A stretch of 63,880 nt of DNA from a virus: the IMG/VR virus record IMGVR_UViG_3300022833_000010, positions 1 to 63,880 of that record, one strand, 5' to 3'. The notes below the pieces were generated by a model. The model made no database searches. It was not told where the DNA came from and saw nothing but the letters and a program-made list of their open reading frames with translations. This document shows positions 1 to 63,880 of the stretch, piece by piece (the first letter of the stretch is position 1; every line of letters starts with the position of its first letter). Position numbers and translations under genes: made by a program.

Positions 1-145
1 ATAGTCGCGTCATTTCTTCAATTGGATCAAAACCAAGAGCTTCAAGTTTCTTAACAGAAGCCATAGCGTTAATGTTCTTAGATCCTTTTGGACGACCTGA
101 TCCGGGTTTGCGACCGCCTACTAGATTTTTTCCTCGATTACTCAT
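1..145 (-). CDS. Small terminase-like protein, N-terminus only (runs off left edge)
   Basis: The first 48 codons of a gene open at the window edge. A strong ribosome binding site (AGGAGG at 151-156) precedes the ATG at 145. The peptide begins with a Gly/Arg/Lys-rich segment (GRKPGSGRPKGSKN) followed by KLEALGFDPIEEM, the kind of N-terminus seen in small phage terminase or terminase-adjacent proteins. Downstream in the direction of transcription, across the window edge, should lie terL, which enters at the right edge; small before large terminase is the usual order. The family call is an inference from a short fragment; a different small DNA-binding protein is possible. Confidence 0.45.
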   Translation of the reverse strand, partial: MSNRGKNLVGGRKPGSGRPKGSKNINAMASVKKLEALGFDPIEEMTRL

Positions 146-193
146 TGTAACCTCCTATATTCTTTTTAGTTTGTTTTTGGACTTCTGTGAAAT

Positions 194-222
194 AGTTTAC
201 AACTGTACACTTTAAATATCAA
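194..222 (-). promoter_or_regulatory. Possible host sigma70-type promoter upstream of the terminase gene
   Basis: On the minus strand TTGATA (222-217) and TAAACT (199-194) are 17 bp apart, ahead of the gene starting at 145. The -10 match is weak and the region is AT-rich, so chance is likely. The rest of 146-391 shows no gene. Confidence 0.2.
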
Positions 223-391
223 AAATATTTCCTTACTTATCATCAAGATATAACAATAAAAATATAACCCAAAGAAAAGTAAAGGTTTATAGTAAACAGT
301 GAAGTTCAAATAGTTCGTTTCAGGGATGGTCTGCGTATAATTCTTACGTCATGGTTAGTGTACTATTAAGGGTATGACTCAGAATGATAAC

Positions 392-508
392 TCAGAATAA
401 AAACTGTAGCACATAGTGTAACACAAAAGGGATAGTAGAAATAGCAATTCCCCATTTTATTCCAGAAGTAATGTTTTGTTTTGCTAACTGTTTATGTTCC
501 TCGTTCAT
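392..508 (-). CDS. 38-residue membrane peptide coupled to the XhlA-like gene
   Basis: An ATG at 508 overlaps the stop codon of the preceding gene (ATGA), so translation is probably coupled. The peptide has a charged start (MNEEHKQLAKQ), then one hydrophobic stretch (GIAISTIPFVLHYVLQFLF) running to its C-terminus: a single-pass membrane peptide. Because it follows a hemolysin XhlA-like gene it may be a second lysis or membrane component. No family is recognised. Confidence 0.5.
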   Translation of the reverse strand: MNEEHKQLAKQNITSGIKWGIAISTIPFVLHYVLQFLF

Positions 509-759
509 GACAACAAACCACCCTTTAAGATAAAGGTCATAGCAGCACCAATAACGGCAGCAGCAGAAAGCTTAACAACCCAACCAATGAGGCTATCAAA
601 GGACTGTAGTTTAGCTTTGACAATACCTAAGTGAGTAGTCAGACTAGCCACTTCTAGCTTAATAGTTTGTAGTTGTTCTTTTAGTTTGTCAATATCTTGT
701 TTGAGATCTTCTTGCTCTTTGTATAGTTGTGTAAGAGCAAAGTTTCCATTATCTTGCAT
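505..759 (-). CDS. XhlA-like coiled-coil membrane protein (putative lysis accessory)
   Basis: 84 residues. Residues about 10-55 form a heptad-rich coiled coil (EQEDLKQDIDKLKEQLQTI) and residues about 59-80 a single C-terminal membrane segment. This is the architecture of hemolysin XhlA and related phage holin partners. It is the first gene after the phage promoter at 1055-1074, and a 38-codon membrane peptide gene overlaps its stop codon. The main holin and endolysin lie elsewhere (47.5-46.6 kb), so an accessory lysis or membrane-anchoring role is inferred from architecture only. Confidence 0.5.
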   Translation of the reverse strand: MQDNGNFALTQLYKEQEDLKQDIDKLKEQLQTIKLEVASLTTHLGIVKAKLQSFDSLIGWVVKLSAAAVIGAAMTFILKGGLLS

Positions 760-1054
760 TAGGGTGACACCTTTTGTATGTTCTTGTTATTGTTAAGTTT
801 AGAAAGCTAGTTTAATACTGTTATAAACTTCGGTTGAGAAGTCACTACTCTTGTAGTATACTTTAATTACATTTAAATGAAATTTAATGACATTTAGAAA
901 GAAAGACGTAGTTAAAGCTTTTATTTTATTAACTAGAATTTCTTACTCTAACAAAACTAGACTATAGCTTTTATCTGGATAAGAATACTGGAAGTTTATT
1001 TATACTAAAATATTTAAAGACACTACCCCCACAGGTACCTTCTCATCTCATCCT
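760..1054 (-). other. AT-rich untranslated leader below the phage promoter
   Basis: About 295 bases with no credible reading frame on either strand, strongly A+T-rich especially around 830-1010. It is the 5' leader of the transcript expected from the promoter at 1055-1074. An AT-rich tract just below a phage RNA polymerase promoter is what the T7 primary replication origin looks like, so an origin here is conceivable, but no further signature is visible. Confidence 0.3.
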
Positions 1055-1074
1055 ATCATTATTTGCGGGTATTT
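1055..1074 (-). promoter_or_regulatory. Putative phage RNA polymerase promoter, copy 1
   Basis: Minus strand AAATACCCGCAAATAATGAT, one of five identical 20-bp copies in the window, all between genes and all pointing the same way as the genes. This one lies below a strong terminator and ahead of the XhlA-like, terminase and tail-fibre genes. T7-family promoters are about this long, and the ACCC...CA...AA pattern loosely resembles the T3 promoter. The assignment to the T7-like polymerase encoded at 24174-26510 is inference. Confidence 0.75.
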
Positions 1075-1117
1075 ATTATTTGATAAAACTAAGGAGTTTT
1101 GTTGTGGTTATAATTTC

Positions 1118-1215
1118 AAAAAAAAAAAAAGATTACTACAGTCACCCTTCAACCACTCCCCTCAACTACCCCGAAGGGTGGTCAAAAGAAATGATCAAAG
1201 GGTGACTGTAGTAAT
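1118..1215 (-). terminator. Strong rho-independent terminator with an 18-bp perfect stem
   Basis: Arms 1132-1149 and 1198-1215 are perfect 18-bp reverse complements (ATTACTACAGTCACCCTT and its complement). On the minus strand the stem runs into a U tract encoded by 13 A residues at 1118-1130. The 48-nt loop contains a smaller C-rich/G-rich hairpin. It begins just below the stop codon of the gene at 1226 and 44 bp before promoter copy 1, separating two transcription units. Confidence 0.85.
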
Positions 1216-1225
1216 AGTAGTAGAC

Positions 1226-1675
1226 TTATTTTTTCTTCCAAGCACTGAGACATACAAGTTCAGTACCATAAGGGTTAGGTAGCTTACTAAGCTCTTCCCA
1301 GTACTGTTCTGCAACAACAATAACTTCGAACATGCCACCCTCAACCCAGTTAATGTGGTTGATGATTTCAAAGCGATAGAGAGAGTAAGGGAGTCCTCCG
1401 ATTTTACGGTTCATAGTTGCCGCACGTTGTTCTACTGGGTCTGCTAATACAAAGTTTTTATTCATGTCTGACCAGAAGTATCGAATAAGCTCTTCAGAGA
1501 AATCATCTACACCGTAAATAGCAATTGTATCTAGGTTAGGGTATTTCTTCTTGAAGTCTTCTTTGGCGTTCTTGGGTGTAGGCTTAAGTTTAATTTTGGT
1601 TGTCTTAACGTCAGTACTACCTTTAGGGCGACCACGGTTTTGTTTAGGTGCTTCGTCTACTGGTTTAAGAGTCAT
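1226..1675 (-). CDS. Hypothetical protein with basic N-terminus
   Basis: 149 residues, family not recognised. Residues 13-21 (NRGRPKGST) are an AT-hook-like basic segment and the next 25 residues are Lys-rich, so DNA contact is possible. The remainder looks globular, with several Trp and Tyr. The start overlaps the glutaredoxin gene by 11 nt, indicating one transcript, and the gene is the last before the terminator at 1118-1215. Confidence 0.7.
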   Translation of the reverse strand: MTLKPVDEAPKQNRGRPKGSTDVKTTKIKLKPTPKNAKEDFKKKYPNLDTIAIYGVDDFSEELIRYFWSDMNKNFVLADPVEQRAATMNRKIGGLPYSLYRFEIINHINWVEGGMFEVIVVAEQYWEELSKLPNPYGTELVCLSAWKKK

Positions 1676-1901
1676 TATTTAGTTCACTTTCTAGGTCTGT
1701 AAACCCGCCGATTAATTTAAAGATTTGTGGTACTGTTTTTACCTTAAGTTTTTCTACAAGAATAGACTTCCATAGGGCGTTACTAAGAGCATCAACTGAG
1801 TCTAGATCAACGTAGATATATTCGAGATTTTCTTTTTCTAACTTAATCACTGCTTTAGTACAAAATGTACAATTAGCTTTACCTATCACTAAGTATGTCA
1901 T
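1665..1901 (-). CDS. Glutaredoxin / NrdH-like redoxin
   Basis: 78 residues with a thioredoxin-fold N-terminus, redox motif CTFC at residues 11-14, and the cis-proline motif TVPQIF near residue 57. Such small redoxins reduce disulfides and serve as electron donors to ribonucleotide reductase. The phage encodes a class II RNR in the same direction at 8167-10038, a plausible partner. Length is normal for phage glutaredoxins. It overlaps the following gene by 11 nt. Confidence 0.88.
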   Translation of the reverse strand: MTYLVIGKANCTFCTKAVIKLEKENLEYIYVDLDSVDALSNALWKSILVEKLKVKTVPQIFKLIGGFTDLESELNNDS

Positions 1902-1951
1902 TCAATTAATCCTTTTAGCGTTTGTTTATTTTATAGTAATTTAAGTAGTAT

Positions 1952-2146
1952 TTAAAGACGATCACCCTCTTCATCTTCTTCCTCATCATCCAACATAGTC
2001 TCAACGCCACCTACAAAGAACTCAAAAAGAATGTCTCGCATAGGCAGTTCGATATCCATTTCGTATTCCAAGATAAATTCATCAAACGCTGCTTCTAGCA
2101 GTTCATCCATGTCAGTTAAGTCTTGGTTTTCAACTTGATCAGTCAT
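1952..2146 (-). CDS. Small acidic hypothetical protein
   Basis: 64 residues, very acidic, with many Asp/Glu and a C-terminal acidic run (LDDEEEDEEGD). Few basic residues. Such small acidic phage proteins often mimic DNA or bind host proteins, but there is nothing specific here. It lies between the glutaredoxin gene and the SH3-like gene at 2190. Confidence 0.6.
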   Translation of the reverse strand: MTDQVENQDLTDMDELLEAAFDEFILEYEMDIELPMRDILFEFFVGGVETMLDDEEEDEEGDRL

Positions 2147-2189
2147 CGCTCAGTATCCCTGTTTTTAAATTTGTTTTGTTGTTAGTATG

Positions 2190-2717
2190 TTATTCTGCTA
2201 CTTCTTTTACGTGGATAACTTCATCCCAAATTCCTGCAGGATAATAGTTTAGTTTTGTGTATTCACACTCATGTAAGTCTTTAACAAACCAGTATTCTTT
2301 TGGTTCAGGACGTTCGTAAACCTTAAACACTCGGAAAGCTACAATGTTTTGTTTATCAAGTTGACTCCAGTTTAAGCTATCAGATAAGACTCCTTTCCCG
2401 TGTGTATAACCTCCTATTAATGTGATTTGTACTTCAGACTTAGGGTGAACAGGGTTATCTTCCCCAAACCATTCATGCCACTTACCATCATTATAATTAA
2501 CAGTCTCAACTTCTTGGCGATCGATCTTTAAAACACAGTCGTCGTCGTCGAAACACCAAGAGACACCATGTGTAAAGTCTTCGGGGCCATAGTAAAGTGA
2601 ATTATTTTTGTCAATACGAACAATAACTAATGCTTCACCAATGGTATACCCGTGTTCAATCGTATTACTTGTAATAACAACTGTATCACCTACCTTATAC
2701 TTTAGTCCAATAGTCAT
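2190..2717 (-). CDS. Hypothetical two-part protein: KVGD (SH3-like) domain plus WH-W/NIVAF/EYW domain
   Basis: 175 residues. Residues 5-45 (YKVGDTVVITSN...YTIGEALVIVRI) look like a small SH3/KOW-type beta barrel and match the separate 50-residue protein at 2778-2930. The C-terminal part (YNDGKWHEWFGEDNPVHP, then NIVAFRVFKVYERPEPKEYW) matches the protein at 4380-4697. The gene therefore seems to join two domains that also exist alone nearby. Function unknown. Confidence 0.7.
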   Translation of the reverse strand: MTIGLKYKVGDTVVITSNTIEHGYTIGEALVIVRIDKNNSLYYGPEDFTHGVSWCFDDDDCVLKIDRQEVETVNYNDGKWHEWFGEDNPVHPKSEVQITLIGGYTHGKGVLSDSLNWSQLDKQNIVAFRVFKVYERPEPKEYWFVKDLHECEYTKLNYYPAGIWDEVIHVKEVAE

Positions 2718-2777
2718 ACTGTCTCTCCTATTCCATTTATTATCATCGTATAAAACGAAGTCTTCTTCATCAAGGTA

Positions 2778-2930
2778 CTAGCTCTGATTGTCGGAGTCTA
2801 CTGCACCAATATACTTACTGTATTCGTCTTCGATTTCGGTAATGATTGTTGTATCACCAATATTATACCCGTGGCCAGATACATTACCAGTAATAGTAAC
2901 CGTATCACCTACTTTTAGTTCAGTAGTCAT
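2778..2930 (-). CDS. 50-residue KVGD-domain protein
   Basis: ATG at 2930 overlaps the TGA of the gene at 2927-3301 (ATGA), and the frame closes with TAG at 2778-2780. Residues 6-30 (KVGDTVTITGNVSGHGYNIG) align with the N-terminal domain of the 175-residue protein at 2190-2717, so this is a free-standing paralogue of that domain or the start of a shortened copy. Function unknown. Confidence 0.6.
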   Translation of the reverse strand: MTTELKVGDTVTITGNVSGHGYNIGDTTIITEIEDEYSKYIGAVDSDNQS

Positions 2931-3301
2931 TTGACTTCTCCCATGTAATCTTCTGCTAAACGCCAGTCTACTACACCAAATGTAATCAAGTGACGTACAA
3001 CCTTAGCTGCTGCTTGTGGTGTGATATTTTCCCAGAGTATACTAATGTCACGAGGGTGACACAATTGATCAGCCTTTGTTCCTTCTACGAAGGCCTCACC
3101 TAAACCTAATGAATCAGCCTTATGACCACCAAAGAAAGTATCTGCTGCACCACCAATGCACATTGCAGTACCGCATTTGCTCCCTGTGTAATCGGTTACA
3201 CCTTCAGTAAGCCAATGTTCCATGTTAAAACCATAGCCATCTTTATTGTCACCACCAGCTTCAAGCCAGTCAGCAATGATACTCAAGCGTTCTTTATTCA
3301 T
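2927..3301 (-). CDS. Hypothetical protein with CGTAxCIGG motif, paralogue 1
   Basis: 124 residues. Contains FNMEHW and, further on, the motif KCGTAMCIGG (about residues 43-52), then a helical C-terminus ending in VDWRLAEDY. The same pattern (FDM, then SCGTAACIGG, then VNW) is in the gene at 21225-21584, so the two are paralogues. This is a widespread family of small phage proteins of unknown function; the two Cys spaced by four residues could bind metal. Confidence 0.7.
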   Translation of the reverse strand: MNKERLSIIADWLEAGGDNKDGYGFNMEHWLTEGVTDYTGSKCGTAMCIGGAADTFFGGHKADSLGLGEAFVEGTKADQLCHPRDISILWENITPQAAAKVVRHLITFGVVDWRLAEDYMGEVK

Positions 3302-3351
3302 AGGTGTTCTCCAGTTTAATTAAACACAATATATTAGAAGTTATAAGTGAG

Positions 3352-3585
3352 TTATTCGTTTTGTTCTTTCTCAAAACACCTCCACAGAGACCATAATAAA
3401 ACTATTACAGGGGCTAAGGAAATAAAGAGTGGTATTGCATTTCCCGTGGCAAATAATGCTACTGTTGAAAATACAATGCTAAGGATTACAAACGTCCAAA
3501 ACAAAGCTGTTATAATATAGAATACAAACTCAGTTCCATCGTCTTGACTACGCCCCCAATTGTAGAATTTGATAATCTTATTCAT
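3352..3585 (-). CDS. Small membrane protein, two TM segments
   Basis: 77 residues. Two hydrophobic segments, about residues 18-45 and 47-66, with a charged N-terminus (MNKIIKFYNWGRSQDDG) and a Cys/Glu-rich tail. Predicted inner-membrane protein of unknown role. Confidence 0.65.
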   Translation of the reverse strand: MNKIIKFYNWGRSQDDGTEFVFYIITALFWTFVILSIVFSTVALFATGNAIPLFISLAPVIVLLWSLWRCFEKEQNE

Positions 3586-3614
3586 TTGATGTCTCCATTT
3601 TAATTAAAGCAGTT

Positions 3615-3634
3615 AGGGTTGTTTGCGGGTTATT
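3615..3634 (-). promoter_or_regulatory. Degenerate copy of the phage promoter motif
   Basis: The plus-strand GTTTGCGGGT at 3621-3630 keeps the TTTGCGGGT core of the five perfect copies, with weaker matches on both sides. It sits in the gap between two genes and just overlaps the stop of the upstream one, as the perfect copies at 14124 and 46626 nearly do. It may be a weak promoter or chance. Confidence 0.25.
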
Positions 3635-4151
3635 GTGGTAACTTCAGCATTTTAACTGACGCACAATCAATCACACCGTCAATCGTATTATAGCTCATCT
3701 TGTGTGTGTCACTTTTGGCCTGGGGACCGCGCCAAAAAGATTTTTGCTGTCCAAAAAGTTCATGCGTCACAACAACAGGTTCCGCAGGCTTTACACGGTA
3801 TTTATCATCACTGTAAAAAATAGGATCATCAACATTAACCCATTTATCGTGGCAAAATAGCTCAATATTCTTACCATTGTGTTTAGCCAGCAACAAAGCT
3901 CCTTGCTCCTCTGGTTTCATGTCACCCCAGATTGGGTATTTGTCATCTGCGGCAACTGGTGATACAGCGCGTGATAACAGTTCCCATGTTGCGCTGAAGC
4001 CGTTTTGATCACCTTTTATTGTTGGTCTCGAATCGACACTACCTTCAAGCACATATTTTTTGCCAGTCGTGTAAAACCGACAGCTTTTATTATCAACACA
4101 GCGCACCGTGTCGCCTACTTTGTAACCTAGTTCTGCGAATGTCTCATTCAT
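3630..4151 (-). CDS. Hypothetical protein with N-terminal KVGD domain
   Basis: 173 residues. Begins YKVGDTVRCVDNKSCRFYTTGKKYVLEG, the small beta-barrel-like pattern also found at 2190, 2778 and 27468. The middle and C-terminal parts contain several Trp/Tyr (FCHDKWVNVDDP) and resemble small phage accessory proteins of no assigned function. The start overlaps the stop of the gene at 4148 by 4 nt (ATGA type). Confidence 0.65.
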   Translation of the reverse strand: MNETFAELGYKVGDTVRCVDNKSCRFYTTGKKYVLEGSVDSRPTIKGDQNGFSATWELLSRAVSPVAADDKYPIWGDMKPEEQGALLLAKHNGKNIELFCHDKWVNVDDPIFYSDDKYRVKPAEPVVVTHELFGQQKSFWRGPQAKSDTHKMSYNTIDGVIDCASVKMLKLPQ

Positions 4152-4378
4152 TGTTCAGTTTCCTTTGTTAAGGGTTTATCCTTAAGGGCAGCTTCAAAAA
4201 CAGCATAAGTAGTAGAAGCGTAAGCATCCGACTCATAAGCAGCATCAAAGGCAGTATAAGCAGTATTAGCCGCTGCTTCAAAGGCAATATCATAAGTATC
4301 CTTTGCTTTATCAAGAGCCTCACAAGCATCTTTATAAGCAGCCGCAGTGGCCAACTTTAGTTTCTCTAGTTCAGTCAT
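4148..4378 (-). CDS. Ala/Tyr/Asp-rich helical protein, paralogue 1
   Basis: 76 residues, starting MTELEKLKLATAAAYKDA and continuing as a low-complexity series of Ala with Tyr, Asp and Phe at regular spacing (TAYTAFDAAYESDAYA), which predicts one long helix. The genes at 5361-5591 and 5584-5784 share the MT-LEKLK start and composition. Small Ala-rich proteins of this type are common in phage accessory regions and have no known function. Confidence 0.65.
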   Translation of the reverse strand: MTELEKLKLATAAAYKDACEALDKAKDTYDIAFEAAANTAYTAFDAAYESDAYASTTYAVFEAALKDKPLTKETEQ

Positions 4379-4379
4379 T

Positions 4380-4697
4380 TTATGTTACTTCTCTTACGTG
4401 TGTTACTGTGATGTAGTAACCATCTTTATCTGGTCGCAATATTCGCACCTCGGGGGCATCTGACATAAAACGATAGCACAACCAATACTCCTGTGGTTCC
4501 TTATGCTCCTTAGTTACTTTGAAGGCTACTATATTAGCTGACGTATGGTCCCAGTCGTAAACTTTAGCTTCTTTATCCTCCCTTCCAAGAGTGCCACAGG
4601 ATAGCATTACGTTAACCCAAGAGAGGTGATGCACAGGACACTCCCCGCCGTTCCACCCGTGCCATAGCCCGTTGTTATATTCTGGTGTGTTAGTCAT
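4380..4697 (-). CDS. Hypothetical protein, WH-W/NIVAF/EYW family
   Basis: 105 residues. YNNGLWHGWNGGECPVHHLS and NIVAFKVTKEHKEPQEYW match the C-terminal domain of the 175-residue protein at 2190-2717, showing that the domain also exists alone. The next gene, at 4148-4378, starts one base after its stop. Function unknown. Confidence 0.68.
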   Translation of the reverse strand: MTNTPEYNNGLWHGWNGGECPVHHLSWVNVMLSCGTLGREDKEAKVYDWDHTSANIVAFKVTKEHKEPQEYWLCYRFMSDAPEVRILRPDKDGYYITVTHVREVT

Positions 4698-4718
4698 TGT
4701 TCAATTTCCTTTATAAAA

Positions 4719-4910
4719 TTAATTGAAGTTAGTAGGGGGTATGTACGCCTCGCAACTACCTGAGAAGTCCATGAAGGCTACAGGTGCATTATCTAGGTCA
4801 TGTGACCACCACTTACGTGAGCTTTTTTCCATTTCCGTTGTGAACTGTCTATGACAGATCTTATTAAGACACTCAGCTGAACAGAAAGATTTGTCTTTGT
4901 AACACATCAT
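4719..4910 (-). CDS. Cys-rich hypothetical protein
   Basis: 63 residues. Cysteines cluster near the N-terminus (MMCYKDKSFCSAECLNKICH), a spacing compatible with a zinc ribbon or knuckle. Its start shares one base with the stop of the upstream gene (TAATG), indicating coupled translation. Function unknown. Confidence 0.55.
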   Translation of the reverse strand: MMCYKDKSFCSAECLNKICHRQFTTEMEKSSRKWWSHDLDNAPVAFMDFSGSCEAYIPPTNFN

Positions 4911-5218
4911 TAGTCAAGTTCTCCATGTAATTTATTGAAAGATTCTTCCAGCAACATAATACGTTTTTCTTTATTTTTATATTTATTTATACTGTAGTAT
5001 CTGGCAAGAATAATAGCCGCCTTGGCTACTTGTATATTTTCCCAGAAGTCTTTTGCCCTGTGTGGCGCAGGTTCTTCATAAGAGATAACCTCTAAACAAT
5101 CTTTAATAGCACGGTCAATAGTTTCCTCCAGTGATGCTACAACTAAGATTTCAACCGTACAGGAATTGATTAGCTCATTGGCTAAATTTTTAGCGGCTTT
5201 CTCTAGTTTCTTAGTCAT
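4910..5218 (-). CDS. Hypothetical helical protein
   Basis: 102 residues, mostly predicted helix, Lys-rich at both ends. No family recognised. Coupled by TAATG junctions to both the upstream 48-codon gene (5218-5364) and the downstream Cys-rich gene (4719-4910). Confidence 0.65.
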   Translation of the reverse strand: MTKKLEKAAKNLANELINSCTVEILVVASLEETIDRAIKDCLEVISYEEPAPHRAKDFWENIQVAKAAIILARYYSINKYKNKEKRIMLLEESFNKLHGELD

Positions 5219-5364
5219 TAGTTAGCCTCCCAGAATTCTAGTTTTTCCATAAGTTCATAGAGAGTCATTTCGTTAATATGCTCTTCAAAGGTTTTCTCGT
5301 CAGCCCCACAAGAGCTGCCATAAATATCCCACCATGCCTTATAGCTTTTCCATGCTTGTATCAT
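5218..5364 (-). CDS. 48-residue acidic/aromatic protein
   Basis: ATG at 5364 overlaps the TGA of the gene at 5361 (ATGA), and the stop at 5218-5220 shares a base with the next ATG (TAATG). The peptide (MIQAWKSYKAWWDIYG, then EEHINEMTLYELMEKLEFW) is aromatic at its N-terminus and helical and acidic at the C-terminus. The tight coupling on both sides supports a real gene. Function unknown. Confidence 0.55.
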   Translation of the reverse strand: MIQAWKSYKAWWDIYGSSCGADEKTFEEHINEMTLYELMEKLEFWEAN

Positions 5365-5591
5365 TGTTTAGTTTCCTTCTGAGCTTCAATGTAGGCACGA
5401 TAAGCATTATAAGTAACTACATAAGCAGCAGCAAAAGCATTATTAGCATAATAAGCATTATCAGCAGCGGCATAAGCATTATAAGCAACTACATAAGCAT
5501 CAGCAAAAGCATTATCAGCAGCATCATAAGCATCATCAGCGGCATTATTAGCAGCATCAAGTGCAGCCTTTAGTTTCTCAAGTTCAGTCAT
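5361..5591 (-). CDS. Ala/Tyr-rich repeat protein, paralogue 2
   Basis: 76 residues. The frame stays open further upstream, but the ATG at 5591 has a good Shine-Dalgarno (GGAGGGTTGTGCTA) and gives MTELEKLKAALDAANNAADD, matching its neighbours; the upstream extension is Leu/Met/Val-only shadow sequence. The body is a run of Asn-Ala-Tyr-Ala-Ala type units (NAYAAADNAYYANNAFAAAY), one long helix. Overlaps paralogue 3 by 8 nt. Confidence 0.62.
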   Translation of the reverse strand: MTELEKLKAALDAANNAADDAYDAADNAFADAYVVAYNAYAAADNAYYANNAFAAAYVVTYNAYRAYIEAQKETKQ

Positions 5592-5784
5592 TAGCACAAC
5601 CCTCCTTAGCTTCAATGTAGGTACGATACGCAACAGCATAAGCATCATAGGCATCATTAAAAGCATCATGGGCATTACGAGTAGCAACATGAGCATTACG
5701 AGTAGCAACATAAGAATTATGGGCAGCTTCAACTTCAGCACCAGCAACCTTATAGGCGTCTTTAAGTTTCTCTAAGTTAGTCAT
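5584..5784 (-). CDS. Ala-rich repeat protein, paralogue 3
   Basis: 66 residues. MTNLEKLKDAYKVAGAEVEA followed by internal repeats (VATRNAHVATRNAHDAF) and AYDAYAVAYRTYIEAKEG. The ending RTYIEAKE resembles YRAYIEAQKE at the end of paralogue 2. The two are tandem duplicates that overlap by 8 nt. Function unknown. Confidence 0.62.
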   Translation of the reverse strand: MTNLEKLKDAYKVAGAEVEAAHNSYVATRNAHVATRNAHDAFNDAYDAYAVAYRTYIEAKEGCAND

Positions 5785-5811
5785 TTGTCAGTCCTCTTTT
5801 GCTTTATGTAA

Positions 5812-6165
5812 TTAAAACTCACCTTTATATTTTTTCATTAGGATTTTAAGTTTTTCAAGCTCTCGTACTTTATTACTGTTTAAAAGATTATTCTTTCGAT
5901 TGATTTCATCAACGCGCTCATCTTCGGTAATTGAACGCCACTCTTGAATTACGATAGAGTAGTGACTGTCATATTCATCAGGTAAAAGGGACAAAGTACA
6001 GTGGGTAACTTGGTATGATTTCCCGTAAGTAGGTTCGTAATTGTAAGGGTACTTCTCTAGCAATTTTTCTAAATTCAAAATCAGATCTTCTGGGCTTTCG
6101 TTATCAATATCAAAGCTACGATAAGAAGGTACTGCTACGTAGTTACCACAATTTGAAATTCTCAT
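5812..6165 (-). CDS. Hypothetical protein
   Basis: 117 residues. A mixed alpha/beta N-terminal part (MRISNCGNYVAVPSYRSF) and a charged helical C-terminus. No family recognised. It stands alone with short gaps on each side. Confidence 0.62.
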   Translation of the reverse strand: MRISNCGNYVAVPSYRSFDIDNESPEDLILNLEKLLEKYPYNYEPTYGKSYQVTHCTLSLLPDEYDSHYSIVIQEWRSITEDERVDEINRKNNLLNSNKVRELEKLKILMKKYKGEF

Positions 6166-6192
6166 AAGTTATCCATTCATCAATTTAAGTTA

Positions 6193-6258
6193 TTACAGTA
6201 CGTATAGATTAGAGAGCAACCCTACGATTACTTCGAATAGGAATAATAAAGTCATCAT
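6193..6258 (-). CDS. 21-residue hydrophobic peptide
   Basis: ATG at 6258 overlaps the stop of the membrane protein gene at 6255 (ATGA). The product (MMTLLFLFEVIVGLLSNLYVL) is essentially one membrane segment. It is very short and could be chance, but the overlap and composition suggest a small membrane partner of the upstream protein. Confidence 0.35.
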   Translation of the reverse strand: MMTLLFLFEVIVGLLSNLYVL

Positions 6259-6491
6259 TTAGAATTACCTGTTACTGACATTAAGCTTGATTTTACAATA
6301 TTAATAAGGATTAAAAAACCCCAAGATTTCCAAAAAGTAATTTCAGGAAGCGTAAACATACCTACAATAACTGAATTCCAAAGCAACATAAAAATCCAAG
6401 CGATTAAGGCACTAATTGCTAAACTGGCGACGAGCGCACCAACAACCATGCCAGCAGAAGAAGTGAAAGTGGTTTTATTTGATTTATACAT
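6255..6491 (-). CDS. Small membrane protein
   Basis: 78 residues from the ATG at 6491, chosen because GGAG lies 10 nt upstream and the overlap with the ClpP-like gene then shrinks to 8 nt; a start at 6509 is also open. Two membrane segments (about residues 14-45 and 52-70). Sits between the ClpP-like gene and a 21-residue hydrophobic peptide. Function unknown. Confidence 0.6.
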   Translation of the reverse strand: MYKSNKTTFTSSAGMVVGALVASLAISALIAWIFMLLWNSVIVGMFTLPEITFWKSWGFLILINIVKSSLMSVTGNSK

Positions 6492-7110
6492 TTGTTTTAT
6501 TCTCCACAAGAACGTTTTGATAGGGGTTTACAATTTCATCGATGATGTTAAACTTCAAGGCTTCTTCAGCATTAAGCCAAACATCAGTAGGACATAGTAG
6601 ATTTTTACGAATCTTTTTTACAGACATTCCTGTAAAGATACGGTAGTGTTCTTCCATCCAAGAAGAAGTATGCTCAAAGCTCCGCATAGAACCGTAGATT
6701 TCATGTTCTTTACCGATTACTCCTCCTGAGTATTGGTGAGACATGATCTTAGCGGTAATAGAAGCTGATCGGTTTTTACCAGCCATTAGGACAACAGTGG
6801 CACAGGAAGCTGCAAGGCCCGTACAAAAGGTATCTACAGGGATACTAGACATTAACATTGTGTCAACGAGACTCAGACAAGAATCTACACGACCACCGGG
6901 GCTGTTAATAATAAGGGTGATTCTTTCTGGTTGAAGTTCCTTTTCCATTAAGTTATACTCAAGAATGTCTTGTATTACTGGGAAGATACTTTCAGGTTTA
7001 AAAGGTTGAGCGATCATAAGAATACCGCTTTTAAACAAATACTCGCCTGACTTTTGAAGAACAGGTTTTTCTTCTACTTTTGATTTAATCTTTTTAGATT
7101 TTTTAGTCAT
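6484..7110 (-). CDS. ClpP-like serine protease with intact triad
   Basis: 208 residues, close to the length of bacterial ClpP. The family marks are in order: INSPGG (68-73) for the oxyanion region, GLAASCATVVLMAG (98-111) with nucleophile Ser102, MSHQYSGG (123-130) with His125, and the Asp in CPTDVWLNAEEAL (Asp176). A Lys-rich N-terminal extension precedes the fold. Phage ClpP-like enzymes near capsid genes usually act as prohead proteases; this one is far from the head genes, among small accessory genes, so modification of host proteolysis or an association with host Clp ATPase is more likely (inference). Confidence 0.85.
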   Translation of the reverse strand: MTKKSKKIKSKVEEKPVLQKSGEYLFKSGILMIAQPFKPESIFPVIQDILEYNLMEKELQPERITLIINSPGGRVDSCLSLVDTMLMSSIPVDTFCTGLAASCATVVLMAGKNRSASITAKIMSHQYSGGVIGKEHEIYGSMRSFEHTSSWMEEHYRIFTGMSVKKIRKNLLCPTDVWLNAEEALKFNIIDEIVNPYQNVLVENKTNV

Positions 7111-7307
7111 TATTCATAATGTCCTGTTGTTGAAAGGTTAAATCCTAGAGAGTGATTTGTGTAGTAGACTTGCTTCCCCAGAGGACTATCTGGTTTTGGG
7201 ATAATTATATTTAAAGGGTGTAGTGCTTTATCCATACCTATTACTGAAACTTCAATTAAAATAGCGTCTTCATTGTGGTCTTCATAGTTTGTTATTTCTA
7301 CTGACAT
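7110..7307 (-). CDS. Hypothetical protein
   Basis: 65 residues with beta-strand-rich composition, family unknown. Its stop shares a base with the ClpP-like start (TAATG), so the two are translated together. Confidence 0.6.
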   Translation of the reverse strand: MSVEITNYEDHNEDAILIEVSVIGMDKALHPLNIIIPKPDSPLGKQVYYTNHSLGFNLSTTGHYE

Positions 7308-7320
7308 ATTTATTTACCTT

Positions 7321-7542
7321 TCATATTAATTGGTTAGTGTCCCATTCGAAATTGTAACTCAAACATTCTTTTCTTTCTACAGGAAACTTAGGATGTCTCA
7401 AAGATACAATATGATACTCTGGATATGGCACTAGAAGCATTAAGTCTTTATCTGATCGACCATAAGGTACTTCTAGATAAACCCAAAAACCGTCATCGTT
7501 TGGTTTGTTGTTAGGTATTAGCTTTACTGATATTACTTTCAC
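7321..7542 (-). CDS. Hypothetical protein
   Basis: 73 residues, beta-rich, with aromatic residues and prolines (WVYLEVPYGRSDKDLMLLVP). No recognised family. Same transcript as the preceding and following small genes. Confidence 0.6.
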   Translation of the reverse strand: MKVISVKLIPNNKPNDDGFWVYLEVPYGRSDKDLMLLVPYPEYHIVSLRHPKFPVERKECLSYNFEWDTNQLI

Positions 7543-7596
7543 ATGAACCTCTTTTCGATAAAATAAGCAGTTTATACACTTACTCAGGTGTTGCTA

Positions 7597-7779
7597 TTAG
7601 AAGATATCTTTTCGTAAACTCTCGGCCTCTTCAAGACCCTCTACAAGAAACATTCCAATGTATAGAATACTAAATCCAAGGATTACGACAGGGACAAACA
7701 AGAGAGTTCTTAGAATACCATGCCAAGGTTTCCAAGACTTTTCATAATAGTTTGCTGGCCAGTTATACCATTTTTTCAT
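7597..7779 (-). CDS. Single-pass membrane protein
   Basis: 60 residues. An aromatic, positively charged N-terminus (MKKWYNWPANYYEKSWKPW) precedes one membrane segment (about 24-46) and a short acidic tail. Predicted N-in topology; function unknown. Confidence 0.6.
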   Translation of the reverse strand: MKKWYNWPANYYEKSWKPWHGILRTLLFVPVVILGFSILYIGMFLVEGLEEAESLRKDIF

Positions 7780-7791
7780 TATAGTATTCCT

Positions 7792-7941
7792 TTAATAATC
7801 ATTTTCTTCTTCAAGAGCAACGGCATAATGATAACCTGACCAGTTATCTACACCTGCATTTTCAAGACAACTTAAAAACTTACTATTTTCTAACAAAGAT
7901 AAGTATTCTTTTTTAGTAATAGTTACAGTTTCATTTTCCAT
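7792..7941 (-). CDS. 49-residue acidic protein
   Basis: A good Shine-Dalgarno (GGAGGTAAAC) precedes the ATG at 7941. The product (MENETVTITKKEYLSLLENS...DNWSGYHYAVALEEENDY) has the ITKKEYLSLLENSKFL type start seen in many small phage proteins of unknown function. Frame closes at 7792-7794. Confidence 0.6.
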   Translation of the reverse strand: MENETVTITKKEYLSLLENSKFLSCLENAGVDNWSGYHYAVALEEENDY

Positions 7942-7954
7942 GTTTACCTCCTTT

Positions 7955-8149
7955 TTAAGTATTACTAGACCACGATGTTTTTAATTTTTCATAAGTAACA
8001 ATAACAGTAGTAGTCTTTAGCATAACTCTTTCGCCTTTGCATTTATCACAAACTACATCTGCACCGGAAGTTTCTCTTGTTGCGTCATTCGTAGTGTAGC
8101 CACGACCTTGACATTTGTTACAAAAACAGACTTCTGTTAAAACTGACAT
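7955..8149 (-). CDS. DnaJ-type zinc finger protein
   Basis: 64 residues carrying two Cys pairs in DnaJ-like form: CNKCQGRGYTT (about 10-20) and CDKCKGERV (about 34-42). This CxxCxGxG pair is the zinc centre of DnaJ central domains; here it is free-standing, without a J domain. Small proteins of this type are frequent in phages and may be RNA- or protein-binding. It lies immediately downstream of the RNR gene. Confidence 0.7.
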   Translation of the reverse strand: MSVLTEVCFCNKCQGRGYTTNDATRETSGADVVCDKCKGERVMLKTTTVIVTYEKLKTSWSSNT

Positions 8150-8166
8150 ATTATCTCCTATTTAAG

Positions 8167-10038
8167 TTAAAGGATATCGCAACCTCCAGCACTACAAGCC
8201 AAAGTCTGAGATCCACTTGTGTTATCTTCTGACTCATACTCTTGAAGACGAGAGAAGTCAATGTCTGGCATTGCTAGTTCTGCAGCATCAAATTCTTCTT
8301 TAGTACAAGGCGTGTAAGGAGCTTGTTGGTAAGTGTGTTCAGAGTAAGGCAAGAAAGACACACCTGTGATGTAGTTAAAGTTCTCGTAAACCCAAGCTCC
8401 AACCTTCATCCACTCATTTTCTTTAACGTACACGGTAACAGACACAGAATGTTCTGACCAGTGCATTTGGAAGAGCTTCCAGTTTTCAAGTTGTTCGATT
8501 GCAGTCTGTTCATTAGCTAGAGTTGCACCTTCAGGAGACTTGATAGGGAAGTAGAAGACAGTTGTCTTAAGAGGGTTCATAACGTCTGCCTCGTTTGGCA
8601 CACCCATGTCTTTCAAGAAGGTAGTAATTGGGTCGTTGTTTGCTTGGCGTACCGCACGAATATAGTAGGGTGAGAAACGACCGTGAATACCTGAAGACGC
8701 GTCTGCAAGTTGACTTACAGTGCCGCTTGGTTTGATTGTTGTAACAGCTGTTGCAGGGTTGATACCAAGACGATCAGCATACTCTGCGTTAACGATGACA
8801 GCACTATCACGCAAACGCTCAAGCATAGCCGGATCAGGCTTGCGAAGGATTTTACAATCTTGAATACCTGTTAAGGAAACACCTAACAAACGTTCTTCTT
8901 CACAGTTCTTCTGCCAGATTTTACGTACATACTTAAAGTTAGTCAAGGAAGACTGTAACGTACCGAGAACAGTAGCTAAGTTAATCTTACGCTGAAGATC
9001 AGCTTCGGTGTCATCTACACGACACACTACTTCAGACAAATTACAAAGCTGACCAGAACGAAGCTGGATCTCGGCGCAAGGGTTTGTACCTCTAAGTTGA
9101 GTAGAATCTCGGCGCTTTGGTGCAAGAGCTTTGGCACCAGAACGGTTAAAGATACCGCGCTCACCAGAGCCTGATTTCATTAGAGCAGTCCATTCATCCA
9201 TAAACACTGCCATAGAGGGTTTATTATCGTAAGCGGCAGAGTTGTTAGCTAAAGCACGGTGTGCTGCTGTTTCCCACCAACGTCCAGACTTACAATCTCG
9301 TAGTTCTGGATCACCAAGGTCTGACAAAGAAATAAGAGCAGAACGGCGAACACCACCTACAACTACAACTTCAGCAATTTTACATACAATATCGTGAACT
9401 TCTTGAGAAGTCAACTTACGGCCAGCAGAACCACGGAAGATGTTTGTTACAAAGATCATTAAGTCTTTGAGAGGGCCGGGTCCGGAGGCGCGACCCCCCA
9501 TTGTTTTAAGACGAGCGCCTTCTGGTCGAACTTTTGTGTAATCCCAGTGGTGCATGTTACCGAGGTAAAGTTCTGCAATAAGTTTACGCAGTGCTTTAGC
9601 CCAACCTTCGGCAGAGTCTTCAACTGTAATAATACGATCTGAAAGATTAAAGGTATCATTTACAATTGGAAGGCCTGAAGTTGAAATCTTTTCACAACCA
9701 AATCCAGCGCCTGTACCAGACATCAGAATGTAAAGAATTTCATCAAACACACGAATGTGATCAACGTCAATGTAACTACAGTTGTAGCCACGGAAAGGGT
9801 TTTTACGAAGTGCATCACCAGCCGCCCAAAGCGCACGCATAGAGGGCATTACTTCACGATTATAGATAGCATCACGTAGTAATTGTAGTTCAGCGTCTGT
9901 AATGACGTTCGAGTCTACTTCTTCTCGCCAGAAGCCAACGAGACGATCTACTGTTTCATCCCAGCTTTCGCGTCGGTTTAGATTTTCCAAAAAGCGGGAG
10001 TAACGGCTCATGTGGATAAAGGATTCGTAATTGTTCAT
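8167..10038 (-). CDS. nrdJ: Class II (adenosylcobalamin-dependent) ribonucleotide reductase
   Basis: 623 residues, related to the monomeric Lactobacillus RTPR but shorter (RTPR is about 740). Visible marks: MPSMRALWAAGDAL near residue 64, Cys87 in YNCSYI, NPCAEI with Cys321 and Glu323, Cys332 in GQLCNLSEVV, and a C-terminal redox pair CSAGGC (615-620). It reduces ribonucleotides to deoxyribonucleotides for phage DNA synthesis, using host B12, so the host probably makes or imports cobalamin. A glutaredoxin (1665-1901) could re-reduce it. Class II enzymes are typical of marine phages. Confidence 0.92.
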   Translation of the reverse strand: MNNYESFIHMSRYSRFLENLNRRESWDETVDRLVGFWREEVDSNVITDAELQLLRDAIYNREVMPSMRALWAAGDALRKNPFRGYNCSYIDVDHIRVFDEILYILMSGTGAGFGCEKISTSGLPIVNDTFNLSDRIITVEDSAEGWAKALRKLIAELYLGNMHHWDYTKVRPEGARLKTMGGRASGPGPLKDLMIFVTNIFRGSAGRKLTSQEVHDIVCKIAEVVVVGGVRRSALISLSDLGDPELRDCKSGRWWETAAHRALANNSAAYDNKPSMAVFMDEWTALMKSGSGERGIFNRSGAKALAPKRRDSTQLRGTNPCAEIQLRSGQLCNLSEVVCRVDDTEADLQRKINLATVLGTLQSSLTNFKYVRKIWQKNCEEERLLGVSLTGIQDCKILRKPDPAMLERLRDSAVIVNAEYADRLGINPATAVTTIKPSGTVSQLADASSGIHGRFSPYYIRAVRQANNDPITTFLKDMGVPNEADVMNPLKTTVFYFPIKSPEGATLANEQTAIEQLENWKLFQMHWSEHSVSVTVYVKENEWMKVGAWVYENFNYITGVSFLPYSEHTYQQAPYTPCTKEEFDAAELAMPDIDFSRLQEYESEDNTSGSQTLACSAGGCDIL

Positions 10039-10108
10039 TTTGTTTTGTGCTTTCTTGCTCTACAAGTATTAGAAGATCAGCGGGTAGAATACCTGAACTA
10101 TAACTTCT

Positions 10109-10128
10109 TATTATGTATGCGGGTTTTA
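10109..10128 (-). promoter_or_regulatory. Weak match to the phage promoter core upstream of nrdJ
   Basis: The plus strand holds TATGCGGGTTTTAAT at 10116-10130, sharing only GCGGGT and a few flanking bases with the five perfect copies. Its place in the gap before nrdJ is suggestive but the match is poor. Confidence 0.18.
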
Positions 10129-10134
10129 ATTTTA

Positions 10135-10458
10135 TTAGTCTTCTTGATTATATTTCTTAAAATTAGGACGAGGTCGTGGTTTTGCCTTTAGTTCCTTTAC
10201 TCTTGTTTGTTCTACTTCAAAAGAGGGTTCGGAATAGACTTCATTAAAAGAGTACACAGGGTCGCTGTCAACCCCTGTTTTAACTAAAACCCAAGCCCAA
10301 CTAAGAAATTCTTTTTCTTCGTTAGACCATTTAACACTCTGTTTTAAAAATTGACTACAATGTTCTTCACTTTTAATAGCGCTGTACATAAAGTCATTAG
10401 CGTAGTGCCAAGCTTTTTGAAACTCTGGTTTGATACCACTGATAGCAAAGTTGTTCAT
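10135..10458 (-). CDS. Hypothetical protein
   Basis: 107 residues; Trp-rich N-terminal half (FQKAWHYANDFMYSAIKSEEH) and a basic, Pro-rich tail (KAKPRPRPNFKKY) that could contact nucleic acid. Family unknown. Precedes nrdJ in the transcript. Confidence 0.62.
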   Translation of the reverse strand: MNNFAISGIKPEFQKAWHYANDFMYSAIKSEEHCSQFLKQSVKWSNEEKEFLSWAWVLVKTGVDSDPVYSFNEVYSEPSFEVEQTRVKELKAKPRPRPNFKKYNQED

Positions 10459-10459
10459 T

Positions 10460-10828
10460 TTAGTTTTCCTTTGTTTGATTGAAGGTTTTTACTAGGTTAC
10501 TGGGGTAAGTGTTGTATTCATAACTTTCATTTAAACCTTTGACTCTAATAGTTTTGGAGTTAAGTTTTAAAATCTTATGACTACCTCTAAAATATTGACT
10601 AGCATTTATAACATTATCACCTACTTCGAGAATACAGCCAGCTGCGTCTTTAAAGACTTCATAGTTGTTATACTCGTTTTCTAGAGAAATTGCTTTTTCT
10701 TTTGCTTGTTTTTGAGTCAAATTAAAGAAAATATCTGCTCCTGTTGTTCCAATAGTTGCGTCAATCACACACCACTCCCAAGGCAAATCATTATTGTCTC
10801 CACCTCGATACTCTGCTGTGTACCTCAA
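10460..10828 (-). CDS. Hypothetical protein with C-terminal VGD domain
   Basis: 122 residues. The C-terminal half (LEVGDNVINASQYFRGSHKI...KTIRVKG) recalls the SH3-like VGD segments found in several other small proteins of this phage. Overlaps the upstream gene by 4 nt (ATGA). Function unknown. Confidence 0.62.
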   Translation of the reverse strand: MRYTAEYRGGDNNDLPWEWCVIDATIGTTGADIFFNLTQKQAKEKAISLENEYNNYEVFKDAAGCILEVGDNVINASQYFRGSHKILKLNSKTIRVKGLNESYEYNTYPSNLVKTFNQTKEN

Positions 10829-11034
10829 TTCATTTTATCCTTATCAAATTCCAACATAGTGTTAGCTGCGTAGTAAAGCTCTTTAGTATAGGGGTCGTCT
10901 GGATCTAGGTTAAATTCATCTACAATCCCTTCTACAAAGCTTTTTACTGCGGGTGATAACTCTCCAAGTTTAGCTTCTCCATCAAAAATAAGTTGAAGGA
11001 TAACTGATACGTAAACACATTCATTCTCTGTCAT
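10825..11034 (-). CDS. Small acidic hypothetical protein
   Basis: 69 residues, acidic, predicted helical (AVKSFVEGIVDEFNLDPDDP). Lies just below the primase-helicase gene and couples to the next gene by a 4-nt overlap. Function unknown. Confidence 0.6.
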   Translation of the reverse strand: MTENECVYVSVILQLIFDGEAKLGELSPAVKSFVEGIVDEFNLDPDDPYTKELYYAANTMLEFDKDKMN

Positions 11035-11050
11035 AGGTACTCCTTAATGA

Positions 11051-12724
11051 TTAGATTCTTTGGAACTGCCCTGAACCTTCTTGATCTCCGTCGTCGGGGT
11101 ATTCAGTTCCCTTATCGAGTCTTCCAGTAGAAAAGTTATAAAGCAATGCTCCTGATGGGCCTGTAAGACCAGTATAACGACATTTGAGGACTTTTGTGTT
11201 AATCGTGTTTCTTTTAGATTCATTAGCATTGCCTACGTCTCTTGCAAAAGCAATAATATCATTGCTAATTTGTTTAATTGAGCCGGAGCCGCGAATGTCG
11301 TCCATAGAAGGAAGCTTACCCTCTTCAAAGGATTTGCCTTTATTGTCTGTCTTACGAAGGTGGCTAATTAGGCCAATCCACACGTTATGCTTTTTAGCCA
11401 TACGTAGAAGCTGATTCATAATTAAATCAATAGCTTCGTTGCCAGTAAGACCTTCAGCACCTTCTGAGGCAAGAATAGTAATGTGATCTACAAAAAGATA
11501 TTTAGCACCACTGAGGCACATGTACTCAAGAAAATCCATAATAGAACCGTCAGAAATACTTCCTTGATGATCAAGCACAAGGACTCGGTCACTTCCAAAT
11601 ACTCGATCATATCCTTCTTTAAGTTCTTCAACAGGAATCTCCTCTGCTGCTGTGTTACGGTTCAGAGCCATTCCAGACATTTTTCTGGCTGTTTCTGCAG
11701 GACTTTCTTCTAGAGAAATAATACCAATTTTATCCTTTGTTATATCAAGAAGATGAAAGGCAATTTCTCGTAGTAGCGTAGACTTACCGGAACCTGTCCC
11801 AGAAGTCCAAAGAGTGATTTCGCCAAATCGCATACCCTTTAACTTTTCGTTCAAGCCTCCCATGAAAGGGGGGTAAGGTACAGACTCTAACTCGTTATAA
11901 GATACTAGTTGGTTCCACAACTCATCTTTGTTAAGAATACCAGCAGGTGTGTATTCTACAGCATCGTAAATTGCTTTTAAAACTTTATCAGGGTCTTTGA
12001 TCCAAGTATCACTAGCGTCTTTTTCTGGTGTTTTAGCAATTTTGATTTTATCATAACCGATAATCTTAGCGGCTTCTTTAGTAGCATTTTTACCAGAGTC
12101 ATCATTATCAAACCAGATAACTACTTCATCAAAGTTACGGATCCACTCTCGTTCTTCAACTAGGTCTTTCAAAGTAGTTGAGGATCTAATTGACACAACA
12201 GGGTAGAATGTTCCCCAACGTTTGTACAAAGCACAAGCGATCGCTAGCGTGTCAAGTTCACCTTCAGTGATTACTAGCCGTTTACCTCCACTAAATAGAT
12301 GTTGGCCGAACAAACCACCTTTAACTTTACCTACATTTGCTTTGAAGGTCTTTGGTAGTTCACGTACTTTATATCCAGTGAGGGCTTCTCCTTTATGGTA
12401 GGGGTAGTAGTGAGTATCAATAGAACCATCAAGATCATAAGATACTTTAACACCATAATATTCTGCCACATTTTTGTTAATGTTCCTTTCTCGGAAACCT
12501 CGTGTTGGGTAGTCTTCAGACACTTCCTTAACAGTTGGACCCCAATCATTATCTACTGAATCAAAGTCTTCGTTGTTGTTGTTGCTCATGTTTTTATTAC
12601 CCTCTTTATTACCGTGTGACTTTCTGCAAGAAAAACAAAAAGTTGAACCGTCTTCATATATTTGCAAAGGGTCTGAACCGCCGCAATCTTCGCAGGGTTG
12701 ATTTTTAGTAACAATTCTACCCAT
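11051..12724 (-). CDS. T7 gp4-like primase-helicase
   Basis: 557 residues, near T7 gp4A (566). Zinc-binding domain with Cys11, Cys14, Cys30, Cys33; TOPRIM primase core with VITEGELDTLA (151-161) and the acidic WFDNDDSG (204-211); RecA-like helicase with Walker A TSGTGSGKST (307-316), acidic ISLEES after strand 2 and Walker B-like YLFVDHITIL. It unwinds DNA at the fork and makes primers for the polymerase at 17993-19930. An internal ATG (codon 46, at 12589) lies directly after the zinc domain with GAGGG 10 nt upstream, placed like the T7 4B start. Confidence 0.93.
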   Translation of the reverse strand: MGRIVTKNQPCEDCGGSDPLQIYEDGSTFCFSCRKSHGNKEGNKNMSNNNNEDFDSVDNDWGPTVKEVSEDYPTRGFRERNINKNVAEYYGVKVSYDLDGSIDTHYYPYHKGEALTGYKVRELPKTFKANVGKVKGGLFGQHLFSGGKRLVITEGELDTLAIACALYKRWGTFYPVVSIRSSTTLKDLVEEREWIRNFDEVVIWFDNDDSGKNATKEAAKIIGYDKIKIAKTPEKDASDTWIKDPDKVLKAIYDAVEYTPAGILNKDELWNQLVSYNELESVPYPPFMGGLNEKLKGMRFGEITLWTSGTGSGKSTLLREIAFHLLDITKDKIGIISLEESPAETARKMSGMALNRNTAAEEIPVEELKEGYDRVFGSDRVLVLDHQGSISDGSIMDFLEYMCLSGAKYLFVDHITILASEGAEGLTGNEAIDLIMNQLLRMAKKHNVWIGLISHLRKTDNKGKSFEEGKLPSMDDIRGSGSIKQISNDIIAFARDVGNANESKRNTINTKVLKCRYTGLTGPSGALLYNFSTGRLDKGTEYPDDGDQEGSGQFQRI

Positions 12725-12911
12725 TCTTATTACTATCTATAACGTTATTTAGGTGGGAAGCCATGAAAAGTTCTGAGAAATTATGACACGCTAAATAAGC
12801 AAATAAGCAACCCATGATATTAAAATCAAAAATATTAAAAGCTGCAAGAAATCCTGTAAACAAGATTATTACTTTTACTAAATATAGTGCAATAGCTACG
12901 TCTTTCAACAT
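12717..12911 (-). CDS. Small membrane protein
   Basis: 64 residues with two hydrophobic stretches (about 5-28 and 32-50) and a polar tail. Overlaps the primase-helicase start by 8 nt and shares a base with the upstream gene's stop. Function unknown. Confidence 0.55.
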   Translation of the reverse strand: MLKDVAIALYLVKVIILFTGFLAAFNIFDFNIMGCLFAYLACHNFSELFMASHLNNVIDSNKNG

Positions 12912-13408
12912 TAGTATTTTCCTTTTATAGTTTTTAAATAAGACCTTGTACGAACGCTAATTGATTCTTTAGGTACAAACCTGATAGCTGCAATCTGTCT
13001 ATTATAAAAGCGAGGTGTTTTATTATCTTCTAACTTTTCTGTCATAGATTCTGAAACCATCTGACAGTAAGCCTCAGCGTAATATAAACCTCCTTTTGTA
13101 TTATAAACATCGACAATTTCAAATACAAAATCAGATTTCTTTTGGTTTTTGAGGTCTAGTTTTAAGTGTTCAGAGGATCCAACATAAACTCGCCAAGGCA
13201 TTTCTTTACCGTAAGTAGAAGACTTTTTGAGACCTCCTCGCCAGAATTGTTTTTTACCCCAGTAGATCTGTCTTGTAATCTTGTTTTGAATGCAATACAA
13301 GAAACCAAAGTGGTCGCTAGGGTTGAAGCTGACTTTTGACTTCCAATGTCCGATTTCGTTCTTCAATAGTTTTGTCGTATACTTCTTTGTTGAGGGTGAA
13401 GTGGTCAT
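12911..13408 (-). CDS. Putative nuclease, GIY-YIG-like
   Basis: 165 residues. FLYCIQNKITRQIYWGKKQF followed by WRVYVGSSEHL and a later FEIVDVYNTKGGLYYAE resemble a diverged GIY-YIG nuclease fold. Its first ATG (13408) lies 92 nt inside the 3' end of the exonuclease gene, an unusually long overlap; no later ATG gives a sensible start, though a non-ATG start further in is possible. Could be homing-type or a host-DNA nuclease; the fold call is tentative. Confidence 0.5.
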   Translation of the reverse strand: MTTSPSTKKYTTKLLKNEIGHWKSKVSFNPSDHFGFLYCIQNKITRQIYWGKKQFWRGGLKKSSTYGKEMPWRVYVGSSEHLKLDLKNQKKSDFVFEIVDVYNTKGGLYYAEAYCQMVSESMTEKLEDNKTPRFYNRQIAAIRFVPKESISVRTRSYLKTIKGKY

Positions 13409-14087
13409 CTAATTTTCTCCAGATGTGCAAGAGTTTTCCATTTAATAACATGTGATCAAAACCTGCTTCACCATAGACTTTGAAGTACTCAATAGAGATA
13501 CGCTTCTTGTGTTCATCATTACCGACAGACCCTTCTAAAACTTTTTCAGCTTTTTTAGGACCAATGCCCTTAATTCCCGGAATATTGTCAACACTGTCAC
13601 CCATAAGAAGTTGTTTCCAATAAAAGTAGTTAGCCCACTCCTCACTAATTTGTTCAATAGCTTTTGTTTTAGGGTTAAAATGGGTTCCGGGAATACAATG
13701 CAAGTCTTTGTCGATTGAAACTACAACAGAATTAATATCTGCTTTTTTTGCTTCTAATGCCCATACTCGTAACATGTCATCAGCTTCACAGTTATCGGTC
13801 ATAATACAACCATCGTAATACTTTGTAGTCCACAACTTCAGGTCGTTAAACCACTCTGGTTTAGTTGAACTAGAATTTAAACGACTCTTTGAACGCTTAT
13901 AACCTTCATAAAGATCTACTCGAAAGTTATCCGGACCTCCCATGGCCATTACATAGTCTTCAGTGAACAGACTATTCAACACTGTATTAAAGTGTTCTTT
14001 AAATTTCTTTTTAGCTTTAGGTAATGTCTCTACTTTCCATATACTCATATACAGAAGAACATCGCCATCGATAATTGCTAGGTTCAT
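13317..14087 (-). CDS. 5'-3' exonuclease, FEN / T7 gp6 type
   Basis: 256 residues. Metal-site segments in order: AIIDGDVLLY at the N-terminus, CEADDMLRVWALE (about 119-131), VVVSIDKDLHCIPG, and the helix-hairpin-helix GDSVDNIPGIKGIGPKKAEK. In T7, gp6 removes RNA primers and degrades host DNA to feed synthesis. It is the first gene after promoter copy 2 (14124-14143), and primase-helicase lies two genes below, so this block supplies the replication machinery. Confidence 0.9.
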   Translation of the reverse strand: MNLAIIDGDVLLYMSIWKVETLPKAKKKFKEHFNTVLNSLFTEDYVMAMGGPDNFRVDLYEGYKRSKSRLNSSSTKPEWFNDLKLWTTKYYDGCIMTDNCEADDMLRVWALEAKKADINSVVVSIDKDLHCIPGTHFNPKTKAIEQISEEWANYFYWKQLLMGDSVDNIPGIKGIGPKKAEKVLEGSVGNDEHKKRISIEYFKVYGEAGFDHMLLNGKLLHIWRKLDDHFTLNKEVYDKTIEERNRTLEVKSQLQP

Positions 14088-14123
14088 TTATACTTCCTTA
14101 AATTATAATTAAGTCAACCTTTG

Positions 14124-14143
14124 ATCATTATTTGCGGGTATTT
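14124..14143 (-). promoter_or_regulatory. Putative phage RNA polymerase promoter, copy 2
   Basis: Identical to the other four 20-bp copies. It begins directly beside the stop codon of the MazG-like gene (14144) and is followed by a 36-bp leader before the exonuclease start at 14087. Would drive exonuclease, primase-helicase, nrdJ and the accessory genes down to the terminator at 1118-1215. Confidence 0.75.
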
Positions 14144-14533
14144 TTAGCCCTTATTTTTATAGCTCTTTTTACCGTTCAAGGCTCGGTCTTCTAACTTGAT
14201 TAAATTCCGGCGCATAAGTTCTTCTAAATTAGAACCAAGACGATCAGAAATTCGAGCAACATACCACAAGATATCTGATAGCTCATTTAGGCTTTCTTCA
14301 GTACGATTACTATCGTCACGATCTGTACGTTTTTCTTCCAGTCTTTCACTAAGAAGTTCTCCAACTTCAGAACTTAATCCCATAAACAGAGTGTCTATGC
14401 AAGTATCCTCTACTTCGAAAGCGGCGGCTTGTGTTTCATATACTTTGGTTTTGATAGACATGTTATTTTCAACCCTGCTTGCTTCAAATTTCTTAAATTG
14501 AGCCTGAGACTTTTCCCACATTTCATTTGTCAT
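14144..14533 (-). CDS. MazG-like nucleotide pyrophosphohydrolase
   Basis: 129 residues. The helical MazG metal-binding pattern is visible: SSEVGELLSERLEEK (about 52-66) and ESLNELSDILWYVARI (about 77-92), supplying the Glu/Asp ligands. Members hydrolyse (d)NTPs to NMPs; in phages they are linked to nucleotide pool control or to lowering ppGpp signalling. It is the last gene of the polymerase block, directly above promoter copy 2. Confidence 0.8.
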   Translation of the reverse strand: MTNEMWEKSQAQFKKFEASRVENNMSIKTKVYETQAAAFEVEDTCIDTLFMGLSSEVGELLSERLEEKRTDRDDSNRTEESLNELSDILWYVARISDRLGSNLEELMRRNLIKLEDRALNGKKSYKNKG

Positions 14534-14563
14534 AGTAACACTATCCTTGTTGTAGTTATAAAA

Positions 14564-14797
14564 TTATTTAACCTTTGCTCGATAAGTGCCAGAAGGAAGA
14601 TCCATAGCGCACAACATATCTTTAAGTTGGTTGTTAGTTAGACAAATTAAGTTTACTCCTTCAAAGTCGTCAACTTGTCGGAAAAATACAACATCATCAA
14701 ATAAAAGAACTTCCAAGTCGTCTTGCTGACCTGTTTCGTCTAGTACTGTGATTGTAGTACCGTGGCCGTTTTCAGTATCCATTTCGATTGTAAACAT
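14564..14797 (-). CDS. Hypothetical protein
   Basis: 77 residues, acidic, beta-strand-rich N-terminus (MFTIEMDTENGHGTTITVLDE), family not recognised. Confidence 0.58.
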   Translation of the reverse strand: MFTIEMDTENGHGTTITVLDETGQQDDLEVLLFDDVVFFRQVDDFEGVNLICLTNNQLKDMLCAMDLPSGTYRAKVK

Positions 14798-14798
14798 T

Positions 14799-15014
14799 TT
14801 AATAGCTCTTTCTAAGAACCCACTTCAACCAAGAGTCTTGGCAGTGATCCTTTCCTAAGATTTTATCTATGATTTTACATAGGTTGATTTTGTTTTTAAT
14901 TTCTCTTTGATACTGTCTAGCAGAGAAAGTTTGACCTGCAACACCTCCAAAGATAGCGTTTATTAGAATTGAGATTGAAATTGCAATAGATCTAAAGTAT
15001 TGTTTAACTTGCAT
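14799..15014 (-). CDS. Small membrane-anchored protein
   Basis: 71 residues. One membrane segment near the N-terminus (about 7-28: RSIAISISILINAIFGGVAG) followed by a basic Cys-containing cytoplasmic tail ending in KWVLRKSY. Could be a signal anchor. Function unknown. Confidence 0.55.
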   Translation of the reverse strand: MQVKQYFRSIAISISILINAIFGGVAGQTFSARQYQREIKNKINLCKIIDKILGKDHCQDSWLKWVLRKSY

Positions 15015-15028
15015 AGAGTTTCCTATTT

Positions 15029-15421
15029 CTAATCTGCAGTCCAGTAAGTGTTTTCTTCAATCACATAAGTCCAAGCTTTACTTTTGATTGCAGTTTCCGG
15101 TTTTATCTTTCGCATAGGGCTTAAAACATCTGATGGTATATTTTGGTATATCAACATACAAGGTTGCCGCGTATCTCCGGGAACCTGTAGTACACTTTCT
15201 TGTTTTACTGTGAACCCTAGTTTAGCTACAAAACGGACGTAGTCTTTTTCATCCATAATGAAAGAGCTTTTAAGTTTACCCCCATAATAGCTAATACACT
15301 GTATAAACCCTCCCTCTAGTTTACCCATTGCTTTAACGGTGTCAATGTGACGCAAGAACTTGGCCATAGTGTGAAGATCATGTCCGTTGTCAATTGAGAA
15401 TATGATTTTTTCTTTAAACAT
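15029..15421 (-). CDS. Hypothetical protein
   Basis: 130 residues from the ATG at 15421, chosen because AAGGAG lies just upstream and this start follows the stop of the previous gene; the frame is open to 15496 but that part overlaps the neighbour. Mixed alpha/beta. Family unknown. Confidence 0.62.
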   Translation of the reverse strand: MFKEKIIFSIDNGHDLHTMAKFLRHIDTVKAMGKLEGGFIQCISYYGGKLKSSFIMDEKDYVRFVAKLGFTVKQESVLQVPGDTRQPCMLIYQNIPSDVLSPMRKIKPETAIKSKAWTYVIEENTYWTAD

Positions 15422-15423
15422 TT

Positions 15424-15696
15424 TTACTCCTTTTCTTTCCAATATCTGTAGTATATGTTCTCTAACCCAGCTTTGTCGGGGTGCTTCCGTATCCACATGC
15501 CAGTACTCGGTTGGAAGTGCTTCTTGAAAAAGTTATCTAGCTTCCTGTTGCCTGTGACTACAGAAAGATCTACTTTAAGAGAAAGCGCATCAAACTCGTG
15601 ATCTGTCATAATAGACATGTTTCTGTATTCGTAGGTGTAAGCTGCTACGGATAACCGAATCCTATTACGGATTTCTGTTGATACAGCTTCTATCAA
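15424..15696 (-). CDS. Conserved phage protein (RIRLSVAAYTYEY / SIMTDHEFDAL family)
   Basis: 90 residues from a TTG codon at 15696; an ATG at codon 27 is an alternative but would remove the conserved RIRLSVAAYTYEY segment. The SIMTDHEFDAL stretch recalls the N-terminal helix region of NAD-dependent DNA ligases (ISDAEYDAL), but no catalytic ligase domain is present. Common in phage accessory regions, no known role. Confidence 0.6.
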   Translation of the reverse strand: MIEAVSTEIRNRIRLSVAAYTYEYRNMSIMTDHEFDALSLKVDLSVVTGNRKLDNFFKKHFQPSTGMWIRKHPDKAGLENIYYRYWKEKE

Positions 15697-15705
15697 AGGT
15701 GTTCA

Positions 15706-15813
15706 CTAAACATCTTCAGAGTACTCTAGATTTGAATACTTTTCGTACAAATCAATAGCAGTGCTAGATAATTGATAACCTCCAAACCCTGCGTTATAAA
15801 CTACTTTAATCAT
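15706..15813 (-). CDS. 35-residue protein, probably a truncated member of a larger phage family
   Basis: Start at 15813 shares a base with the stop of the upstream gene (TAATG); a longer frame to 15939 is open but overlaps that gene. The sequence MIKVVYNAGFGGYQLSSTAI matches the N-terminus of a phage family whose members, as I recall, run to well over 100 residues (KVVYN..FGGFSLS). Here it stops after 35 residues (YSEDV), so it may be a remnant. Confidence 0.5.
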   Translation of the reverse strand: MIKVVYNAGFGGYQLSSTAIDLYEKYSNLEYSEDV

Positions 15814-16157
15814 TATTTGTTTTCTCCTGTAAACGCTGCCATGATCTGGGCTACGTGGTGGGCGTTGGCTGCTGCCTGCGCCTGTAGGTGACACGAAAAC
15901 GAGGGGCTTATCATTTTCTGCCCATAATAGACGTTCCATCCTGTGTTGTTCGTGCCTTTTAAGGCGTAGGTGTCACTATAAATTACGGGTGCAGCCTGTT
16001 GATATACTTGCTCGCTTGAGAAAGCAGGCCAAACCAACGGCGCAATCATATCGGGCAAGGCGGCGATTATGGCGTCTGCTGCTGGCTGGCATTGTGTGTC
16101 AATATAGCCCATGTCTAACTTATAGAGTATATCCGTGATTTTATTTCGCATAGTCAT
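15813..16157 (-). CDS. Hypothetical Ala/Gln-rich protein
   Basis: 114 residues from the ATG at 16157 (GGAG 7 nt upstream, overlapping the previous gene by 17 nt); the open frame up to 16283 is rejected as overlap. C-terminal helix rich in Ala, Gln and His (LQAQAAANAHHVAQIMAAF). This gene and the next are visibly richer in G+C than their neighbours, suggesting later acquisition. Confidence 0.58.
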   Translation of the reverse strand: MTMRNKITDILYKLDMGYIDTQCQPAADAIIAALPDMIAPLVWPAFSSEQVYQQAAPVIYSDTYALKGTNNTGWNVYYGQKMISPSFSCHLQAQAAANAHHVAQIMAAFTGENK

Positions 16158-16563
16158 TTGTGTTCTCCGGTGGTTTAGGTAAGGGCATCCAGTGGGTGAC
16201 TTCTGCAATGTACGACATCGCGCCACACCCTGTACTCCAATGCTTGTATATGTTATTCCAGTAAGCAACAGCAATAATCCCATTGCGAGACTGACACACT
16301 AAAATTCTATTATACCTCTTCTGCGCGGTTTCAATCGGTTGCCACATAGGGGGTGATTCATCAGCATTAGTCATTATTTTGCCCCCTGTAATAGTGTCAC
16401 CTTTAGCTGCTTCCCAACCAGACTCAAAAGCTATTCCAGCTAGGTTTTTGATATCCCGTGCCTTAGCATAGTCTCCATCGTAAATAGCCTCCTGTATTGT
16501 GCAGTCTCCTCCGTCAATATCTACACACATGAAATTATGTAGTGCTTTTTCAAGTTCAGTCAT
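16141..16563 (-). CDS. DUF551-like protein
   Basis: 140 residues. The C-terminal part has the DUF551 pattern: WQPIETAQKRYNRILVCQ, then VAYWNN, and VTHWMPLPKPP near the end. The N-terminal 60 residues (MTELEKALHNFMCVDIDGGD) are a separate helical segment. DUF551 is frequent in phages and prophages without an assigned function. Sequence is locally G+C-richer than average for the window. Confidence 0.75.
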   Translation of the reverse strand: MTELEKALHNFMCVDIDGGDCTIQEAIYDGDYAKARDIKNLAGIAFESGWEAAKGDTITGGKIMTNADESPPMWQPIETAQKRYNRILVCQSRNGIIAVAYWNNIYKHWSTGCGAMSYIAEVTHWMPLPKPPENTNDYAK

Positions 16564-16763
16564 TTAATAACCTTTCCGTTATTATTGTCACGTACAACTC
16601 GGTGAATATCAATAAGACCACGAGCCACTACCTCAATGTTGGCCCGTGCAATTCCAATATCGTTTAGCTCTAAATCTGACAAGCTATGTAGCTCTTTGAT
16701 TGTATTGTTAATGTTACGACGACGACGAAGTGCTTCAGTAATAGCTTTAACCATGTTAGTCAT
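16560..16763 (-). CDS. DUF1127 (YjiS-like) protein
   Basis: 67 residues with the DUF1127 signature: Arg-rich helix (ALRRRRNINNTIKEL) followed by LSDLELNDIGIARANIE. Bacterial DUF1127 proteins are small Arg-rich RNA-associated or regulatory proteins, most abundant in Alphaproteobacteria, which gives a weak hint to the host range. Couples by a 4-nt overlap with the DUF551-like gene. Confidence 0.75.
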   Translation of the reverse strand: MTNMVKAITEALRRRRNINNTIKELHSLSDLELNDIGIARANIEVVARGLIDIHRVVRDNNNGKVIK

Positions 16764-16785
16764 TCTGTATCCTTTGATTTATAAT

Positions 16786-17043
16786 TTAATCTTCTTTAGA
16801 AAACGTCGGCCAAGCTTTCCAGCAGAGAGGTCCGTGTTCTTTAGTAAACATACACCAACGGTTTTCCCGTGGCAACCAGTAAGAAATTGTTACAGTCGAA
16901 CTATCTGGGATTACTGCAAAGATACGCTCTACGATAAATCCGGGTTTAGTGATAGGCTCCCCTTCTTTATTAAATCGACCTGTTTTTACTTCGGTGTAGT
17001 AACTCTTAGGTGCTTCTTCTAAGTTGTAGTTCCATTTTTTCAT
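16786..17043 (-). CDS. Hypothetical protein
   Basis: 85 residues, Trp-rich (MKKWNYNLEEAPKS, WLPRENRWCMFTKEHGPLCW). The opening WNYNLEEAP and ISYWLPRENRW recall small phage proteins related to the DUF551 pattern (WNYDMDEAPRD...), but identification is uncertain. Confidence 0.62.
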   Translation of the reverse strand: MKKWNYNLEEAPKSYYTEVKTGRFNKEGEPITKPGFIVERIFAVIPDSSTVTISYWLPRENRWCMFTKEHGPLCWKAWPTFSKED

Positions 17044-17072
17044 TTTAGTGTCCTGCTTTTGAGTTTAAATTT

Positions 17073-17621
17073 TTAGCTAAGTTTGTCAATTGATTTAGTT
17101 TCACTATTATAGCACCAAGAGGTAACTTTATTTGAGATAGCGTACTCTTTAGGGTTTAGGTGAATAAAGTGTGGAAACTTATCCTGCATACGAACTTGAC
17201 GCTCTGGTACTGTATCTCGACAAAGAGTTAACTGTTTAAACTGCATATCTTGGTTATACTGCTCAGAACGGTAAGTTCGATCGATCCGAGGACACCAACC
17301 TGCTTGACAAATACCGTAGTCGCAACGATCTGCAGTGCGCTCTAGGTTCCACTCACCACGTAAGAATACTAAGTTAAGCTCAAACCCCATCCAAGGGATT
17401 ACTTGCGCTCGCATTAGATAAGCGTTACGGGAACCATCATCAGTGGACATTTCTGGCAAAGGATCTGTACTGTATCCGGAGATAAAAATATCGATGTCTT
17501 TAACAGGAAGACCCATGTCAGTGTCTCGGATAAGGCCACCAACAATAAACCAATCACGATCGGGGTAAGCACCTGTCATAAAACTTACAGCAGCAGATTT
17601 AGCGTTTTGGATATAACTCAT
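17073..17621 (-). CDS. Pol-beta-type nucleotidyltransferase-like protein
   Basis: 182 residues. DWFIVGGLIRDTDMGLPVKD followed by IDIFISGY is the strand-turn-helix GG...D-x-D motif of the pol-beta nucleotidyltransferase superfamily (as in CCA-adding enzymes: VGGxVRD...DxD). A central Cys/Arg-rich part (RCDYGICQAGWCP) is unusual. The substrate cannot be told; with four tRNA-like sequences in the window, tRNA end repair is one idea but the domain is short. Confidence 0.65.
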   Translation of the reverse strand: MSYIQNAKSAAVSFMTGAYPDRDWFIVGGLIRDTDMGLPVKDIDIFISGYSTDPLPEMSTDDGSRNAYLMRAQVIPWMGFELNLVFLRGEWNLERTADRCDYGICQAGWCPRIDRTYRSEQYNQDMQFKQLTLCRDTVPERQVRMQDKFPHFIHLNPKEYAISNKVTSWCYNSETKSIDKLS

Positions 17622-17637
17622 TGTTTAGAACTCCTAT

Positions 17638-17973
17638 TTAATCAATAAATATTTTTAGTGTTTTGCCACTATCTTGTAAAGATACTCGAACGTTTTCTAC
17701 ACTAGATAAATGATTAGTGTAGCTACGACCACAATCATCAATAACTTCTACTCTTATCACATCTGGGTGTGTATAAAGAGTGTCTTTCTCTGGTTTTGAA
17801 AAAGACAAGTTAAGGATAGAGTTCACTAAAGAAATTTCCGACGGGGATTGCACATCTTTTTTATCGACTTCTACAGCCCAGTCATAAAGGGAACTAGTTA
17901 AGTCTTTGAACTCCGCAATGTCCATAATCTTGATTTCTACTTTTATCTTTGAGTCTTCTGATTTTTGTATCAT
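17638..17973 (-). CDS. Hypothetical protein
   Basis: 111 residues, mixed alpha/beta, acidic and Lys-rich; no recognised family. Immediately below the DNA polymerase gene. Confidence 0.6.
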   Translation of the reverse strand: MIQKSEDSKIKVEIKIMDIAEFKDLTSSLYDWAVEVDKKDVQSPSEISLVNSILNLSFSKPEKDTLYTHPDVIRVEVIDDCGRSYTNHLSSVENVRVSLQDSGKTLKIFID

Positions 17974-17992
17974 TTATAGCTCCAATTCCTTA

Positions 17993-19930
17993 TTAGTGTA
18001 CTTCAAAGTAGTTGTCACCGATTTTACAATCGCCGCATGTCATAATATTAACACCATACTCTTTAGGAGCATCAATAAAACATTGCATAATGATGTCACG
18101 AGCTTCTTCAGCTTGATCTTCACGTACTTCTACAGAGTGTTCATCGTGATAGAACAACAAGTGCGAAAAATCAATCTTCGCTTCAGTTAGCCTTTTATCA
18201 ATCATAACAACAGTAGCTTTCATCACTACTGCTTCAGCACCTTGAATCAAGTAGTTTAGTGCTTTATAACACTCTTTAATAGGTAGCATAATAGGGCGAT
18301 CATCAAGGCCAGTAATAGCGCTACCTTCTTCAACAATTGACGTAATACGCTCAATTAGAGCAGTAAGTTTTGGAAGTGCTTTCTTGAAAGCTTTAATTGA
18401 ATTCTTAGTCTCAGCTAAAGACTTGCCGATGTAGCTACTAAGCTTTTGAGGACCAGCACCGTAAAGGAAAGCAAAAATAAATCGTTTTGCTTGAGAGCGA
18501 GTACAACCTAGAATATCAGCATTTCGTTGATGAACATCACCGTTTAGAATTAGATCTAGATACTCTGCATCTTTCATGTAGTGAGCAAGTAATCGCAACT
18601 GACAGGCAGCAGAGTCGGCTGATACAATCTTGTAGCCTTTCTTTGCAACAAACAACTCTCGAATTTCTTTACCTAGTGTTGCGCCACCGCTAGGTAAGTT
18701 AGCGATGATTTTGTGAGTTTGTCGGAATGTTGGAGTGCCAATGTTAAAGACATCACCGTGAAGCCTTGACTCTTTATCCACGTGTTCAAACCAACCTTTA
18801 ATGATAGAGTGTCTAGAGCGCAAAGTGTAGTATTTCATTAAAGCTGCGCCAACTTCTCCTAGTGGTTCCAAGGAACTGTCAGAGAGTTTAGCTGATGTTT
18901 TCGTGAGCTTACCGTCGATTTTCTTCCAGTTCCACTCGTCCGGTTTCCAGCCCAAGCTAGTGATAAGACCTTTAACCGTATCAGTATTACCGATATCACC
19001 AACAGTAAAATCAACACGACAGTAACTACCCCAAATGGGGCTAGAATTAACATCGGTGTCCAGAGGAAGCTTAAACCAATTGACAGTTGTCTTGACAAGT
19101 TTTCCTGCTTTTGTGTAAGTTGGTTTTTTCGGTACTGCATAACGTTTCCCTGTAACTTCTTCATGCTTTCGTTGAGTATCGGGGTCTACTACAATAGTAT
19201 TACCAGAAAGCATTGGATTGATGAAATCTTGCATTTCTACCATTTGATCTTCAACAACTTTTACAAGCATCTTAGCACCGTTAAGATCAAACTTCCAACC
19301 ATTAAGGTTTTGTTTTACCATTATAGCGTCCATTTCCATTTCTGAACGCAGTGCTTTTAAGATAGTTTTTGAGCCGCTAGCCTTGATATAGTTACGTAGT
19401 TCCTGCATAAGAAACTTGTAAACTTTAACACCCAAGCGGATATCTTGTTTCATGTACTCAAACATTTCCTCATTAAAGGTTTCAAATCCGCCGCTATAGT
19501 CTCCTTTTAACAAACTTTCTTTTTGCTTACTTAGCTTTACGTATTCTTTTCTTTCGGTAATACCTCCTCGTAAGTTTAGTCTTTCTGATTCTATGCGCGA
19601 TTTTTCAAAAGACTGACCAAATAGTTTTAAAGAGTGACCAAAACCAAATCGACGGTAGTTTAAAACCTGTGACATAACTTTTGTACAAATCACAGTACAC
19701 TTTGGTGTGTAGCCCCAGACTTTAAACATAGCAGCAACGTCATAACCAAAGGCATTATGGAATACAACTTTGTCTGCGGTGTCCATACGATCTCGGTAAG
19801 CTTGTTGTTCGTGAGGCCGATAAAAGAACTCTTCTCCAGTGTCTACATCCACAAGACCCGTACAATGGATTTTAGTAATTCCCGGTAGCAGGTTGTTGGC
19901 TTCAATATCTGATACGTAGGTTGTTGTCAT
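17993..19930 (-). CDS. Family A DNA polymerase, T7 type
   Basis: 645 residues. The N-terminal 3'-5' exonuclease keeps Exo I (SDIEANNL, Asp8/Glu10), Exo II (FHNAFGYD, Asp64) and Exo III (YMKQD, 159-163). In the polymerase part, motif A is VSADSAACQLRLL (Asp439), motif B is KRFIFAFLYGAG (Lys482 to Tyr490) and motif C is YHDEHSV (His595, Asp596). The residue equivalent to E. coli Pol I Phe762 is Phe486, the form generally linked to virulent phages. Slightly shorter than T7 gp5 (704). Replicates the genome with the primase-helicase, SSB and exonuclease. Confidence 0.95.
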   Translation of the reverse strand: MTTTYVSDIEANNLLPGITKIHCTGLVDVDTGEEFFYRPHEQQAYRDRMDTADKVVFHNAFGYDVAAMFKVWGYTPKCTVICTKVMSQVLNYRRFGFGHSLKLFGQSFEKSRIESERLNLRGGITERKEYVKLSKQKESLLKGDYSGGFETFNEEMFEYMKQDIRLGVKVYKFLMQELRNYIKASGSKTILKALRSEMEMDAIMVKQNLNGWKFDLNGAKMLVKVVEDQMVEMQDFINPMLSGNTIVVDPDTQRKHEEVTGKRYAVPKKPTYTKAGKLVKTTVNWFKLPLDTDVNSSPIWGSYCRVDFTVGDIGNTDTVKGLITSLGWKPDEWNWKKIDGKLTKTSAKLSDSSLEPLGEVGAALMKYYTLRSRHSIIKGWFEHVDKESRLHGDVFNIGTPTFRQTHKIIANLPSGGATLGKEIRELFVAKKGYKIVSADSAACQLRLLAHYMKDAEYLDLILNGDVHQRNADILGCTRSQAKRFIFAFLYGAGPQKLSSYIGKSLAETKNSIKAFKKALPKLTALIERITSIVEEGSAITGLDDRPIMLPIKECYKALNYLIQGAEAVVMKATVVMIDKRLTEAKIDFSHLLFYHDEHSVEVREDQAEEARDIIMQCFIDAPKEYGVNIMTCGDCKIGDNYFEVH

Positions 19931-19968
19931 CTAATTACTCTCCTTTTCTATTTAAACCATACTTTGAG

Positions 19969-20427
19969 TTAGCTTTCTTCTTTAACTATTTTAGCCATGT
20001 AATTTGCATACCAACAGATCTTCTCTGCGTCTTGTAGTTTGTGATCTTTTTTACCAATACGAAGAGAGTACTTGAACACTTGACTCATAACAGTGGCTTC
20101 ATGTGGACTCAAGTGTGCTACTGCATACTCCATGATATCCATGTACTGCATACCATTTGGATACTTTAGATAAGCTTCTTTTGGAATAATTTTGTAGTGA
20201 GTTGGGTTGATGATTAGGTTTTTCTCTTTTTCATCTAGAGAACCGAAGTCTCCATGAAAATCTGTTTCCTTTTTAACTTCTTTGTTATTGTGGTCATCAA
20301 GCAAGTCGAAGAATTCTTTATCCGAAGCATCTATATTTGCGTAAGGGTTCTGTGAGTCAAATATTTTCATTCCGTCTTCCTCTTGAGCGTTAAATTCAGT
20401 TGCAATTCGCTTTAATACACGGTTCAT
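19969..20427 (-). CDS. DUF3310-like protein
   Basis: 152 residues. The C-terminal domain shows the DUF3310 pattern: INPTHYKIIP, EYAVAHLSPHEATVMSQVFK, then YSLRIGKKD and QDAEKICWYANYM. The family is widespread in phages and resembles the all-alpha NTP-PPase fold, with no firm function. The N-terminal 60 residues are acidic and low in order. It lies directly above the DNA polymerase gene. Confidence 0.72.
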   Translation of the reverse strand: MNRVLKRIATEFNAQEEDGMKIFDSQNPYANIDASDKEFFDLLDDHNNKEVKKETDFHGDFGSLDEKEKNLIINPTHYKIIPKEAYLKYPNGMQYMDIMEYAVAHLSPHEATVMSQVFKYSLRIGKKDHKLQDAEKICWYANYMAKIVKEES

Positions 20428-20639
20428 ACGTTATCCCAACCTTCATAGTTTTCTGGATTAATTTGAAAAAGAACTAGGTTTTGTTCAGAGAAAGAAATTA
20501 CTCCTACTCCCACGTAACCTAAAAGTTTAGCTTGTTTTTCAGCTGCAATATAAAATTTCAAAAGTTCAGTTGCTCGATCTGAATTGATTTCTTTACTTAC
20601 AGTTGCCATTGCAACTTCGTTTAAGTTTTTATAGGTCAT
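20424..20639 (-). CDS. Hypothetical protein
   Basis: 71 residues from ATG 20639; an ATG at 20648, three bases from an AGGAG, is an equal alternative. Mixed alpha/beta (ELLKFYIAAEKQAKLLGYVG). Overlaps both neighbours by a few bases. Function unknown. Confidence 0.58.
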   Translation of the reverse strand: MTYKNLNEVAMATVSKEINSDRATELLKFYIAAEKQAKLLGYVGVGVISFSEQNLVLFQINPENYEGWDNV

Positions 20640-20898
20640 AAGGTACATAATCTCCTAGTTTGTTAAATTTAGTAATAGTTTTTATTCTGTTACCTACTTT
20701 ACTAATAGAGTGTTCTATCATAGTCATTTTTGTTAATTCTTCAGACATACAGGATGAAATTTGTTTCCAAGCAATACCATCTTGCTCCCCGTTTGTCATT
20801 GTTTTTTCTGAGTAGAATAGCTGAAAATTACCACTGTACTTTTCTACTATCTTGTACTCTCCAGCCTTTTCTAAAACTTGGTTTGAATCGGTGTTCAT
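20629..20898 (-). CDS. Hypothetical protein
   Basis: 89 residues, beta-rich first half (YKIVEKYSGNFQLFYSEK), family unknown. Confidence 0.58.
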   Translation of the reverse strand: MNTDSNQVLEKAGEYKIVEKYSGNFQLFYSEKTMTNGEQDGIAWKQISSCMSEELTKMTMIEHSISKVGNRIKTITKFNKLGDYVPYDL

Positions 20899-20919
20899 TT
20901 CCTAATCCTTTGTTTTTTG

Positions 20920-21105
20920 TTAAGTAGACAACCAGCCTTTATCTAGGCTCTCTCTGTAGCATTCTTTTAGGTATTCAAGCTCTTTTGCTTTTTTGATTAC
21001 TCGCCTTTTACGACATTCTTCGCTATAAGTAATACCGTGTAACTTGAAGTAATCATCATCTATCTTTTTATCATGTCTCTCTCTTGCGTCATCATAGTGG
21101 CCCAT
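20920..21105 (-). CDS. Small charged hypothetical protein
   Basis: 61 residues, strongly charged and helical (ARERHDKKIDDDYFKLHG, EECRKRRVIKKAKELEYL). Family unknown. Confidence 0.55.
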   Translation of the reverse strand: MGHYDDARERHDKKIDDDYFKLHGITYSEECRKRRVIKKAKELEYLKECYRESLDKGWLST

Positions 21106-21139
21106 AGATATTCTCCAATAAGTTATTTATAAAACAAAC

Positions 21140-21247
21140 TTAATCGTAATTCCACTTACCATCTTGATTTGCATAAGTGTAATTTAGATAAGACTTGCTT
21201 GCGTGGGAATAAACAATTAAGCCTTCAGGTGTGTAGTTTTTTCCAAT
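21140..21247 (-). other. Open 35-codon stretch after the CGTAxCIGG gene, without a standard start
   Basis: A frame overlapping the end of the gene at 21225 reads NYTPEGLIVYSHASKSYLN and ends at 21140-21142. It has no ATG/GTG; an ATT codon at 21247 follows GGAGAAGTGA. Composition looks coding. It could be a tiny protein with a rare start, or a C-terminal part lost by a frameshift at the A6 run in the upstream gene. Confidence 0.3.
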
Positions 21248-21584
21248 TCACTTCTCCAGTTTTTACTAAGTCTCTTAGCATAGCTGCGGCTTCTAACGAA
21301 GTAGCTCCCCAAGCCCAGTCATTATCAGAATTTGGTTCTCCAATTTTTGATGCTGTTTCTGAATCTAGCTCAAAGTGGTTTTCAATAGCTAAATCATAAT
21401 GAGTACCTGAGTATGGGTATAGATACCTAATGTGTCCACCAATACAGGCAGCTGTTCCACAAGAATGTGAATCAACAGGGAGATCACGTTCCATGTCAAA
21501 CCCTAGAAGAAGGTTTCTTTTATTTTCTAGATCGTTTAAGTTTTCAAGGTATTCGGCAAACTCAATAATATTTTCAACGTTCAT
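21225..21584 (-). CDS. Hypothetical protein with CGTAxCIGG motif, paralogue 2
   Basis: 119 residues. FDMERDLPVDSHSCGTAACIGG and a C-terminal GEVNWKKLHT match the gene at 2927-3301 in layout. See the open stretch 21140-21247 for a possible lost C-terminus. Overlaps the deoxyribosyltransferase-like gene by 4 nt. Function unknown. Confidence 0.68.
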   Translation of the reverse strand: MNVENIIEFAEYLENLNDLENKRNLLLGFDMERDLPVDSHSCGTAACIGGHIRYLYPYSGTHYDLAIENHFELDSETASKIGEPNSDNDWAWGATSLEAAAMLRDLVKTGEVNWKKLHT

Positions 21585-22024
21585 GTAGTATACTCCATAA
21601 TTGCATAGATTGCATCATCTAGTGAGTTGTGTACTTCAGTAGCCATAGCGGCCATAAAAGGATTTAGATCATCACTTGGTCGCTTAAACATAATAATGAT
21701 TTTATTTTCGGTATGAGCAAACATTACTTCTGCCGCAGTACCTTGCCCCTTAGCTTTTTCGTGATGTCTCATATCAACCAACATAGCATCACAGACAGAA
21801 ATATCTCGGAGGTCTTGTTTGAAAATTCTCTTAGAAATATTTAGTTCGTGACCTTTATCGTCTAACACTTGTTGATGGTAAGTGACTCTTCGCGCTGGGT
21901 CTAAAGACATAATATCTGCTGCAATAAGGTCGATTCTTGCGCGATTTCTCCAACCTTTCATTTCTTCTGAAGATAGACCAGCCATAGGACCAGCCAAGTA
22001 AACACCGTTAAGTAAATCTGCCAT
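21581..22024 (-). CDS. Nucleoside 2-deoxyribosyltransferase-like protein
   Basis: 147 residues. VYLAGPMAGLSSEEMKGWRN at the N-terminus is the nucleotide-binding start of the family, and LRDISVCDAMLVDM plus GQGTAAEVMFA carry the acidic and Glu active-site regions. Such enzymes cleave or exchange the base of deoxynucleosides or their monophosphates, and in phages probably recycle host nucleotides. Normal length for the family. Confidence 0.8.
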   Translation of the reverse strand: MADLLNGVYLAGPMAGLSSEEMKGWRNRARIDLIAADIMSLDPARRVTYHQQVLDDKGHELNISKRIFKQDLRDISVCDAMLVDMRHHEKAKGQGTAAEVMFAHTENKIIIMFKRPSDDLNPFMAAMATEVHNSLDDAIYAIMEYTT

Positions 22025-22296
22025 TACAATACCTTCCTAATCCACAAGTTTTCTTTAGCTTCTACTGCTGCACCCAACAAAGCAAGCTTCTTATTAGGTT
22101 TTGAAGAGGGATAACGCGTCTTGTGACTGCTACGGTAGATCTCATCGTGTTTGTTTTTACGTACACCTTCAATACTAAGTATAGTTGTATGTCCAGAAAG
22201 ATAAACTTCGCCAGTGTCTTTGTTATAAATATCGTACTTGAAAGGATTACATTCACGTTCTTTTGTGTAAATACCGTTTGTGTTAGTAGTTTTCAT
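22024..22296 (-). CDS. Hypothetical protein
   Basis: 90 residues, basic (KHDEIYRSSHKTRYPSSKPN). Shares one base with the stop of its upstream or downstream partner (TAATG at 22024). Family unknown. Confidence 0.58.
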   Translation of the reverse strand: MKTTNTNGIYTKERECNPFKYDIYNKDTGEVYLSGHTTILSIEGVRKNKHDEIYRSSHKTRYPSSKPNKKLALLGAAVEAKENLWIRKVL

Positions 22297-22298
22297 GT

Positions 22299-22862
22299 TT
22301 ACTTTCCTTTGATAGCTGTTACGTGAAACTTAGAAACTTCTTCAACAGTGTTAAAGTGTTTACCTTTGTCTTTTTCAAAGATGAACTGACACCAAGTATC
22401 CCACCAATACTCTGAACCTTCTTTTTGTACAAGATCAACATATTCTGCTGTACGTTTAGAATTAGAAAAGTAGGAGCTAGAAATGCCTAAACGATTGAGA
22501 TTGTGTACGTCTAAACATGCACAATTGTAGCCTAACATTTGTAATAGAAAACCTGATTTGGCAAGACCAATACCTTTAGTTTTTGCTATAAGAGTAATCG
22601 CATCGCTTACTTCCATTTTGTTTGAAACTAGGCTGTTATACCACTGGTACTTGTTAGCTTGGACTGCATCATAAGCATCGTTTTTATGACCCCAGATGTG
22701 CTTAGAAGCAGCCCCTTCTTCTTTAATACTCTTTGTAATTGTGTCTAAGTGATAGAATTTAGTTCTGATAGAACCGATAACACAGTAGGCCACTTCAGCA
22801 AGAGCAGATGGGCCTTCTTTTTGTACATATTGTTGAATTTGTTTTACATCATTCTTATACAT
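22299..22862 (-). CDS. Helix-hairpin-helix protein, possibly glycosylase-like
   Basis: 187 residues, mostly helical. The segment AKTKGIGLAKSGFLLQML followed by ACLDVHNLNRLGI has the helix-hairpin-helix plus conserved Asp pattern of HhH-GPD DNA glycosylases (K-GIG-K...D-H--R), though it is shorter than those enzymes. Related phage proteins are usually unannotated. DNA repair or DNA-binding role inferred. Confidence 0.55.
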   Translation of the reverse strand: MYKNDVKQIQQYVQKEGPSALAEVAYCVIGSIRTKFYHLDTITKSIKEEGAASKHIWGHKNDAYDAVQANKYQWYNSLVSNKMEVSDAITLIAKTKGIGLAKSGFLLQMLGYNCACLDVHNLNRLGISSSYFSNSKRTAEYVDLVQKEGSEYWWDTWCQFIFEKDKGKHFNTVEEVSKFHVTAIKGK

Positions 22863-23250
22863 TTAGGTTTTCTCCGCCTTTTACTTCGTTCCAGTTGTAA
22901 GGTGAAAAGTTATCACCTCTGTTATCTTCAGGTCTCAAACTCTCTTCTAACATGTAAGCATGCTTTTTTAAAAGGCCTTTGCCGATGATAGAGATTGTAA
23001 CGCTATTTGAATACCTAGACATTTGATGGTGTACTGTTCGCCAACCCTTCTCACCTCCTTCATAAAATGCTAACTCAGCAGCATAACGCATACCTAGACC
23101 TACCTCTGTTAGACCTGTTACGCCGATGTAACCTTGATGTATTCCTTTGTGTTGAGGTACGCTGATCCAGTAAAGCAAAAATGTCTTATCTAAAGGTTTG
23201 TTGTTATACGCTCTTTTCATATTATCAGGCAGCAATTCATAAGAATTCAT
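22855..23250 (-). CDS. GIY-YIG-like endonuclease
   Basis: 131 residues from ATG 23250, with GGAG upstream; a TTG at 23262 is open but poor. FLLYWISVPQHKGIHQGYIGVT gives the spaced Y...GYIG core, then GMRYAAEL, and the late AYMLEESLRPEDNRGDNFSPY supplies the conserved Glu and Asn. This fits a small GIY-YIG nuclease. Lies below a terminator-bounded SSB gene. Confidence 0.6.
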   Translation of the reverse strand: MNSYELLPDNMKRAYNNKPLDKTFLLYWISVPQHKGIHQGYIGVTGLTEVGLGMRYAAELAFYEGGEKGWRTVHHQMSRYSNSVTISIIGKGLLKKHAYMLEESLRPEDNRGDNFSPYNWNEVKGGENLNV

Positions 23251-23268
23251 AATACTCTCCAATTTGGT

Positions 23269-23297
23269 AAAAAGGCCACCCTAGTTAAAGGATGACC
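23269..23297 (-). terminator. Rho-independent terminator below the SSB gene
   Basis: Minus strand GGTCATCC (23297-23290), eight-base loop, GGGTGGCC (23281-23274), then a U tract (A residues 23269-23273). It stands 29 bp below the SSB stop. A closely similar hairpin follows the HNH gene at 30504-30527. Confidence 0.75.
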
Positions 23298-23325
23298 GTA
23301 ATTTTAGGATTGCAGTCCAAGACGT

Positions 23326-23877
23326 TTAAAAGTTTATGTCGTCGTCAAGATCGTCGTTTTTACCCGATACCATGTCGTCGTCGGCATCGTGATTATCTTC
23401 AATCTTGTTAACCTTATATTCAGTAGGTGCGAAACCACCGTCCATAGGTTTTGGAGTGTATTCATTATGAAGTGTAACTTGGATACCCATTAACATGGAT
23501 GCCCGACCTTCTTTATTATTTACTTTATAATCATATTGAAAAATTGACAGATTGCCACGAGAACCATTACCAATTGTTTTTGGGTCAATAGGTGAAAGAT
23601 CACCAGCAACCACATTAACAGGTTTAGTATTAGTACCATCTGCCTTCTTAGATCGCTTTTTCAAGTTAACACGATAAAACACACCGTCATCGTTATCGTC
23701 TGTAGTTACACGAAGATCTTTTGCTTTCCAATCTTTAGCAACTGCCTTGTCTTTAGTTCGGATTTGAATCTCCCAAGTAGGGCGATCTTTATCAAAGCGA
23801 GAGTTAGGGCGTTCAGGGTCCAGTTTAGCAAAGTAAATTTCTACGTCCATAAGTACGATTGTTGCGTTATCAGTCAT
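23326..23877 (-). CDS. Single-stranded DNA-binding protein, T7 gp2.5-like
   Basis: 183 residues from the ATG at 23877, preceded by AGGAAG; the frame is open to 23931 but lacks a good site there. OB-fold-like core (DVEIYFAKLD, TWEIQIRTKDKAVAKDW) and an acidic C-terminal tail ending DDLDDDINF, with the terminal Phe typical of gp2.5 and other SSBs that bind polymerase and helicase. It is the first gene after promoter copy 3 and is followed at once by a terminator, which fits high-level separate expression. Confidence 0.85.
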   Translation of the reverse strand: MTDNATIVLMDVEIYFAKLDPERPNSRFDKDRPTWEIQIRTKDKAVAKDWKAKDLRVTTDDNDDGVFYRVNLKKRSKKADGTNTKPVNVVAGDLSPIDPKTIGNGSRGNLSIFQYDYKVNNKEGRASMLMGIQVTLHNEYTPKPMDGGFAPTEYKVNKIEDNHDADDDMVSGKNDDLDDDINF

Positions 23878-23936
23878 GTTATTTCTTCCTAATAGGTTTT
23901 GTGTTTGGATTATGTGATCGGAATTGAACACTTATA

Positions 23937-23956
23937 ATCATTATTTGCGGGTATTT
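23937..23956 (-). promoter_or_regulatory. Putative phage RNA polymerase promoter, copy 3
   Basis: Identical 20-bp copy beginning beside the stop codon of the gene at 23957 and ending 59 bp before the SSB start. It is the first such site after the T7-like polymerase gene, so the polymerase would switch on SSB and the replication block as soon as it is made. Confidence 0.75.
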
Positions 23957-24214
23957 TTATTCCTTGTAATCAAGGTACTTTTGGTATTGCTCGTCAGTAA
24001 TTTCTACTAAATAGTCTCCGTAATCTTCCTCGTAAAGCTCTGAATAAAATTCAGTTTCATCTTTTGAAACCATAGTACACACTCCTTCGAAACCTTTTTC
24101 TCCTAGAAGTACTCCTATCACTTTGGCTTCGTTAACTTCATCTTCATAGTGTATTTTTACATAAACATTTTTTTCAAGCAAAAGCGAAATCTGATTCAAT
24201 GACTTTAGAAACAT
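23957..24214 (-). CDS. Small acidic hypothetical protein
   Basis: 85 residues. Starts 41 nt inside the RNA polymerase gene; AAGGAAAC just upstream of the ATG supports this start. Acidic C-terminus (YSELYEEDYGDYLVEITDEQ). A small acidic protein encoded directly after the polymerase could modulate an RNA polymerase, as T7 gp2 does with the host enzyme, but nothing in the sequence proves this. Confidence 0.62.
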   Translation of the reverse strand: MFLKSLNQISLLLEKNVYVKIHYEDEVNEAKVIGVLLGEKGFEGVCTMVSKDETEFYSELYEEDYGDYLVEITDEQYQKYLDYKE

Positions 24215-26510
24215 CTAAGTTTCCTTTCTCTGGGATTAAATGTAGAGCGTCCATCTGACTAAAGATATGCTCTAAGGGTTCTTGTTCGTAAAGTTCAACG
24301 AACTTGTATCTAACATTCATAAACAAGTGGTTCATGTTACCAGCATGGCAACCGAAAGAGTCGTGTACAACTGTAACTTGATAATCAGAATCGTGTACAA
24401 CCATAGTTACGTGAACAGCATCAACACTGTGTACAACATTTGGAGCAGTTGATTGCTTTTGTTTAACTTTGTTTAGTTCTTCTGTTTTCCTTAAACTTAC
24501 ACTAATACGGTACATAGTTTCACCGCGATACAGCTCTACCTGTTTTGTCTTAGTCTCTACATAGAGTTGTACCATAGGGAAGCCTGTGATAACCTGATCA
24601 TAAGATACATGCTTCCCTTTTTGATTTTCAGATACACCGAGCTTCTCAAACATTTCTAACATGTCTGATGGTCCTTTTAGTTCTTTCTTACAAGTGCTGT
24701 AGATTAAGTGGCCTAAGAAAACCGACCAAGAGTAGTCCTTATCACGCAAGTAATCAGAAAGACCACGAGTGTCGTCTTCTACCATATCTACCATACCGTG
24801 TTGAGTACCGCCATAACCGAGTGTCATAACGGGTCTTTTTACACCTTTACGCCAGATTTTACGGTCTTTTACGTTATGCCAAAAAACAGCACCCATTTGT
24901 TTCTTTAAGTCGTAAGTTTGGTTTTTGTATTCTCTTAAGCGAGCTACTGCGTTACGGTAAAGTTCAGAATTACTATTATTACTAAGTTTAGAAATTTCTA
25001 ACTTTAAACTTACTAACGTTTTGAAAACCTTATCAAACTGGTCTGATACTTTCTTTGGTGTCTCTTTTGCTTTTTCAGCAACTACTTCAATTACCTTATC
25101 TGCAATAAACATGTAGACATCCCCCGGAAGTTCTTGAGGTACTAAGTTTACAAGCGGAGCTACATTTTCATCCTTAGACATGGCAGCTAGGTGCTGAACG
25201 CCGTTATTGCTACCGTCGATGTAGATCGGCAGGTTAGAGGGGAAGTCCTCTATGTCTAAGCCTTTGTCGTTTACCCAGACGTTTATTAGAGAAAGTTCGT
25301 AACAGCAAGCCAAGAAGCACAAAGGTTTGTCCGCGTCCATCCAACCATCATTCTCAAGAGGATCTTCTACATAACTTAAATACGTGGACCAGTTTTCTAT
25401 TACAAACTCTGAGCGATCAGCTAGAGTAACTTTGTCGTTACCTAGCATGTTAGCGGTGTGAACTGTGAGCCAGAACATACCATCTTCACCTAGCGTTACA
25501 CTTTCATCTAACAAGAGTAAACCTTTTGCGTTGTCAGAAGATTGTTCGTGCAAGAAGGCAGTGTTAGGATAAATTCTACCGCGAAAGTCGCAGTTGTACA
25601 AGTGGTAGAAAGGATCAAACTGATTTCTTTCTGCTAACCTTTCAATAGCAGCAAGTTCAATTAACAAAGAAGCCTTCTTTTCTGGATCAACTTCTTTCAT
25701 AGCCTTAAAAGGTGTTTTACCTTGGTGTGTCTTTGCCTTCTTAAACACATCGAAAATAAAAGGATTGATCCTCCAACCTACATCACCTAGCTTATTTAAG
25801 GCTTTTACGACGTAATCCATTTGACCTTGTTTTACTTTCTTGATTGCGTCTTGATGAGGTTTTTTCTTGATAATCGGAAAACCAGTGTTGTGAAAGAACT
25901 TTCCACTTTCCCAGTGATCTGGTTTACTACGCATTGGAAATAACTCAACACTATCAATGTCGATTGTTTCCATAATAGAATGAAGTGCTTCAATGTTTTT
26001 TACATTTACATGGTAAGAAGTGTGCTTTTTCTTTCGACCTCCTTTGTTACTACCTACTTTTAAACGTAATGACAGTATCTCTAAATCGAGATAAGCTTGA
26101 AACAAAAACCATGCAAGATGCACTTCTTTGATTTCTACTTTGTTTGATTCTTCTTCTAGTTTTAACTTGCAGTTAGGCAGACCTAGTTTATTGTGAGTTC
26201 CAATAAAGAACCTTAGTTCTTTTAGTTCTGTGTTATCATCATTAACACTTTCTCGCTCAAGCACCTTTACTTTTTTACGTAAGTTCCTAAACATAGCACC
26301 CCCAACGCTTGATAAGGTGTTAGCTAACTCACTTTGCCTTTCTAAGTTTGTAAGAACATGTCCGTAGGTTAGAGTGATGAGTTCTTCTGGATCAAACTGA
26401 TAAAGGATCCAAGCTTTGTTTCTCGTATCTACCTCACTTGATTTGTTTGTTTTCATTAATTGGAGTTGTTGTTGTGTGAGGTTTTCACAGAGCAGCCCCA
26501 TAGTGTTCAT
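24174..26510 (-). CDS. T7-like single-subunit RNA polymerase
   Basis: 778 residues (T7 RNAP is 883). Motifs in order: DFRGRIYP (308-315), motif A IDGSNNGVQHLAAM with Asp432, motif B KRPVMTLGY (Lys558 to Tyr566, the same 8-residue spacing as Lys631-Tyr639 in T7), APNVVHSVDAVH, and motif C VVHDSFG with His716 and Asp717. The N-terminal domain is shorter and diverged. It should transcribe the middle and late genes from the 20-bp promoters. A terminator and a TATAAT box precede it, so host or virion polymerase probably makes its mRNA. Confidence 0.95.
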   Translation of the reverse strand: MNTMGLLCENLTQQQLQLMKTNKSSEVDTRNKAWILYQFDPEELITLTYGHVLTNLERQSELANTLSSVGGAMFRNLRKKVKVLERESVNDDNTELKELRFFIGTHNKLGLPNCKLKLEEESNKVEIKEVHLAWFLFQAYLDLEILSLRLKVGSNKGGRKKKHTSYHVNVKNIEALHSIMETIDIDSVELFPMRSKPDHWESGKFFHNTGFPIIKKKPHQDAIKKVKQGQMDYVVKALNKLGDVGWRINPFIFDVFKKAKTHQGKTPFKAMKEVDPEKKASLLIELAAIERLAERNQFDPFYHLYNCDFRGRIYPNTAFLHEQSSDNAKGLLLLDESVTLGEDGMFWLTVHTANMLGNDKVTLADRSEFVIENWSTYLSYVEDPLENDGWMDADKPLCFLACCYELSLINVWVNDKGLDIEDFPSNLPIYIDGSNNGVQHLAAMSKDENVAPLVNLVPQELPGDVYMFIADKVIEVVAEKAKETPKKVSDQFDKVFKTLVSLKLEISKLSNNSNSELYRNAVARLREYKNQTYDLKKQMGAVFWHNVKDRKIWRKGVKRPVMTLGYGGTQHGMVDMVEDDTRGLSDYLRDKDYSWSVFLGHLIYSTCKKELKGPSDMLEMFEKLGVSENQKGKHVSYDQVITGFPMVQLYVETKTKQVELYRGETMYRISVSLRKTEELNKVKQKQSTAPNVVHSVDAVHVTMVVHDSDYQVTVVHDSFGCHAGNMNHLFMNVRYKFVELYEQEPLEHIFSQMDALHLIPEKGNLDVSKVIESDFAFA

Positions 26511-26625
26511 AAGTTATTCCTTTTAGTTAGTGGACGAAGTGTATTCTTAAACACTCCACTTTATTTAAGGACTTTATAACTCTTAGTCTTCCTGAATTAA
26601 TCCTGTTTTAAGACAGATTAATACA

Positions 26626-26660
26626 ATTATAACAAAAAGAGTCATTTAAAATAGTTCTCC
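26626..26660 (-). promoter_or_regulatory. Candidate host-type promoter for the RNA polymerase gene
   Basis: Minus-strand TATAAT (26631-26626) lies about 115 bp before the polymerase start, just below a terminator. No convincing TTGACA is seen at the right distance. The TATAAT could also serve the virion polymerase. The rest of 26511-26732 contains a small CTGT/ACAG hairpin but no gene. Confidence 0.4.
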
Positions 26661-26663
26661 GAG

Positions 26664-26721
26664 AAAAAAAAATTGTTTATAACTCCCCCGCCACCACTCC
26701 GAAGAGCAGCAGCGAGGGGTT
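26664..26721 (-). terminator. Terminator between the early block and the RNA polymerase gene
   Basis: On the minus strand AACCCCTCGC (26721-26712) pairs with GCGGGGGAGTT (26691-26681) with one bulged A; a U-rich stretch with nine U residues follows at 26672-26664. The T tract is 8 nt from the stem, so efficiency may be partial, allowing some readthrough into the polymerase gene. Confidence 0.6.
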
Positions 26722-26732
26722 TTGTTTTATGA

Positions 26733-26975
26733 TTACCCGTCTAGGCGAGGTGTGTTATCCGAGAAGGTTTTAACCCAGTTACGAACCGATAGTTTACAGC
26801 AGTTAAACTCTACTGCTACTTCTTGGATAGGCTTACCAGCAAGAATCATACCGACTGCTTGAAGACGATCTGAGTGAATACGTTTTCCATAAGGGCGGTT
26901 TTGAACAAGAGAGTAGTTAGCACCTTTGGAAAGTTCTTTTGCTGTTGGGAAGTTCCGGCGTACAAAATTAGTCAT
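26733..26975 (-). CDS. Small helix-turn-helix DNA-binding protein
   Basis: 80 residues from ATG 26975 (8-nt overlap with the upstream gene); the longer open frame is rejected because it overlaps that gene by 128 nt. C-terminal HTH: RLQAVGMILAGKPIQEVAVE then FNCCKLSVRNWVKTF, like the HTH of transposases and small regulators. It is the last gene of the early block, directly above the terminator and the polymerase promoter region, so it could regulate polymerase expression (inference). Confidence 0.65.
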   Translation of the reverse strand: MTNFVRRNFPTAKELSKGANYSLVQNRPYGKRIHSDRLQAVGMILAGKPIQEVAVEFNCCKLSVRNWVKTFSDNTPRLDG

Positions 26976-27165
26976 AAAAGCTTTCCTTATTGTTTGTTTT
27001 GGCGTTATCGCCGATAGCTTTAAGTTCTGCAAAAATATCTTCAATTGACTTTTCAACACTATTGTCAACGTAAGTATGAGACCACTGTTTATCAATGTCT
27101 TTTACAAGGTTAGAAAACTTGATTTCTTCTAGGTATTCAGAAGTACCTCTTTTAGCAATTGTCAT
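26968..27165 (-). CDS. Small hypothetical protein
   Basis: 65 residues, helical and charged (SVEKSIEDIFAELKAIGD). Overlaps the HTH gene by 8 nt. Function unknown. Confidence 0.58.
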   Translation of the reverse strand: MTIAKRGTSEYLEEIKFSNLVKDIDKQWSHTYVDNSVEKSIEDIFAELKAIGDNAKTNNKESFYD

Positions 27166-27194
27166 AGCACACCTTTCTAAGTTTAGTTCAGTCT

Positions 27195-27413
27195 TTACAG
27201 TCGCAACTTCATTTTACTTAACTGTTCTTTGAATTCTTCGTCTACTTTTTCTTCAGTTTTTCCGATTACAAGAAGAATCAACATTACAATTAGTGGACTA
27301 ACTAACAAAGCTGCGATAGTCCAACCTGCTGCGTTACGCCCACGGGATTCGGACATGATATATACAACCCAACACGTGAATGCCAAGACTGCAATAATAA
27401 TAAGAGTTTCCAT
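27195..27413 (-). CDS. Small membrane protein, two TM segments
   Basis: 72 residues. Two membrane segments (about 3-19 and 28-50) joined by a polar loop (SESRGRNAAG), then an acidic helical tail. Directly follows the TATAAT-containing motif copy at 27434-27447. Function unknown. Confidence 0.6.
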   Translation of the reverse strand: METLIIIAVLAFTCWVVYIMSESRGRNAAGWTIAALLVSPLIVMLILLVIGKTEEKVDEEFKEQLSKMKLRL

Positions 27414-27433
27414 AGTTTTATTCCTTTGTTTAT

Positions 27434-27447
27434 TTCATTATAGAGGG
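27434..27447 (-). promoter_or_regulatory. CCCTCTATAATGAA motif, copy 1
   Basis: The minus-strand sequence is identical over 14 bp to copies at 30052-30065 and 30429-30442. It contains a perfect -10-like TATAAT, and a GATAA/TTATC hairpin lies just upstream. All three copies lie in gaps of the same block and precede small genes. Confidence 0.5.
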
Positions 27448-27467
27448 TGATAATTTCTCAGTTATCT

Positions 27468-28034
27468 TTAAGACTTTTTTAAGGTTTCCCAATCTGGTAC
27501 GCCGTCTTCTGTCTTTACTGTTGCGAGTTGCATTGGAAGGTCGTCAGAGTAAATACGTAAATCAACAACTTCATAAACAGGGACTTTCTTACGATATGCA
27601 ACGCCAAACCCATTGAAACAAGCAATATCATTTGTATAACTACAAACAGCATCTTTATCTGTGAAGAGAATCCAAGGGTTATCTTCTGTTTCAGCGCGCG
27701 ATATCAGTGTGTAAGTACCACAACAGCGTTCAATCTTAAAATCTCCGACTGAGTCATCTTTAATGGTGTAGTAATTAGTAAACCCCTTAACAACATCTCC
27801 AGTCTTTAGGTTCATAGTTTTTGGGAGACCCCTGAAACCAGTCGGAACGTCTTCTTTGACTAGCTCTAGATCAAGGTTGCAAGACCAGTTTCCAAAGTCT
27901 TTACCTCCTGATACTTGTACTGCTGACTGGTTTCCATCAAGATATGTAATAATACCGACGTCCCCTACCTTGTTACAGCTAAGAGCTGCATTACCAATGA
28001 TCTTTACTTTGTCGCCTACTTTGAAATTAGTCAT
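27468..28034 (-). CDS. Hypothetical protein with N-terminal SH3/KOW-like domain
   Basis: 188 residues. FKVGDKVKIIGNAALSCNKV then GDVGIITYLDGNQSAVQV is a KOW/SH3-like barrel, the longest member of the VGD set in this phage. The C-terminal half contains Cys/Tyr-rich segments without a recognised family. Confidence 0.65.
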   Translation of the reverse strand: MTNFKVGDKVKIIGNAALSCNKVGDVGIITYLDGNQSAVQVSGGKDFGNWSCNLDLELVKEDVPTGFRGLPKTMNLKTGDVVKGFTNYYTIKDDSVGDFKIERCCGTYTLISRAETEDNPWILFTDKDAVCSYTNDIACFNGFGVAYRKKVPVYEVVDLRIYSDDLPMQLATVKTEDGVPDWETLKKS

Positions 28035-28049
28035 TTAGTTATCCTTGGA

Positions 28050-28439
28050 TTATTTGTAAAAGATGTGAGTTCCGACAATAGCTACAATATCATAGCTAGA
28101 AGTCCAGTATGGGCTAACGTAGTCTGCGTGATACATAATAGCGCCGGAAGAAGGCATGTCAATGTTTCCTGATACGTATCCTTCAACAACAGCTTGAGAG
28201 TGTTCCCAAGCTAACTGATCGAGATAAGACATACGTGTTGGGTCGTCATGTTTACCGTCATTTGTCCAAGAGAATTGAGAGTCTTGGAAAACAACAGCAC
28301 ACACTTTGTCTGGGTATTTGTTAGAGACTACTCGGTTCATTGTTACTTCTATGACTGCGAGTTGGCCCATTAAAGGTTCGTTTCTTGCTTCAAAGAACAC
28401 ATTTAAAGAAAGACATAGTGCTGCTGCTGCGGTAATCAT
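28050..28439 (-). CDS. SleB-type cell wall hydrolase
   Basis: 129 residues. Starts with a signal-like hydrophobic stretch (ITAAAALCLSLNVFF) fused to the SleB (Hydrolase_2) pattern: FFEARNEPLMGQLAVIEVTM, then YPDKVCAVVFQDSQFSWTND with the catalytic Glu in the first segment. SleB-family enzymes cleave peptidoglycan as lytic transglycosylases. Its position in the presumed early block is odd for a lysis enzyme; it may act on the wall of a superinfecting or newly infected cell. Confidence 0.8.
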   Translation of the reverse strand: MITAAAALCLSLNVFFEARNEPLMGQLAVIEVTMNRVVSNKYPDKVCAVVFQDSQFSWTNDGKHDDPTRMSYLDQLAWEHSQAVVEGYVSGNIDMPSSGAIMYHADYVSPYWTSSYDIVAIVGTHIFYK

Positions 28440-28455
28440 AAGTTATACTCCTGTT

Positions 28456-28815
28456 TTATGTTGGCATTTTTAAGTCGTTATTTTTAGCGTACCTTTCACA
28501 ACGTTCTATAAAAAGAGGTAGATCTGAGTCTAGTTCTAGCCCATCATGTAAGCATTGCAATGACACTAGAAACTCGAGATTACTCCCTAAGTAACTAGGT
28601 AAAACCTCTCTTCCATAGAGATTTGCGACATCAGAACCACCGTTTACTGTATGGTCATCCATTTCCTTTAAGTAGTCTTTATCTTCAATTAAGTGACCGA
28701 TACCACACTTACGACCATTAGGTCCACGATAGAGACAACTCTCTTCAAACCTAGAAGGGCCACCTTGAGCAATTACACCAGATACCGATTTCGAGAACAT
28801 TTCTTGACGTGTCAT
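28456..28815 (-). CDS. Conserved phage protein (CLYRGPNGRKCGIGHLI family)
   Basis: 119 residues. The motif ESCLYRGPNGRKCGIGHLIE (about 25-44) marks a widespread small family of phage and bacterial proteins with two conserved Cys; no function is known. The C-terminus is helical (LECLH-like, FIERCERYA). Confidence 0.68.
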   Translation of the reverse strand: MTRQEMFSKSVSGVIAQGGPSRFEESCLYRGPNGRKCGIGHLIEDKDYLKEMDDHTVNGGSDVANLYGREVLPSYLGSNLEFLVSLQCLHDGLELDSDLPLFIERCERYAKNNDLKMPT

Positions 28816-28817
28816 AG

Positions 28818-29012
28818 TTATACTCCTGTGTAAATGTTAGGGTTAATCTGAAAACTATCAGATACTTTGATAATCTCAATTTTGCTTAAGAAGTCCTCAC
28901 TCCATTTCATTTGATGTTGATGCACGAAAAATGCTGCATCTGTAATCTTTTCAAAAGGTCCGAAATCACAAACAGTGTTTTCTACGGAAGTTTCTTTTAC
29001 GTACCATTTCAT
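28818..29012 (-). CDS. Small hypothetical protein
   Basis: 64 residues (MKWYVKETSVENTVCDFGPF), Trp/Phe-rich, mixed fold. ATG overlaps the stop of the 52-codon gene upstream (ATGA). Function unknown. Confidence 0.58.
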   Translation of the reverse strand: MKWYVKETSVENTVCDFGPFEKITDAAFFVHQHQMKWSEDFLSKIEIIKVSDSFQINPNIYTGV

Positions 29013-29167
29013 AATGATTTCCTTGTTTTTTCTGATCCATCTTTTGAGATCAACGTGTTAAAACCCATCATACAACAGGCCGCGTAGTATTCTTCAGTTT
29101 CCTTTAAAACATCACAACAGTGAGGTTGTGGGAATACTACTAGTACTTGCATAGTGTTATTTTTCAT
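29009..29167 (-). CDS. 52-residue Cys-rich protein
   Basis: ATG 29167 overlaps the TGA of the upstream membrane protein gene and the stop overlaps the next ATG, so it is tightly coupled on both sides. An in-frame second ATG lies at 29152. The product has two Cys-Cys pairs (PHCCDV and AACCMMG), suggesting metal binding. Function unknown. Confidence 0.55.
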   Translation of the reverse strand: MKNNTMQVLVVFPQPHCCDVLKETEEYYAACCMMGFNTLISKDGSEKTRKSL

Positions 29168-29457
29168 GCTTTAGCCTTACTTTCTTTTGAAGGTTTACTT
29201 TTAGAAATAGCGAACAATCCAAAGTAGTCTATAATGAAAATTCCGAATACCGTTAAAGTTCCGAGAGAGTGGTCGTTTAGCATCATACCTATAGACACAG
29301 GTATTCCGATTAAAGGAAGAGATTTAGCAAAAATAGTTATCTTAAAAAAACTTTCAAAAAAGCTTGCCAAAATCATTCTCAAGGTAAATCCAATAAAAAT
29401 GTCAAGGAAGGGTACTCCAATGTAATCTAACAAAGGAGTTGAAGATAGGGTTTCCAT
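29164..29457 (-). CDS. Membrane protein
   Basis: 97 residues, four hydrophobic stretches covering most of the length, basic tail (SKSKPSKESKAKA). Predicted polytopic inner-membrane protein of the early block. Function unknown. Confidence 0.6.
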   Translation of the reverse strand: METLSSTPLLDYIGVPFLDIFIGFTLRMILASFFESFFKITIFAKSLPLIGIPVSIGMMLNDHSLGTLTVFGIFIIDYFGLFAISKSKPSKESKAKA

Positions 29458-29467
29458 AGTTTTATCC

Positions 29468-29761
29468 TTAATTGCTATAAATAGAATATTCTTCTATAAA
29501 GCAAGAAGCTGTGTTTTCGAAGTATTCACGTGGTAAGATCCACTGTTTAAAACTTCCATGTTTATTGTCACCTACACATACAGAGGAGTGCAAGTTGAAG
29601 TGGGGAGGGAGTGTGTCTAACACCACCTCAATAACAACCCCCTTGTTGTACATTGCGGCTTTCTCGTAGTTGTCTGTCCAATGTGTTAAGTTGCGAGTTT
29701 GAATATCTTTGCTCAACTCTTGAGCTTCACGTTGAGTAGTGCCTCTAAAGAATTTGTGCAT
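29468..29761 (-). CDS. Possible ADP-ribosyltransferase-like protein
   Basis: 97 residues from ATG 29761, preceded by AGGAAACACT. FFRGTTQREAQELSK then THWTDNYEKAAMYNKGVVIEV and a late EEYS resemble the R - S/T - E layout of small ART-fold proteins (Arg in FRG, strand THWTD, helix with Ala/Tyr, final Glu). In T4, ARTs modify host RNA polymerase early in infection, and this gene is in the presumed early block. The fold assignment is tentative; catalytic residues cannot be proven by eye. Confidence 0.42.
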   Translation of the reverse strand: MHKFFRGTTQREAQELSKDIQTRNLTHWTDNYEKAAMYNKGVVIEVVLDTLPPHFNLHSSVCVGDNKHGSFKQWILPREYFENTASCFIEEYSIYSN

Positions 29762-29785
29762 AGTGTTTCCTATTTGTTTTGTGTA

Positions 29786-29802
29786 CAAAGCCCGTACAAT
29801 TA
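29786..29802 (-). repeat. TAATTGTACGGGCTTTG intergenic motif, copy 1
   Basis: Minus-strand 17-mer. Matches copies at 30467-30483 (17/17), 39806-39822 and 57667-57683 (opposite strand, 15-16 of 17). Here the site also contains TGTAC/GTACA inverted arms. It is 24 bp upstream of the ART-like start. Confidence 0.55.
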
Positions 29803-29841
29803 AGTGAACAGTTTTAAACCATGTTCAGGGTCGTTAAAATT

Positions 29842-30018
29842 TTACCGATACTTATCTATTATCCAGATATTGAGTAACAATACTGGAGCGCCGAGTAGTA
29901 GTACTGAAATACACATACAGATACGAATAAACATAGGCTCGTCTTGGGAGTAATTCCACATTAAAAATACTAGTGAGAAGATTCCGGCAAGCACGTACAA
30001 TAGCATGAAAGTAGACAT
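29842..30018 (-). CDS. 58-residue membrane protein, two TM segments
   Basis: ATG 30018 with GGAG 8 nt upstream. Two membrane segments (about 4-21 and 33-51) separated by a polar loop (YSQDEPMFIR), short basic end (IIDKYR). It follows the first copy of the 45-bp leader repeat. Function unknown. Confidence 0.62.
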   Translation of the reverse strand: MSTFMLLYVLAGIFSLVFLMWNYSQDEPMFIRICMCISVLLLGAPVLLLNIWIIDKYR

Positions 30019-30020
30019 AG

Positions 30021-30065
30021 GTTGTTCTCCATTTGGGTTATTTGATGTTTCTTCATTATAGAGGG
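30021..30065 (-). promoter_or_regulatory. 45-bp leader repeat with TATAAT box, copy A
   Basis: 44 of 45 bases match copy B (30398-30442). It includes CCCTCTATAATGAA, an AT-rich spacer, and the GGAG ribosome binding site of the next gene. Directly upstream a hairpin GGGG/CCCC (GGGGAAAAACGCCCC) ends at the TATAAT box. Looks like a duplicated promoter-plus-leader; a hairpin abutting the start region also recalls N4 virion polymerase promoters. Confidence 0.55.
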
Positions 30066-30093
30066 GCGTTTTTCCCCACTTTTATCAACATTT

Positions 30094-30396
30094 TTACTTG
30101 TTAATTTTGAGTAACATTTTCAACGCCATGTTTTCTGCACGAAGCTCTGATTGTTTTATAGTCCAGTTTTTGTGAGTTTCCCTGTTACGATCGTTAATTT
30201 CAACAACTGCCAGATACTCTTTATACCAAAAATTCCCGTTAAAAACACGATTAGAAATTTTCTCAACTCTGGAAAGCTTTTCAAATTGGTTTGAATTGCT
30301 TGAGTCAATAATACCGTCCAGTAAAATTTTTCCTTTGGCGGCGAGTCTACGGTTTTCCCATTTCACTTTTTTAGCTTTGAGTTTTGAAAAGATCAT
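30094..30396 (-). CDS. Hypothetical basic helical protein
   Basis: 100 residues, Lys/Arg-rich and helical (KLKAKKVKWENRRLAAKGKI). First gene of the presumed early block, directly behind leader repeat copy B. Possibly nucleic-acid binding. No family recognised. Confidence 0.6.
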   Translation of the reverse strand: MIFSKLKAKKVKWENRRLAAKGKILLDGIIDSSNSNQFEKLSRVEKISNRVFNGNFWYKEYLAVVEINDRNRETHKNWTIKQSELRAENMALKMLLKINK

Positions 30397-30397
30397 T

Positions 30398-30442
30398 GTT
30401 GTTCTCCATTTGGGTTATATGATGTTTCTTCATTATAGAGGG
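30398..30442 (-). promoter_or_regulatory. 45-bp leader repeat with TATAAT box, copy B
   Basis: Second copy of the repeat at 30021-30065, preceded by GTGGGGGTTTTTGGCCC, which can form a GGG/CCC hairpin ending at the TATAAT box. Placed just below the terminator at 30504-30527, so it is well positioned to start the early transcript. Confidence 0.55.
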
Positions 30443-30466
30443 CCAAAAACCCCCACTTTTTTAGCA

Positions 30467-30483
30467 CAAAGCCCGTACAATTA
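30467..30483 (-). repeat. TAATTGTACGGGCTTTG intergenic motif, copy 2
   Basis: Identical 17-mer to copy 1 on the same strand, 25 bp upstream of leader repeat copy B and 21 bp below the HNH terminator. Confidence 0.55.
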
Positions 30484-30498
30484 CCCAACAATTTGATA

Positions 30499-30527
30499 AA
30501 AAAGGCCACCCCAATTAAGGGATGACC
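30499..30527 (-). terminator. Terminator at the end of the structural gene block
   Basis: Minus-strand GGTCATCCC (30527-30519), AATT-type loop, GGGGTGGCC (30512-30504), followed by U residues (A run around 30498-30503). It stands 7 bp below the HNH gene stop. Nearly the same hairpin follows the SSB gene. Confidence 0.75.
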
Positions 30528-30533
30528 ATTAGT

Positions 30534-30884
30534 TTATTTTTTAGCAGGTCTTGGTTTAGGTTTAACTTTCGCTACAGTAGGTTTTTTCTTAGCCCACGAT
30601 TTCCTATTCAAGTTATTTTGAGACCGTGTGGCAGGCTTCAAATTAGAAGCTTTGTTGTCAGAACGATCTCTGTTTTTGTGATCTAGCTCAGTAGTAACTT
30701 TTTTACCAGTTGTCATTTCTTTAACAACACGGTGTACGTAATGAGCTTTTCCGTTTACACGAACGGTCTTATACCCGTCTCCATGACTCGTGCCAGCCTC
30801 GGAACCCGCAGCCTTTCGACCGCGAGCCTCCTTCCAGTATAGTTTTCCATCTTTCTGCTTAAAAAGCTTTTTCCACTTTTGCAT
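30534..30884 (-). CDS. HNH homing-type endonuclease
   Basis: 116 residues. HNH_3-like: VHRVVKEMTTG, ELDHKNRDRSDNKASNL (His/Asn residues of the ββα-metal fold) and ATRSQNNLNRKSW, with a basic C-terminal tail (KPKPRPAKK). An N-terminal GY-TVRVNGKAHYVHR segment is typical of phage freestanding HNH genes. Its start shares a base with the tape measure stop. No flanking split gene is visible, so it is probably a freestanding mobile endonuclease. Confidence 0.85.
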   Translation of the reverse strand: MQKWKKLFKQKDGKLYWKEARGRKAAGSEAGTSHGDGYKTVRVNGKAHYVHRVVKEMTTGKKVTTELDHKNRDRSDNKASNLKPATRSQNNLNRKSWAKKKPTVAKVKPKPRPAKK

Positions 30885-33800
30885 TAGCGACCACCTCTCT
30901 CACGGTTAGTTGCGTTTACACCACCAGTAATTTGAGGAATCATCTTGACAATCTCTTTACGAGTTTGACGACTGACGTCACCAGTAACATTAATGTTGTA
31001 AACTTGCTGTTGTGATTCTTTTTGGCCGTTGTTCATGTTAGCAACTGCATTTTTAGAAAGAACCATTTCTCCGGGCATTAGCATAGCTGGTACGGAGTCT
31101 TTACCTGCTTGTGAGAAAGACGTACTTGGTACAGTACCACCTTGAGCCATACCGACTCCACCGAAGAAGCCAAGTATAGAGCTAAATATACCACCTCCTG
31201 CACCGGAGCCTCCTCCGCCACCTAGATTAGAAAAGAAGCCTGATATGCTTTCACCTAATCCAGAGAAAAGACCTGAGAGGGTCGACCCGAGAGATTCAGT
31301 TATCCCACCTTCTCCGCCGTTACCAGCAAGACCTTTTGTAATACCACCTTCAACAGTTTCACCAACTTTTGAACCGAAGCCAAGAACACCTTCAAATATA
31401 CCACCCAGAGATTTACCTAACCCACCTTCGGGGCTAAACAAAGCAGTAGTAAAACTTTCAGAAAAAGCGTTGATAATATTTGAGCTGAAACTATCTGCTA
31501 AGTCAAGTAAGAAACCTTTAGCATCACCTGTCATTAAGAATGTTGAGAATGCGTTTTGAAAATCTCCTTGGAAATTCTCTGCGTAACTTTCTGCGATCTC
31601 TTCAGGTGTTTTTGCAGTATCCTTTTTCTTACTCTTGCTTTTATCATCACTTATACTACTTGAAGTGTTAGAACTTTCTGTAGAAATGTCACTAATGCTA
31701 CTAGTAGACGATAGTCTCGCCCTAGCGAGTAAAGCATCAATTGTGGCAACATCGCCGTACTCGTTCCTACTTACGGCTCTTGCACGGGCGGATTCTAGAT
31801 CAGCAATATCTCCTGATAGTCCACCTCCAGCCAACATTTTAGGCATAATACCTGCATTGACTTTGGCCATAAAGTCTGGGCCGAATTTGCTGACAGCGGA
31901 CGCCTTCATTACAAACTCACCATTAGAGAGCATAGCAGGGATTTCGTCCGAAGTACCTGTTCCCTTGCCATTCACAGCACCACCAGAGTTGAAGCCACCA
32001 ACATCTAAAGGTAGTAGGCTATTACTAGGGGTAAAAGTAGGAGCAGCGACTACACTAGATTTTTGTACTTGAAGTATACCTGAAGACAAGTTATCTAATC
32101 TGTTAGTAATTTTCCGAATGGCTTCTTCAAACTCGCCAATTGCAGAGCTGTTTAACATACGACCAAGTAGACCCAGATCTGAAAGTCTATCCAACTCGTC
32201 TTGCCAAGATTCTAAAGCTGCTTCAGATTGAGCAATTGTCATAGAATTTAAGGAAGAAGTTTCAAGGTTAGCAATAAGTGCTGAGTTCAGAGGGTCGTTG
32301 TTTATATCTCTGTTGATAGCGTTGGTATTACGATCACTAACTGTACCTGTGGAACCTGTCAGTAAATTTACCGGTAAGTTGATTACTTTCTCAACAGTTC
32401 CCGCAATTAAATCTCTTAGTTTTTCTGATAACTCACTTTCAGAAGTTAGTAGAAATACACTGAGACCTATTGCCGCAGCAGCTAATACTGCAGGATTTGA
32501 AATTAGAGCGAAGATACCGCTCCTAAGCTGTTTCAAAGCTTCCGGACCTTTTAATCCTTTAAAGATCCTTTTAATTAATCCAGAGCCTAGCCTAAGTAGA
32601 CTAGCGGATAACCCCGGTGTAATTAAAAAAGCACCTGCAATTAATACGAGGGCTGTTGCCAGTTTATCGGAGAATTCACTATTAAAATCTTTTCCGAAGA
32701 AACCATCAACAAAACCACTTCCGATAGAAGATGCTATGTTTTTAATACCTTCTATTACGTTAGCAACAATATCACCTTCACCAGAAAGAGCATCTTTTAA
32801 TGCCTTACCAAAACCTCTTGCAACTTTATTGATAGCAGCTAAGAATTCCTTATCATTGCCAAGCACGTTTGCTGCACTTAAGAACGCACCAGCTAATGCC
32901 CCTTTAAGTACAAGCTCTCTTATTGAACGCTTTAGTGCAATACCTAGAGCAACCGATATCGCAGCTGCTAACTGATCGCTATTGGCATTAAAATATTCCT
33001 CTGTATTTGCTATAATATTGTCGAAGGATTCTGTGACACTTTCAGCTATTGCTATAGCACCAATAACAAGAGGTGTCTTCTTTAATAAGTCTAAGAAAGT
33101 ATTATAGTAATCGGAAGAAAAGTCAATTGCTCTCTGGAAACTATTTCTTATTTCTTCAGAAAATGGGAGGTCAATTCTGCCACCAGATTTCAAATAAGTA
33201 TAGTCTCCAAAATAATCCCAAGCTTCAGTCATCGAAGATAAAGTGGAAGACCAAGCCTCTGCTAGACCGTCAGTGATTGTTGTTTTCAAACCACCTCTAG
33301 ATTCTATTTCGACAAGCATGTCTTTATATTCTGATACAACTTTTTTGTTTAAGTTGTTAAAGACTTCAATTATCTTAGCACCCCACGCTTTTAATTGGTC
33401 TAAGGGTTTATCTAAGAATGTCTTTAAGCTAGACCCGACTGATAAGGATTGTCCTGCTTCCATGTGAGAAGGGTCAAAAATACCAGTCCACAAAGAACGA
33501 CCAACAACACGATCCCAGATTTCGTAAAAGATTGCAACAACGTTATCTTTAAACCTTGTCAACCCTGAAATAGCACTAGAGAAGCCAGTGAATATCTTGT
33601 CTGACAGATCAACTTGAGTTATAGCAGTATCCATAGGGATATAGCCAGACTCGCGTCTCCACATGTTTTTAACTACGTCTTTTATTTCTTCTACAGTAGC
33701 GATTACGTTATTCTTAGAATTAGCCATAGCAGACTGTATACCATCTAAGAACTTAGAAGCATCTATCTCGTCTGTAAACAATCCGGATATATCATCCATA

Positions 33801-34699
33801 ACATCTTGGGCAAAGTACTTTACATCAAGTCTAAGAAGTGTTAACCCAATTCTTGCTCTTAATGCCCATTCTTCTATGTTTTGTCCTAAGAAGTTTACAG
33901 CCTTAGTTGAAGATATAATTGCTTTCTTTACTAAGTCAGAAACCCCAATAACCTTATCCATGTTGGCTAAAGCACGAGTCCAAGCATCACCGAATACAGT
34001 AGCTAATCCTGCTACAGTCGCGTCAAGTGTGCCAAACTCGGAATTCATCTCATCAGCACCATCACGGATAGCATCAAAGACAGCTTCTGCAGTTAGTAAA
34101 CCGTCTTCAGCCGCTTCTCTCAGTTTCCCAAAAGGGATACCCATACCATCTGCAATAGCTTGGGCTAAACGAGGCATACCTTCTAGTACTGAATTTAGTT
34201 CTTGCCCTCGTAACTGGCCAGAGGCCAAACCCTGTCCAAGTTGGATAATAGCAGACTTAGCAGTTTCGGCAGCAGAACCTGAGAGTACGGCGGCTTGTTG
34301 TACAGCTTCAGTTACTCTTAGCAACTCTTTGGTTGAACGCCCTGATCCTTTTAGGGCTAAACCAAATCTGTTAAAGGTTTCAGCCGCTGCATCTACACTA
34401 CCACGAGATCTTGCGGAAATAGCAAATAGTTCTTTTAAGACTGCGTTAGTTTTAGTAATGTCTCTAGTTACTAGATTAACACGGTTGCTGAAGTTAGTCA
34501 TAGAGTCAGCGGCTCTTGTAATACCTTTTACTACGATTGTTGCAGAAAAAGCAGCTGTCAATCCAATAGCCATTTTTTGAAAGCTATTAGTTAACCTACT
34601 TGTTCTTACGTCTAGATTAGTTATGGAGCGTTCTAGTTTGCTCATTTCTCTTGTGGCTTGGCTAGCGTTAGCCTTTACCCGAATTTCTACTCCACTCAT
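30884..34699 (-). CDS. Tail tape measure protein
   Basis: 1271 residues from ATG 34699, preceded by AGGAG; the open frame to 34768 runs through a terminator and is rejected. N-terminal coiled coil (QATREMSKLERSITNL), a tape-measure core (about 80-260: SAETAKSAIIQLGQGLASGQ, GMPRLAQAIADGMGIP), several hydrophobic segments in the middle, and two C-terminal copies of a GG...S/DxxPAMLxxGExVxxxxAV motif. It sets tail length, predicting a tail of roughly 190 nm by the usual 1.5 Å per residue rule. Largest tail gene; behind its own terminator. Confidence 0.93.
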   Translation of the reverse strand: MSGVEIRVKANASQATREMSKLERSITNLDVRTSRLTNSFQKMAIGLTAAFSATIVVKGITRAADSMTNFSNRVNLVTRDITKTNAVLKELFAISARSRGSVDAAAETFNRFGLALKGSGRSTKELLRVTEAVQQAAVLSGSAAETAKSAIIQLGQGLASGQLRGQELNSVLEGMPRLAQAIADGMGIPFGKLREAAEDGLLTAEAVFDAIRDGADEMNSEFGTLDATVAGLATVFGDAWTRALANMDKVIGVSDLVKKAIISSTKAVNFLGQNIEEWALRARIGLTLLRLDVKYFAQDVMDDISGLFTDEIDASKFLDGIQSAMANSKNNVIATVEEIKDVVKNMWRRESGYIPMDTAITQVDLSDKIFTGFSSAISGLTRFKDNVVAIFYEIWDRVVGRSLWTGIFDPSHMEAGQSLSVGSSLKTFLDKPLDQLKAWGAKIIEVFNNLNKKVVSEYKDMLVEIESRGGLKTTITDGLAEAWSSTLSSMTEAWDYFGDYTYLKSGGRIDLPFSEEIRNSFQRAIDFSSDYYNTFLDLLKKTPLVIGAIAIAESVTESFDNIIANTEEYFNANSDQLAAAISVALGIALKRSIRELVLKGALAGAFLSAANVLGNDKEFLAAINKVARGFGKALKDALSGEGDIVANVIEGIKNIASSIGSGFVDGFFGKDFNSEFSDKLATALVLIAGAFLITPGLSASLLRLGSGLIKRIFKGLKGPEALKQLRSGIFALISNPAVLAAAAIGLSVFLLTSESELSEKLRDLIAGTVEKVINLPVNLLTGSTGTVSDRNTNAINRDINNDPLNSALIANLETSSLNSMTIAQSEAALESWQDELDRLSDLGLLGRMLNSSAIGEFEEAIRKITNRLDNLSSGILQVQKSSVVAAPTFTPSNSLLPLDVGGFNSGGAVNGKGTGTSDEIPAMLSNGEFVMKASAVSKFGPDFMAKVNAGIMPKMLAGGGLSGDIADLESARARAVSRNEYGDVATIDALLARARLSSTSSISDISTESSNTSSSISDDKSKSKKKDTAKTPEEIAESYAENFQGDFQNAFSTFLMTGDAKGFLLDLADSFSSNIINAFSESFTTALFSPEGGLGKSLGGIFEGVLGFGSKVGETVEGGITKGLAGNGGEGGITESLGSTLSGLFSGLGESISGFFSNLGGGGGSGAGGGIFSSILGFFGGVGMAQGGTVPSTSFSQAGKDSVPAMLMPGEMVLSKNAVANMNNGQKESQQQVYNINVTGDVSRQTRKEIVKMIPQITGGVNATNRERGGR

Positions 34700-34718
34700 A
34701 GTGGTTCTCCTATATAAT

Positions 34719-34766
34719 AAAAAAGCCCCCGATAGTATCCTACATGTTGAGGAAGCCATCAGGGGC
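34719..34766 (-). terminator. Terminator in front of the tape measure gene
   Basis: Minus-strand arms CC/GG-rich: 34766-34756 (GCCCCTGATGG) pairs with 34735-34725 (CTATCGGGGGC) over 11 positions, a smaller TCCT/AGGA hairpin in the loop, then six U residues. It separates capsid and tail-tube genes from the tape measure gene and would reduce tape measure expression. Confidence 0.8.
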
Positions 34767-34776
34767 AATTTAACTA

Positions 34777-35112
34777 TTAGTCTGGGGTTATTAAGCCAAT
34801 AGTTGTTAGCACTTGTTCGATAAAGTATTTCGGAGCTTGCTGACTGTGTCCATTATTTAATGTGCTTACGTGTTCGACATCATTTATAATAGCACCACCA
34901 GTGAAACCACCAATCTTATTTCTATCTATTTCATTTTCCCAGCCGAGTCTTGCTTCACCAGTATCAACTGGGGTAACAATTTTAAGCTGTTCTGTCCCGT
35001 AATTGATTAGAACTTCAATTTCCTTGTTAGCAAGGTCTTTAAATTCTGTTTCAATACGTTCTATTTCTTGTCGGAAGTTAACTACCTCCAAAGAGACTAA
35101 ACCTTTTTTCAT
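34777..35112 (-). CDS. HK97 gp10-like tail protein
   Basis: 111 residues from ATG 35112 (ATGA overlap with the chaperone extension); an upstream TTG gives five more residues. TPVDTGEARLGWENEI and HVSTLNNGHSQQAPKYFIEQ are the HK97 gp10 family pattern, a tail-completion/minor tail protein. In most siphophages it lies nearer the connector genes; here it sits between the chaperones and the tape measure. Confidence 0.75.
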   Translation of the reverse strand: MKKGLVSLEVVNFRQEIERIETEFKDLANKEIEVLINYGTEQLKIVTPVDTGEARLGWENEIDRNKIGGFTGGAIINDVEHVSTLNNGHSQQAPKYFIEQVLTTIGLITPD

Positions 35113-35449
35113 TTTTTTCCAAGCCAAGGTGGTGTCCAGTTAGAACTATCCCCGCCTTTAGCCGAGAGCATCATGTTTAAGAATTTGCCTTTCGGTAACG
35201 CGGTGGTTTCTACTGGAGTGTTTTCTTTCATAGTTCTTAAGGTCACAAATAAATCTTCTGGTTTACCTTTGTAACCTTGAGACTGAAGCATTAAGAAAGT
35301 TCTTTGATCTTCTCTCCAACCAATAGGTCTTCTCTTAAAATACTTTACCCAGTTTAACAACTCAGTATAGGGCATTTCTTCTTGAATTTTGTAAACAGGT
35401 AAATTCAAAGCTTCTGCAATTTCAAAAATAGTCTCTTCGGATTGCGTTA
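35109..35449 (-). CDS. Tail assembly chaperone, frameshift extension (GT-type C-terminus)
   Basis: This frame has no good start of its own (first candidate TTG at 35408) but continues exactly from a -1 shift at the GGGAAAC site in the upstream chaperone gene: after the shift it reads KLTQSEETIFEIAEALNLPV, then EEMPYTELLNWVKYFKRRPI. The EMP-EL--W--Y pattern with a preceding L-LPV is the usual C-terminal half of siphophage tail chaperones (lambda gpT). The fused product guides assembly of tail tube protein around the tape measure. Confidence 0.85.
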
Positions 35450-35746
35450 GTTTCCCTCAGACCCTCCAAGACCAGAAACTCGCATAATTTCTTCAGACAA
35501 AATGTTGAGTTCCGACATAGGGAAACTCTCAAACTCTTCGTCTGTCAAATCTTCAGACCCTATAACAGAGAGCTTGATAATATCGCGCAGAAGCTTAATT
35601 TGTGCGTCCGAGGCATTACTTTTACCAGACTTATTAATCATAGCTTGCATTGCAAGAATCTGACCCACTGTCAACTTTTTAACTTCAACTTCGTCGCCCA
35701 TAAAGGCTACTTTTTCGGTTAGTGTCTTACCTACGAGATGTTTCAT
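35447..35746 (-). CDS. Tail assembly chaperone (lambda gpG-like)
   Basis: 99 residues, acidic helical protein (LTVGQILAMQAMINKSGK, EDLTDEEFESFPMSELNILS) placed between tail-tube protein and tape measure, as expected of gpG. Its last codons include the slippery heptamer GGGAAAC just before the stop; a minority of ribosomes should shift -1 to make a longer GT-type protein. Confidence 0.82.
   Translation of the reverse strand: MKHLVGKTLTEKVAFMGDEVEVKKLTVGQILAMQAMINKSGKSNASDAQIKLLRDIIKLSVIGSEDLTDEEFESFPMSELNILSEEIMRVSGLGGSEGN
35450..35456 (-). promoter_or_regulatory. Slippery site GGGAAAC for programmed -1 frameshift
   Basis: Minus strand G-GGA-AAC read in the gpG-like frame (X XXY YYZ form), immediately followed by the TAA stop at 35449-35447. 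Shifting back one base gives GGG-AAA and enters the open frame of the chaperone extension. Lambda uses GGGAAAG in the same place. Confidence 0.85.
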
Positions 35747-35781
35747 ATTATATTCCTTACTGATTCTATTAATTAGATAAA

Positions 35782-36006
35782 TTATTTTTCTGAGAAGAGT
35801 TCTTGGTTTTGTTCTTGAAAATCATCAAGCAACTTTCTCACTGTGTGTAGTAGAGACAGGGTTTCCATAATTTCCCTACCAATCTCTGAGTCGTTATCAA
35901 AGTCTTTAAAACGTTCAAAAGATTTACGAATACTAATATCAACGCTTCGGCGCATATGACGGAAAGTCGTACGCATGACGAAACCCTTACTGAATGGCTT
36001 ATCCAT
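35782..36006 (-). CDS. Small hypothetical protein of the tail block
   Basis: 74 residues, basic N-terminus (FVMRTTFRHMRRSVDISIRK) and helical acidic C-terminus. Between tail tube and tail chaperone genes. No family recognised. Confidence 0.6.
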   Translation of the reverse strand: MDKPFSKGFVMRTTFRHMRRSVDISIRKSFERFKDFDNDSEIGREIMETLSLLHTVRKLLDDFQEQNQELFSEK

Positions 36007-36028
36007 TTAAATATATTCCAATTTGTTA

Positions 36029-36052
36029 GAGACCCCCCCGTAGAGGAGCCTC
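36029..36052 (-). other. G/C-rich hairpin between tail-tube gene and the next gene
   Basis: Minus strand GAGGCTCC can pair with GGGGTCTC across a short loop; no U tract follows, so it is more likely an mRNA stabilising or attenuating element below the abundant tail-tube message than a full terminator. Confidence 0.3.
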
Positions 36053-36061
36053 TTAGATTAA

Positions 36062-36601
36062 TTAAGCAGCAGCAATTGTAGCTGGTCCAAAGAAATCAGA
36101 TTGTGTTGAGAGGGTAACTGTTGCAGTAACAGCGTCAGTCAATGCTGGGTTTACCAAAATTGCTTCAATCTTACCCAAAAAGTAAAACTCCGTGTTCTCA
36201 ATAGCTAACGTAGCGTCAGCGCCTTGGTCTTCAGTGACAGCAGAAGCGGCCATCATAAAGCGAACTGCAAGGTTAGTACCGATAAGGTCGTGAATATCAG
36301 TCATATCTGCAGCTACATAGTTTACAGTAACTTCGAGACTTGGGGAGTCAGACTGGCCTTGTACTTGCGAAGAAGTCTTTTGACCATAAACAGGTACGTT
36401 TACGATATTTGCTGGTGTACCGACAGAAGGAAATTCGCGTACGGAAGGCATACGAATGTGAGTTGCGTCTGCGGTTCCAGGAGTTCCGCCTACAAACAAT
36501 GCGGCAATTTCAGCTGCCGTGTCAGTGTCATTAGGGATAGTGCCTGTAAAGACGTCAAGGTATGTAAATACACCTGCGCCCAATGAGGAAATGTGTGCCA
36601 T
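36062..36601 (-). CDS. Major tail (tail tube) protein
   Basis: 179 residues, Ala/Thr/Val-rich beta protein (SLEVTVNYVAADM, AVTATVTLSTQSDFFGPATI). Gene order (connectors, this gene, chaperones, tape measure), size and composition match siphophage tail-tube proteins. Only the family type, not a named family, is recognised. Confidence 0.78.
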   Translation of the reverse strand: MAHISSLGAGVFTYLDVFTGTIPNDTDTAAEIAALFVGGTPGTADATHIRMPSVREFPSVGTPANIVNVPVYGQKTSSQVQGQSDSPSLEVTVNYVAADMTDIHDLIGTNLAVRFMMAASAVTEDQGADATLAIENTEFYFLGKIEAILVNPALTDAVTATVTLSTQSDFFGPATIAAA

Positions 36602-36606
36602 TTGTG

Positions 36607-37008
36607 TTATTCTCCGTATTTGGTAAATGGGATTAAGTAAGATGCGCTGTATAGCGACTTGTTTAAAGGGTCTAGTCCCTCAGTGTTTAAGTAAGAAGTT
36701 CCTAAAATAGTACCTGAAGTTAATCTTTTATTCTCAAGGACAATATCGAGAAGATTTGAGATAAACATGGTTTTACTTTGACCTTCTCCTGCTTTTACAA
36801 ATATTTTTACAGCTAACAAACCGCCTAATTGTTTAATAGCACCGTGTGCAATATTATCACTCTTAGAAGGCATCACAGTAACTATGACATACTCTTTAGA
36901 GTTTCCTTTAGAGCCTTGATAGTTTGCGGGAAAAGTTTCTATATTGTTGGCTTCCCAAACATCAGAAGCAAAAACTTCTTCAATATCTGATAGAATATCT
37001 ACAAACAT
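36607..37008 (-). CDS. Tail terminator-like protein (lambda gpU position)
   Basis: 133 residues. Alpha/beta protein (MFVDILSDIEEVFASDVW...YVIVTVMPSKSDN...LAVKIFVKAGEGQSK) consistent with tail terminator proteins. TAATG coupling with the upstream head-closure gene. Identification mainly from position and fold-like pattern. Confidence 0.6.
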   Translation of the reverse strand: MFVDILSDIEEVFASDVWEANNIETFPANYQGSKGNSKEYVIVTVMPSKSDNIAHGAIKQLGGLLAVKIFVKAGEGQSKTMFISNLLDIVLENKRLTSGTILGTSYLNTEGLDPLNKSLYSASYLIPFTKYGE

Positions 37009-37346
37009 TAAGACTTCTCCTTAGTCAACTGCATTGTAATAACAAAACTATCGTCAGTAAAGTCAGTAATGCTATAAACATTTTCTCCAACTGTCAAAGT
37101 ATCGTAACCGTCAATTGCTATACCAGACTTCATAATTGCGCTTTGATTGAAAGCACTATCAGAAGGTTTTTTAGATGCTTCTAAGAATACAGTAACACTG
37201 TAGTTTTTAGTACTACCTACGGTTTTCCCAGTAGAAAAGTCATACTCTGTAACGTTACGATTTGAAATAGTAGCAGGTTGTGCTAGGTCTCCAATAGCTG
37301 CAAAAGCCTTGTCTACACCAGCAATTATTTTTGATCTAAGAGACAT
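37008..37346 (-). CDS. Head closure / head-tail joining protein
   Basis: 112 residues from ATG 37346 (GGAGG upstream; TAATG with the adaptor stop). Beta-rich after residue 30 (ATISNRNVTEYDFSTGKTVG, SVTVFLEASKKP), as in head-closure proteins of siphophages. Position between the adaptor and tail terminator supports the role. Confidence 0.6.
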   Translation of the reverse strand: MSLRSKIIAGVDKAFAAIGDLAQPATISNRNVTEYDFSTGKTVGSTKNYSVTVFLEASKKPSDSAFNQSAIMKSGIAIDGYDTLTVGENVYSITDFTDDSFVITMQLTKEKS

Positions 37347-37852
37347 TAGTTTGCCCTCCACCAAGTCCTACCTACACCCATTGAGCCTTTTACTAAAAGA
37401 GGTTTAAGTAGCTTATAAGTTGTTGGTGAAGTAATTGGTGTTTTTCCAACATCATTATTACTATCAGAAAGACTAATTGATCCTACAGAAATACTCTCAA
37501 AAGTTTGAGTAGTACCTGCAAGTAAATCCTCATTAGCAACTAGATGTAATGCTTGTTCGTAGACTGCTACCTTCACACGGGCCGGAACCTCGTTCTCAAG
37601 AAACGTTACAGTCATACCTAAACGGGTATCATAGTAAGTTGCATAAGAACGAGGCCAAGCAAGAGCCTGAGATCCACTGATAGCAGAACCAATCCAAGCG
37701 TTATCATCAGTCAATTGAGTTGATGTAACAAGGGCTTGGTCTTTGACTTCATCAGAGATAGTTAACCATTCGGCACTATCAATACGAGTCTCAAAGTAAC
37801 TATCAGCTTCTGCAATAGTGACATAGCTGTTTTCATTTAGAACTAATGTCAT
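37346..37852 (-). CDS. Head-tail adaptor, DnaT-like family
   Basis: 168 residues. NSYVTIAEADSYFETRIDSA, AEWLTISDEVKDQALVTSTQ and ALAWPRS are the pattern of the putative DnaT-like family, which in phages is the portal-adaptor (head completion) protein following the major capsid gene. Helical first half, beta tail. Sits directly below the capsid gene. Confidence 0.72.
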   Translation of the reverse strand: MTLVLNENSYVTIAEADSYFETRIDSAEWLTISDEVKDQALVTSTQLTDDNAWIGSAISGSQALAWPRSYATYYDTRLGMTVTFLENEVPARVKVAVYEQALHLVANEDLLAGTTQTFESISVGSISLSDSNNDVGKTPITSPTTYKLLKPLLVKGSMGVGRTWWRAN

Positions 37853-37870
37853 TAGTGCGCTCTCTTTCTA

Positions 37871-38989
37871 TTATGTGTGGAAGATTGGCAGAATGCCGAG
37901 GTTCAGTGCGTCCATCTTACGGTCGTAAGAAGCAGCTGCGCCCATTGTTGCGTTGGTTGCGAAAGCAGAAGTCGAACCTGCCCAGTCGTAACCCATTGGG
38001 TGGTTTACATAGCCCCAACGATACCAAACGTTAGTCGAACCGCCACCAGTGTAGGAAGCCGCATTGCGGTCAACTTCAACAGGTGTAGGCATTACGAGTG
38101 CTGTTGCAGCAACCGAACCGGGTTTAATAACAAAAGAACACTGTGTTGATTGTGCGTTCAGGTCGCCGGACGCGAAGCCCGATGCCATTTGGTTAGCACG
38201 TGTCATAACGAGGCGGAACTTGCCACCAAAGATTGTTGAGAACTCAAGGTTCCCATCTTTGATACGGTCTTGGTCAACCAAGTTTGCCGCGCGCATTTCA
38301 GCCATGATTTCTGGGCTTGTTGCCAAGTACATGAAATCTGGTTCGTAGTCTTTGAAAGCTGCGCCAATCGAACGGAACAAACGCTCACCACGAGCAGCGG
38401 CAATACCAGACGCGTCGAAGAGTTTACGTGCGTCGTTAGCACCAGTTGCAGCAGCGCCGTGAAGACCTTCTGCGTTTACGTCAACAAAGAAGCCAGTTGC
38501 GGCTACGTCTGCGTCTGTATCAAAAGCGATCATGCCGCCGTTGCCGGAGCCACCTTTGTCACCGAGAGTAACTTCGCTAAGTGCGACACCTTTGAGAACT
38601 GCCAACAGAGCGTCATGCTCATCTTGGGCGCGGACTTCAGCAAAATCACGGGCAATCTTGGCCAGACCGTCTTGCTTCGAAACAACTTCTTGCATGTTGA
38701 CTTGCTCTGCACCGAAGGTACGAACAGTCTTAACGAAGTTGGCAACGTCTGTTGCAACGCTTGTATAGGTACCATCAGTAGCCGAAGACAAAGACGCAAC
38801 GTTTACTGTGGCGCTCAGTGGCTTGTACCAGCGGAACTGACCAACAAACGATTCACCAGAAACGTCGATCTTTTGATCGGAAGTGACAATGCCTGTACCA
38901 TTCAGCTTTTTAGCAGAGGTATAAGCTTCATCGGAGTAAGCAGAAATTGCGAGTGCAATGTTCTGGAAGTCTGTATTTGTAATAGGCAT
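37871..38989 (-). CDS. Major capsid protein
   Basis: 372 residues, directly downstream of the scaffold gene. Features of an HK97-type coat protein without its own propeptide: long helical segment with acidic/basic mix (QVNMQEVVSKQDGLAKIARD), a central Gly/Ala-rich domain and a C-terminal region (VWYRWGYVNHPMGYDWAG) typical of this coat family. The gene is visibly richer in G+C at third positions than neighbours, a common sign of strong expression. Confidence 0.85.
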   Translation of the reverse strand: MPITNTDFQNIALAISAYSDEAYTSAKKLNGTGIVTSDQKIDVSGESFVGQFRWYKPLSATVNVASLSSATDGTYTSVATDVANFVKTVRTFGAEQVNMQEVVSKQDGLAKIARDFAEVRAQDEHDALLAVLKGVALSEVTLGDKGGSGNGGMIAFDTDADVAATGFFVDVNAEGLHGAAATGANDARKLFDASGIAAARGERLFRSIGAAFKDYEPDFMYLATSPEIMAEMRAANLVDQDRIKDGNLEFSTIFGGKFRLVMTRANQMASGFASGDLNAQSTQCSFVIKPGSVAATALVMPTPVEVDRNAASYTGGGSTNVWYRWGYVNHPMGYDWAGSTSAFATNATMGAAASYDRKMDALNLGILPIFHT

Positions 38990-39024
38990 AGTTTTTTATT
39001 CCTTGGAGTTTTTTAGTCTAATGA

Positions 39025-39732
39025 TTAGACATTAAAGTTACCTAGCTGGCCTTTTGCGGCTTGAGCTAGAATTTCTTGCGTAGACATTTCCATAATGGAC
39101 TTGCTTACATCGGTGTTAATTTTACCGTCATTGTTATTTGTCCCGCCGCCAGTATTAGACTTAGTACGGAACAAGAAAGAGTTGCCTTCTTCTTTTGCAT
39201 AGGCGGCAGTGTAGTCACGAATACTAGTACCGCCAGTGTGTGACCAAGAACCATCTTCGTTTTGAACGAGTTGGTCTACAATCTCACGTCGAGCCATATC
39301 TCTTGACTTATCGTTTCGGAAATCCATTCCTGAGAGTGCATCGTTGAGGACACCGTCCCGTTTGAGTTGTGTAGTTTCAGTAGCGTATTCTGCAAGACGG
39401 GTACGAGCTTCAGATAGCTCAAGTTCGAGTGCTTCTTGTACTTTACCTTCTTCTTTCATACGGGCAATAGTCGCTTCTTTGGCTGCTTTCTCAGCAGTCA
39501 CCTTATCTTTCAAAAGACCATCGCGTTCAGTAGCCATTTTATCCATGTTAGCTTTCATCTTAGCAAGACGTTCTTCAACGATTGCTTCGAGTTCTTCTTC
39601 AGGTGTTTTTGGTGTCTTGTCGCTTTCGTCTTCCTCATCTTTAATTCGTTGCGCTTCAACTTCTGCAGCGAGTCGTTCGACTTCTTTTTCAGCAGCGAGT
39701 TTGTCGTTAGCAGCAATTTCTTCAGGTGTCAT
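39025..39732 (-). CDS. Capsid scaffold protein
   Basis: 235 residues. Long charged coiled coil (about 1-135, e.g. ATERDGLLKDKVTAEKAAKE), Lys/Glu/Ala-rich, with a Gly/Asn linker (NTGGGTNNNDGK) before a short C-terminal helix that would contact the coat protein. Standard scaffold architecture and position just before the major capsid gene. Confidence 0.85.
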   Translation of the reverse strand: MTPEEIAANDKLAAEKEVERLAAEVEAQRIKDEEDESDKTPKTPEEELEAIVEERLAKMKANMDKMATERDGLLKDKVTAEKAAKEATIARMKEEGKVQEALELELSEARTRLAEYATETTQLKRDGVLNDALSGMDFRNDKSRDMARREIVDQLVQNEDGSWSHTGGTSIRDYTAAYAKEEGNSFLFRTKSNTGGGTNNNDGKINTDVSKSIMEMSTQEILAQAAKGQLGNFNV

Positions 39733-39805
39733 AGTATTTCCTTCTCAAGCACAGCTTGGATTAATAATTTGTTATGTTTCGAGTCACAGACTCTTTTGTT
39801 TTTAG

Positions 39806-39822
39806 TAATTGTACGGGCCTTG
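39806..39822 (+). repeat. TAATTGTACGGGCCTTG intergenic motif, copy 3
   Basis: Same motif as at 29786 and 30467 with one change, but on the plus strand. Flanked by GTAAT/ATTAC arms so the site could form a short hairpin. Lies in the 104-bp gap between the MuF-polymerase stop and the scaffold start. Confidence 0.5.
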
Positions 39823-39836
39823 CCTATTACAAATAT

Positions 39837-42800
39837 TCAGGGGCCGATGCCGTACCAGTCATTTCCGGGACGGATAGCTTCAACAATTTCAGAAGGAGTA
39901 ATCTTATTAACAGGGTCAATAAGTCCGTCATCTTTTGCGCGTTGTAAGTATAGTTTATAAGTCTTGTTTGAAAGACCAGCCTTGCGCATTGCTGCGAGGG
40001 TTTGTTTAATAGTACCTTGTTCTAGAGCATTTGCATAGATCTGTCTCAAGGCAAATTTAGCGGGAACCGCCTTACCTAAGTTTGTGAAGAAAGCATCGTG
40101 GATAGTTCCAGTTTCCACGTTATTCTTCGCGCCCCATAAGTGAAATTGTCGGACAATTACAGCATCGTTACTGTGATTACCGTTAACACCTAGCCCAATG
40201 GAAGCTTCTTGAATGGACTGTTGGGATGCAAACTTGTCATCCTTACTCGGTGCTTCGTATATGTTGAAGACTTTTTGATCTGTAATTGGATCTTTAAAGT
40301 CTATTCTTACTTGTTCCTTTACACGGTAACGTTGTAACATGGTTTTACCATCGAACGTAACCCAAGGAATATCTACTGATCCCGACTCTTTTACAAAGTC
40401 TTTCGCAATATCTTTCCAGAAGTTAATAAACTTACCAGTAACAGGAACTTCCTTTTCCAACTGACGTGACATAATTGCTGAAATCTTAGCGAATAAACGA
40501 GTACCTACAAGGTCTCCTGTTTCATCGGTTAGCTTCATTAAAAATGTGTGCATGTCTTCGGAGTTCTTCATACCTTCTCTAAACTCTGACCTTGCGGTTT
40601 CATAAAGAGAGTCGGTTATAGAGTTACCTTCTTTCGAGGCAGCTACTACTTGTTTCTTGATGTCTCGTAATTCATCAATACGAGTCCAGTTTTTTCTGTC
40701 CATTTCGAAGCTAATCTTAGCATCGATAGCGGCTTTAAACTTATCAACTTCTTTTGTTGAAATTGCAATCTTACCTTTCTTTGCTAGAACATCGGCAAAC
40801 TTATTAGCTACGTTTGCAGCTTTAGTTGCGTCTCCGGCACCATAAAAGGCAACCATGTTTTGATTCTTGGCAGCTTTCATAAGGTCTGTCCAGTTAAGAT
40901 CGAGATCAGCCAACTCAGGGATAGCTAGAAACTCAGGATCGTCAACTGTACGTTTTGCAATTTCATCATAAAGTCTTTGTTTCTTAGAAGTCTGAAGTAC
41001 ATTAGATAGTTCACCTGCAGCACGATCTCCTGTAGACAAGGAAATGATTTGAGCGCCAGAAGAACTAGCATCATTTTCAATCATCATCTTTGTTTTGTAT
41101 TCAGAGATTAGTTTTAAATCATCAGGTGTCCACTTAGACTTGTCAATTAACATTTTACCACCCATATGTCTATGTATACGGGTGTATTCTAATGCTAGTC
41201 GAGCGAGTTTACCTACTTCTTTTTCTTCAGTAGCTGCTACTAGTGGGTTAGAAAGAAATTCTTTGACTCTTCGATCAGGCTGAGTTGAACTCAACATATA
41301 ATCTCCGATTTTTAACAGGTTGTCTTCTTGCTCTTTAAAGGCATTAAGTCTTCCTTTTAGTGTCAAAGTGTCTAAAGGACTCCCCACCAAGGCACCAATC
41401 TGAACTTGAAGTTCTTCTAAGGCGTCCGCATCAATATTGTAAGCTTTGGCAGTGTTCAAGAAAGGACGTACAGCTTCACCCTTTGTAGGTGTTAGTAGCC
41501 CACGGTGATACACTCGACCACGAAAGTCAATAGAGGCGTCTACAGAGAAAGCTTGGTTACGTTGACGATGATACTTAGCTGTTGCTAAAACACCACGACC
41601 ATCATTACCACGAGACATAAAGAGTTTCTTCCACTCGTTCATATCATCCCACTTTTTAGCTTCACCACGTTTGTCGTTGAAGTAAATAACTCTTTCTGCG
41701 AAGTCAAAATACTCACTATCAACTTCATACTTAACTGAAGTAGCGTGGTTCAACATTGTAGAAATATCTCTGTCAATTTGATTTACATCGTAATCGGCAT
41801 AAACCTTTTCAGAAACAACAGGCATAGTGGTCTTACGGCCTCTGGCATCAAAGTACTCTTTACTTCCAGCCCTAGCATAAATCTTATCTCTAGGATGATA
41901 AATGCCAAAACGTCTAGCTGTTCGTGCTTTTTCAGCAGCAATTTGTAACTGACGCATAGGGCCGTTTACAATAGTAAGTTGCCGAGATACACTAATACCG
42001 CGTAATGCCTTATCACTAACTGGTCTACCTGTTTCTAAGTCAATAGGCGAAGAAGTACCAATATCTCTAAGAGTTGTTGTCCGTATCATTCCTTGCTTCT
42101 CAAGAGAGTTTATAACTCGGCTTCCGTCCTTGTGGAAGTCTTTAAGAGATTTAGAGCGTAACGGGTTCAGAGAACCTAACTCTTTATCAAACATTTGTCC
42201 AATCTTAATAGCAAGAAGATCATAATCGGCACCATCTGCTGTAGCAATAGCTTCCATTGCTTTTGCAGTAGCCTTGATAGTCTTCTCTTTTAAGTTGTCT
42301 AAAGCAAGTTTACGGTCTCTATTGTATAAAAACTCTAAGTCTAGAAATTCTCTAGCTTTGCCTCTAACATTTGAAATCTGCGAAGTGATCCAGCTGTCTG
42401 TTGGAGGTTTTGTTTTAAACAATTCTTTTATGTTTTTGCGTTTTGTTTCACTTACAAACAAATCTAAAAGCTTTTTAACAAGCTCCTTACGATTTGGGTA
42501 CAACTTGATAATTGGTTGAGTGTAAGCTGCTAAAGGCGCTTTACCATTAAAATAAGATTTCTTTGCTAACTTAGCTCCGTACTTACCTCTCCAAGTTTCA
42601 ATATAGCGATTATCTGCAATTTGACTATCTACAAGTTCAGAAATGGTATACTTTTTACCAAACAAAAATACTTCAGGATCATCTGCTAGTTTTGCAGTCA
42701 AGTTCCCAAATAGCTTACCGCGATCTGTTGATCGGTTAAACATTAAAGTACCTAAGTCTTGCACAGCATTGATAGTGAACTTTCTCATTACAGAAGTTGG

Positions 42801-44276
42801 TTTACCCCAAGGCTCACCACTAACGTTAGAACGAGTAAATGTTTGTCGAAGAACGTCAGTAATAACCGATCGTTGATTAATAGAAACGTCTCTGCCTAGA
42901 TCTGAAACAAAGTCTTTAATAAATTTCTTTTGAGCAAGTTCTAAACCTTCGCTATCCTGAACTCTTGCGAGCCTTTCAGTAAGAATGTCTGGTTCTTGTA
43001 CTTGAAGGTGACGACCTGCATTACTTGTGTAGTCTGTACCACTAGCAGACATAACCGAGCCTTCTCGACTGTTCTTAAAAGAACGTCTGCTACCTTGCTT
43101 TTGTGAAAGAGAGTTGCCTTTAAAATCAGTCAAAGCCAAAGCTTGAGCATTTTCTGCTGCGTCATTCTTAAAGTGATCTAGCAAGGCGGATCTATTTGCT
43201 TTAGACTCCATTAGTTCTTTAGGGTTAGAAAATCTTAAAGTCGTATTGCTATCGTTGGTCGAAGTAGGGCGCTTAATAGTTTGATTTGCTCTACGCATTA
43301 ACCCCATAATAGAAAGTGCTTTGCCTTCTGGAGAAACAAACTCTGAAGCTTCTAACTTACCGTCTTGGAATAGTTTAGCTTGACGCTCACCACCTAACAT
43401 TTTAATCTGTACGTTAGATCCTTGTGTACGCAGCCAAGCGGAGTAAGTTCGAATAGCTGGCATTATACCCGTTAGTTCTGAAGGGTGTATTTTTTCTAAG
43501 TTCCTAGGTTTTACGTTAGCTAAAGGAAGACTTAATAGTTCCTCTTGACTCTTGATTACAGGAACCATTGTTGATCGGCACTGCCAGTGCAAAGGAGGTT
43601 TGAACCTCTCGTCACCAATATCATAAACTTTACCGTTGTGATAAGAGCATACAGCGCTTGTTCTACCATCTAGGATCGCAGTAAACATAAACCCACTGAT
43701 CAAGTCAGAGTTTGCAGACATAACGCTATTCAAGGCGTTCGTTTGTGTTGCTGTAATAGAGGTTCTAGTTAAAGTACGTGCCTGATGTTCTGTAATCTTA
43801 GTTGTTTTTAAAACATCATCGATAATTTCATCAGGTGTTAACCCTTTAGCAAGTCCACCTTTTACTTTAGTTTGAATACGGACTAGTTCACCAGAAGCAA
43901 TGTTTTTAACATTACCAGAAAGAGACTTAACACCTTTAATCTGAGGGCCAGTAATCTCAAGGAGAAGGTCTTTAGTCTTTGGTTTTTGAAGTCTATAGAA
44001 GTTTTTCACTTCTGCGTTTAAGTTATTTGTGTGGAAAACAGTCTGGGAGTTGCTAAAGTCTAGCATACTCTTAACGTTGTGATCATTTAATTCTTTAGCA
44101 AAACGAGTTACCTCGGGTTTGACATTAGACCTCAAGTTTCCTTTTAGAAGGTCTCTAAGGTTAAACCTGTGTTTTTTAAGAATTGTATTATTCTTCGCTT
44201 GGACTCCGTTTTCGTATAAACGTACATCACCGCTATGGTCAACAATACGGTCAAAGATCTTTTCGTTAATAGACAT
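39837..44276 (-). CDS. MuF head protein fused to single-subunit RNA polymerase (putative virion RNA polymerase)
   Basis: 1479 residues. Residues about 165-240 are a MuF (SPP1 gp7) domain: RTSITATQTNALNSVMSANS, then FTAILDGRTSAVCSYHNGKV and FKPPLHWQCRSTMVPV. Residues about 340-880 are unassigned and helical. The C-terminal part shows the T7/N4-type polymerase series: DFRGRVYHRG (917-926), motif A NDASSSGAQIISL (Asp1069), motif B KNQNMVAFY (Lys1137 to Tyr1145, T7 spacing), and motif C TIHDAFFTNL (His1393, Asp1394). All catalytic residues are kept. Gene order portal-MuF-scaffold-capsid says it is a virion protein; MuF proteins bind the portal. Likely a packaged polymerase ejected with the DNA for early transcription (inference). 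Confidence 0.88.
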   Translation of the reverse strand: MSINEKIFDRIVDHSGDVRLYENGVQAKNNTILKKHRFNLRDLLKGNLRSNVKPEVTRFAKELNDHNVKSMLDFSNSQTVFHTNNLNAEVKNFYRLQKPKTKDLLLEITGPQIKGVKSLSGNVKNIASGELVRIQTKVKGGLAKGLTPDEIIDDVLKTTKITEHQARTLTRTSITATQTNALNSVMSANSDLISGFMFTAILDGRTSAVCSYHNGKVYDIGDERFKPPLHWQCRSTMVPVIKSQEELLSLPLANVKPRNLEKIHPSELTGIMPAIRTYSAWLRTQGSNVQIKMLGGERQAKLFQDGKLEASEFVSPEGKALSIMGLMRRANQTIKRPTSTNDSNTTLRFSNPKELMESKANRSALLDHFKNDAAENAQALALTDFKGNSLSQKQGSRRSFKNSREGSVMSASGTDYTSNAGRHLQVQEPDILTERLARVQDSEGLELAQKKFIKDFVSDLGRDVSINQRSVITDVLRQTFTRSNVSGEPWGKPTSVMRKFTINAVQDLGTLMFNRSTDRGKLFGNLTAKLADDPEVFLFGKKYTISELVDSQIADNRYIETWRGKYGAKLAKKSYFNGKAPLAAYTQPIIKLYPNRKELVKKLLDLFVSETKRKNIKELFKTKPPTDSWITSQISNVRGKAREFLDLEFLYNRDRKLALDNLKEKTIKATAKAMEAIATADGADYDLLAIKIGQMFDKELGSLNPLRSKSLKDFHKDGSRVINSLEKQGMIRTTTLRDIGTSSPIDLETGRPVSDKALRGISVSRQLTIVNGPMRQLQIAAEKARTARRFGIYHPRDKIYARAGSKEYFDARGRKTTMPVVSEKVYADYDVNQIDRDISTMLNHATSVKYEVDSEYFDFAERVIYFNDKRGEAKKWDDMNEWKKLFMSRGNDGRGVLATAKYHRQRNQAFSVDASIDFRGRVYHRGLLTPTKGEAVRPFLNTAKAYNIDADALEELQVQIGALVGSPLDTLTLKGRLNAFKEQEDNLLKIGDYMLSSTQPDRRVKEFLSNPLVAATEEKEVGKLARLALEYTRIHRHMGGKMLIDKSKWTPDDLKLISEYKTKMMIENDASSSGAQIISLSTGDRAAGELSNVLQTSKKQRLYDEIAKRTVDDPEFLAIPELADLDLNWTDLMKAAKNQNMVAFYGAGDATKAANVANKFADVLAKKGKIAISTKEVDKFKAAIDAKISFEMDRKNWTRIDELRDIKKQVVAASKEGNSITDSLYETARSEFREGMKNSEDMHTFLMKLTDETGDLVGTRLFAKISAIMSRQLEKEVPVTGKFINFWKDIAKDFVKESGSVDIPWVTFDGKTMLQRYRVKEQVRIDFKDPITDQKVFNIYEAPSKDDKFASQQSIQEASIGLGVNGNHSNDAVIVRQFHLWGAKNNVETGTIHDAFFTNLGKAVPAKFALRQIYANALEQGTIKQTLAAMRKAGLSNKTYKLYLQRAKDDGLIDPVNKITPSEIVEAIRPGNDWYGIGP

Positions 44277-44379
44277 AAGTTTTCCCCATTACTTCATTCG
44301 TGAGATTGATTTATAAGTCTGGACGCCAAACCTCATTGAGGTCGTTTTACAGGCTTTACCTATCCAGCTAGGTTAATAT

Positions 44380-44455
44380 TGGCTCTCTGTCTTGGAATCG
44401 AACCAAGCAACAGCTGATTAACAGTCAGACCGCACACCTTGTGCGCTACAGAGAA
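44380..44455 (-). tRNA. tRNA-Asn (GTT)
   Basis: Minus strand: acceptor TTCTCTG/CAGAGA, D-arm GCGCACAAGGTGTGC, anticodon loop CTGTTAA with GTT, T-arm CTTGG-TTCGATT-CCAAG, and an encoded CCA (44382-44380). The first acceptor pair and the D-stem are imperfect, but the anticodon arm and T-arm are canonical. Decodes AAC/AAU. Confidence 0.85.
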
Positions 44456-44475
44456 TATTTTATTAATGTAATAAT

Positions 44476-44552
44476 TGGACCGCGCAGTAGGACTCGAACC
44501 TACAACCTAGACTGTAGAAGAATCTTGCTCTATCCATTTGAGCTATGCGCGG
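44476..44552 (-). tRNA. tRNA-Arg (TCT)
   Basis: Acceptor CCGCGCA/TGCGCGG fully paired, TA at positions 8-9, anticodon stem AGATT/AGTCT around CTTCTAC (anticodon TCT), T-arm GTAGG-TTCGAGT-CCTAC, encoded CCA. Reads AGA, a codon common in this AT-rich phage but rare in many hosts. Confidence 0.92.
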
Positions 44553-44556
44553 TTAG

Positions 44557-44632
44557 TGGTTCTGCAACGAAGGTTCGAACTCCGGACATCTTCATTACAA
44601 GTGAAGTACTCTACCAACTGAGTTATTGCAGC
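44557..44632 (-). tRNA. tRNA-Thr (TGT)
   Basis: Acceptor GCTGCAA/TTGCAGA (first pair mismatched), D-arm with AGTTGGTA loop, anticodon stem CTTCA/TGAAG around CTTGTAA (anticodon TGT), T-arm CGGAG-TTCGAAC-CTTCG, encoded CCA. Decodes ACA. Confidence 0.9.
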
Positions 44633-44636
44633 GTAA

Positions 44637-44667
44637 GACACCCTTGTAAAATTATATCAAGGGTGCC
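44637..44667 (-). other. Ten-base-pair hairpin between tRNA-like sequences
   Basis: Minus strand GGCACCCTTG (44667-44658) pairs with CAAGGGTGTC (44646-44637) with one G-U. The U-rich side lies on the plus-strand reading, so as a terminator it would face the wrong way for the genes; a processing or stability element of the tRNA transcript is more likely. Confidence 0.5.
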
Positions 44668-44675
44668 TTTTATTT

Positions 44676-44756
44676 TGGTGTTAGTTATGGAATCGAACCA
44701 AGCTTCTCATTGATGTGACGCCTGTGACATCGTTTGAGACCGCGACCTGCTCTAAC
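44676..44756 (-). pseudogene. Degenerate tRNA-like sequence
   Basis: The 3' half is tRNA-like (GCTTGGTTCGATTCC, then CTAACACCA), and GTTAG at the 5' end can pair with CTAAC, but only five acceptor pairs form and no normal anticodon arm is seen (GATGT/ACATC closes a loop of ten). It abuts the portal stop codon. Either a decayed tRNA or one I cannot fold by eye. Confidence 0.4.
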
Positions 44757-46331
44757 TTACATATCTTCCATTGTGACCTGTGATTCCTGTGAGTTAGGAT
44801 TTGCTACTAAAGGATCAGTTTGAATTGACTTTGTAGCTTCTTCATCATTATAGTCAGCTGGAAGAAAATCATTAAACTTAGCAATTGTAACGAAAGTATT
44901 ACGATCAATAACGCCGGACTGATACCACTCAGCTACCAAGCGCATTGCGCCTTCACCACCAACAGTAGCAGCAAAGTCAGAAGAAAGTTGAAACTCAACA
45001 TCATTACCTGTCAAGTCAGTATCATACTTCCAGTTTATCATAAAAGCAATAATCTCTTGCATAGTACCGGAAATCTTAGCGTTAAGAGTACCTAGCTGTG
45101 CAGTTTGAGAAGCGTTACGAATCTCTAAAGCAATACCTGAAGCAGCTTGTTCTGGGGACAACATTCGAATACCCATCTTAGCCATTTCACCAACTGTAGC
45201 TTCGATAGCCCGATCCATGTCTGCAAGCGCACCAGTAGGTGTTTCTAAAACAGTAATAGATTCATCTTTACGAACTCGTAGCCAAGAACCTAGACCTGCA
45301 TCACAGAGCTTGTCAAATTCTTCATCTGTCATATCAGATTGAACAATTGGTGTGTAAGTGGCAGCGCCCATCAAAAGGTGATTACGGCGAGATACTTTAT
45401 TGTAAAGAGCAACTTCTCTGTCAATCAAAGGCATAAGTACAGGCTCTACGGCATCTAGTTGACCATTAAGCGGCCAAGCTGGAATTCGAGTTAATCGTTT
45501 ACCAAACTTCATAGGAAACTTGGTGTCATACTTAGAAAAACCACCATCAGCAGAGTCAGCATATTCTTGAGAAATTTCTCCGTTGAGTGCTTCTACTTGC
45601 TGACCGCCTCCTGATTTTTTGTAATAATCAAGAACTAAAAGACCTTCTTTGTCAAGATAGTGATCACAAACAGTATCAACATAATTAGGGTGCCAAGGGT
45701 TATCAGAATTATATTCTTCAGAAATGTATCTAGTGACTATTCGACTGAGAGTTTTGACTCTTGTAACAGGATGAGTATTTAACTGTACGTTAATGACATT
45801 CTCTGCTTTAATCAAAACAGGATAAGGTGCAATCATGTTTCTAACTTCAGGATCCATGTTTTCTAATTCTTCATCAGATACCGTTGGTCGGTCAACATAA
45901 ACCCAAGCACGAGAAGTTTGAAGCTCTTCCCAAATAGCAGCATCTAAGAAGTTAAACAAAGAAGCACCGTCTAAAGTAATGTCTTTTGTCAACCAGTTTT
46001 TTGCACTATCATCAATAAAATCAGGAAGTTCTAAAGAAGAAGGTTTACGCAGTAATGCGCTAATCAAAACCCTTGCATACTGAGTAGTCAAACCCGGAAG
46101 TTCAGCTTCAGCTTTATAAAAGTCATACTGTGCAGTAGTCATACTTGGAGAGAAGGGTAGAAGCAAGTTACTGTAATCGTGCTTTAGCAAGTCATCATGT
46201 GCTTTAGCATTAGCTTCTCCTTGGAGAATTGCGCGTGCCTTCTTCCAAAGTGGTTTCATAGACAAGTAAGCTGCAGAAGGCGTTTCTACTCCACGTTTAG
46301 TTGTATTAGCTGCTGTTTTAATTAGAGCCAT
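44757..46331 (-). CDS. Portal protein (DUF4055 type)
   Basis: 524 residues. The N-terminus (AAYLSMKPLWKKARAILQGE), FLDAAIWEELQTSRAWVYVD and the long C-terminal helix (EQAASGIALEIRNASQTAQL) match DUF4055-family portals. The dodecamer forms the DNA channel at the capsid vertex, and the MuF protein encoded below would bind it. First gene after the tandem promoters at 46494 and 46626; tRNA genes separate it from the MuF-polymerase gene. Confidence 0.85.
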   Translation of the reverse strand: MALIKTAANTTKRGVETPSAAYLSMKPLWKKARAILQGEANAKAHDDLLKHDYSNLLLPFSPSMTTAQYDFYKAEAELPGLTTQYARVLISALLRKPSSLELPDFIDDSAKNWLTKDITLDGASLFNFLDAAIWEELQTSRAWVYVDRPTVSDEELENMDPEVRNMIAPYPVLIKAENVINVQLNTHPVTRVKTLSRIVTRYISEEYNSDNPWHPNYVDTVCDHYLDKEGLLVLDYYKKSGGGQQVEALNGEISQEYADSADGGFSKYDTKFPMKFGKRLTRIPAWPLNGQLDAVEPVLMPLIDREVALYNKVSRRNHLLMGAATYTPIVQSDMTDEEFDKLCDAGLGSWLRVRKDESITVLETPTGALADMDRAIEATVGEMAKMGIRMLSPEQAASGIALEIRNASQTAQLGTLNAKISGTMQEIIAFMINWKYDTDLTGNDVEFQLSSDFAATVGGEGAMRLVAEWYQSGVIDRNTFVTIAKFNDFLPADYNDEEATKSIQTDPLVANPNSQESQVTMEDM

Positions 46332-46426
46332 TATTTACCTCATTATCTGGTTAACAGGCAATAAAGCCCTTCTAGTTGTTTTGTTTTGTTAAGTATATTT
46401 AAAGACAAACATAATCACTATTATAC

Positions 46427-46470
46427 CTTTAGATATACTTAAACTATATCTTTAGATATACTTAAACTAT
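46427..46470 (-). repeat. Two direct 21-bp repeats in the portal leader
   Basis: CTTTAGATATACTTAAACTAT occurs at 46427-46447 and again at 46450-46470, a 23-bp period, followed by a CCCT/AGGG hairpin (46471-46484) and promoter copy 4. An AT-rich operator pair or mRNA leader element is possible; no gene lies in 46332-46646. Confidence 0.6.
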
Positions 46471-46493
46471 CCCTTTAATTAGGGACACCTACT

Positions 46494-46513
46494 ATCATTA
46501 TTTGCGGGTATTT
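46494..46513 (-). promoter_or_regulatory. Putative phage RNA polymerase promoter, copy 4
   Basis: Identical 20-bp core, with transcript leader containing the CCCT/AGGG hairpin and the paired 21-bp repeats, 163 bp before the portal start. Confidence 0.75.
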
Positions 46514-46625
46514 ATTCTTGATAGAAATAAGGTCGTCAGGGTGAGAATTAACCCACCCTAACTAGATGTATTCCGGTCATCTTGAAGACAGAGAAGCTGT
46601 CAGACTTGAGAGCCTGCTTCACTGT

Positions 46626-46645
46626 ATCATTATTTGCGGGTATTT
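46626..46645 (-). promoter_or_regulatory. Putative phage RNA polymerase promoter, copy 5
   Basis: Identical 20-bp core one base below the endolysin stop, 132 bp upstream of copy 4. The tandem pair would give the capsid and tail genes the strongest late transcription. Confidence 0.75.
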
Positions 46646-46646
46646 A

Positions 46647-47162
46647 TTATTTAGGGATTTCGTAGTGAGGTCCGTCAATAAATGCTCGTCTACCCTGCTG
46701 CCTTTTCATTTCAATATAGGCGTCATGAGACTCTTTACCTGTATGTTCATCAAGGTAGAACGGCCAACCACCACCCCAACGAACACCTAGCTTTGTCTGC
46801 TTACAAGCCTTAGCGAAAGCGTCCGCAATAGTAATGTAGTGTTCAAGATCCCAAGACACCTTACCATTCTCATACGCAACAACGTCAATCGCCATGCCAT
46901 CTTGATGGCGAGAGCGACGAACTTGTGTTTTACCTTGTGCAAGTAACTGGTTTTGTTCGTGTTGAGAACGTAGACCACAAGTAATACCAAAGTCAATAGG
47001 GCTAAGCGGTAAGGCAAGACGTGCAACTTCAATAAGACGTGCATCTACGTCTAGCATTTTCATTTCAGAACGATTACCAAAATGCCAATCATAAGTTTTC
47101 AATTTAGCCTCCTTCTTAGCTTTTACTTCAGGTTTATCCTTAAACATTTTAGTTGTCTTCAT
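46647..47162 (-). CDS. Endolysin, M15 peptidase (VanY / L-Ala-D-Glu type)
   Basis: 171 residues. Zinc peptidase signature in order: GLRSQHEQNQLLAQGKTQ, SRHQDGMAIDVV (His and Asp ligands), KLGVRWGGGW, and FIDGPHYEI (final His ligand). Cleaves peptidoglycan stem peptides at lysis. No signal peptide, so it needs the holin encoded directly upstream, with which it overlaps by 4 nt. Confidence 0.9.
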   Translation of the reverse strand: MKTTKMFKDKPEVKAKKEAKLKTYDWHFGNRSEMKMLDVDARLIEVARLALPLSPIDFGITCGLRSQHEQNQLLAQGKTQVRRSRHQDGMAIDVVAYENGKVSWDLEHYITIADAFAKACKQTKLGVRWGGGWPFYLDEHTGKESHDAYIEMKRQQGRRAFIDGPHYEIPK

Positions 47163-47560
47163 TTAGGATTACTCCATTTCTCTATCATTTTCTCACCAGA
47201 GCGACCTACAACATAACCACCCACGCCGATTTGAAGTAGACTCCAAAGTTCTTCGGGAAGGTCAATCATAAGTTCAACTCCGAACATCAGCCCCATTAGT
47301 GGGAAGATGAGATAATTCATTGCTACAATAGAAACAATAACCATCATAAGTAGTGGACGCCATGTGGCAGTCAACCAGCTGTCTGATTTTGTTTCGCTAA
47401 GTACAATACTACCTCGAATAGATTCAAGAGAGTCTGTGTGATCTAGCAGAGCTAGTTTTACTTCTTTGTCAATGTCTTTAGCCTTGTCTGCGTCAGGGAT
47501 TATCTTCTTAACTAAATCCCCAACGATAGGTGCTAAAAGAGTAATAATTGATACTGACAT
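47159..47560 (-). CDS. Holin, GTA-type three-TM family
   Basis: 133 residues. Soluble acidic N-terminal part, then SDSWLTATWRPLLMMVIVSI, hydrophobic segments (about 70-100) and a third near LQIGVGGYVVGRSGEK. This pattern is the 3TM holin family of gene transfer agents and marine alphaproteobacterial phages. Forms holes that release the M15 endolysin. Confidence 0.87.
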   Translation of the reverse strand: MSVSIITLLAPIVGDLVKKIIPDADKAKDIDKEVKLALLDHTDSLESIRGSIVLSETKSDSWLTATWRPLLMMVIVSIVAMNYLIFPLMGLMFGVELMIDLPEELWSLLQIGVGGYVVGRSGEKMIEKWSNPK

Positions 47561-47561
47561 T

Positions 47562-48119
47562 TTATTTCTCCAATAATTCTTTTAATTCATTAATTTGGTC
47601 TTGTTGTTCTTTTAAAGCCTCAATAAGAAGGCCGACGATGTTACCATAAGATACAGATTTTATACCTTGAGCGTCCGTTGAAACAACCTCTGGAATAACT
47701 TCTTCCACTTCTTGCGCAACTACACCGATCTTACGAACACCCTCCATAGTGTAAGACACACCACGTAGGTTAATAACCTTTTCAAGAGGGTTCAAGATTG
47801 TTTTAATGTTTTCTTTTAAACGTTCATCTGAAGTTGTGTTAACATTTGTAGCTGTTACCAGATTAGCAGCAATGTTATCTACTGACATGTCCACGCTACC
47901 TGCTTTCAAGGTAAACAAAGACTTCCAGCCAGTACGATAGATCTTCAAAATAGGATTAGAACCTGCAGTGTCTAGCCAGAACTTACCTGCAAACAAATCT
48001 TCTGTTGGTGCAGTATTACCAGAGTGGCAAGTATTAATTGCAGCTAAACCTGCATTTAGATCAGCTGTGTAGGCGGTACCTGTTTGGTCCGCGCTAATAG
48101 TTAGTGTTGTCGTTGACAT
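47562..48119 (-). CDS. Tail-tip / fibre protein with S74 intramolecular chaperone, short
   Basis: 185 residues. A short beta-rich N-terminus is followed by the peptidase S74 chaperone: TSDERLKENIKTILNP (catalytic Ser/Asp region), KIGVVAQEVEEVIPEVV, YGNIVGLLIEALKEQQDQIN and a coiled-coil end. The chaperone trimerises and then cuts itself off. There is little fibre in front, so it may be a small appendage below the J-type protein. Paralogue of the C-terminus of 54515-55516. Confidence 0.82.
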   Translation of the reverse strand: MSTTTLTISADQTGTAYTADLNAGLAAINTCHSGNTAPTEDLFAGKFWLDTAGSNPILKIYRTGWKSLFTLKAGSVDMSVDNIAANLVTATNVNTTSDERLKENIKTILNPLEKVINLRGVSYTMEGVRKIGVVAQEVEEVIPEVVSTDAQGIKSVSYGNIVGLLIEALKEQQDQINELKELLEK

Positions 48120-48129
48120 TTAAGACTCC

Positions 48130-51100
48130 TTATTGTCCAATTGCTTGCCAGTCTATATCTCTAGAGACCCTGCTTCCAGAATTATAAATCGAGTAAACAA
48201 ACCCAACTTTGTTTCTAGAAATTATGATGATTTCATCACCTTGAGAACCTCCAATAACCATCATGCCGATACTAGGGGAGTTTGTTCCGCCAGAACCTCC
48301 ATAAAACGGAGTACCAAATGTAACTGTAACATCTTCAGATACGCTGCTGTTTGAAGAACCTACCTTAACAATATCCTTCTTATCAACAATTATTGATAGC
48401 TCGGAAAGAGTAATCTTGATGTTTGAGTTTCTAGCAACACCTACAAAATTAAATCTTAAGGCTCTGCAAGTAAAACTACCTACTGTCAATAACTCGTAAC
48501 TAGTCCAAACTGGACTTCCAGAAGGGTCATCTTTTGTAGTAGATACTTGAACACGTAAGTCTGCATCTTGCAACGTACCACCAAAGTTAGGGGTATTTTG
48601 TACAGAATCATAACCTGAAACAAAATCAGTTCTAGATATAACAGAAGCCACTACAGAAGGGTATATCCTAACAGTAACTATCTCGCCCAAGTCAACATAG
48701 TTGTTGAATTCGTAGGTCATCTCTGTTTCATTTTCATCTAAAGTCAACAAAGTACCGTCAGTAGAACAGTTAGACTTTGCACCTAAAAATCCCGGACCGC
48801 TTTCGTCAGAAGTTTCAATTTGATTAAAACTTGAATCTTGGAAAGTGCTAGTAAATACTGCAGCGTTAGTAGAATAAATACCAGAAGAATCTTTAAACTT
48901 GATAAAGAAAGTCCCTTTTAATGTAGGTACTGTTTTGTTGTTAGTATTACCTGATAAAGAATCTACAAGCACAGAAGAAGTATCCCAAGAAGCAGAAGAG
49001 TCTGTAGCAATGTGAAAACGAATTTCACAACTACCACCATAAACAACATCTAAGTCTGGAGACAACTTCCAAGCTAAGTTAATTTGCCCCTCATTAATGT
49101 TACCATTAAAATTTTCAGGAGTAGAAGGTGGGGAAGATAACCCGACCATTAACTTTTGGAAGTTGAAAGAGGAACCTGCAAAACCATAAGTACTATAGGG
49201 TGTTACTCTTAAGTCATACAACGCATGTCTTACATCTGGTATAGTCACCTTTTGGCTAGCTGTCGTACCTAACGTTTCATACTCACTATCTGATGCCAGC
49301 TTGTACTCTACTAGATAGTAAGCAGAATTAATACCGCTGTTGTCTGGAACCCAATTAAGCAAAGCTCTAGATTTTACACCTGATGCGTTGTTAGTAATAT
49401 AAATTTCTTCGAATACTCCTAAACTCAGAAGAGCTTCTGGTGACTTTACTAGGGTTTGAGCTAGTAAGAACACGGAAGAAACCTCTTCACCTAGCGGCGT
49501 CTTTGCCCTAACTTTAAAATCGTAAACAGCGTGACTACTCAAAGAATTCAACTTTTGAAAACTAACAGACTTGTTCGTGGTAGTAGCCAGTGCAGTATAA
49601 TCACTATCAGTATCTTTTTTGTAAAATACTTCATAAGTATAATTACCATTACCCGCGTCGTCTTCATAGTCCCAAGTTAATTTACCTAAATCTAATACTT
49701 CTAGATCTTCTATACTAATTGAAAAGTTAGTAATCGGGTTTACAACTTCAGTAGAAACATTTGAAGCAGGGTAAGGCACTTCATCGTTAATATTCCAAGC
49801 GAGAGTTCTAAAGTCAAAGTAATAAGCATCTACTGATACTGACAAGTCCGAATTGATCTGAATACTTTCTATTCTATAAACAGTAGGGTCAACGTCCAGA
49901 GCTTCCGAAGAAAGAATAAAGAAATCTCCCGGCTCCATAAGGATAGCCGCCCTAGAGAGAGTAACAGATATTTGATGTAAAGATCTACTTAGACGAACTA
50001 AACCTTCAGCCTTTGCCATTGCATGGTAAGGGTCGGTAACACCAATAGGTGTAATAGAAGACTTCAAGTCTTGATAGTTATCTTCTTCAATATAAATATT
50101 GTAAGCATCACTACCTACACGGGGCCAACTTACCGAGTCAGATTTAAAGTCATTAAACGAGTTTGGAAATTGAACTGTTACCTGATTAAACTTATCTTCG
50201 GCGTTAGGCCAGCTCATTGAAAAATCAGATTTAATAATATGGTCATCCGAAAATACGTGAGAAGCATCTACTAAGCCGTTTTCTACAGAAGGTTGTTCAG
50301 AAGGATAAGCAAGATTAAGCTTGTAAGACCCACCAGACCAGATTAGAGTAGCTTGCCCCATTGTTTCAAGTATTTGAGTAACGTTGTCTCTAACTGGGTT
50401 TGCAGTATCTACAATATGGTTTATCTCATAAAGTCTAATATCTGTCACACCAGAACCACCTGATACTTTTCCGTCTTTAGTAGCACCCTTCATAACAATT
50501 GTATCACAAGCTACCTTAGCTTTGTAGAAAGAAGGCAGGTCAATGCTTTGTACAGTTAGACCTCTACCGTAAGAAGAACTCATAAGGTAATCTAAAAGAA
50601 CTCTGGCAGGGTTGTTACTGTAAGTCTTTGTAGCAGAAAGCCCGTACAAACCGTTGTTTTCTTCAATATCGTATACTTTTTGACCTTCAACGAAGAATTC
50701 TAAATTAGGAATACCTGCACCATATTGAGGATCGTCTCTGTTTACTTTAAACACACAAGAAGCCATAAACGTTTCTGTAAAGATGTTTGTAGACTTAGTG
50801 AAGTTAGCAGTAGACGCTTTGTCTTCACCACCGTTCTGATAAGTGTTTATCCGAAGACTGCTATTGTAATCACTATCTGACCAGCGTTTACCGTCGACGT
50901 TAATATCAATTACGCGAGAAACACCTGCAAAGGCAATAGCATGTTGTGTAAACAAGAATTCATTCTTACTACCGCTTTGACTAGAACCCAAACCTTTGGC
51001 AAACACTTGCGTGCTAACATCAATGTTACTTTGCCTGCGAACTGCAAACCTGTAACTACTATTGCTAATTCTATGTTCATCGCCTACAAAGTAAGTAGAA

Positions 51101-51663
51101 GTGCCTTCTTCGAAAGCATTAGTACTATCTCTTAAGGATTCAAAGCTAGTAGACAAAAAGGAGCCTGACGATAGTGTCAAGTTTTCAACATCTTTAGTAA
51201 TCGTTTGAATAACAACACCGGAGAATACAACTTTTGTGATTACTTTAGTTATATTCACAATGTCTTTTCCTGATTGACCTTCTTCAGAAAGATCTTGGCC
51301 TGTGGTACCTTCTACAACAATCTCTACATAGTTTGCCCCATCGTATGCAAACCCAGAGGCAGGAGAGTAGTTACTTGCCACGTAACCGCTTGCGGCTTTG
51401 TATTTGTAACTGTCTTTTGTTTTGTAGTCAGTTATAACAGAGCCGATTTTATTTCTACCATAAATAACAGGTAAGTTAGCTGCTGTGTCTTTCTTAGTTC
51501 CTTCAAAACCCTTTCGAGCTTCTGCCGCTTTAGCTGCTGCTTTCTTTTGTTTGTTAGCAGAGTATAGTTGGTAGCCGATTGAAAGTACAGTTGTTACTAT
51601 TGTAAAAGTGCTTGCTGCGGCAATCGCTGTACCAATCGCTATAGCTGCGGTTACAAGTACCAT
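48130..51663 (-). CDS. Tail-tip attachment protein, lambda gpJ-like
   Basis: 1177 residues from ATG 51663 (TAATG junction; a GTG five codons earlier is open). N-terminal hydrophobic helices (AIAIGTAIAAASTFTIVTTV) and the gpJ-type VIYGRNKIGSVITDYKTKDS segment, then a large central hub, two or three fibronectin-III-like domains (ISIEDLEVLDLGKLTWDYED, ALLNWVPDNSGINSAYYLVE) and a beta-rich C-terminus that probably contacts the host receptor. Confidence 0.85.
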   Translation of the reverse strand: MVLVTAAIAIGTAIAAASTFTIVTTVLSIGYQLYSANKQKKAAAKAAEARKGFEGTKKDTAANLPVIYGRNKIGSVITDYKTKDSYKYKAASGYVASNYSPASGFAYDGANYVEIVVEGTTGQDLSEEGQSGKDIVNITKVITKVVFSGVVIQTITKDVENLTLSSGSFLSTSFESLRDSTNAFEEGTSTYFVGDEHRISNSSYRFAVRRQSNIDVSTQVFAKGLGSSQSGSKNEFLFTQHAIAFAGVSRVIDINVDGKRWSDSDYNSSLRINTYQNGGEDKASTANFTKSTNIFTETFMASCVFKVNRDDPQYGAGIPNLEFFVEGQKVYDIEENNGLYGLSATKTYSNNPARVLLDYLMSSSYGRGLTVQSIDLPSFYKAKVACDTIVMKGATKDGKVSGGSGVTDIRLYEINHIVDTANPVRDNVTQILETMGQATLIWSGGSYKLNLAYPSEQPSVENGLVDASHVFSDDHIIKSDFSMSWPNAEDKFNQVTVQFPNSFNDFKSDSVSWPRVGSDAYNIYIEEDNYQDLKSSITPIGVTDPYHAMAKAEGLVRLSRSLHQISVTLSRAAILMEPGDFFILSSEALDVDPTVYRIESIQINSDLSVSVDAYYFDFRTLAWNINDEVPYPASNVSTEVVNPITNFSISIEDLEVLDLGKLTWDYEDDAGNGNYTYEVFYKKDTDSDYTALATTTNKSVSFQKLNSLSSHAVYDFKVRAKTPLGEEVSSVFLLAQTLVKSPEALLSLGVFEEIYITNNASGVKSRALLNWVPDNSGINSAYYLVEYKLASDSEYETLGTTASQKVTIPDVRHALYDLRVTPYSTYGFAGSSFNFQKLMVGLSSPPSTPENFNGNINEGQINLAWKLSPDLDVVYGGSCEIRFHIATDSSASWDTSSVLVDSLSGNTNNKTVPTLKGTFFIKFKDSSGIYSTNAAVFTSTFQDSSFNQIETSDESGPGFLGAKSNCSTDGTLLTLDENETEMTYEFNNYVDLGEIVTVRIYPSVVASVISRTDFVSGYDSVQNTPNFGGTLQDADLRVQVSTTKDDPSGSPVWTSYELLTVGSFTCRALRFNFVGVARNSNIKITLSELSIIVDKKDIVKVGSSNSSVSEDVTVTFGTPFYGGSGGTNSPSIGMMVIGGSQGDEIIIISRNKVGFVYSIYNSGSRVSRDIDWQAIGQ

Positions 51664-52226
51664 TAGGATTTCCCCCACTTAAATTTAGATTCATTATTCT
51701 CAATTACTCTATCAAAAGAAGTATCTTCGGTGTTATACTGATTCATACCGTCTTCAGAAGTAAATAAAGTTTTAGTCAAACCGAGGTCAGCCATAGGCGA
51801 AGCACAGGAGATATTCACTGTTGATTCTTCAAAGTCAGAGCTAAAGGAGGTTTCGTCGATGTACCCTTGATAGGCAGTAATCATATTTTCTGCTTCTAAG
51901 TTAGGTGTATTGTCTGAATTAAAAAATCCGTTTCTAACCCTAACATAGCTGGAAGCAGAACCAGATTGTAACTTTTTCTTCAAAAAACCAGAAGGATCTG
52001 CAAAAGAAAAGGCAAACTTTTCCTTATCTACTACTGAGGATTGTGCTGGCGGTGAGTAGTCTACAATACCAACGTCCGACACAAAGACCTTACTACCAAT
52101 AGTCACGGAAAAAGGTAGAGTAGTTACGTACAAAGAAAACCCATCTAGCTCTATTTCAATTAAAGCGTAATAGTTTAGTACGTCTGAAAGAATCTTACTT
52201 TCTACGAAAGCGTTAACATTTCTCAT
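51663..52226 (-). CDS. Tail-tip hub protein (lambda gpL / DUF2163-like)
   Basis: 187 residues from ATG 52226 (ATGA overlap). Beta-rich: ALIEIELDGFSLYVTTLPFS, then FSFADPSGFLKKKL. No Cys cluster of gpL is seen, so the DUF2163-like hub family is the better guess. Position directly before the gpJ-like gene supports a tip hub role. Confidence 0.62.
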   Translation of the reverse strand: MRNVNAFVESKILSDVLNYYALIEIELDGFSLYVTTLPFSVTIGSKVFVSDVGIVDYSPPAQSSVVDKEKFAFSFADPSGFLKKKLQSGSASSYVRVRNGFFNSDNTPNLEAENMITAYQGYIDETSFSSDFEESTVNISCASPMADLGLTKTLFTSEDGMNQYNTEDTSFDRVIENNESKFKWGKS

Positions 52227-52690
52227 TGATTTACCCTCGCACAAAATTTGAGATTTTTCTTTATAAATTTAGTAGTAAGAACTTCATATTTTTCTAAATT
52301 AGAAGAAGACTTCCACTGATTATGGGCAACTTTAATAGCTACGGACCAGTAATTAGAATTATTATCATAAGTAAATACAGCAACATCGCCAAGAACAGTA
52401 TCTTCAATTTCTAAACTATTCCAGCCGTTATCATTAAATAAGACTAAAGGAGAAGACAGTTTTAACTTATTATGTAAAGTGTCCATCCAATCTTCTTGGG
52501 AGTTGTACCCTTTGAATAAGTTCTTAAGTGTATAGTCGTTGTTTCTTAAAAAGTTATCGTACTCACAGAACAAGGTCCAACAATCAGAAATACCATAAGC
52601 ATATCCAATCCTAGTTCTTTTAATTCTGTTTATCTTTTTGACTGCTTTAATAATAGCAGTAGTTTTTTCTTCTTGATTAAAACTATTCAT
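52223..52690 (-). CDS. Tail-tip protein, gpK / NlpC-P60-like position
   Basis: 155 residues. YAYGISDCWTLFCEYDNFLR carries the DCW Cys expected of an NlpC/P60-type active site and a His follows near VAHNQW. In lambda the equivalent gene (K) has a peptidase role during entry. The gene is unusually AT-rich and Asn/Lys-rich compared with its neighbours, which may mark recent acquisition or low constraint. Confidence 0.6.
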   Translation of the reverse strand: MNSFNQEEKTTAIIKAVKKINRIKRTRIGYAYGISDCWTLFCEYDNFLRNNDYTLKNLFKGYNSQEDWMDTLHNKLKLSSPLVLFNDNGWNSLEIEDTVLGDVAVFTYDNNSNYWSVAIKVAHNQWKSSSNLEKYEVLTTKFIKKNLKFCARVNQ

Positions 52691-52695
52691 TATGA

Positions 52696-53304
52696 TTAAA
52701 CAACCTCTTTTACTGTTAAAGAACCAATACTAGCAAGGATACCGTCATTGTAAGTAATCCCTGTTAAAGAGTCTCCATCACGACGATAGTTCAGAATAGG
52801 CTTTGGGTCGCTGTTTAGAGGACTTGCAAATCTTACTACGGTGTTGCTATTGACTGTTACTCTTAAATTAGGATAAAAAACTAAATCTTCTTCTTCAGAA
52901 GACCAGTCTTGCTTTGTAATGTATATTTTTGTGTGGTTGGAGAACTGAATAAAAGAACCTTTCGGAAGAAGACCACCAGAGGAATTAGTGACTCTAACTT
53001 CTGAAGAACCTTTGTTTAAGTTTTGGCTCGTGTTTAAAGGCCCGCTTAGAGTAGTAGCATCTTCAACACTTTTCAATTGCGGCATAATCATAGTTTTAAC
53101 TGTAAACTCATTCTCGATCATAGCAAGAAAAATATCAGCTTCGTTATTGTTAGCTACAATTCCAAAAGTTAAATCCCAACGATGCGCATCTGTTTTATGA
53201 ATTAACATTTTTAAATTTGCTGTTTCCGAGGAAATAACAACATCGTTGGAAGTGAAAGTAAGTGGGGCGAGGATAGGGCTTCCCTCAAAATAATATTTAG
53301 ACAT
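52696..53304 (-). CDS. Tail protein (distal tail region)
   Basis: 202 residues, beta-rich (LKMLIHKTDAHRWDLTFGIV, EVRVTNSSGGLLPKGSFIQF). First of the tail-tip genes, the usual place of a minor tail or distal tail protein (lambda M position). No specific family recognised. Confidence 0.6.
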   Translation of the reverse strand: MSKYYFEGSPILAPLTFTSNDVVISSETANLKMLIHKTDAHRWDLTFGIVANNNEADIFLAMIENEFTVKTMIMPQLKSVEDATTLSGPLNTSQNLNKGSSEVRVTNSSGGLLPKGSFIQFSNHTKIYITKQDWSSEEEDLVFYPNLRVTVNSNTVVRFASPLNSDPKPILNYRRDGDSLTGITYNDGILASIGSLTVKEVV

Positions 53305-53317
53305 AGTAGTCTCCTTT

Positions 53318-53340
53318 ATAAAGACGGGGAAGCCCCAGTC
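53318..53340 (-). terminator. Probable terminator below phoH
   Basis: Minus strand GACTGGGG (53340-53333) pairs with CCCCGTC (53329-53323) with one bulge and a three-base loop, followed by TTTAT. The U tract is short. It separates the phoH gene from the tail-tip genes. Confidence 0.5.
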
Positions 53341-53347
53341 ACTCTGA

Positions 53348-54073
53348 TTAGATTTTTTCTTCGATAAACATTCGAACTAGATCTGCGACAATATCTGAAC
53401 GAACAATGTCTTCTACTTCAAACTCAATAACAGGAACTTTTAAGTTGTGCTTGTTACACAAACGTGCGAATTGAAGAAGGTCTCGACCATTACGCACATC
53501 GGATTGAGCAGGATCACCCATGAACACAAGTTTAGAGTTTTCTCCAATACGAGTACTAACTGCTTTCAACTCGTCCATGTCAAGGTTTTGAGACTCATCG
53601 ACAAGCACCAAGGCATTCTCGTAAGAACGTCCACGGATTGTTTCAATAGGCTGAATCTCAATTTGCTCTTTGTTTAGCATGTACTCGTACTTCCCGCTAC
53701 CAAAAGCCTTTTTCAAGACATCTAGCATTGGCATAAGCCACGGTGTCATCTTCTCACCTACATTTCCGGGGAAACTTCCGAGAGACTTACCTGTTGGGAC
53801 GTTAGCACGAGTGATTACAATTTTCTTGTAACCGCCTTTTAAAAACAACTTAGCTGCAGTACCTACAGAACAGTAAGTCTTACCTGTACCCGCACAACCA
53901 ATAGCAACAGTAATCACTGAGCTTTCAATTGAGTGTATAAGGAAGTCTTGTTTTTCGTTCTTCGGTAGCACGTTAAAGTTGCTAACCTTAGTATCTTGAT
54001 ACATATTATTATTCTGCTGATCACGTTCATAAATAGGTTTTTGACGTGACTTGCGAAGTTTTTGCTTAGACAT
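53348..54073 (-). CDS. phoH: PhoH-like ATPase
   Basis: 241 residues. Walker A GCAGTGKTYCSVG, then RANVPTGKSLGSFPGNVGEK, Walker B LVLVDESQNLD and MGDPAQSDVRN, the standard PhoH core without extra RNA-binding domains. An ATPase often found in marine phages; linked in bacteria to phosphate stress and RNA metabolism, role in phages unproven. Placed between the tail fibre and tail-tip genes. Confidence 0.92.
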   Translation of the reverse strand: MSKQKLRKSRQKPIYERDQQNNNMYQDTKVSNFNVLPKNEKQDFLIHSIESSVITVAIGCAGTGKTYCSVGTAAKLFLKGGYKKIVITRANVPTGKSLGSFPGNVGEKMTPWLMPMLDVLKKAFGSGKYEYMLNKEQIEIQPIETIRGRSYENALVLVDESQNLDMDELKAVSTRIGENSKLVFMGDPAQSDVRNGRDLLQFARLCNKHNLKVPVIEFEVEDIVRSDIVADLVRMFIEEKI

Positions 54074-54143
54074 AGGTTAAGTTTTCCTTAGAAAAGGTTT
54101 AAGTTTATGATAAGTTGTTGTAGTGAAATCTTTAAAATAGTTA

Positions 54144-54503
54144 CTAGTAATGACCAGCGTCTTGGCTGTTCAAGAATCCACCCATTAAATCGGCTAACTC
54201 ACGCTTAGATGGGTCAGGGTTGTTCTTCATACGTCTTAGTCGTGTAGTCGTTTGAAACTCTCTAGGAAACTCACAGAATAGGATTGTACAGACTGTCCAG
54301 TTGTGTAAAGTGTTGATTACTACAAAGGCTGCAACTGGTAAAGCAATGACGTACCAACGCCAACCTGTGTGCCAATTGTTTCGCTTGAGCCAGTAGACAC
54401 CACTGTACAGGATGAACACTGGGAGAACTACAATTGCTAGGGATAGGAATACACAGAGGCGTTTGAAGCCAATGACACGGGTTTCTGAGTAGTTGCTGTT
54501 CAT
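54144..54503 (-). CDS. Membrane protein
   Basis: 119 residues. Two membrane segments (about 13-36 and 46-64), a third hydrophobic stretch around HNWTVCTILFCEF, then a basic, Pro-containing tail (TTTRLRRMKNNPDPSKRE). Function unknown; between phoH and a tail fibre gene. Confidence 0.62.
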   Translation of the reverse strand: MNSNYSETRVIGFKRLCVFLSLAIVVLPVFILYSGVYWLKRNNWHTGWRWYVIALPVAAFVVINTLHNWTVCTILFCEFPREFQTTTRLRRMKNNPDPSKRELADLMGGFLNSQDAGHY

Positions 54504-54514
54504 TAAATTATACC

Positions 54515-55516
54515 TTATTTCATTCTGTCTATCGCGGCTTCAAGTGCATCAATGCGGACCAGCGCCTCTTGTAAAGACGCAACCAAGATAGGCGTAAGTT
54601 TTGAATAATCAACCGACTGCATTTTAGGAATAGACCTTGTTCCCATAACTGCTTCTTCAGTTTTAGTGGCAGGAGTTATTTCATACTCTTCGTCAACCAT
54701 AGCATCTTTGGTGCCATTGACAGCACGGGGTAAAACATCCTGTAGTTCGTGAGCAAGAAAACCGTCGTACCATAGTCCATCTGATATAGCTGTGTAGGTG
54801 CAAGGTCTCATAACCTTCACAATGTCAGAAGCGCCTTGGACGGGAGTTACGTTTTCTTTTAGGCGATAGTCAGAGGACGTATTGTAAGATGTATTTGAGG
54901 AATTAACGGCTATTTCACCAACGACACTCCCGCTGTAATAAAACTTAGCAACCTCACCCGTCCCTGAGTGTCGACCAATGTTTAGCGCAGTATCGTTATC
55001 GCATAGGGCCGATAGTCTCCCATCATGCCTTAAAACTGTACCGCTTCCCGATGTGTTGTTAGCTGTGAATGAGTCATCAAGAATACCACCGGCATAAAAA
55101 CCATTATCGTTTAGCCTAACATAAGCCTGCCTCCCAACTCCAAAATAGATATCAGAGTCTGACAGTGTCCCTACTACCAGAGAATTAAGGCGCGTGCCCG
55201 CGAATGTGCCGCCTAAACCATCGCCGTTCTCATTTTGAGTAAGAGAAACAACAGCACTCGTGAGGCCAGCGTCAACGCTAAAGTTCACCGCTGCGCCTCC
55301 GGTTTCTCCACCAGTGTCTGATATATCTCCATTGATATTTATAACAGCGTAACCTTCGCTCTCAACAAAGAAGGTACGGGTGTCTGTTGTACTATTTACA
55401 GCGGGGACTCTTACGTCCCCGTTGGCATCTATTGTTACAACACCGGTTAGACCAGAACCATCACCTGTTGGAGTAAGCACCCCAGATGGAGCTACTTTAT
55501 CTGATAGATTTGCCAT
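54515..55516 (-). CDS. Tail fibre protein with C-terminal S74 chaperone
   Basis: 333 residues. Repetitive beta-rich fibre region (SGVLTPTGDGSGLTGVVTID) and a C-terminal S74 self-cleaving chaperone: SSDYRLKENVTPVQGASDIV, GFLAHELQDVLPRAV, then a helical end (LTPILVASLQEALVRIDALE). The gene has higher G+C in parts than neighbours. Expected to trimerise and mature by autocleavage. Confidence 0.85.
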   Translation of the reverse strand: MANLSDKVAPSGVLTPTGDGSGLTGVVTIDANGDVRVPAVNSTTDTRTFFVESEGYAVININGDISDTGGETGGAAVNFSVDAGLTSAVVSLTQNENGDGLGGTFAGTRLNSLVVGTLSDSDIYFGVGRQAYVRLNDNGFYAGGILDDSFTANNTSGSGTVLRHDGRLSALCDNDTALNIGRHSGTGEVAKFYYSGSVVGEIAVNSSNTSYNTSSDYRLKENVTPVQGASDIVKVMRPCTYTAISDGLWYDGFLAHELQDVLPRAVNGTKDAMVDEEYEITPATKTEEAVMGTRSIPKMQSVDYSKLTPILVASLQEALVRIDALEAAIDRMK

Positions 55517-55860
55517 TAGACTTCTCCTCCGTTAATATTCATTGCTTTAACAAACAGTTCATCCATTTGTTCATCCGTGTAGTCTAAAGCCCAACCAATA
55601 AGGGAAATATCTTGGCTAAGACGTTTCCACGTAGGACTATCGTCAATAGTCACCTTAACAGAGAAGGGTGTCTCAGGTCCGTCACGGTATGCAAGTACCT
55701 TAGCCCAAGCATCTGAACCCAATGCAATCTTACCTTGTAGAGACGTGCAGGCCATCTGTTGACGGGTTTGCTCAATAGTTAGCGCGCGCCCTAACATTTC
55801 AGACTCTGTCATAGCTACTCTTGTTCTGTTCCCAAGGCCGTCTACAATAATCTTAAACAT
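55516..55860 (-). CDS. Tail-fibre-associated protein
   Basis: 114 residues, mixed fold (MFKIIVDGLGNRTRVAMTES...WKRLSQDISLIGWALDYTDE). TAATG coupling with the S74 fibre gene and overlap with the fibre above suggest a fibre assembly or attachment protein. Family not recognised. Confidence 0.58.
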   Translation of the reverse strand: MFKIIVDGLGNRTRVAMTESEMLGRALTIEQTRQQMACTSLQGKIALGSDAWAKVLAYRDGPETPFSVKVTIDDSPTWKRLSQDISLIGWALDYTDEQMDELFVKAMNINGGEV

Positions 55861-56887
55861 AATTAATTCTCCGCTTCATCAATTTAATTAAACCGAGGTC
55901 AAACTCAGCACTGCCACTTGCATAAAAAAGTACGTTTTTTATTTTATCTGGGTTAGATCTTGTATTAGTAACCGAGAAAACAGCTATTGATCCGTTAGAC
56001 GAAGCAGTAAATCCAGACGAGTCTGCATTAGCTTGACCCCCAATCAAACAACTAAGCACACGACCGGACATAGCAACACGAGCAAGTTTTAAGTCAAGAA
56101 GAAAGTTGTTTTCGTTAGCGCCAGCACTCGTAAACGTTACGTCAAACACAGTAGTGCGGGAAGACTGGGCATCCATCTGTATTTCAAGACCAAGACCACC
56201 GGCTTCGTTCATCCCCAAACCGTCACCAAGTAACATATACTCAAAACCGTCAACAAAAGTAACTGAAACACTATTTATGTCACCATCTGTCACGCTGTCG
56301 TAAATAGTGGTTGTAGTCCACTCAACTTCGTTAGTTACAAAGTCTGTAGTAGCAACTTGTGTTGTACTAGTGCCAGCGATCGCTGTTGGTGCTACGGGGG
56401 TTCCTGACAACGTAGGTGAGGTTAGAGTCTTGTTAGTAAGTGTCTGAGTACCAGTTTCAGTTACAGCAGTGCCGCTGAATACACCTACTTGAGCATAAAG
56501 CTGCCAAGTGACACCATCATAAACTAAATCTACAGAAGCACCTCCAATATTAAGGAGCATGTTTTCAGCATCACCTTCAATAGTAGACCCATTGCGAGCT
56601 ACTGTCAAGTTGTTAGCTGACCAGTCACCACCATCACGGATAACAACGTTGTCACCTGTTTCGGGGTTTTGAGGTAAAGTGAGAGTCCAAGCTCCACCGT
56701 CAGTGTCTGCAATAATGCCTTCGCCTGCTACTGCAGTGTAAGTTGTAATCTTCCGTGTAAACTCAATACCACCACCACCGAAGCCAGCGTCAATTAGTGT
56801 TGTAGCTGTAGTAGCGTCTACTGCTGTAATGTTGTTTAGGCTTCGAGCGTTACTAAGAACCTCTGTACCTGCTACTTGAATTGCCAT
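55853..56887 (-). CDS. Tail fibre / structural protein
   Basis: 344 residues from ATG 56887, preferred over the ATG two codons earlier because GGAG is then well spaced. Thr/Ala/Gly-rich beta protein; the segment VTETGTQTLTNKTLTSPTLS is a shape common to phage fibre proteins, and the end (VTNTRSNPDKIKNVLFYASG) looks like a compact tip domain. Receptor-binding role likely. Confidence 0.78.
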   Translation of the reverse strand: MAIQVAGTEVLSNARSLNNITAVDATTATTLIDAGFGGGGIEFTRKITTYTAVAGEGIIADTDGGAWTLTLPQNPETGDNVVIRDGGDWSANNLTVARNGSTIEGDAENMLLNIGGASVDLVYDGVTWQLYAQVGVFSGTAVTETGTQTLTNKTLTSPTLSGTPVAPTAIAGTSTTQVATTDFVTNEVEWTTTTIYDSVTDGDINSVSVTFVDGFEYMLLGDGLGMNEAGGLGLEIQMDAQSSRTTVFDVTFTSAGANENNFLLDLKLARVAMSGRVLSCLIGGQANADSSGFTASSNGSIAVFSVTNTRSNPDKIKNVLFYASGSAEFDLGLIKLMKRRINYV

Positions 56888-56926
56888 TGTCATTCTCCTT
56901 TTGAACTAGGCTCGTTTGTTTATTAT

Positions 56927-57220
56927 TTAAGAAATAGTTGCGTTAGTGTTAATATTTCCCTTAACATCTAAATTACCCGCTGCGTCTAGTTTCATTTTAT
57001 TATCGCCGTCTTTAGCAAAGTAAAGAGAGCCTCCTGACTCACTCACAGACCAACCATTATCAGAAAAACTAGAAGACAACTCAATGATTGTACCGCCAGT
57101 TGTCTTAGAGTAGATCTTTTTGTCAGCTAAGTTTACGGCTAACTCTCCCGGTTGAAGGTCTCCAGCTACAGGTACAGAACCTGCCGAAGATGATTTTTTA
57201 TGAATTAATTTAGTTGCCAT
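56927..57220 (-). CDS. Short tail fibre N-terminal domain protein
   Basis: 97 residues. KLIHKKSSSAGSVPVAGDLQ then GELAVNLADKKIYSKTTGGT matches the first 55 residues of the 332-residue fibre at 57689-58687, followed by a different tail (NGWSVSESGGSLYFAKDGDN). It is a partial duplicate of the fibre attachment domain, separated from its parent by an HNH gene. Confidence 0.75.
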   Translation of the reverse strand: MATKLIHKKSSSAGSVPVAGDLQPGELAVNLADKKIYSKTTGGTIIELSSSFSDNGWSVSESGGSLYFAKDGDNKMKLDAAGNLDVKGNINTNATIS

Positions 57221-57256
57221 TGGGCTGTTTTCCTGTGTGTTTGAGGAGGGTAAATA

Positions 57257-57613
57257 TTATTGAATATCTACCTTGGGTCCAAATTCTTTTTTAACTTTGG
57301 TCTTTAAACGGTGACAGTTCGCGCATAAGGTTTGTAGATTAACTAAGCTGTTGTTATTATGATCACCATCTATATGGTCAACATCTAGCTGACAACTATC
57401 TATAGCAAGGAAATTACAAGAAACACAAACTTCAGCTTTAATATAAATTCCGTACTTGTTGGTTCTCATCTTTTCACTTCGTCTCTTTAACTTTTCTTTG
57501 TAAAAAGGACTACATTTTTCGCACTTTCGCTTATAACGAGGTAAGCCGTTCTTGTTGTAATCGGCAATACTTACCTTAGTTTTATTACATATAATGCAAA
57601 CTGGCCTATCCAT
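57257..57613 (-). CDS. HNH homing-type endonuclease
   Basis: 118 residues. Cys-pair N-terminus (CIICNKTKVSIADYNKNG, RKCEKCSPFYKEKLKRR), then CQLDVDHIDGDHNNNSLVNL and LCANCHRLKTK: an HNH nuclease with two zinc-binding CxxC pairs. Freestanding between two homologous fibre genes. It may have arrived with, or caused, the duplication next to it. Confidence 0.88.
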   Translation of the reverse strand: MDRPVCIICNKTKVSIADYNKNGLPRYKRKCEKCSPFYKEKLKRRSEKMRTNKYGIYIKAEVCVSCNFLAIDSCQLDVDHIDGDHNNNSLVNLQTLCANCHRLKTKVKKEFGPKVDIQ

Positions 57614-57637
57614 GTTATAGATACCTTATGATTGTAA

Positions 57638-57654
57638 GGGGGAGGTCAACCCCC
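57638..57654 (-). other. GGGGG/CCCCC hairpin in the fibre-HNH gap
   Basis: Five G and five C residues with a 7-nt loop. The following sequence is T-rich only on the plus-strand reading, so its direction as a terminator is unclear. Confidence 0.4.
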
Positions 57655-57666
57655 TCACTTTATTTC

Positions 57667-57683
57667 TTATTGTACGGGCCTTG
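57667..57683 (+). repeat. TTATTGTACGGGCCTTG intergenic motif, copy 4
   Basis: 16 of 17 bases match copy 3 in the same orientation. Flanked by CTTATT/AATAAG arms (57666-57671 and 57691-57696). Lies six bases below the fibre gene stop. Confidence 0.5.
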
Positions 57684-57688
57684 TGGAA

Positions 57689-58687
57689 TTAATAAGTACC
57701 ACCATCAAGGGTTACGTTTTGAAGGGTCTCGCCGGAGAGATCCCAAGCATCGTCTGTCTCGTTCCAAACGAAAGATACGTTAGCAGAAGTACCACGCTCA
57801 ATTTCAAAACCACCATTCTCAGAAGGTGTTCCAGTTTCATCAGAATTAAGCACAATGATAGAATCACCAATGTTTACTTCGTTAGAGTTGACAGAAGTAG
57901 TAGTACCATTTACAGTCAAGTTACCAGCAAGAACCAAGTTATTAAAAGCAACGTTAGAAGTTGTTGTTAGACCTTGATTGATAGCCTTAACCGCAGACAG
58001 GTTTGTTAGCTCGCTATCCATCAGAGCGCCAGCACTATTAACGTTGGCTGTGTCTGTTACATCTGCTGAAGCTTCAATGCCATTCAGTTTAGTATGATCT
58101 GAATCAGTAAAGGCTTGAGTGTTAGAATTACTTTCATACGCTGATTTAATTTGAGCAGCGGTTTGATCAGCAGTAGCGTTAGACTCAATACCAGTAAGCT
58201 TAGCAGTGTTAGCTGTTACAGTAGAGTTGTTTGCAACTTCAGTGTCAAAGTTACTAACTTGAGAAGCTGCAATAGTGATAGCGGCCTCGTGTTGTGTAAT
58301 CATAGCTTGAGAAACATCACTAGTTTGAATAGTAGAGTCTACCCAAGCTGTACCGTTATAGCGCAAGAACTCACCAGTAGCAGCGGAAGTAATAGTTACA
58401 TCTTCCAAGGCAGATAGTGTTGCGTAACCAGCAGACTTGAAGGTAGAACCGTCGTGGGCCTTTAATACGTTGTTTGTAGTATCGTACCACAAGTCACCTT
58501 CGGCGGGGTTTGCAGGGGCGCTAGAGTCAACATAAGCGCCGTCCAAAAGTACAATAGCGCCGCTATTATCTTTAGCATAGATCTTACGGTCTGCAAGGTT
58601 AATTGCGAGTTCGCCGACATCAATGTCACCAGCTACAGGAGCAGAGCCACTAGTGACGGATTTTTTAAGAATAAGTTTAGTAGCCAT
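57689..58687 (-). CDS. Tail fibre protein
   Basis: 332 residues. N-terminal attachment domain (KKSVTSGSAPVAGDIDVGEL), a repeat-rich middle with Thr/Asn/Ala series (TADQTAAQIKSAYESNSNTQ), and a C-terminal beta domain (TVNGTTTSVNSNEVNIGDSI). Shares its first 55 residues with the short gene at 56927. A structural fibre probably reaching out from the tail tip. Confidence 0.82.
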   Translation of the reverse strand: MATKLILKKSVTSGSAPVAGDIDVGELAINLADRKIYAKDNSGAIVLLDGAYVDSSAPANPAEGDLWYDTTNNVLKAHDGSTFKSAGYATLSALEDVTITSAATGEFLRYNGTAWVDSTIQTSDVSQAMITQHEAAITIAASQVSNFDTEVANNSTVTANTAKLTGIESNATADQTAAQIKSAYESNSNTQAFTDSDHTKLNGIEASADVTDTANVNSAGALMDSELTNLSAVKAINQGLTTTSNVAFNNLVLAGNLTVNGTTTSVNSNEVNIGDSIIVLNSDETGTPSENGGFEIERGTSANVSFVWNETDDAWDLSGETLQNVTLDGGTY

Positions 58688-59145
58688 TAGAATGACCCTC
58701 CAATCAAGTATAGGTTTGAATTAGTTATTTGTGTAGTAGCTTTGTACTTAGAAGAAGAACCATCATACAATAGAATAGACCCATCTGTTTTGTTAGTACT
58801 ATCAATATCAGAGATACTAGCAGTAGTAAGAGTATGAGCTTTGTTTTCCCAGTTAGTTGTGGCTGCGTTATAATACAGCATGTCACCATCTTGTGCAGAA
58901 GTAATCTGAATGTTAGTTAGAGAAGTTGAGTTTGTAGAGACATCTCCAACATTCAAAGAGGTTTCAACTCCTGCATTAAGTATTACTAAGATCAGCTCGT
59001 TGCCACTATTAAGGTAAGCGTCACTGATCGTAGCACCTTGAGAACCTTGCCCACCTACTCTACTAAGAGAAAGGTTTGTTTTATTCTCGCTAATTTCTAG
59101 GTTGTATTCATTAGGTGAAAGCGTTAGGCTATACTTAGTAGTCAT
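58687..59145 (-). CDS. Tail fibre-associated structural protein
   Basis: 152 residues, Ser/Thr/Asn-rich beta protein (TKYSLTLSPNEYNLEISENK, ITSAQDGDMLYYNAATTNWE). The DGDMLYYN phrase recurs in 61007-61576 (DGEMLYNG). TAATG-type junction with the fibre gene below. Virion structural role inferred. Confidence 0.7.
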   Translation of the reverse strand: MTTKYSLTLSPNEYNLEISENKTNLSLSRVGGQGSQGATISDAYLNSGNELILVILNAGVETSLNVGDVSTNSTSLTNIQITSAQDGDMLYYNAATTNWENKAHTLTTASISDIDSTNKTDGSILLYDGSSSKYKATTQITNSNLYLIGGSF

Positions 59146-59149
59146 GTTA

Positions 59150-59623
59150 TTAAGCCTCCGAAGGGCTATACAAGACTTCTACGAGTCCACGTAATGGCTT
59201 CCAGATTTGTCTTGCTGATCCAGCACCACCATCATCAATCTCAAGGCCGATAAAACCATAAACGGGTTTATTAGGGGTTGCTTTCTGTGACCAAGAAGCG
59301 GTAAGGTCTTCTGGTAAAACAATCTTAAATACGTTATCAGTTGCGTCTTGATCTAGAATAACTAGTGTTGTAACAATAGGGTTTGTAGCTGTACCGTCAG
59401 GTAACTCACCATCGCCCAAGTTATTGCCTTCAACTACTTTCGCTAAAATGTTAGCATTTGAAAGGTTAGTCATCCAACCTACTGTGAGTTGTATTTGAAT
59501 TTGTTCACCGTCAACAACAGATACCAGAGTAGTACCATCGTCATTAATCGTGTCCTTAGAAGGCGACGATAAACGACTACGACCCATTGGTTGTGCTGTT
59601 GTTGGATTCTTTAGTCTTGCCAT
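59150..59623 (-). CDS. Virion structural protein, fibre block
   Basis: 157 residues, beta-rich (GEQIQIQLTVGWMTNLSNAN, WKPLRGLVEVLYSPSEA). Lies among fibre genes. No family recognised. Confidence 0.65.
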   Translation of the reverse strand: MARLKNPTTAQPMGRSRLSSPSKDTINDDGTTLVSVVDGEQIQIQLTVGWMTNLSNANILAKVVEGNNLGDGELPDGTATNPIVTTLVILDQDATDNVFKIVLPEDLTASWSQKATPNKPVYGFIGLEIDDGGAGSARQIWKPLRGLVEVLYSPSEA

Positions 59624-59672
59624 GTTATTTCCTCTCTCGAACCTCAGTTGGAGTAGTTTGCGTTAGGTTATT

Positions 59673-61007
59673 TTATTTCTCAATTACTTCGAATTGGCCA
59701 CCAGCCTTTAAGGTAATGTTATCAGTGTTAGTTTTATTCTTTACCCAGATTTCAATGCGATCATTTTTAACCATATCGGTAGTACCAGAGAAAGAAACGT
59801 TACTTGCCAAAGTTCCGAGTACCGCTGAAGTGGAAAATGCAGTTACATACTCAGGTCCAACGTTAACGTAACTAGAATCAGAAGACTTAAACTTCCTGAT
59901 CTGTATACCAATCGCGGTGTTAGACCCACCCGAGAAAGACATAGTACCATTAACTCTAGCTCTTATGTTTTGAGTGCTGTCCAACTGTAAGCCATTAGTA
60001 TTAGCAGTACTGAACCAGTAAGGCTCATTTAAGTCCATAACCCCCGTGACCTGTATAAGAGTGTCAATAGTATCTACAACAACAACACTATCAGCTTGTG
60101 GTTGATGGGTAGCCCCTACGTAAGTGTTATCAATGCCCACACAGTCGCGGATTAAAGACTTAATAGAGGTAGCTGGCATGTTGGGTAGAGAGTCAATATT
60201 AGGGTCCGACCTAACGTTGAGCAAAGAGAACCCAGCATCTAGCGTAATGTTACTCGGTGAGAAGTCACAGAAGGAACCGCCGGAAGCATTCAATTTTAAT
60301 ATATTAGCGTTAGAACGGAAAGAGCCGTTGATGGTTAAGTTTGAACCTTCTTTAAACAAAGATCCCGACATAGCAGAACCAACACCAACACTGTTAACTA
60401 AGGCCCAGCCTCCTTCCCAAGTACCATTCATAGTAAGACCATCTACACAGCTTATGAAGCTTGTTGAGTCAGAAAAACCTTGACGATAGTTAGAGACGTC
60501 TCCTAGTTTAGTACAGTTTAAGAAGGCAACACTAACAAAGGTCAAGTTGTCAAGATTCCTTTGATTATCTAGAACCATAACGTTGGAGTTTGCACCAGTA
60601 ATGTTTACAGTAATTTTATTTAAGAAAAGTTCACCAGCGTAGTCTCCTGTGCCTGTAACAAACAAGTCAAAGTCATCTTCTGTGCTTTTTAAAGAAGATG
60701 CACTCTGGCCACTACCAGATATATTTAAACCACCTTCAGGAACTACAATAGAAGTAGCACCCATGTCGATGTTACCGTCAATGTAGTATAACACGTCACT
60801 GCTTAAAGTTCCAGCTAACTGTGATGCTGCCTTAACGTAAATAATAGTATCAGCTACGTCTGGCACGTTAGGTTTATAAGCAATAGATCCTGTTGTGTCA
60901 GTAAGGTATTCTTGGTATCCTTCACCACTACGCACAAAGTAAAGTGTGTCAGCTACGAGTGGAGAAGGTAGTCCTGATATTGCTTTCTCTGTGCGAAAAT
61001 AACTCAT
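59673..61007 (-). CDS. Tail fibre / beta-helix-like protein
   Basis: 444 residues from ATG 61007 (TAATG coupling; TTG two codons earlier rejected). Repeating short beta turns rich in Gly, Ser, Asn and Val (SGQSASSLKSTEDDF, GDYAGELFLNKITVNITGAN) suggest a beta-helix; the C-terminal domain (FKSSDSSYVNVGPEYVTAFS) is compact. Possible host-polysaccharide contact. Confidence 0.75.
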   Translation of the reverse strand: MSYFRTEKAISGLPSPLVADTLYFVRSGEGYQEYLTDTTGSIAYKPNVPDVADTIIYVKAASQLAGTLSSDVLYYIDGNIDMGATSIVVPEGGLNISGSGQSASSLKSTEDDFDLFVTGTGDYAGELFLNKITVNITGANSNVMVLDNQRNLDNLTFVSVAFLNCTKLGDVSNYRQGFSDSTSFISCVDGLTMNGTWEGGWALVNSVGVGSAMSGSLFKEGSNLTINGSFRSNANILKLNASGGSFCDFSPSNITLDAGFSLLNVRSDPNIDSLPNMPATSIKSLIRDCVGIDNTYVGATHQPQADSVVVVDTIDTLIQVTGVMDLNEPYWFSTANTNGLQLDSTQNIRARVNGTMSFSGGSNTAIGIQIRKFKSSDSSYVNVGPEYVTAFSTSAVLGTLASNVSFSGTTDMVKNDRIEIWVKNKTNTDNITLKAGGQFEVIEK

Positions 61008-61576
61008 TACCAATCCACACTATCCCAAGCGATTGAAGGGAGTGCGCCGTTATACAGCATTTCACCATCATCGTTTTCAGTAATAAGGTCTAGTTGTGTC
61101 TTGTTAGCATGGCTATGTTTACGAGCTACAGCATCATCAATATCTGCAACAGAGCTAGAAGGACGTCCAACAACATCAGTCCAATTGATAATTACATCAA
61201 GGCTCTCATGTTCAGTGATCTTAGTGTAAGTAGAGTTATCGTTATTCCAGACGTAAGTAGCAGCGCCTGCATCAACAGTACTATCGTCAGTAGCATCAAT
61301 TACGAGTACTTGGGCGTTAGCTGTCAGAGACAAAGCATCACGAGCAGTAATGTCAGCAACAACTTCAAGAGCATTGAGAGTGCTTACTGCAGTATCAATA
61401 AGAGCTTGTACGTCGGACTCATCAATAACACGTTTAACGACGGAAGTATTAGCGCCTGTAATGTATACCTCAACGTAGCTAGGTGTACTAGAGGGGGCGA
61501 CTAAGTAAATAGAGTGTGGTGTTAGCTCTGCTTCTACAGGTAGGGTTAGTTCTTTGAAGATTTTGTATTGTGCCAT
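61007..61576 (-). CDS. Tail fibre protein
   Basis: 189 residues (MAQYKIFKELTLPVEAELTP...SIYLVAPSSTPSYVEVYITG), a beta-rich head followed by a helical VQALIDTAVSTLNALEVVAD and HSHANKTQLDLITENDDGEM, motifs common in phage fibre modules. First of the large fibre genes. Confidence 0.75.
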   Translation of the reverse strand: MAQYKIFKELTLPVEAELTPHSIYLVAPSSTPSYVEVYITGANTSVVKRVIDESDVQALIDTAVSTLNALEVVADITARDALSLTANAQVLVIDATDDSTVDAGAATYVWNNDNSTYTKITEHESLDVIINWTDVVGRPSSSVADIDDAVARKHSHANKTQLDLITENDDGEMLYNGALPSIAWDSVDW

Positions 61577-61588
61577 TAGTAGGTATCC

Positions 61589-61768
61589 TTACCATTTGCT
61601 TGAGGCTAGTAGTGGGTCTGGCAGATAACTATGGGGAATCTTACCTTCTTGGAGTTGTATTTCTGGCGGTGGTCGATAATCACCTGTAGAACCTTGAGCG
61701 CCAACCCCTGATAGTACGAGAGTAAAAGCTAGAGAGTCGTTATCGAGTTTGTATTCAATTAAAGCCAT
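61589..61768 (-). CDS. 59-residue Pro-rich structural protein
   Basis: ATG 61768 (GGGAG upstream), stop 61589-61591. MALIEYKLDNDSLAFTLVLS then GVGAQGSTGDYRPPPEIQLQ and PDPLLASSKW. The GAQGSTG phrase is collagen-like, as in short fibre attachment segments. Too short to identify further; placement between terL and the fibres suggests a tail role. Confidence 0.6.
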   Translation of the reverse strand: MALIEYKLDNDSLAFTLVLSGVGAQGSTGDYRPPPEIQLQEGKIPHSYLPDPLLASSKW

Positions 61769-61789
61769 AACGACTCCCTTCTTTGTTTG

Positions 61790-61861
61790 TTATTTCTTAA
61801 CGGGTTTCTTTTTAGTAGGTCGCCCTACCTTTTTCCCGTAAGTACCTTTTCCGCTTGGCAT
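61790..61861 (-). CDS. 23-residue basic peptide (GKGTYG..GRPTKKK)
   Basis: ATG 61861 to TAA 61790. MPSGKGTYGKKVGRPTKKK is almost the whole product. Very similar tiny basic peptides are often found next to terminase genes in marine and other phages, so it is probably real despite its size. DNA or nucleoprotein binding inferred from charge. Confidence 0.55.
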   Translation of the reverse strand: MPSGKGTYGKKVGRPTKKKPVKK

Positions 61862-61877
61862 AGTAGTATTCCTTAAG

Positions 61878-62381
61878 TTAGAAGCCGAAGCCTCTTGTTA
61901 CGAGTTTAGAACCACCACGAACAGGGAACAAGTATTCTACAGCATAACGTAAACCATCGCTCCAGTGTTCAACACCTTCTTTCTTGCAAATAGTAGCTGT
62001 GTCGGGATTGCTCTCTACCCAAGTAGTTCGTTCAATAGATTTGATAGTATTAACACATCGGGGGTGTATATACATGTCGATATCACCATTGGCGTTCTTA
62101 AATTTCTTATTTACAGCAGCTACACTATCAATAATAGGAGGTGCTTTCTGGTGTGCTTTAGTAATGATCTTATTAGCAGTAAGGATCGAGAAGTCAGTAC
62201 TACCAACAGCAGCAGAAGACTTCCTAGCACGACCACTAGGATCAGGATAAGAAATAATCCGGTGTCCTTTGTAATTGTCTGCTAGCTTACGCGCTAGAGT
62301 TTCTGTATCGGGGTGGCCACTGTATTCATCTAAGATGTGGATTTGGTTGCCTCGTAGTGCAAATACTACGGAAGCCATTAT
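61878..62381 (-). CDS. terL: Terminase large subunit, 3' exon (nuclease domain)
   Basis: Second exon of terL. The frame continues from exon 1 when the 684-nt intron is removed: codon GGT ends exon 1 and ATA-ATG-GCT (I-M-A) opens exon 2. It encodes the RNase H-like nuclease: strand ASVVFALRGNQIHILDEY, ISYPDPSGRARKS with an active-site Asp, and HWSDGLRYAVEY with another. The first catalytic Asp (AIDFNVG) is in exon 1, so the intron splits the active site. An ATG at 62378 would otherwise suggest a false separate gene. Confidence 0.88.
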   Translation of the reverse strand: MMASVVFALRGNQIHILDEYSGHPDTETLARKLADNYKGHRIISYPDPSGRARKSSAAVGSTDFSILTANKIITKAHQKAPPIIDSVAAVNKKFKNANGDIDMYIHPRCVNTIKSIERTTWVESNPDTATICKKEGVEHWSDGLRYAVEYLFPVRGGSKLVTRGFGF

Positions 62382-63065
62382 CGTTCGTGTTCACTAAAGT
62401 TCGTTAGGCTTTAGCCGTTATTTTCTGAGTTTATTGTTGATCTATTCATTTGAGTATTGGTTAACATAACCATCCTCGTAGGTCTCTACTGCGTGGCAAT
62501 TAGCACACAGCACCCTACATCGAGCTAGTTCCTCATCAATCCTTTTGTAGGACCAACTACTGTCGTAGGCGGAGCCTCCCTTAAGACGATCTGTTTTGCT
62601 AGATCCTACGTGGGCTAGTTGAAGTGCTGCAGGGTGTTTGTTATAACTACACTCTTCACAGCCTATAACTTGTTTGTAGTCTCTGATGTAGCTTACTTTA
62701 GCCTTGCGCCTAGCGTTCTGCGTGATATTGAAACAGGGTTGGCATACCTTGCGCTTTATCATTATTTCGTTTTCTTTACACAATAAACATTTTTCCATTT
62801 TAATCTCCTTGTGAGACTCAGAAAGTAACTGCTCATAGTTTCCTATGAGACCAGACTATATCTTACACAGCAAATAATAACTGTGTCCTCGCGCTTCCAC
62901 TCACTTGAGTGTACTTCCTAGTAGACTTGCTACCGTAACGGAATAGTCGTTGCACGTTCAACTTAGTATAATAACTAAGAGGCTTCGCTCAGGGTTGCCT
63001 TGCACTGTAATAGTGTTTAGGGTTTCTCTGAATTCACGAGATTTAGAGTCGGCTAATATAAAATC
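62382..63065 (-). other. Group I intron in terL
   Basis: 684 nt. The 5' exon end GTCGGT pairs with the internal guide GCCGAC so that the splice-site U forms the required U-G pair (P1). Core strings follow in order: AATTCAGAGAAACCC, CAACCCTGAGC, GTGCAACGACTATTC and AAGATATAGTCTGG; GACTAT/ATAGTC forms P7. A P9-type hairpin CTCATAG-GAAA-CTATGAG has a GNRA loop. The intron ends in G. Exon joining restores the terL frame, whereas reading on into the intron stops after about 35 codons. The HNH gene lies in the P9 region. Confidence 0.9.
62442..62798 (-). CDS. Intron-encoded HNH homing endonuclease
   Basis: 118 residues inside the terL intron. Zinc pairs CLLCKENEIMIKRKVCQPC, then CEECSYNKHPAALQLAHVGS and CRVLCANCHAVETYEDG make an HNH nuclease with extra CxxC motifs. 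AAGGAG lies 8 nt before the ATG. It should cut intronless terL alleles and so spread the intron. Confidence 0.88.
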   Translation of the reverse strand: MEKCLLCKENEIMIKRKVCQPCFNITQNARRKAKVSYIRDYKQVIGCEECSYNKHPAALQLAHVGSSKTDRLKGGSAYDSSWSYKRIDEELARCRVLCANCHAVETYEDGYVNQYSNE

Positions 63066-63880
63066 ACCGACGTTGAAGTCAATAGCTACATGGATATCTT
63101 CTTTAGCATCAAAGTAAGGAAGGTCTTTATCAATATGCTCTGCACGATTAAAGGTGTAGAATACAGTGTTACCGGAGTCCTCAAAGGACGCTGAATACTC
63201 TCTGGCAAACTTAAGAGGATCAAGTGTTAGTTTTACTCTCTCAATTTCTTCTGGGTCTAAGTAAGGAGAGTCTGTGTAAGTATAAGTATAGGACTTCCAC
63301 TGATCATCACTATCTTGGCGGTTATACATTTCATGGAAGTAGTTATATCCCATTGGAGTGCTAATGATTAAAGCGCGTCCGGGTTTTGCACCCCAACGGT
63401 CTGCGTTCTTCTTAGACCAACGTGTAGAGATACAGGGCTGAATAACAGACTCCCAAGATTCCTTTAAGTTGGAACCTGCACCTTTCCAAGAGCAGACCTC
63501 ATCGGCTACAACAAAGTACTGACCACTACCACGCATACGCTCAATGGCCTCATAAGACCAAATCTTAAGGGTTACATTGTTAGGGAACCAAAACATACCT
63601 GCTACCCTGCTGGACTTAATAGCGGATTCTTCTCCACCTAGCATGTAGGCTACAATAGGGTAGTAGATGTCTACAGCCTGTGCATAGGTAGGTGCAATGA
63701 TAGCTACATTCTTGTTAGGCACTTCTGCTGGAAGGTCAATAAGTTCTTGTACCGCTAACATAGCAGCAGTGGCCCCTAAGACTGACTTACCGAAACCACG
63801 GGAAGCGTTGACAACCATATAGCGTACAACATTGTCAACAAACATATCAGAGATAACCGCTGACTGTCCTTCATGTAGTA
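63066..63880 (-). CDS. terL: Terminase large subunit, 5' exon (ATPase domain, runs off right edge)
   Basis: First exon, open to the window edge; the frame upstream of ATG 63845 stays open (LHEGQSAVISDMFVDN), so the true start lies beyond the window. ATPase marks: Walker A VVNASRGFGKSV, Walker B YFVVADEVCSWK, and the coupling motif ALIISTPMGYN. It ends in HVAIDFNVG, the first nuclease Asp motif, at the 5' splice site (63066). Packages DNA into proheads. Confidence 0.92.

Follow-up and report, generated by a model that had tools for sequence, protein, structure and literature searches.

A close described counterpart of the locus analyzed here is the virion RNA polymerase of phage N4 (gp50, Schitoviridae), in which a single-subunit RNA polymerase (RNAP) and a virion part are joined in one polypeptide that is proposed to be injected with the DNA and has a second phage RNAP gene as its early target. 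At 3500 aa, gp50 differs from the present protein in the domains that flank its polymerase, and its promoters are single-stranded hairpins (PMC12633501; PMC5512222). According to one account, packaging of a single-subunit RNA polymerase is a feature of the N4 family alone (PMC12633501), and when packaged multidomain phage proteins were surveyed in 2017, such RNAP modules were found only in N4-like phages or prophages (PMC5512222). A second point of comparison is provided by SPP1 gp7 and the MuF-toxin fusions, in which MuF is encoded beside the portal gene, with C-terminal cargo (PMC6316719; PMC5512222); SPP1 is the precedent for association of MuF with the portal (PMC6316719). The RNA polymerases of T7, SP6, and R8W, by comparison, are free enzymes made post-infection, and in the T7 record the polymerase gene sits behind a host promoter.

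The window, i.e., the whole stretch of DNA that was analyzed (IMG/VR record IMGVR_UViG_3300022833_000010; 63,880 nt, possibly incomplete), encodes a 1479 aa protein (39837-44276, minus strand) that combines elements of these systems and is hereafter termed MuF-RNAP. The first-pass annotation had proposed a MuF head protein fused to a single-subunit RNA polymerase, and this was confirmed by Pfam, PHROG, and AlphaFold2/Foldseek analyses. The reading frame begins with ATG and has no internal stop, and the opposite strand is stop-rich. As expected for a MuF-family gene, it lies between the genes for the portal protein (44757-46331; phrog_145, E 3.8e-47) and the head scaffolding protein (39025-39732; phrog_206, E 1.1e-8), with the major head protein beyond (37871-38989; phrog_247, E 5.3e-24), all on the minus strand. 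The MuF domain was identified by Pfam (PF04233, Phage_Mu_F; E 4.8e-10, 40.6 bits against a cut-off of 29.6) at residues 134-237 (43566-43877, minus strand); the domain itself had been anticipated, with boundaries (approximately 165-240) that do not hold. Residues 1-354 also match the PHROG head morphogenesis category (E 1.2e-49). The predicted structure of this half (pLDDT 71) has no PDB match, so the MuF assignment depends on Pfam and PHROG.

The remainder of the protein has the profile of an RNA polymerase, with a match to Pfam RNA_pol (PF00940) at residues 1057-1429 (E 7.3e-7; 28.8 bits against a cut-off of 22) and to PHROG RNA polymerase phrog_414 (E 5.2e-25) in three stretches, the best of which is 1058-1167. 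An AlphaFold2 model of residues 340-1479 (39840-43259, minus strand; pLDDT 77.8, pTM 0.73) is predicted to adopt the right-hand polymerase fold of T7-type enzymes, and its best PDB match is T7 RNA polymerase, the comparison that had been proposed as a check (Foldseek E 6.6e-18, probability 1.00; TM 0.35-0.55 across the entire multi-domain chain; identity in the structural alignment ∼14%). Because phmmer, run with the full-length protein, retrieved nothing from the PDB sequences, and the sole match of a profile search was N4 RNAPII at an E of 0.1, the evidence for the fold rests on the profiles and the AlphaFold2 model.

The DxRGR motif and motifs A, B, and C, shared with the T7, SP6, and R8W polymerases, are all present on the minus strand, in T7-type order and at exactly the residues first reported: DFRGR at 917-921 (41514-41528; DWRGR, 421-425, in T7), motif A, DASSSGAQ, at 1069-1076 (41049-41072; D537), motif B at K1137...Y1145-G1146 (40839-40868; K631...Y639-G640), with the same Lys-to-Tyr spacing as in T7, and motif C at H1393-D1394 (40095-40100; H811-D812). 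A profile alignment pairs R919/R921, D1069, H1393, and D1394 with T7 R423/R425, D537, H811, and D812 and misplaces motif B; this motif is placed by alignment to the R8W phage RNAP, in which K1137, M1141, Y1145, and G1146 correspond to K494, M498, Y502, and G503. The catalytic residues, including the motif A Asp, are invariant in 36/36 distinct full-length fusions, and the region equivalent to the T7 specificity loop (∼1313-1343; 40248-40340, minus strand) is conserved throughout the MuF-RNAP family.

Compared with N4 gp50, MuF-RNAP is a shorter protein that has a MuF carrier and none of the N4 flanking domains, and by profile it is nearer to the T7 type. Of the matches foreseen for the two halves, MuF and RNA_pol were recovered and an N4 mini-vRNAP match was not (hhalign probability 0.3%, E 0.21, not significant). 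Its cargo, a polymerase serving the phage, also differs from the host-acting toxins or effectors of MuF-toxin fusions.

A search for the same fusion in other phages, as had been suggested, identified 88 related loci in IMG/VR as well as the fusion genes of the cultured roseophages DSS3_VP1 and DSS3_PM1 (Naomviridae) and of EBPR siphovirus 1; a scan of genome contigs found no relative. In ∼40 full-length relatives, MuF and RNAP are kept in one reading frame, interrupted only by self-splicing-type introns, and in three fusion genes group I introns occur, all at one place in motif B (codons 1141-1143). The dN/dS ratio is ∼0.1 in all parts of the gene, indicative of purifying selection. MuF-RNAP, with its complete, conserved polymerase of the T7 type, is thus carried by long-tailed phages of the sea that form a widespread group. 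The fold, the catalytic residues, the position between portal and scaffold, and the retained fusion agree with each other and support a virion RNA polymerase carried by MuF.

The window also encodes a second, free T7-like RNA polymerase (RNAP2; 24174-26510, minus strand), for which the first reading as an ordinary T7-like enzyme was clearly borne out (Pfam RNA_pol E 3.1e-76; PHROG 8.3e-131). A free RNAP2 is present in the genomes of fusion-carrying relatives as well, but was not found, nor was the class E motif described below, in the partial record of EBPR siphovirus 1; both results count against the two-polymerase mechanism proposed below. An hhalign comparison of MuF-RNAP with RNAP2 was not significant, and there is thus no sign that the fusion was copied from the phage's own RNAP2.

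Two classes of promoter-like sites occur in these genomes. Class E (GTGRG-N9-SCMTCTATAAYGA) is found family-wide, mostly between the tape measure gene (30884-34768 in the window, from Pfam/PHROG searches) and the RNAP2 gene; a motif scan of the window located sites at 30430-30456, 30053-30079, and 27435-27461 (all minus strand), the third with a weaker upstream half. Directly before the first lies a terminator-like hairpin (30504-30527, minus strand), in a region where the hairpin count is not above chance. A DNA-only scan of IMG/VR with the N9 pattern returned 100 loci, and 78 of the 80 examined belong to the MuF-RNAP phage family. The class E subtype tracks the MuF-RNAP clade, a match that common descent alone could produce. 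Class L (ATAS-N7-TWAWGA) has five copies in the window, with none expected in shuffled sequences: a pair upstream of the portal and MuF-RNAP genes (46625-46644 and 46493-46512), and single sites upstream of an ssb-like gene (23936-23955), upstream of an exonuclease gene (14123-14142), and near the left end (1054-1073), all on the minus strand. Class L sites also lie upstream of ssb and of portal-MuF-RNAP in the relatives, and the class L core differs along with the RNAP2 specificity loop. The best reading of these patterns is that MuF-RNAP may recognize class E and RNAP2 class L.

Taken together, these observations suggest the following mechanism, for which we infer the steps of packaging, ejection, and catalysis, and the assignment of enzymes to motifs. 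The N-terminal MuF part would bind the portal and bring the protein into the procapsid, and the T7-type polymerase (residue ∼340 onward) would exit with the DNA. Within the cell, MuF-RNAP would initiate at the class E promoters upstream of the RNAP2 gene, and RNAP2 would next read the class L promoters of the replication genes and of the portal-MuF-RNAP-capsid operon. Because RNAP2 would drive that operon, the virion enzyme would be made late and packed into progeny. The two-polymerase cascade advanced in the first-pass annotation is supported by this layout, in which class E sites stand ahead of the RNAP2 gene and class L sites ahead of replication genes and late genes, the fusion among them; the cascade may also be independent of the host RNA polymerase, which may nevertheless be used elsewhere in the genome. 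We consider this explanation, as a whole, to be likely: most likely, the fused polymerase is packed into virions, enters the cell together with the DNA, and turns on the RNAP2 gene without the host enzyme.

The host RNA polymerase could instead read class E as a sigma-70 promoter and make RNAP2, with the injected MuF-RNAP serving another step, such as transcription-driven DNA uptake or a boost to early expression. Class E does carry TATAA(T), and most sites have TATAAT directly; however, a −35 box is missing at the distance expected of one, a sigma-70 scan makes no call, in some phages every class E site has TATAAC, and conservation over ∼27 bases, confined to the MuF-RNAP phage family, would be needless for a general host factor. 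We therefore regard this explanation as unlikely. An N4-like hairpin reading of class E was also considered: GGG/CCC can pair in one clade, but the GTGAG...GCATC of the other cannot, and no stem is shared by both, so this reading was dropped. If class E is indeed the MuF-RNAP promoter, having no conserved hairpin would set it apart from the N4 promoters.

It is less probable still that the fusion stays un-ejected, with the polymerase acting only inside the producing cell or being cleaved from the adjoining MuF. SPP1 virions are able to form without gp7 (PMC6316719), which is compatible with this view, but the single frame kept among relatives argues against it, and with a free RNAP2 already in the same genomes, a second RNAP would have to act elsewhere or at another time. 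That the polymerase part is decayed or has a structural role only, as the low identity to T7 RNAP and the modest Pfam score might suggest, is highly improbable given the invariant catalytic residues, the purifying selection, and the introns placed in motif B.

The features that would be new are N4-like logic on a MuF carrier and its occurrence in a siphovirus lineage outside the N4 group. It is probable, if somewhat less firmly so than the mechanism itself, that packaged single-subunit RNAPs arose at least twice, the marine siphovirus version being a MuF-mounted T7-type enzyme ejected through a long tail, with a two-step program and an early promoter of its own. If true, this would constitute a second packaged-RNAP design on another carrier, available in the cultured isolates DSS3_VP1 and DSS3_PM1; it would raise the questions of how a polymerase crosses a long tail and how early promoters are selected without host factors, and would provide new promoter-polymerase pairs as well as a function for genes labeled just "minor head protein".

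DSS3_VP1 and DSS3_PM1 encode two enzymes for dU-DNA, a dCTP deaminase and a dTMP phosphatase (PMC12697855), and whether a packaged RNAP suits altered-base DNA of this kind would be a further question. Unlike in those phages, no deaminase and no phosphatase of the YfbR type were found in the 63,880-base window, which may be an incomplete record, so dU-DNA is unlikely as a general reason for a virion polymerase. Given the shared gene order and the dU-DNA enzymes not found, we call the phage of the window a relative of the Naomviridae and do not count it as a member. The MuF-type protein of DSS3_VP1 and DSS3_PM1 (Noahvirus) is the same gene, with 43.7% identity over 100% of its length, and is labeled only "minor head protein-like" in their records. 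These phages also resemble the window in late-gene order, RNAP2, and the layout of class E and class L motifs, and ∼30 DSS3_VP1 proteins have matches in the window, mostly collinear.

The MuF-RNAP open reading frame (39837-44276, minus strand) is genuine and runs without interruption in the window, encoding 1479 residues. The first-pass annotation had proposed that a MuF head protein is fused here to a single-subunit RNA polymerase, and both parts are confidently recognised by family profiles: a head-morphogenesis family across residues 1-354, the MuF family at residues 134-237, and a T7-type RNA polymerase family in the C-terminal part, above its curated cut-off. The polymerase motif positions listed there proved exact on re-check, and the structure prediction it called for, of the C-terminal half, has T7 RNA polymerase as its first PDB match (E 6.6e-18, probability 1.00), followed by mitochondrial RNA polymerases. 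This AlphaFold2 model covers residues 340-1479 (30-sequence input; pLDDT 77.8, pTM 0.73). Among viral models, it matched a homologue of the size found in the DSS3 roseophages and many T7-like RNA polymerases, as well as N4-type virion RNA polymerases (near 1e-10). Profile alignment with T7 pairs D1069 with D537, R919 and R921 with R423 and R425, and H1393-D1394 with H811-D812; alignment with the R8W phage polymerase additionally places K1137 and Y1145.

MuF-RNAP is a family rather than a lone case, as a survey of other phages, also suggested earlier, established. By tblastn, the cultured roseophages DSS3_VP1 and DSS3_PM1 carry full-length homologues (43.7% identity, 100% coverage), and EBPR siphovirus 1 has a match in three pieces. 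A scan of IMG/VR, where many contigs are fragments, returned 88 relatives, including at least about 40 full-length fusions. In 36 distinct full-length fusions aligned, the motif A Asp, the motif B Lys and Tyr-Gly, and the motif C His-Asp never vary, and dN/dS is ∼0.1 in each of the MuF, middle, and polymerase parts. Two relatives' loci (L001 and L068) and EBPR siphovirus 1 have the gene broken at one shared place inside motif B, between codons 1141 and 1143, by group I introns with Rfam matches (L001:13410-13700; L068:13488-13842) or, in EBPR siphovirus 1, an intron-like match below Rfam's cut-off (L006:23179-23405). Because group I introns prefer strongly conserved sites of important genes, this placement fits a working active site. 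The phages sharing this codon are distant from one another, and EBPR gp48, an HNH endonuclease, is sited in the gap of its MuF-RNAP gene.

In the window, DSS3_VP1, and DSS3_PM1, MuF-RNAP sits between the portal and scaffold/major capsid genes. Since entry of gp7, the MuF protein of SPP1, into the procapsid is directed by the portal protein (PMC6316719), and delivery at infection has been proposed for MuF-toxin fusions (PMC5512222), the polymerase should, by precedent, be present in the virion. Three tRNA genes (Asn, Arg, Thr; 44380-44632, minus strand) lie between portal and MuF-RNAP, and the DSS3 phages keep a single tRNA-Asn at the equivalent place.

Two promoter-like motif families were delineated. 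Class E (GTGRG-N9-SCMTCTATAAYGA) has three copies in the window, between the tape-measure gene and that of RNAP2, the second, free T7-like polymerase (24174-26510, minus strand), and relatives are arranged likewise. Matrices built for each genome without that genome recover these sites, with reverse-strand maxima of at most 8.3 bits; one relative (G006) has weaker sites only, and DSS3_VP1 has a third site (16 bits) elsewhere. A DNA-only scan of 2.9 million IMG/VR contigs returned 100 stretches, and among the 80 examined, 78 came from the MuF-RNAP phage family: 38 had the site upstream of RNAP2 and on its strand, and 40 had family genes nearby. The other two were unrelated. Two parts of the motif covary (AG with GCA 90 times, GG with CCC 29 times, GG with CCA once), the subtype tracks the MuF-RNAP clade on every contig showing both, and the MuF-RNAP specificity loop is conserved family-wide, as class E is. 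A sigma-70 scan did not call class E, copies of which read TATAAC in another relative (G001). From this family specificity, clade-matched subtype, conserved loop, sigma-70 result, and TATAAC form, we take class E to be most plausibly the promoter for the putative virion polymerase, although it shares its phylogeny with the rest of these genomes. The window also holds four copies, in both orientations, of a 13-base motif, GCCCGTACAATTA (29790-29802 and 30471-30483, plus strand; 39806-39818 and 57667-57679, minus strand), two lying near class E sites; similar strings adjoin class E in relatives.

All assigned window genes run on the minus strand, as do five intergenic copies of the 20-bp class L sequence, AATACCCGCAAATAATGATA (chance expectation, none): a tandem pair upstream of portal and MuF-RNAP, and others upstream of ssb, upstream of the exonuclease gene, and close to the left end. 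Versions particular to each relative stand at corresponding places, with the common form ATAS-N7-TWAWGA. Like N7 cores pair with like RNAP2 specificity loops (14 distinct pairs, judged by eye and uncorrected for phylogeny); e.g., the core is GGGCGGAA where the loop has KTVKL, and CCTGAC where it has KRTELKYG. Class L is assigned as the candidate promoter class of RNAP2.

In the proposed model, MuF-RNAP would enter together with the phage DNA and initiate at class E, yielding RNAP2, which would then initiate at class L to produce replication and late proteins, MuF-RNAP among them. N4 shares this plan of a virion polymerase followed by a second phage polymerase, but here the carrier differs (MuF) and the enzyme is more T7-like. 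The profile searches envisaged in the first-pass annotation gave the MuF and RNA_pol-type matches, whereas N4 mini-vRNAP gave no significant profile match to MuF-RNAP. Because of this result, the different architecture of N4 vRNAP, and its description as unique to N4's family (PMC12633501), MuF-RNAP is placed outside the N4 vRNAP family, and we propose that it works, by analogy, in a similar way. We found no description of the fusion in the literature searched, which did not cover the Naomviridae description (doi 10.1016/j.cub.2021.05.014); in GenBank, the DSS3 proteins are labelled 'minor head protein-like'.

Several other minus-strand genes of the window were noted. The large terminase gene (61878-63845) comprises two reading frames separated by a group I intron (62832-63099; Rfam RF00028, E 9.3e-18), and is also split in DSS3_VP1 and unsplit in DSS3_PM1. 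The product of 15029-15496 is possibly an anti-restriction protein, as it weakly resembles a family of phage S-adenosylmethionine lyases (E 2.2e-5, short of the curated cut-off), and a nucleoside 2-deoxyribosyltransferase-like protein (21581-22024; Pfam E 8.3e-9) may alter nucleotide pools. Judging by its domains, the ribonucleotide reductase (8167-10038) appears B12-dependent, in contrast to the annotated alpha and beta subunits of the DSS3_VP1 enzyme. A ClpP-like protein matching phage head maturation protease families is encoded at 6484-7110, distant from the head genes.
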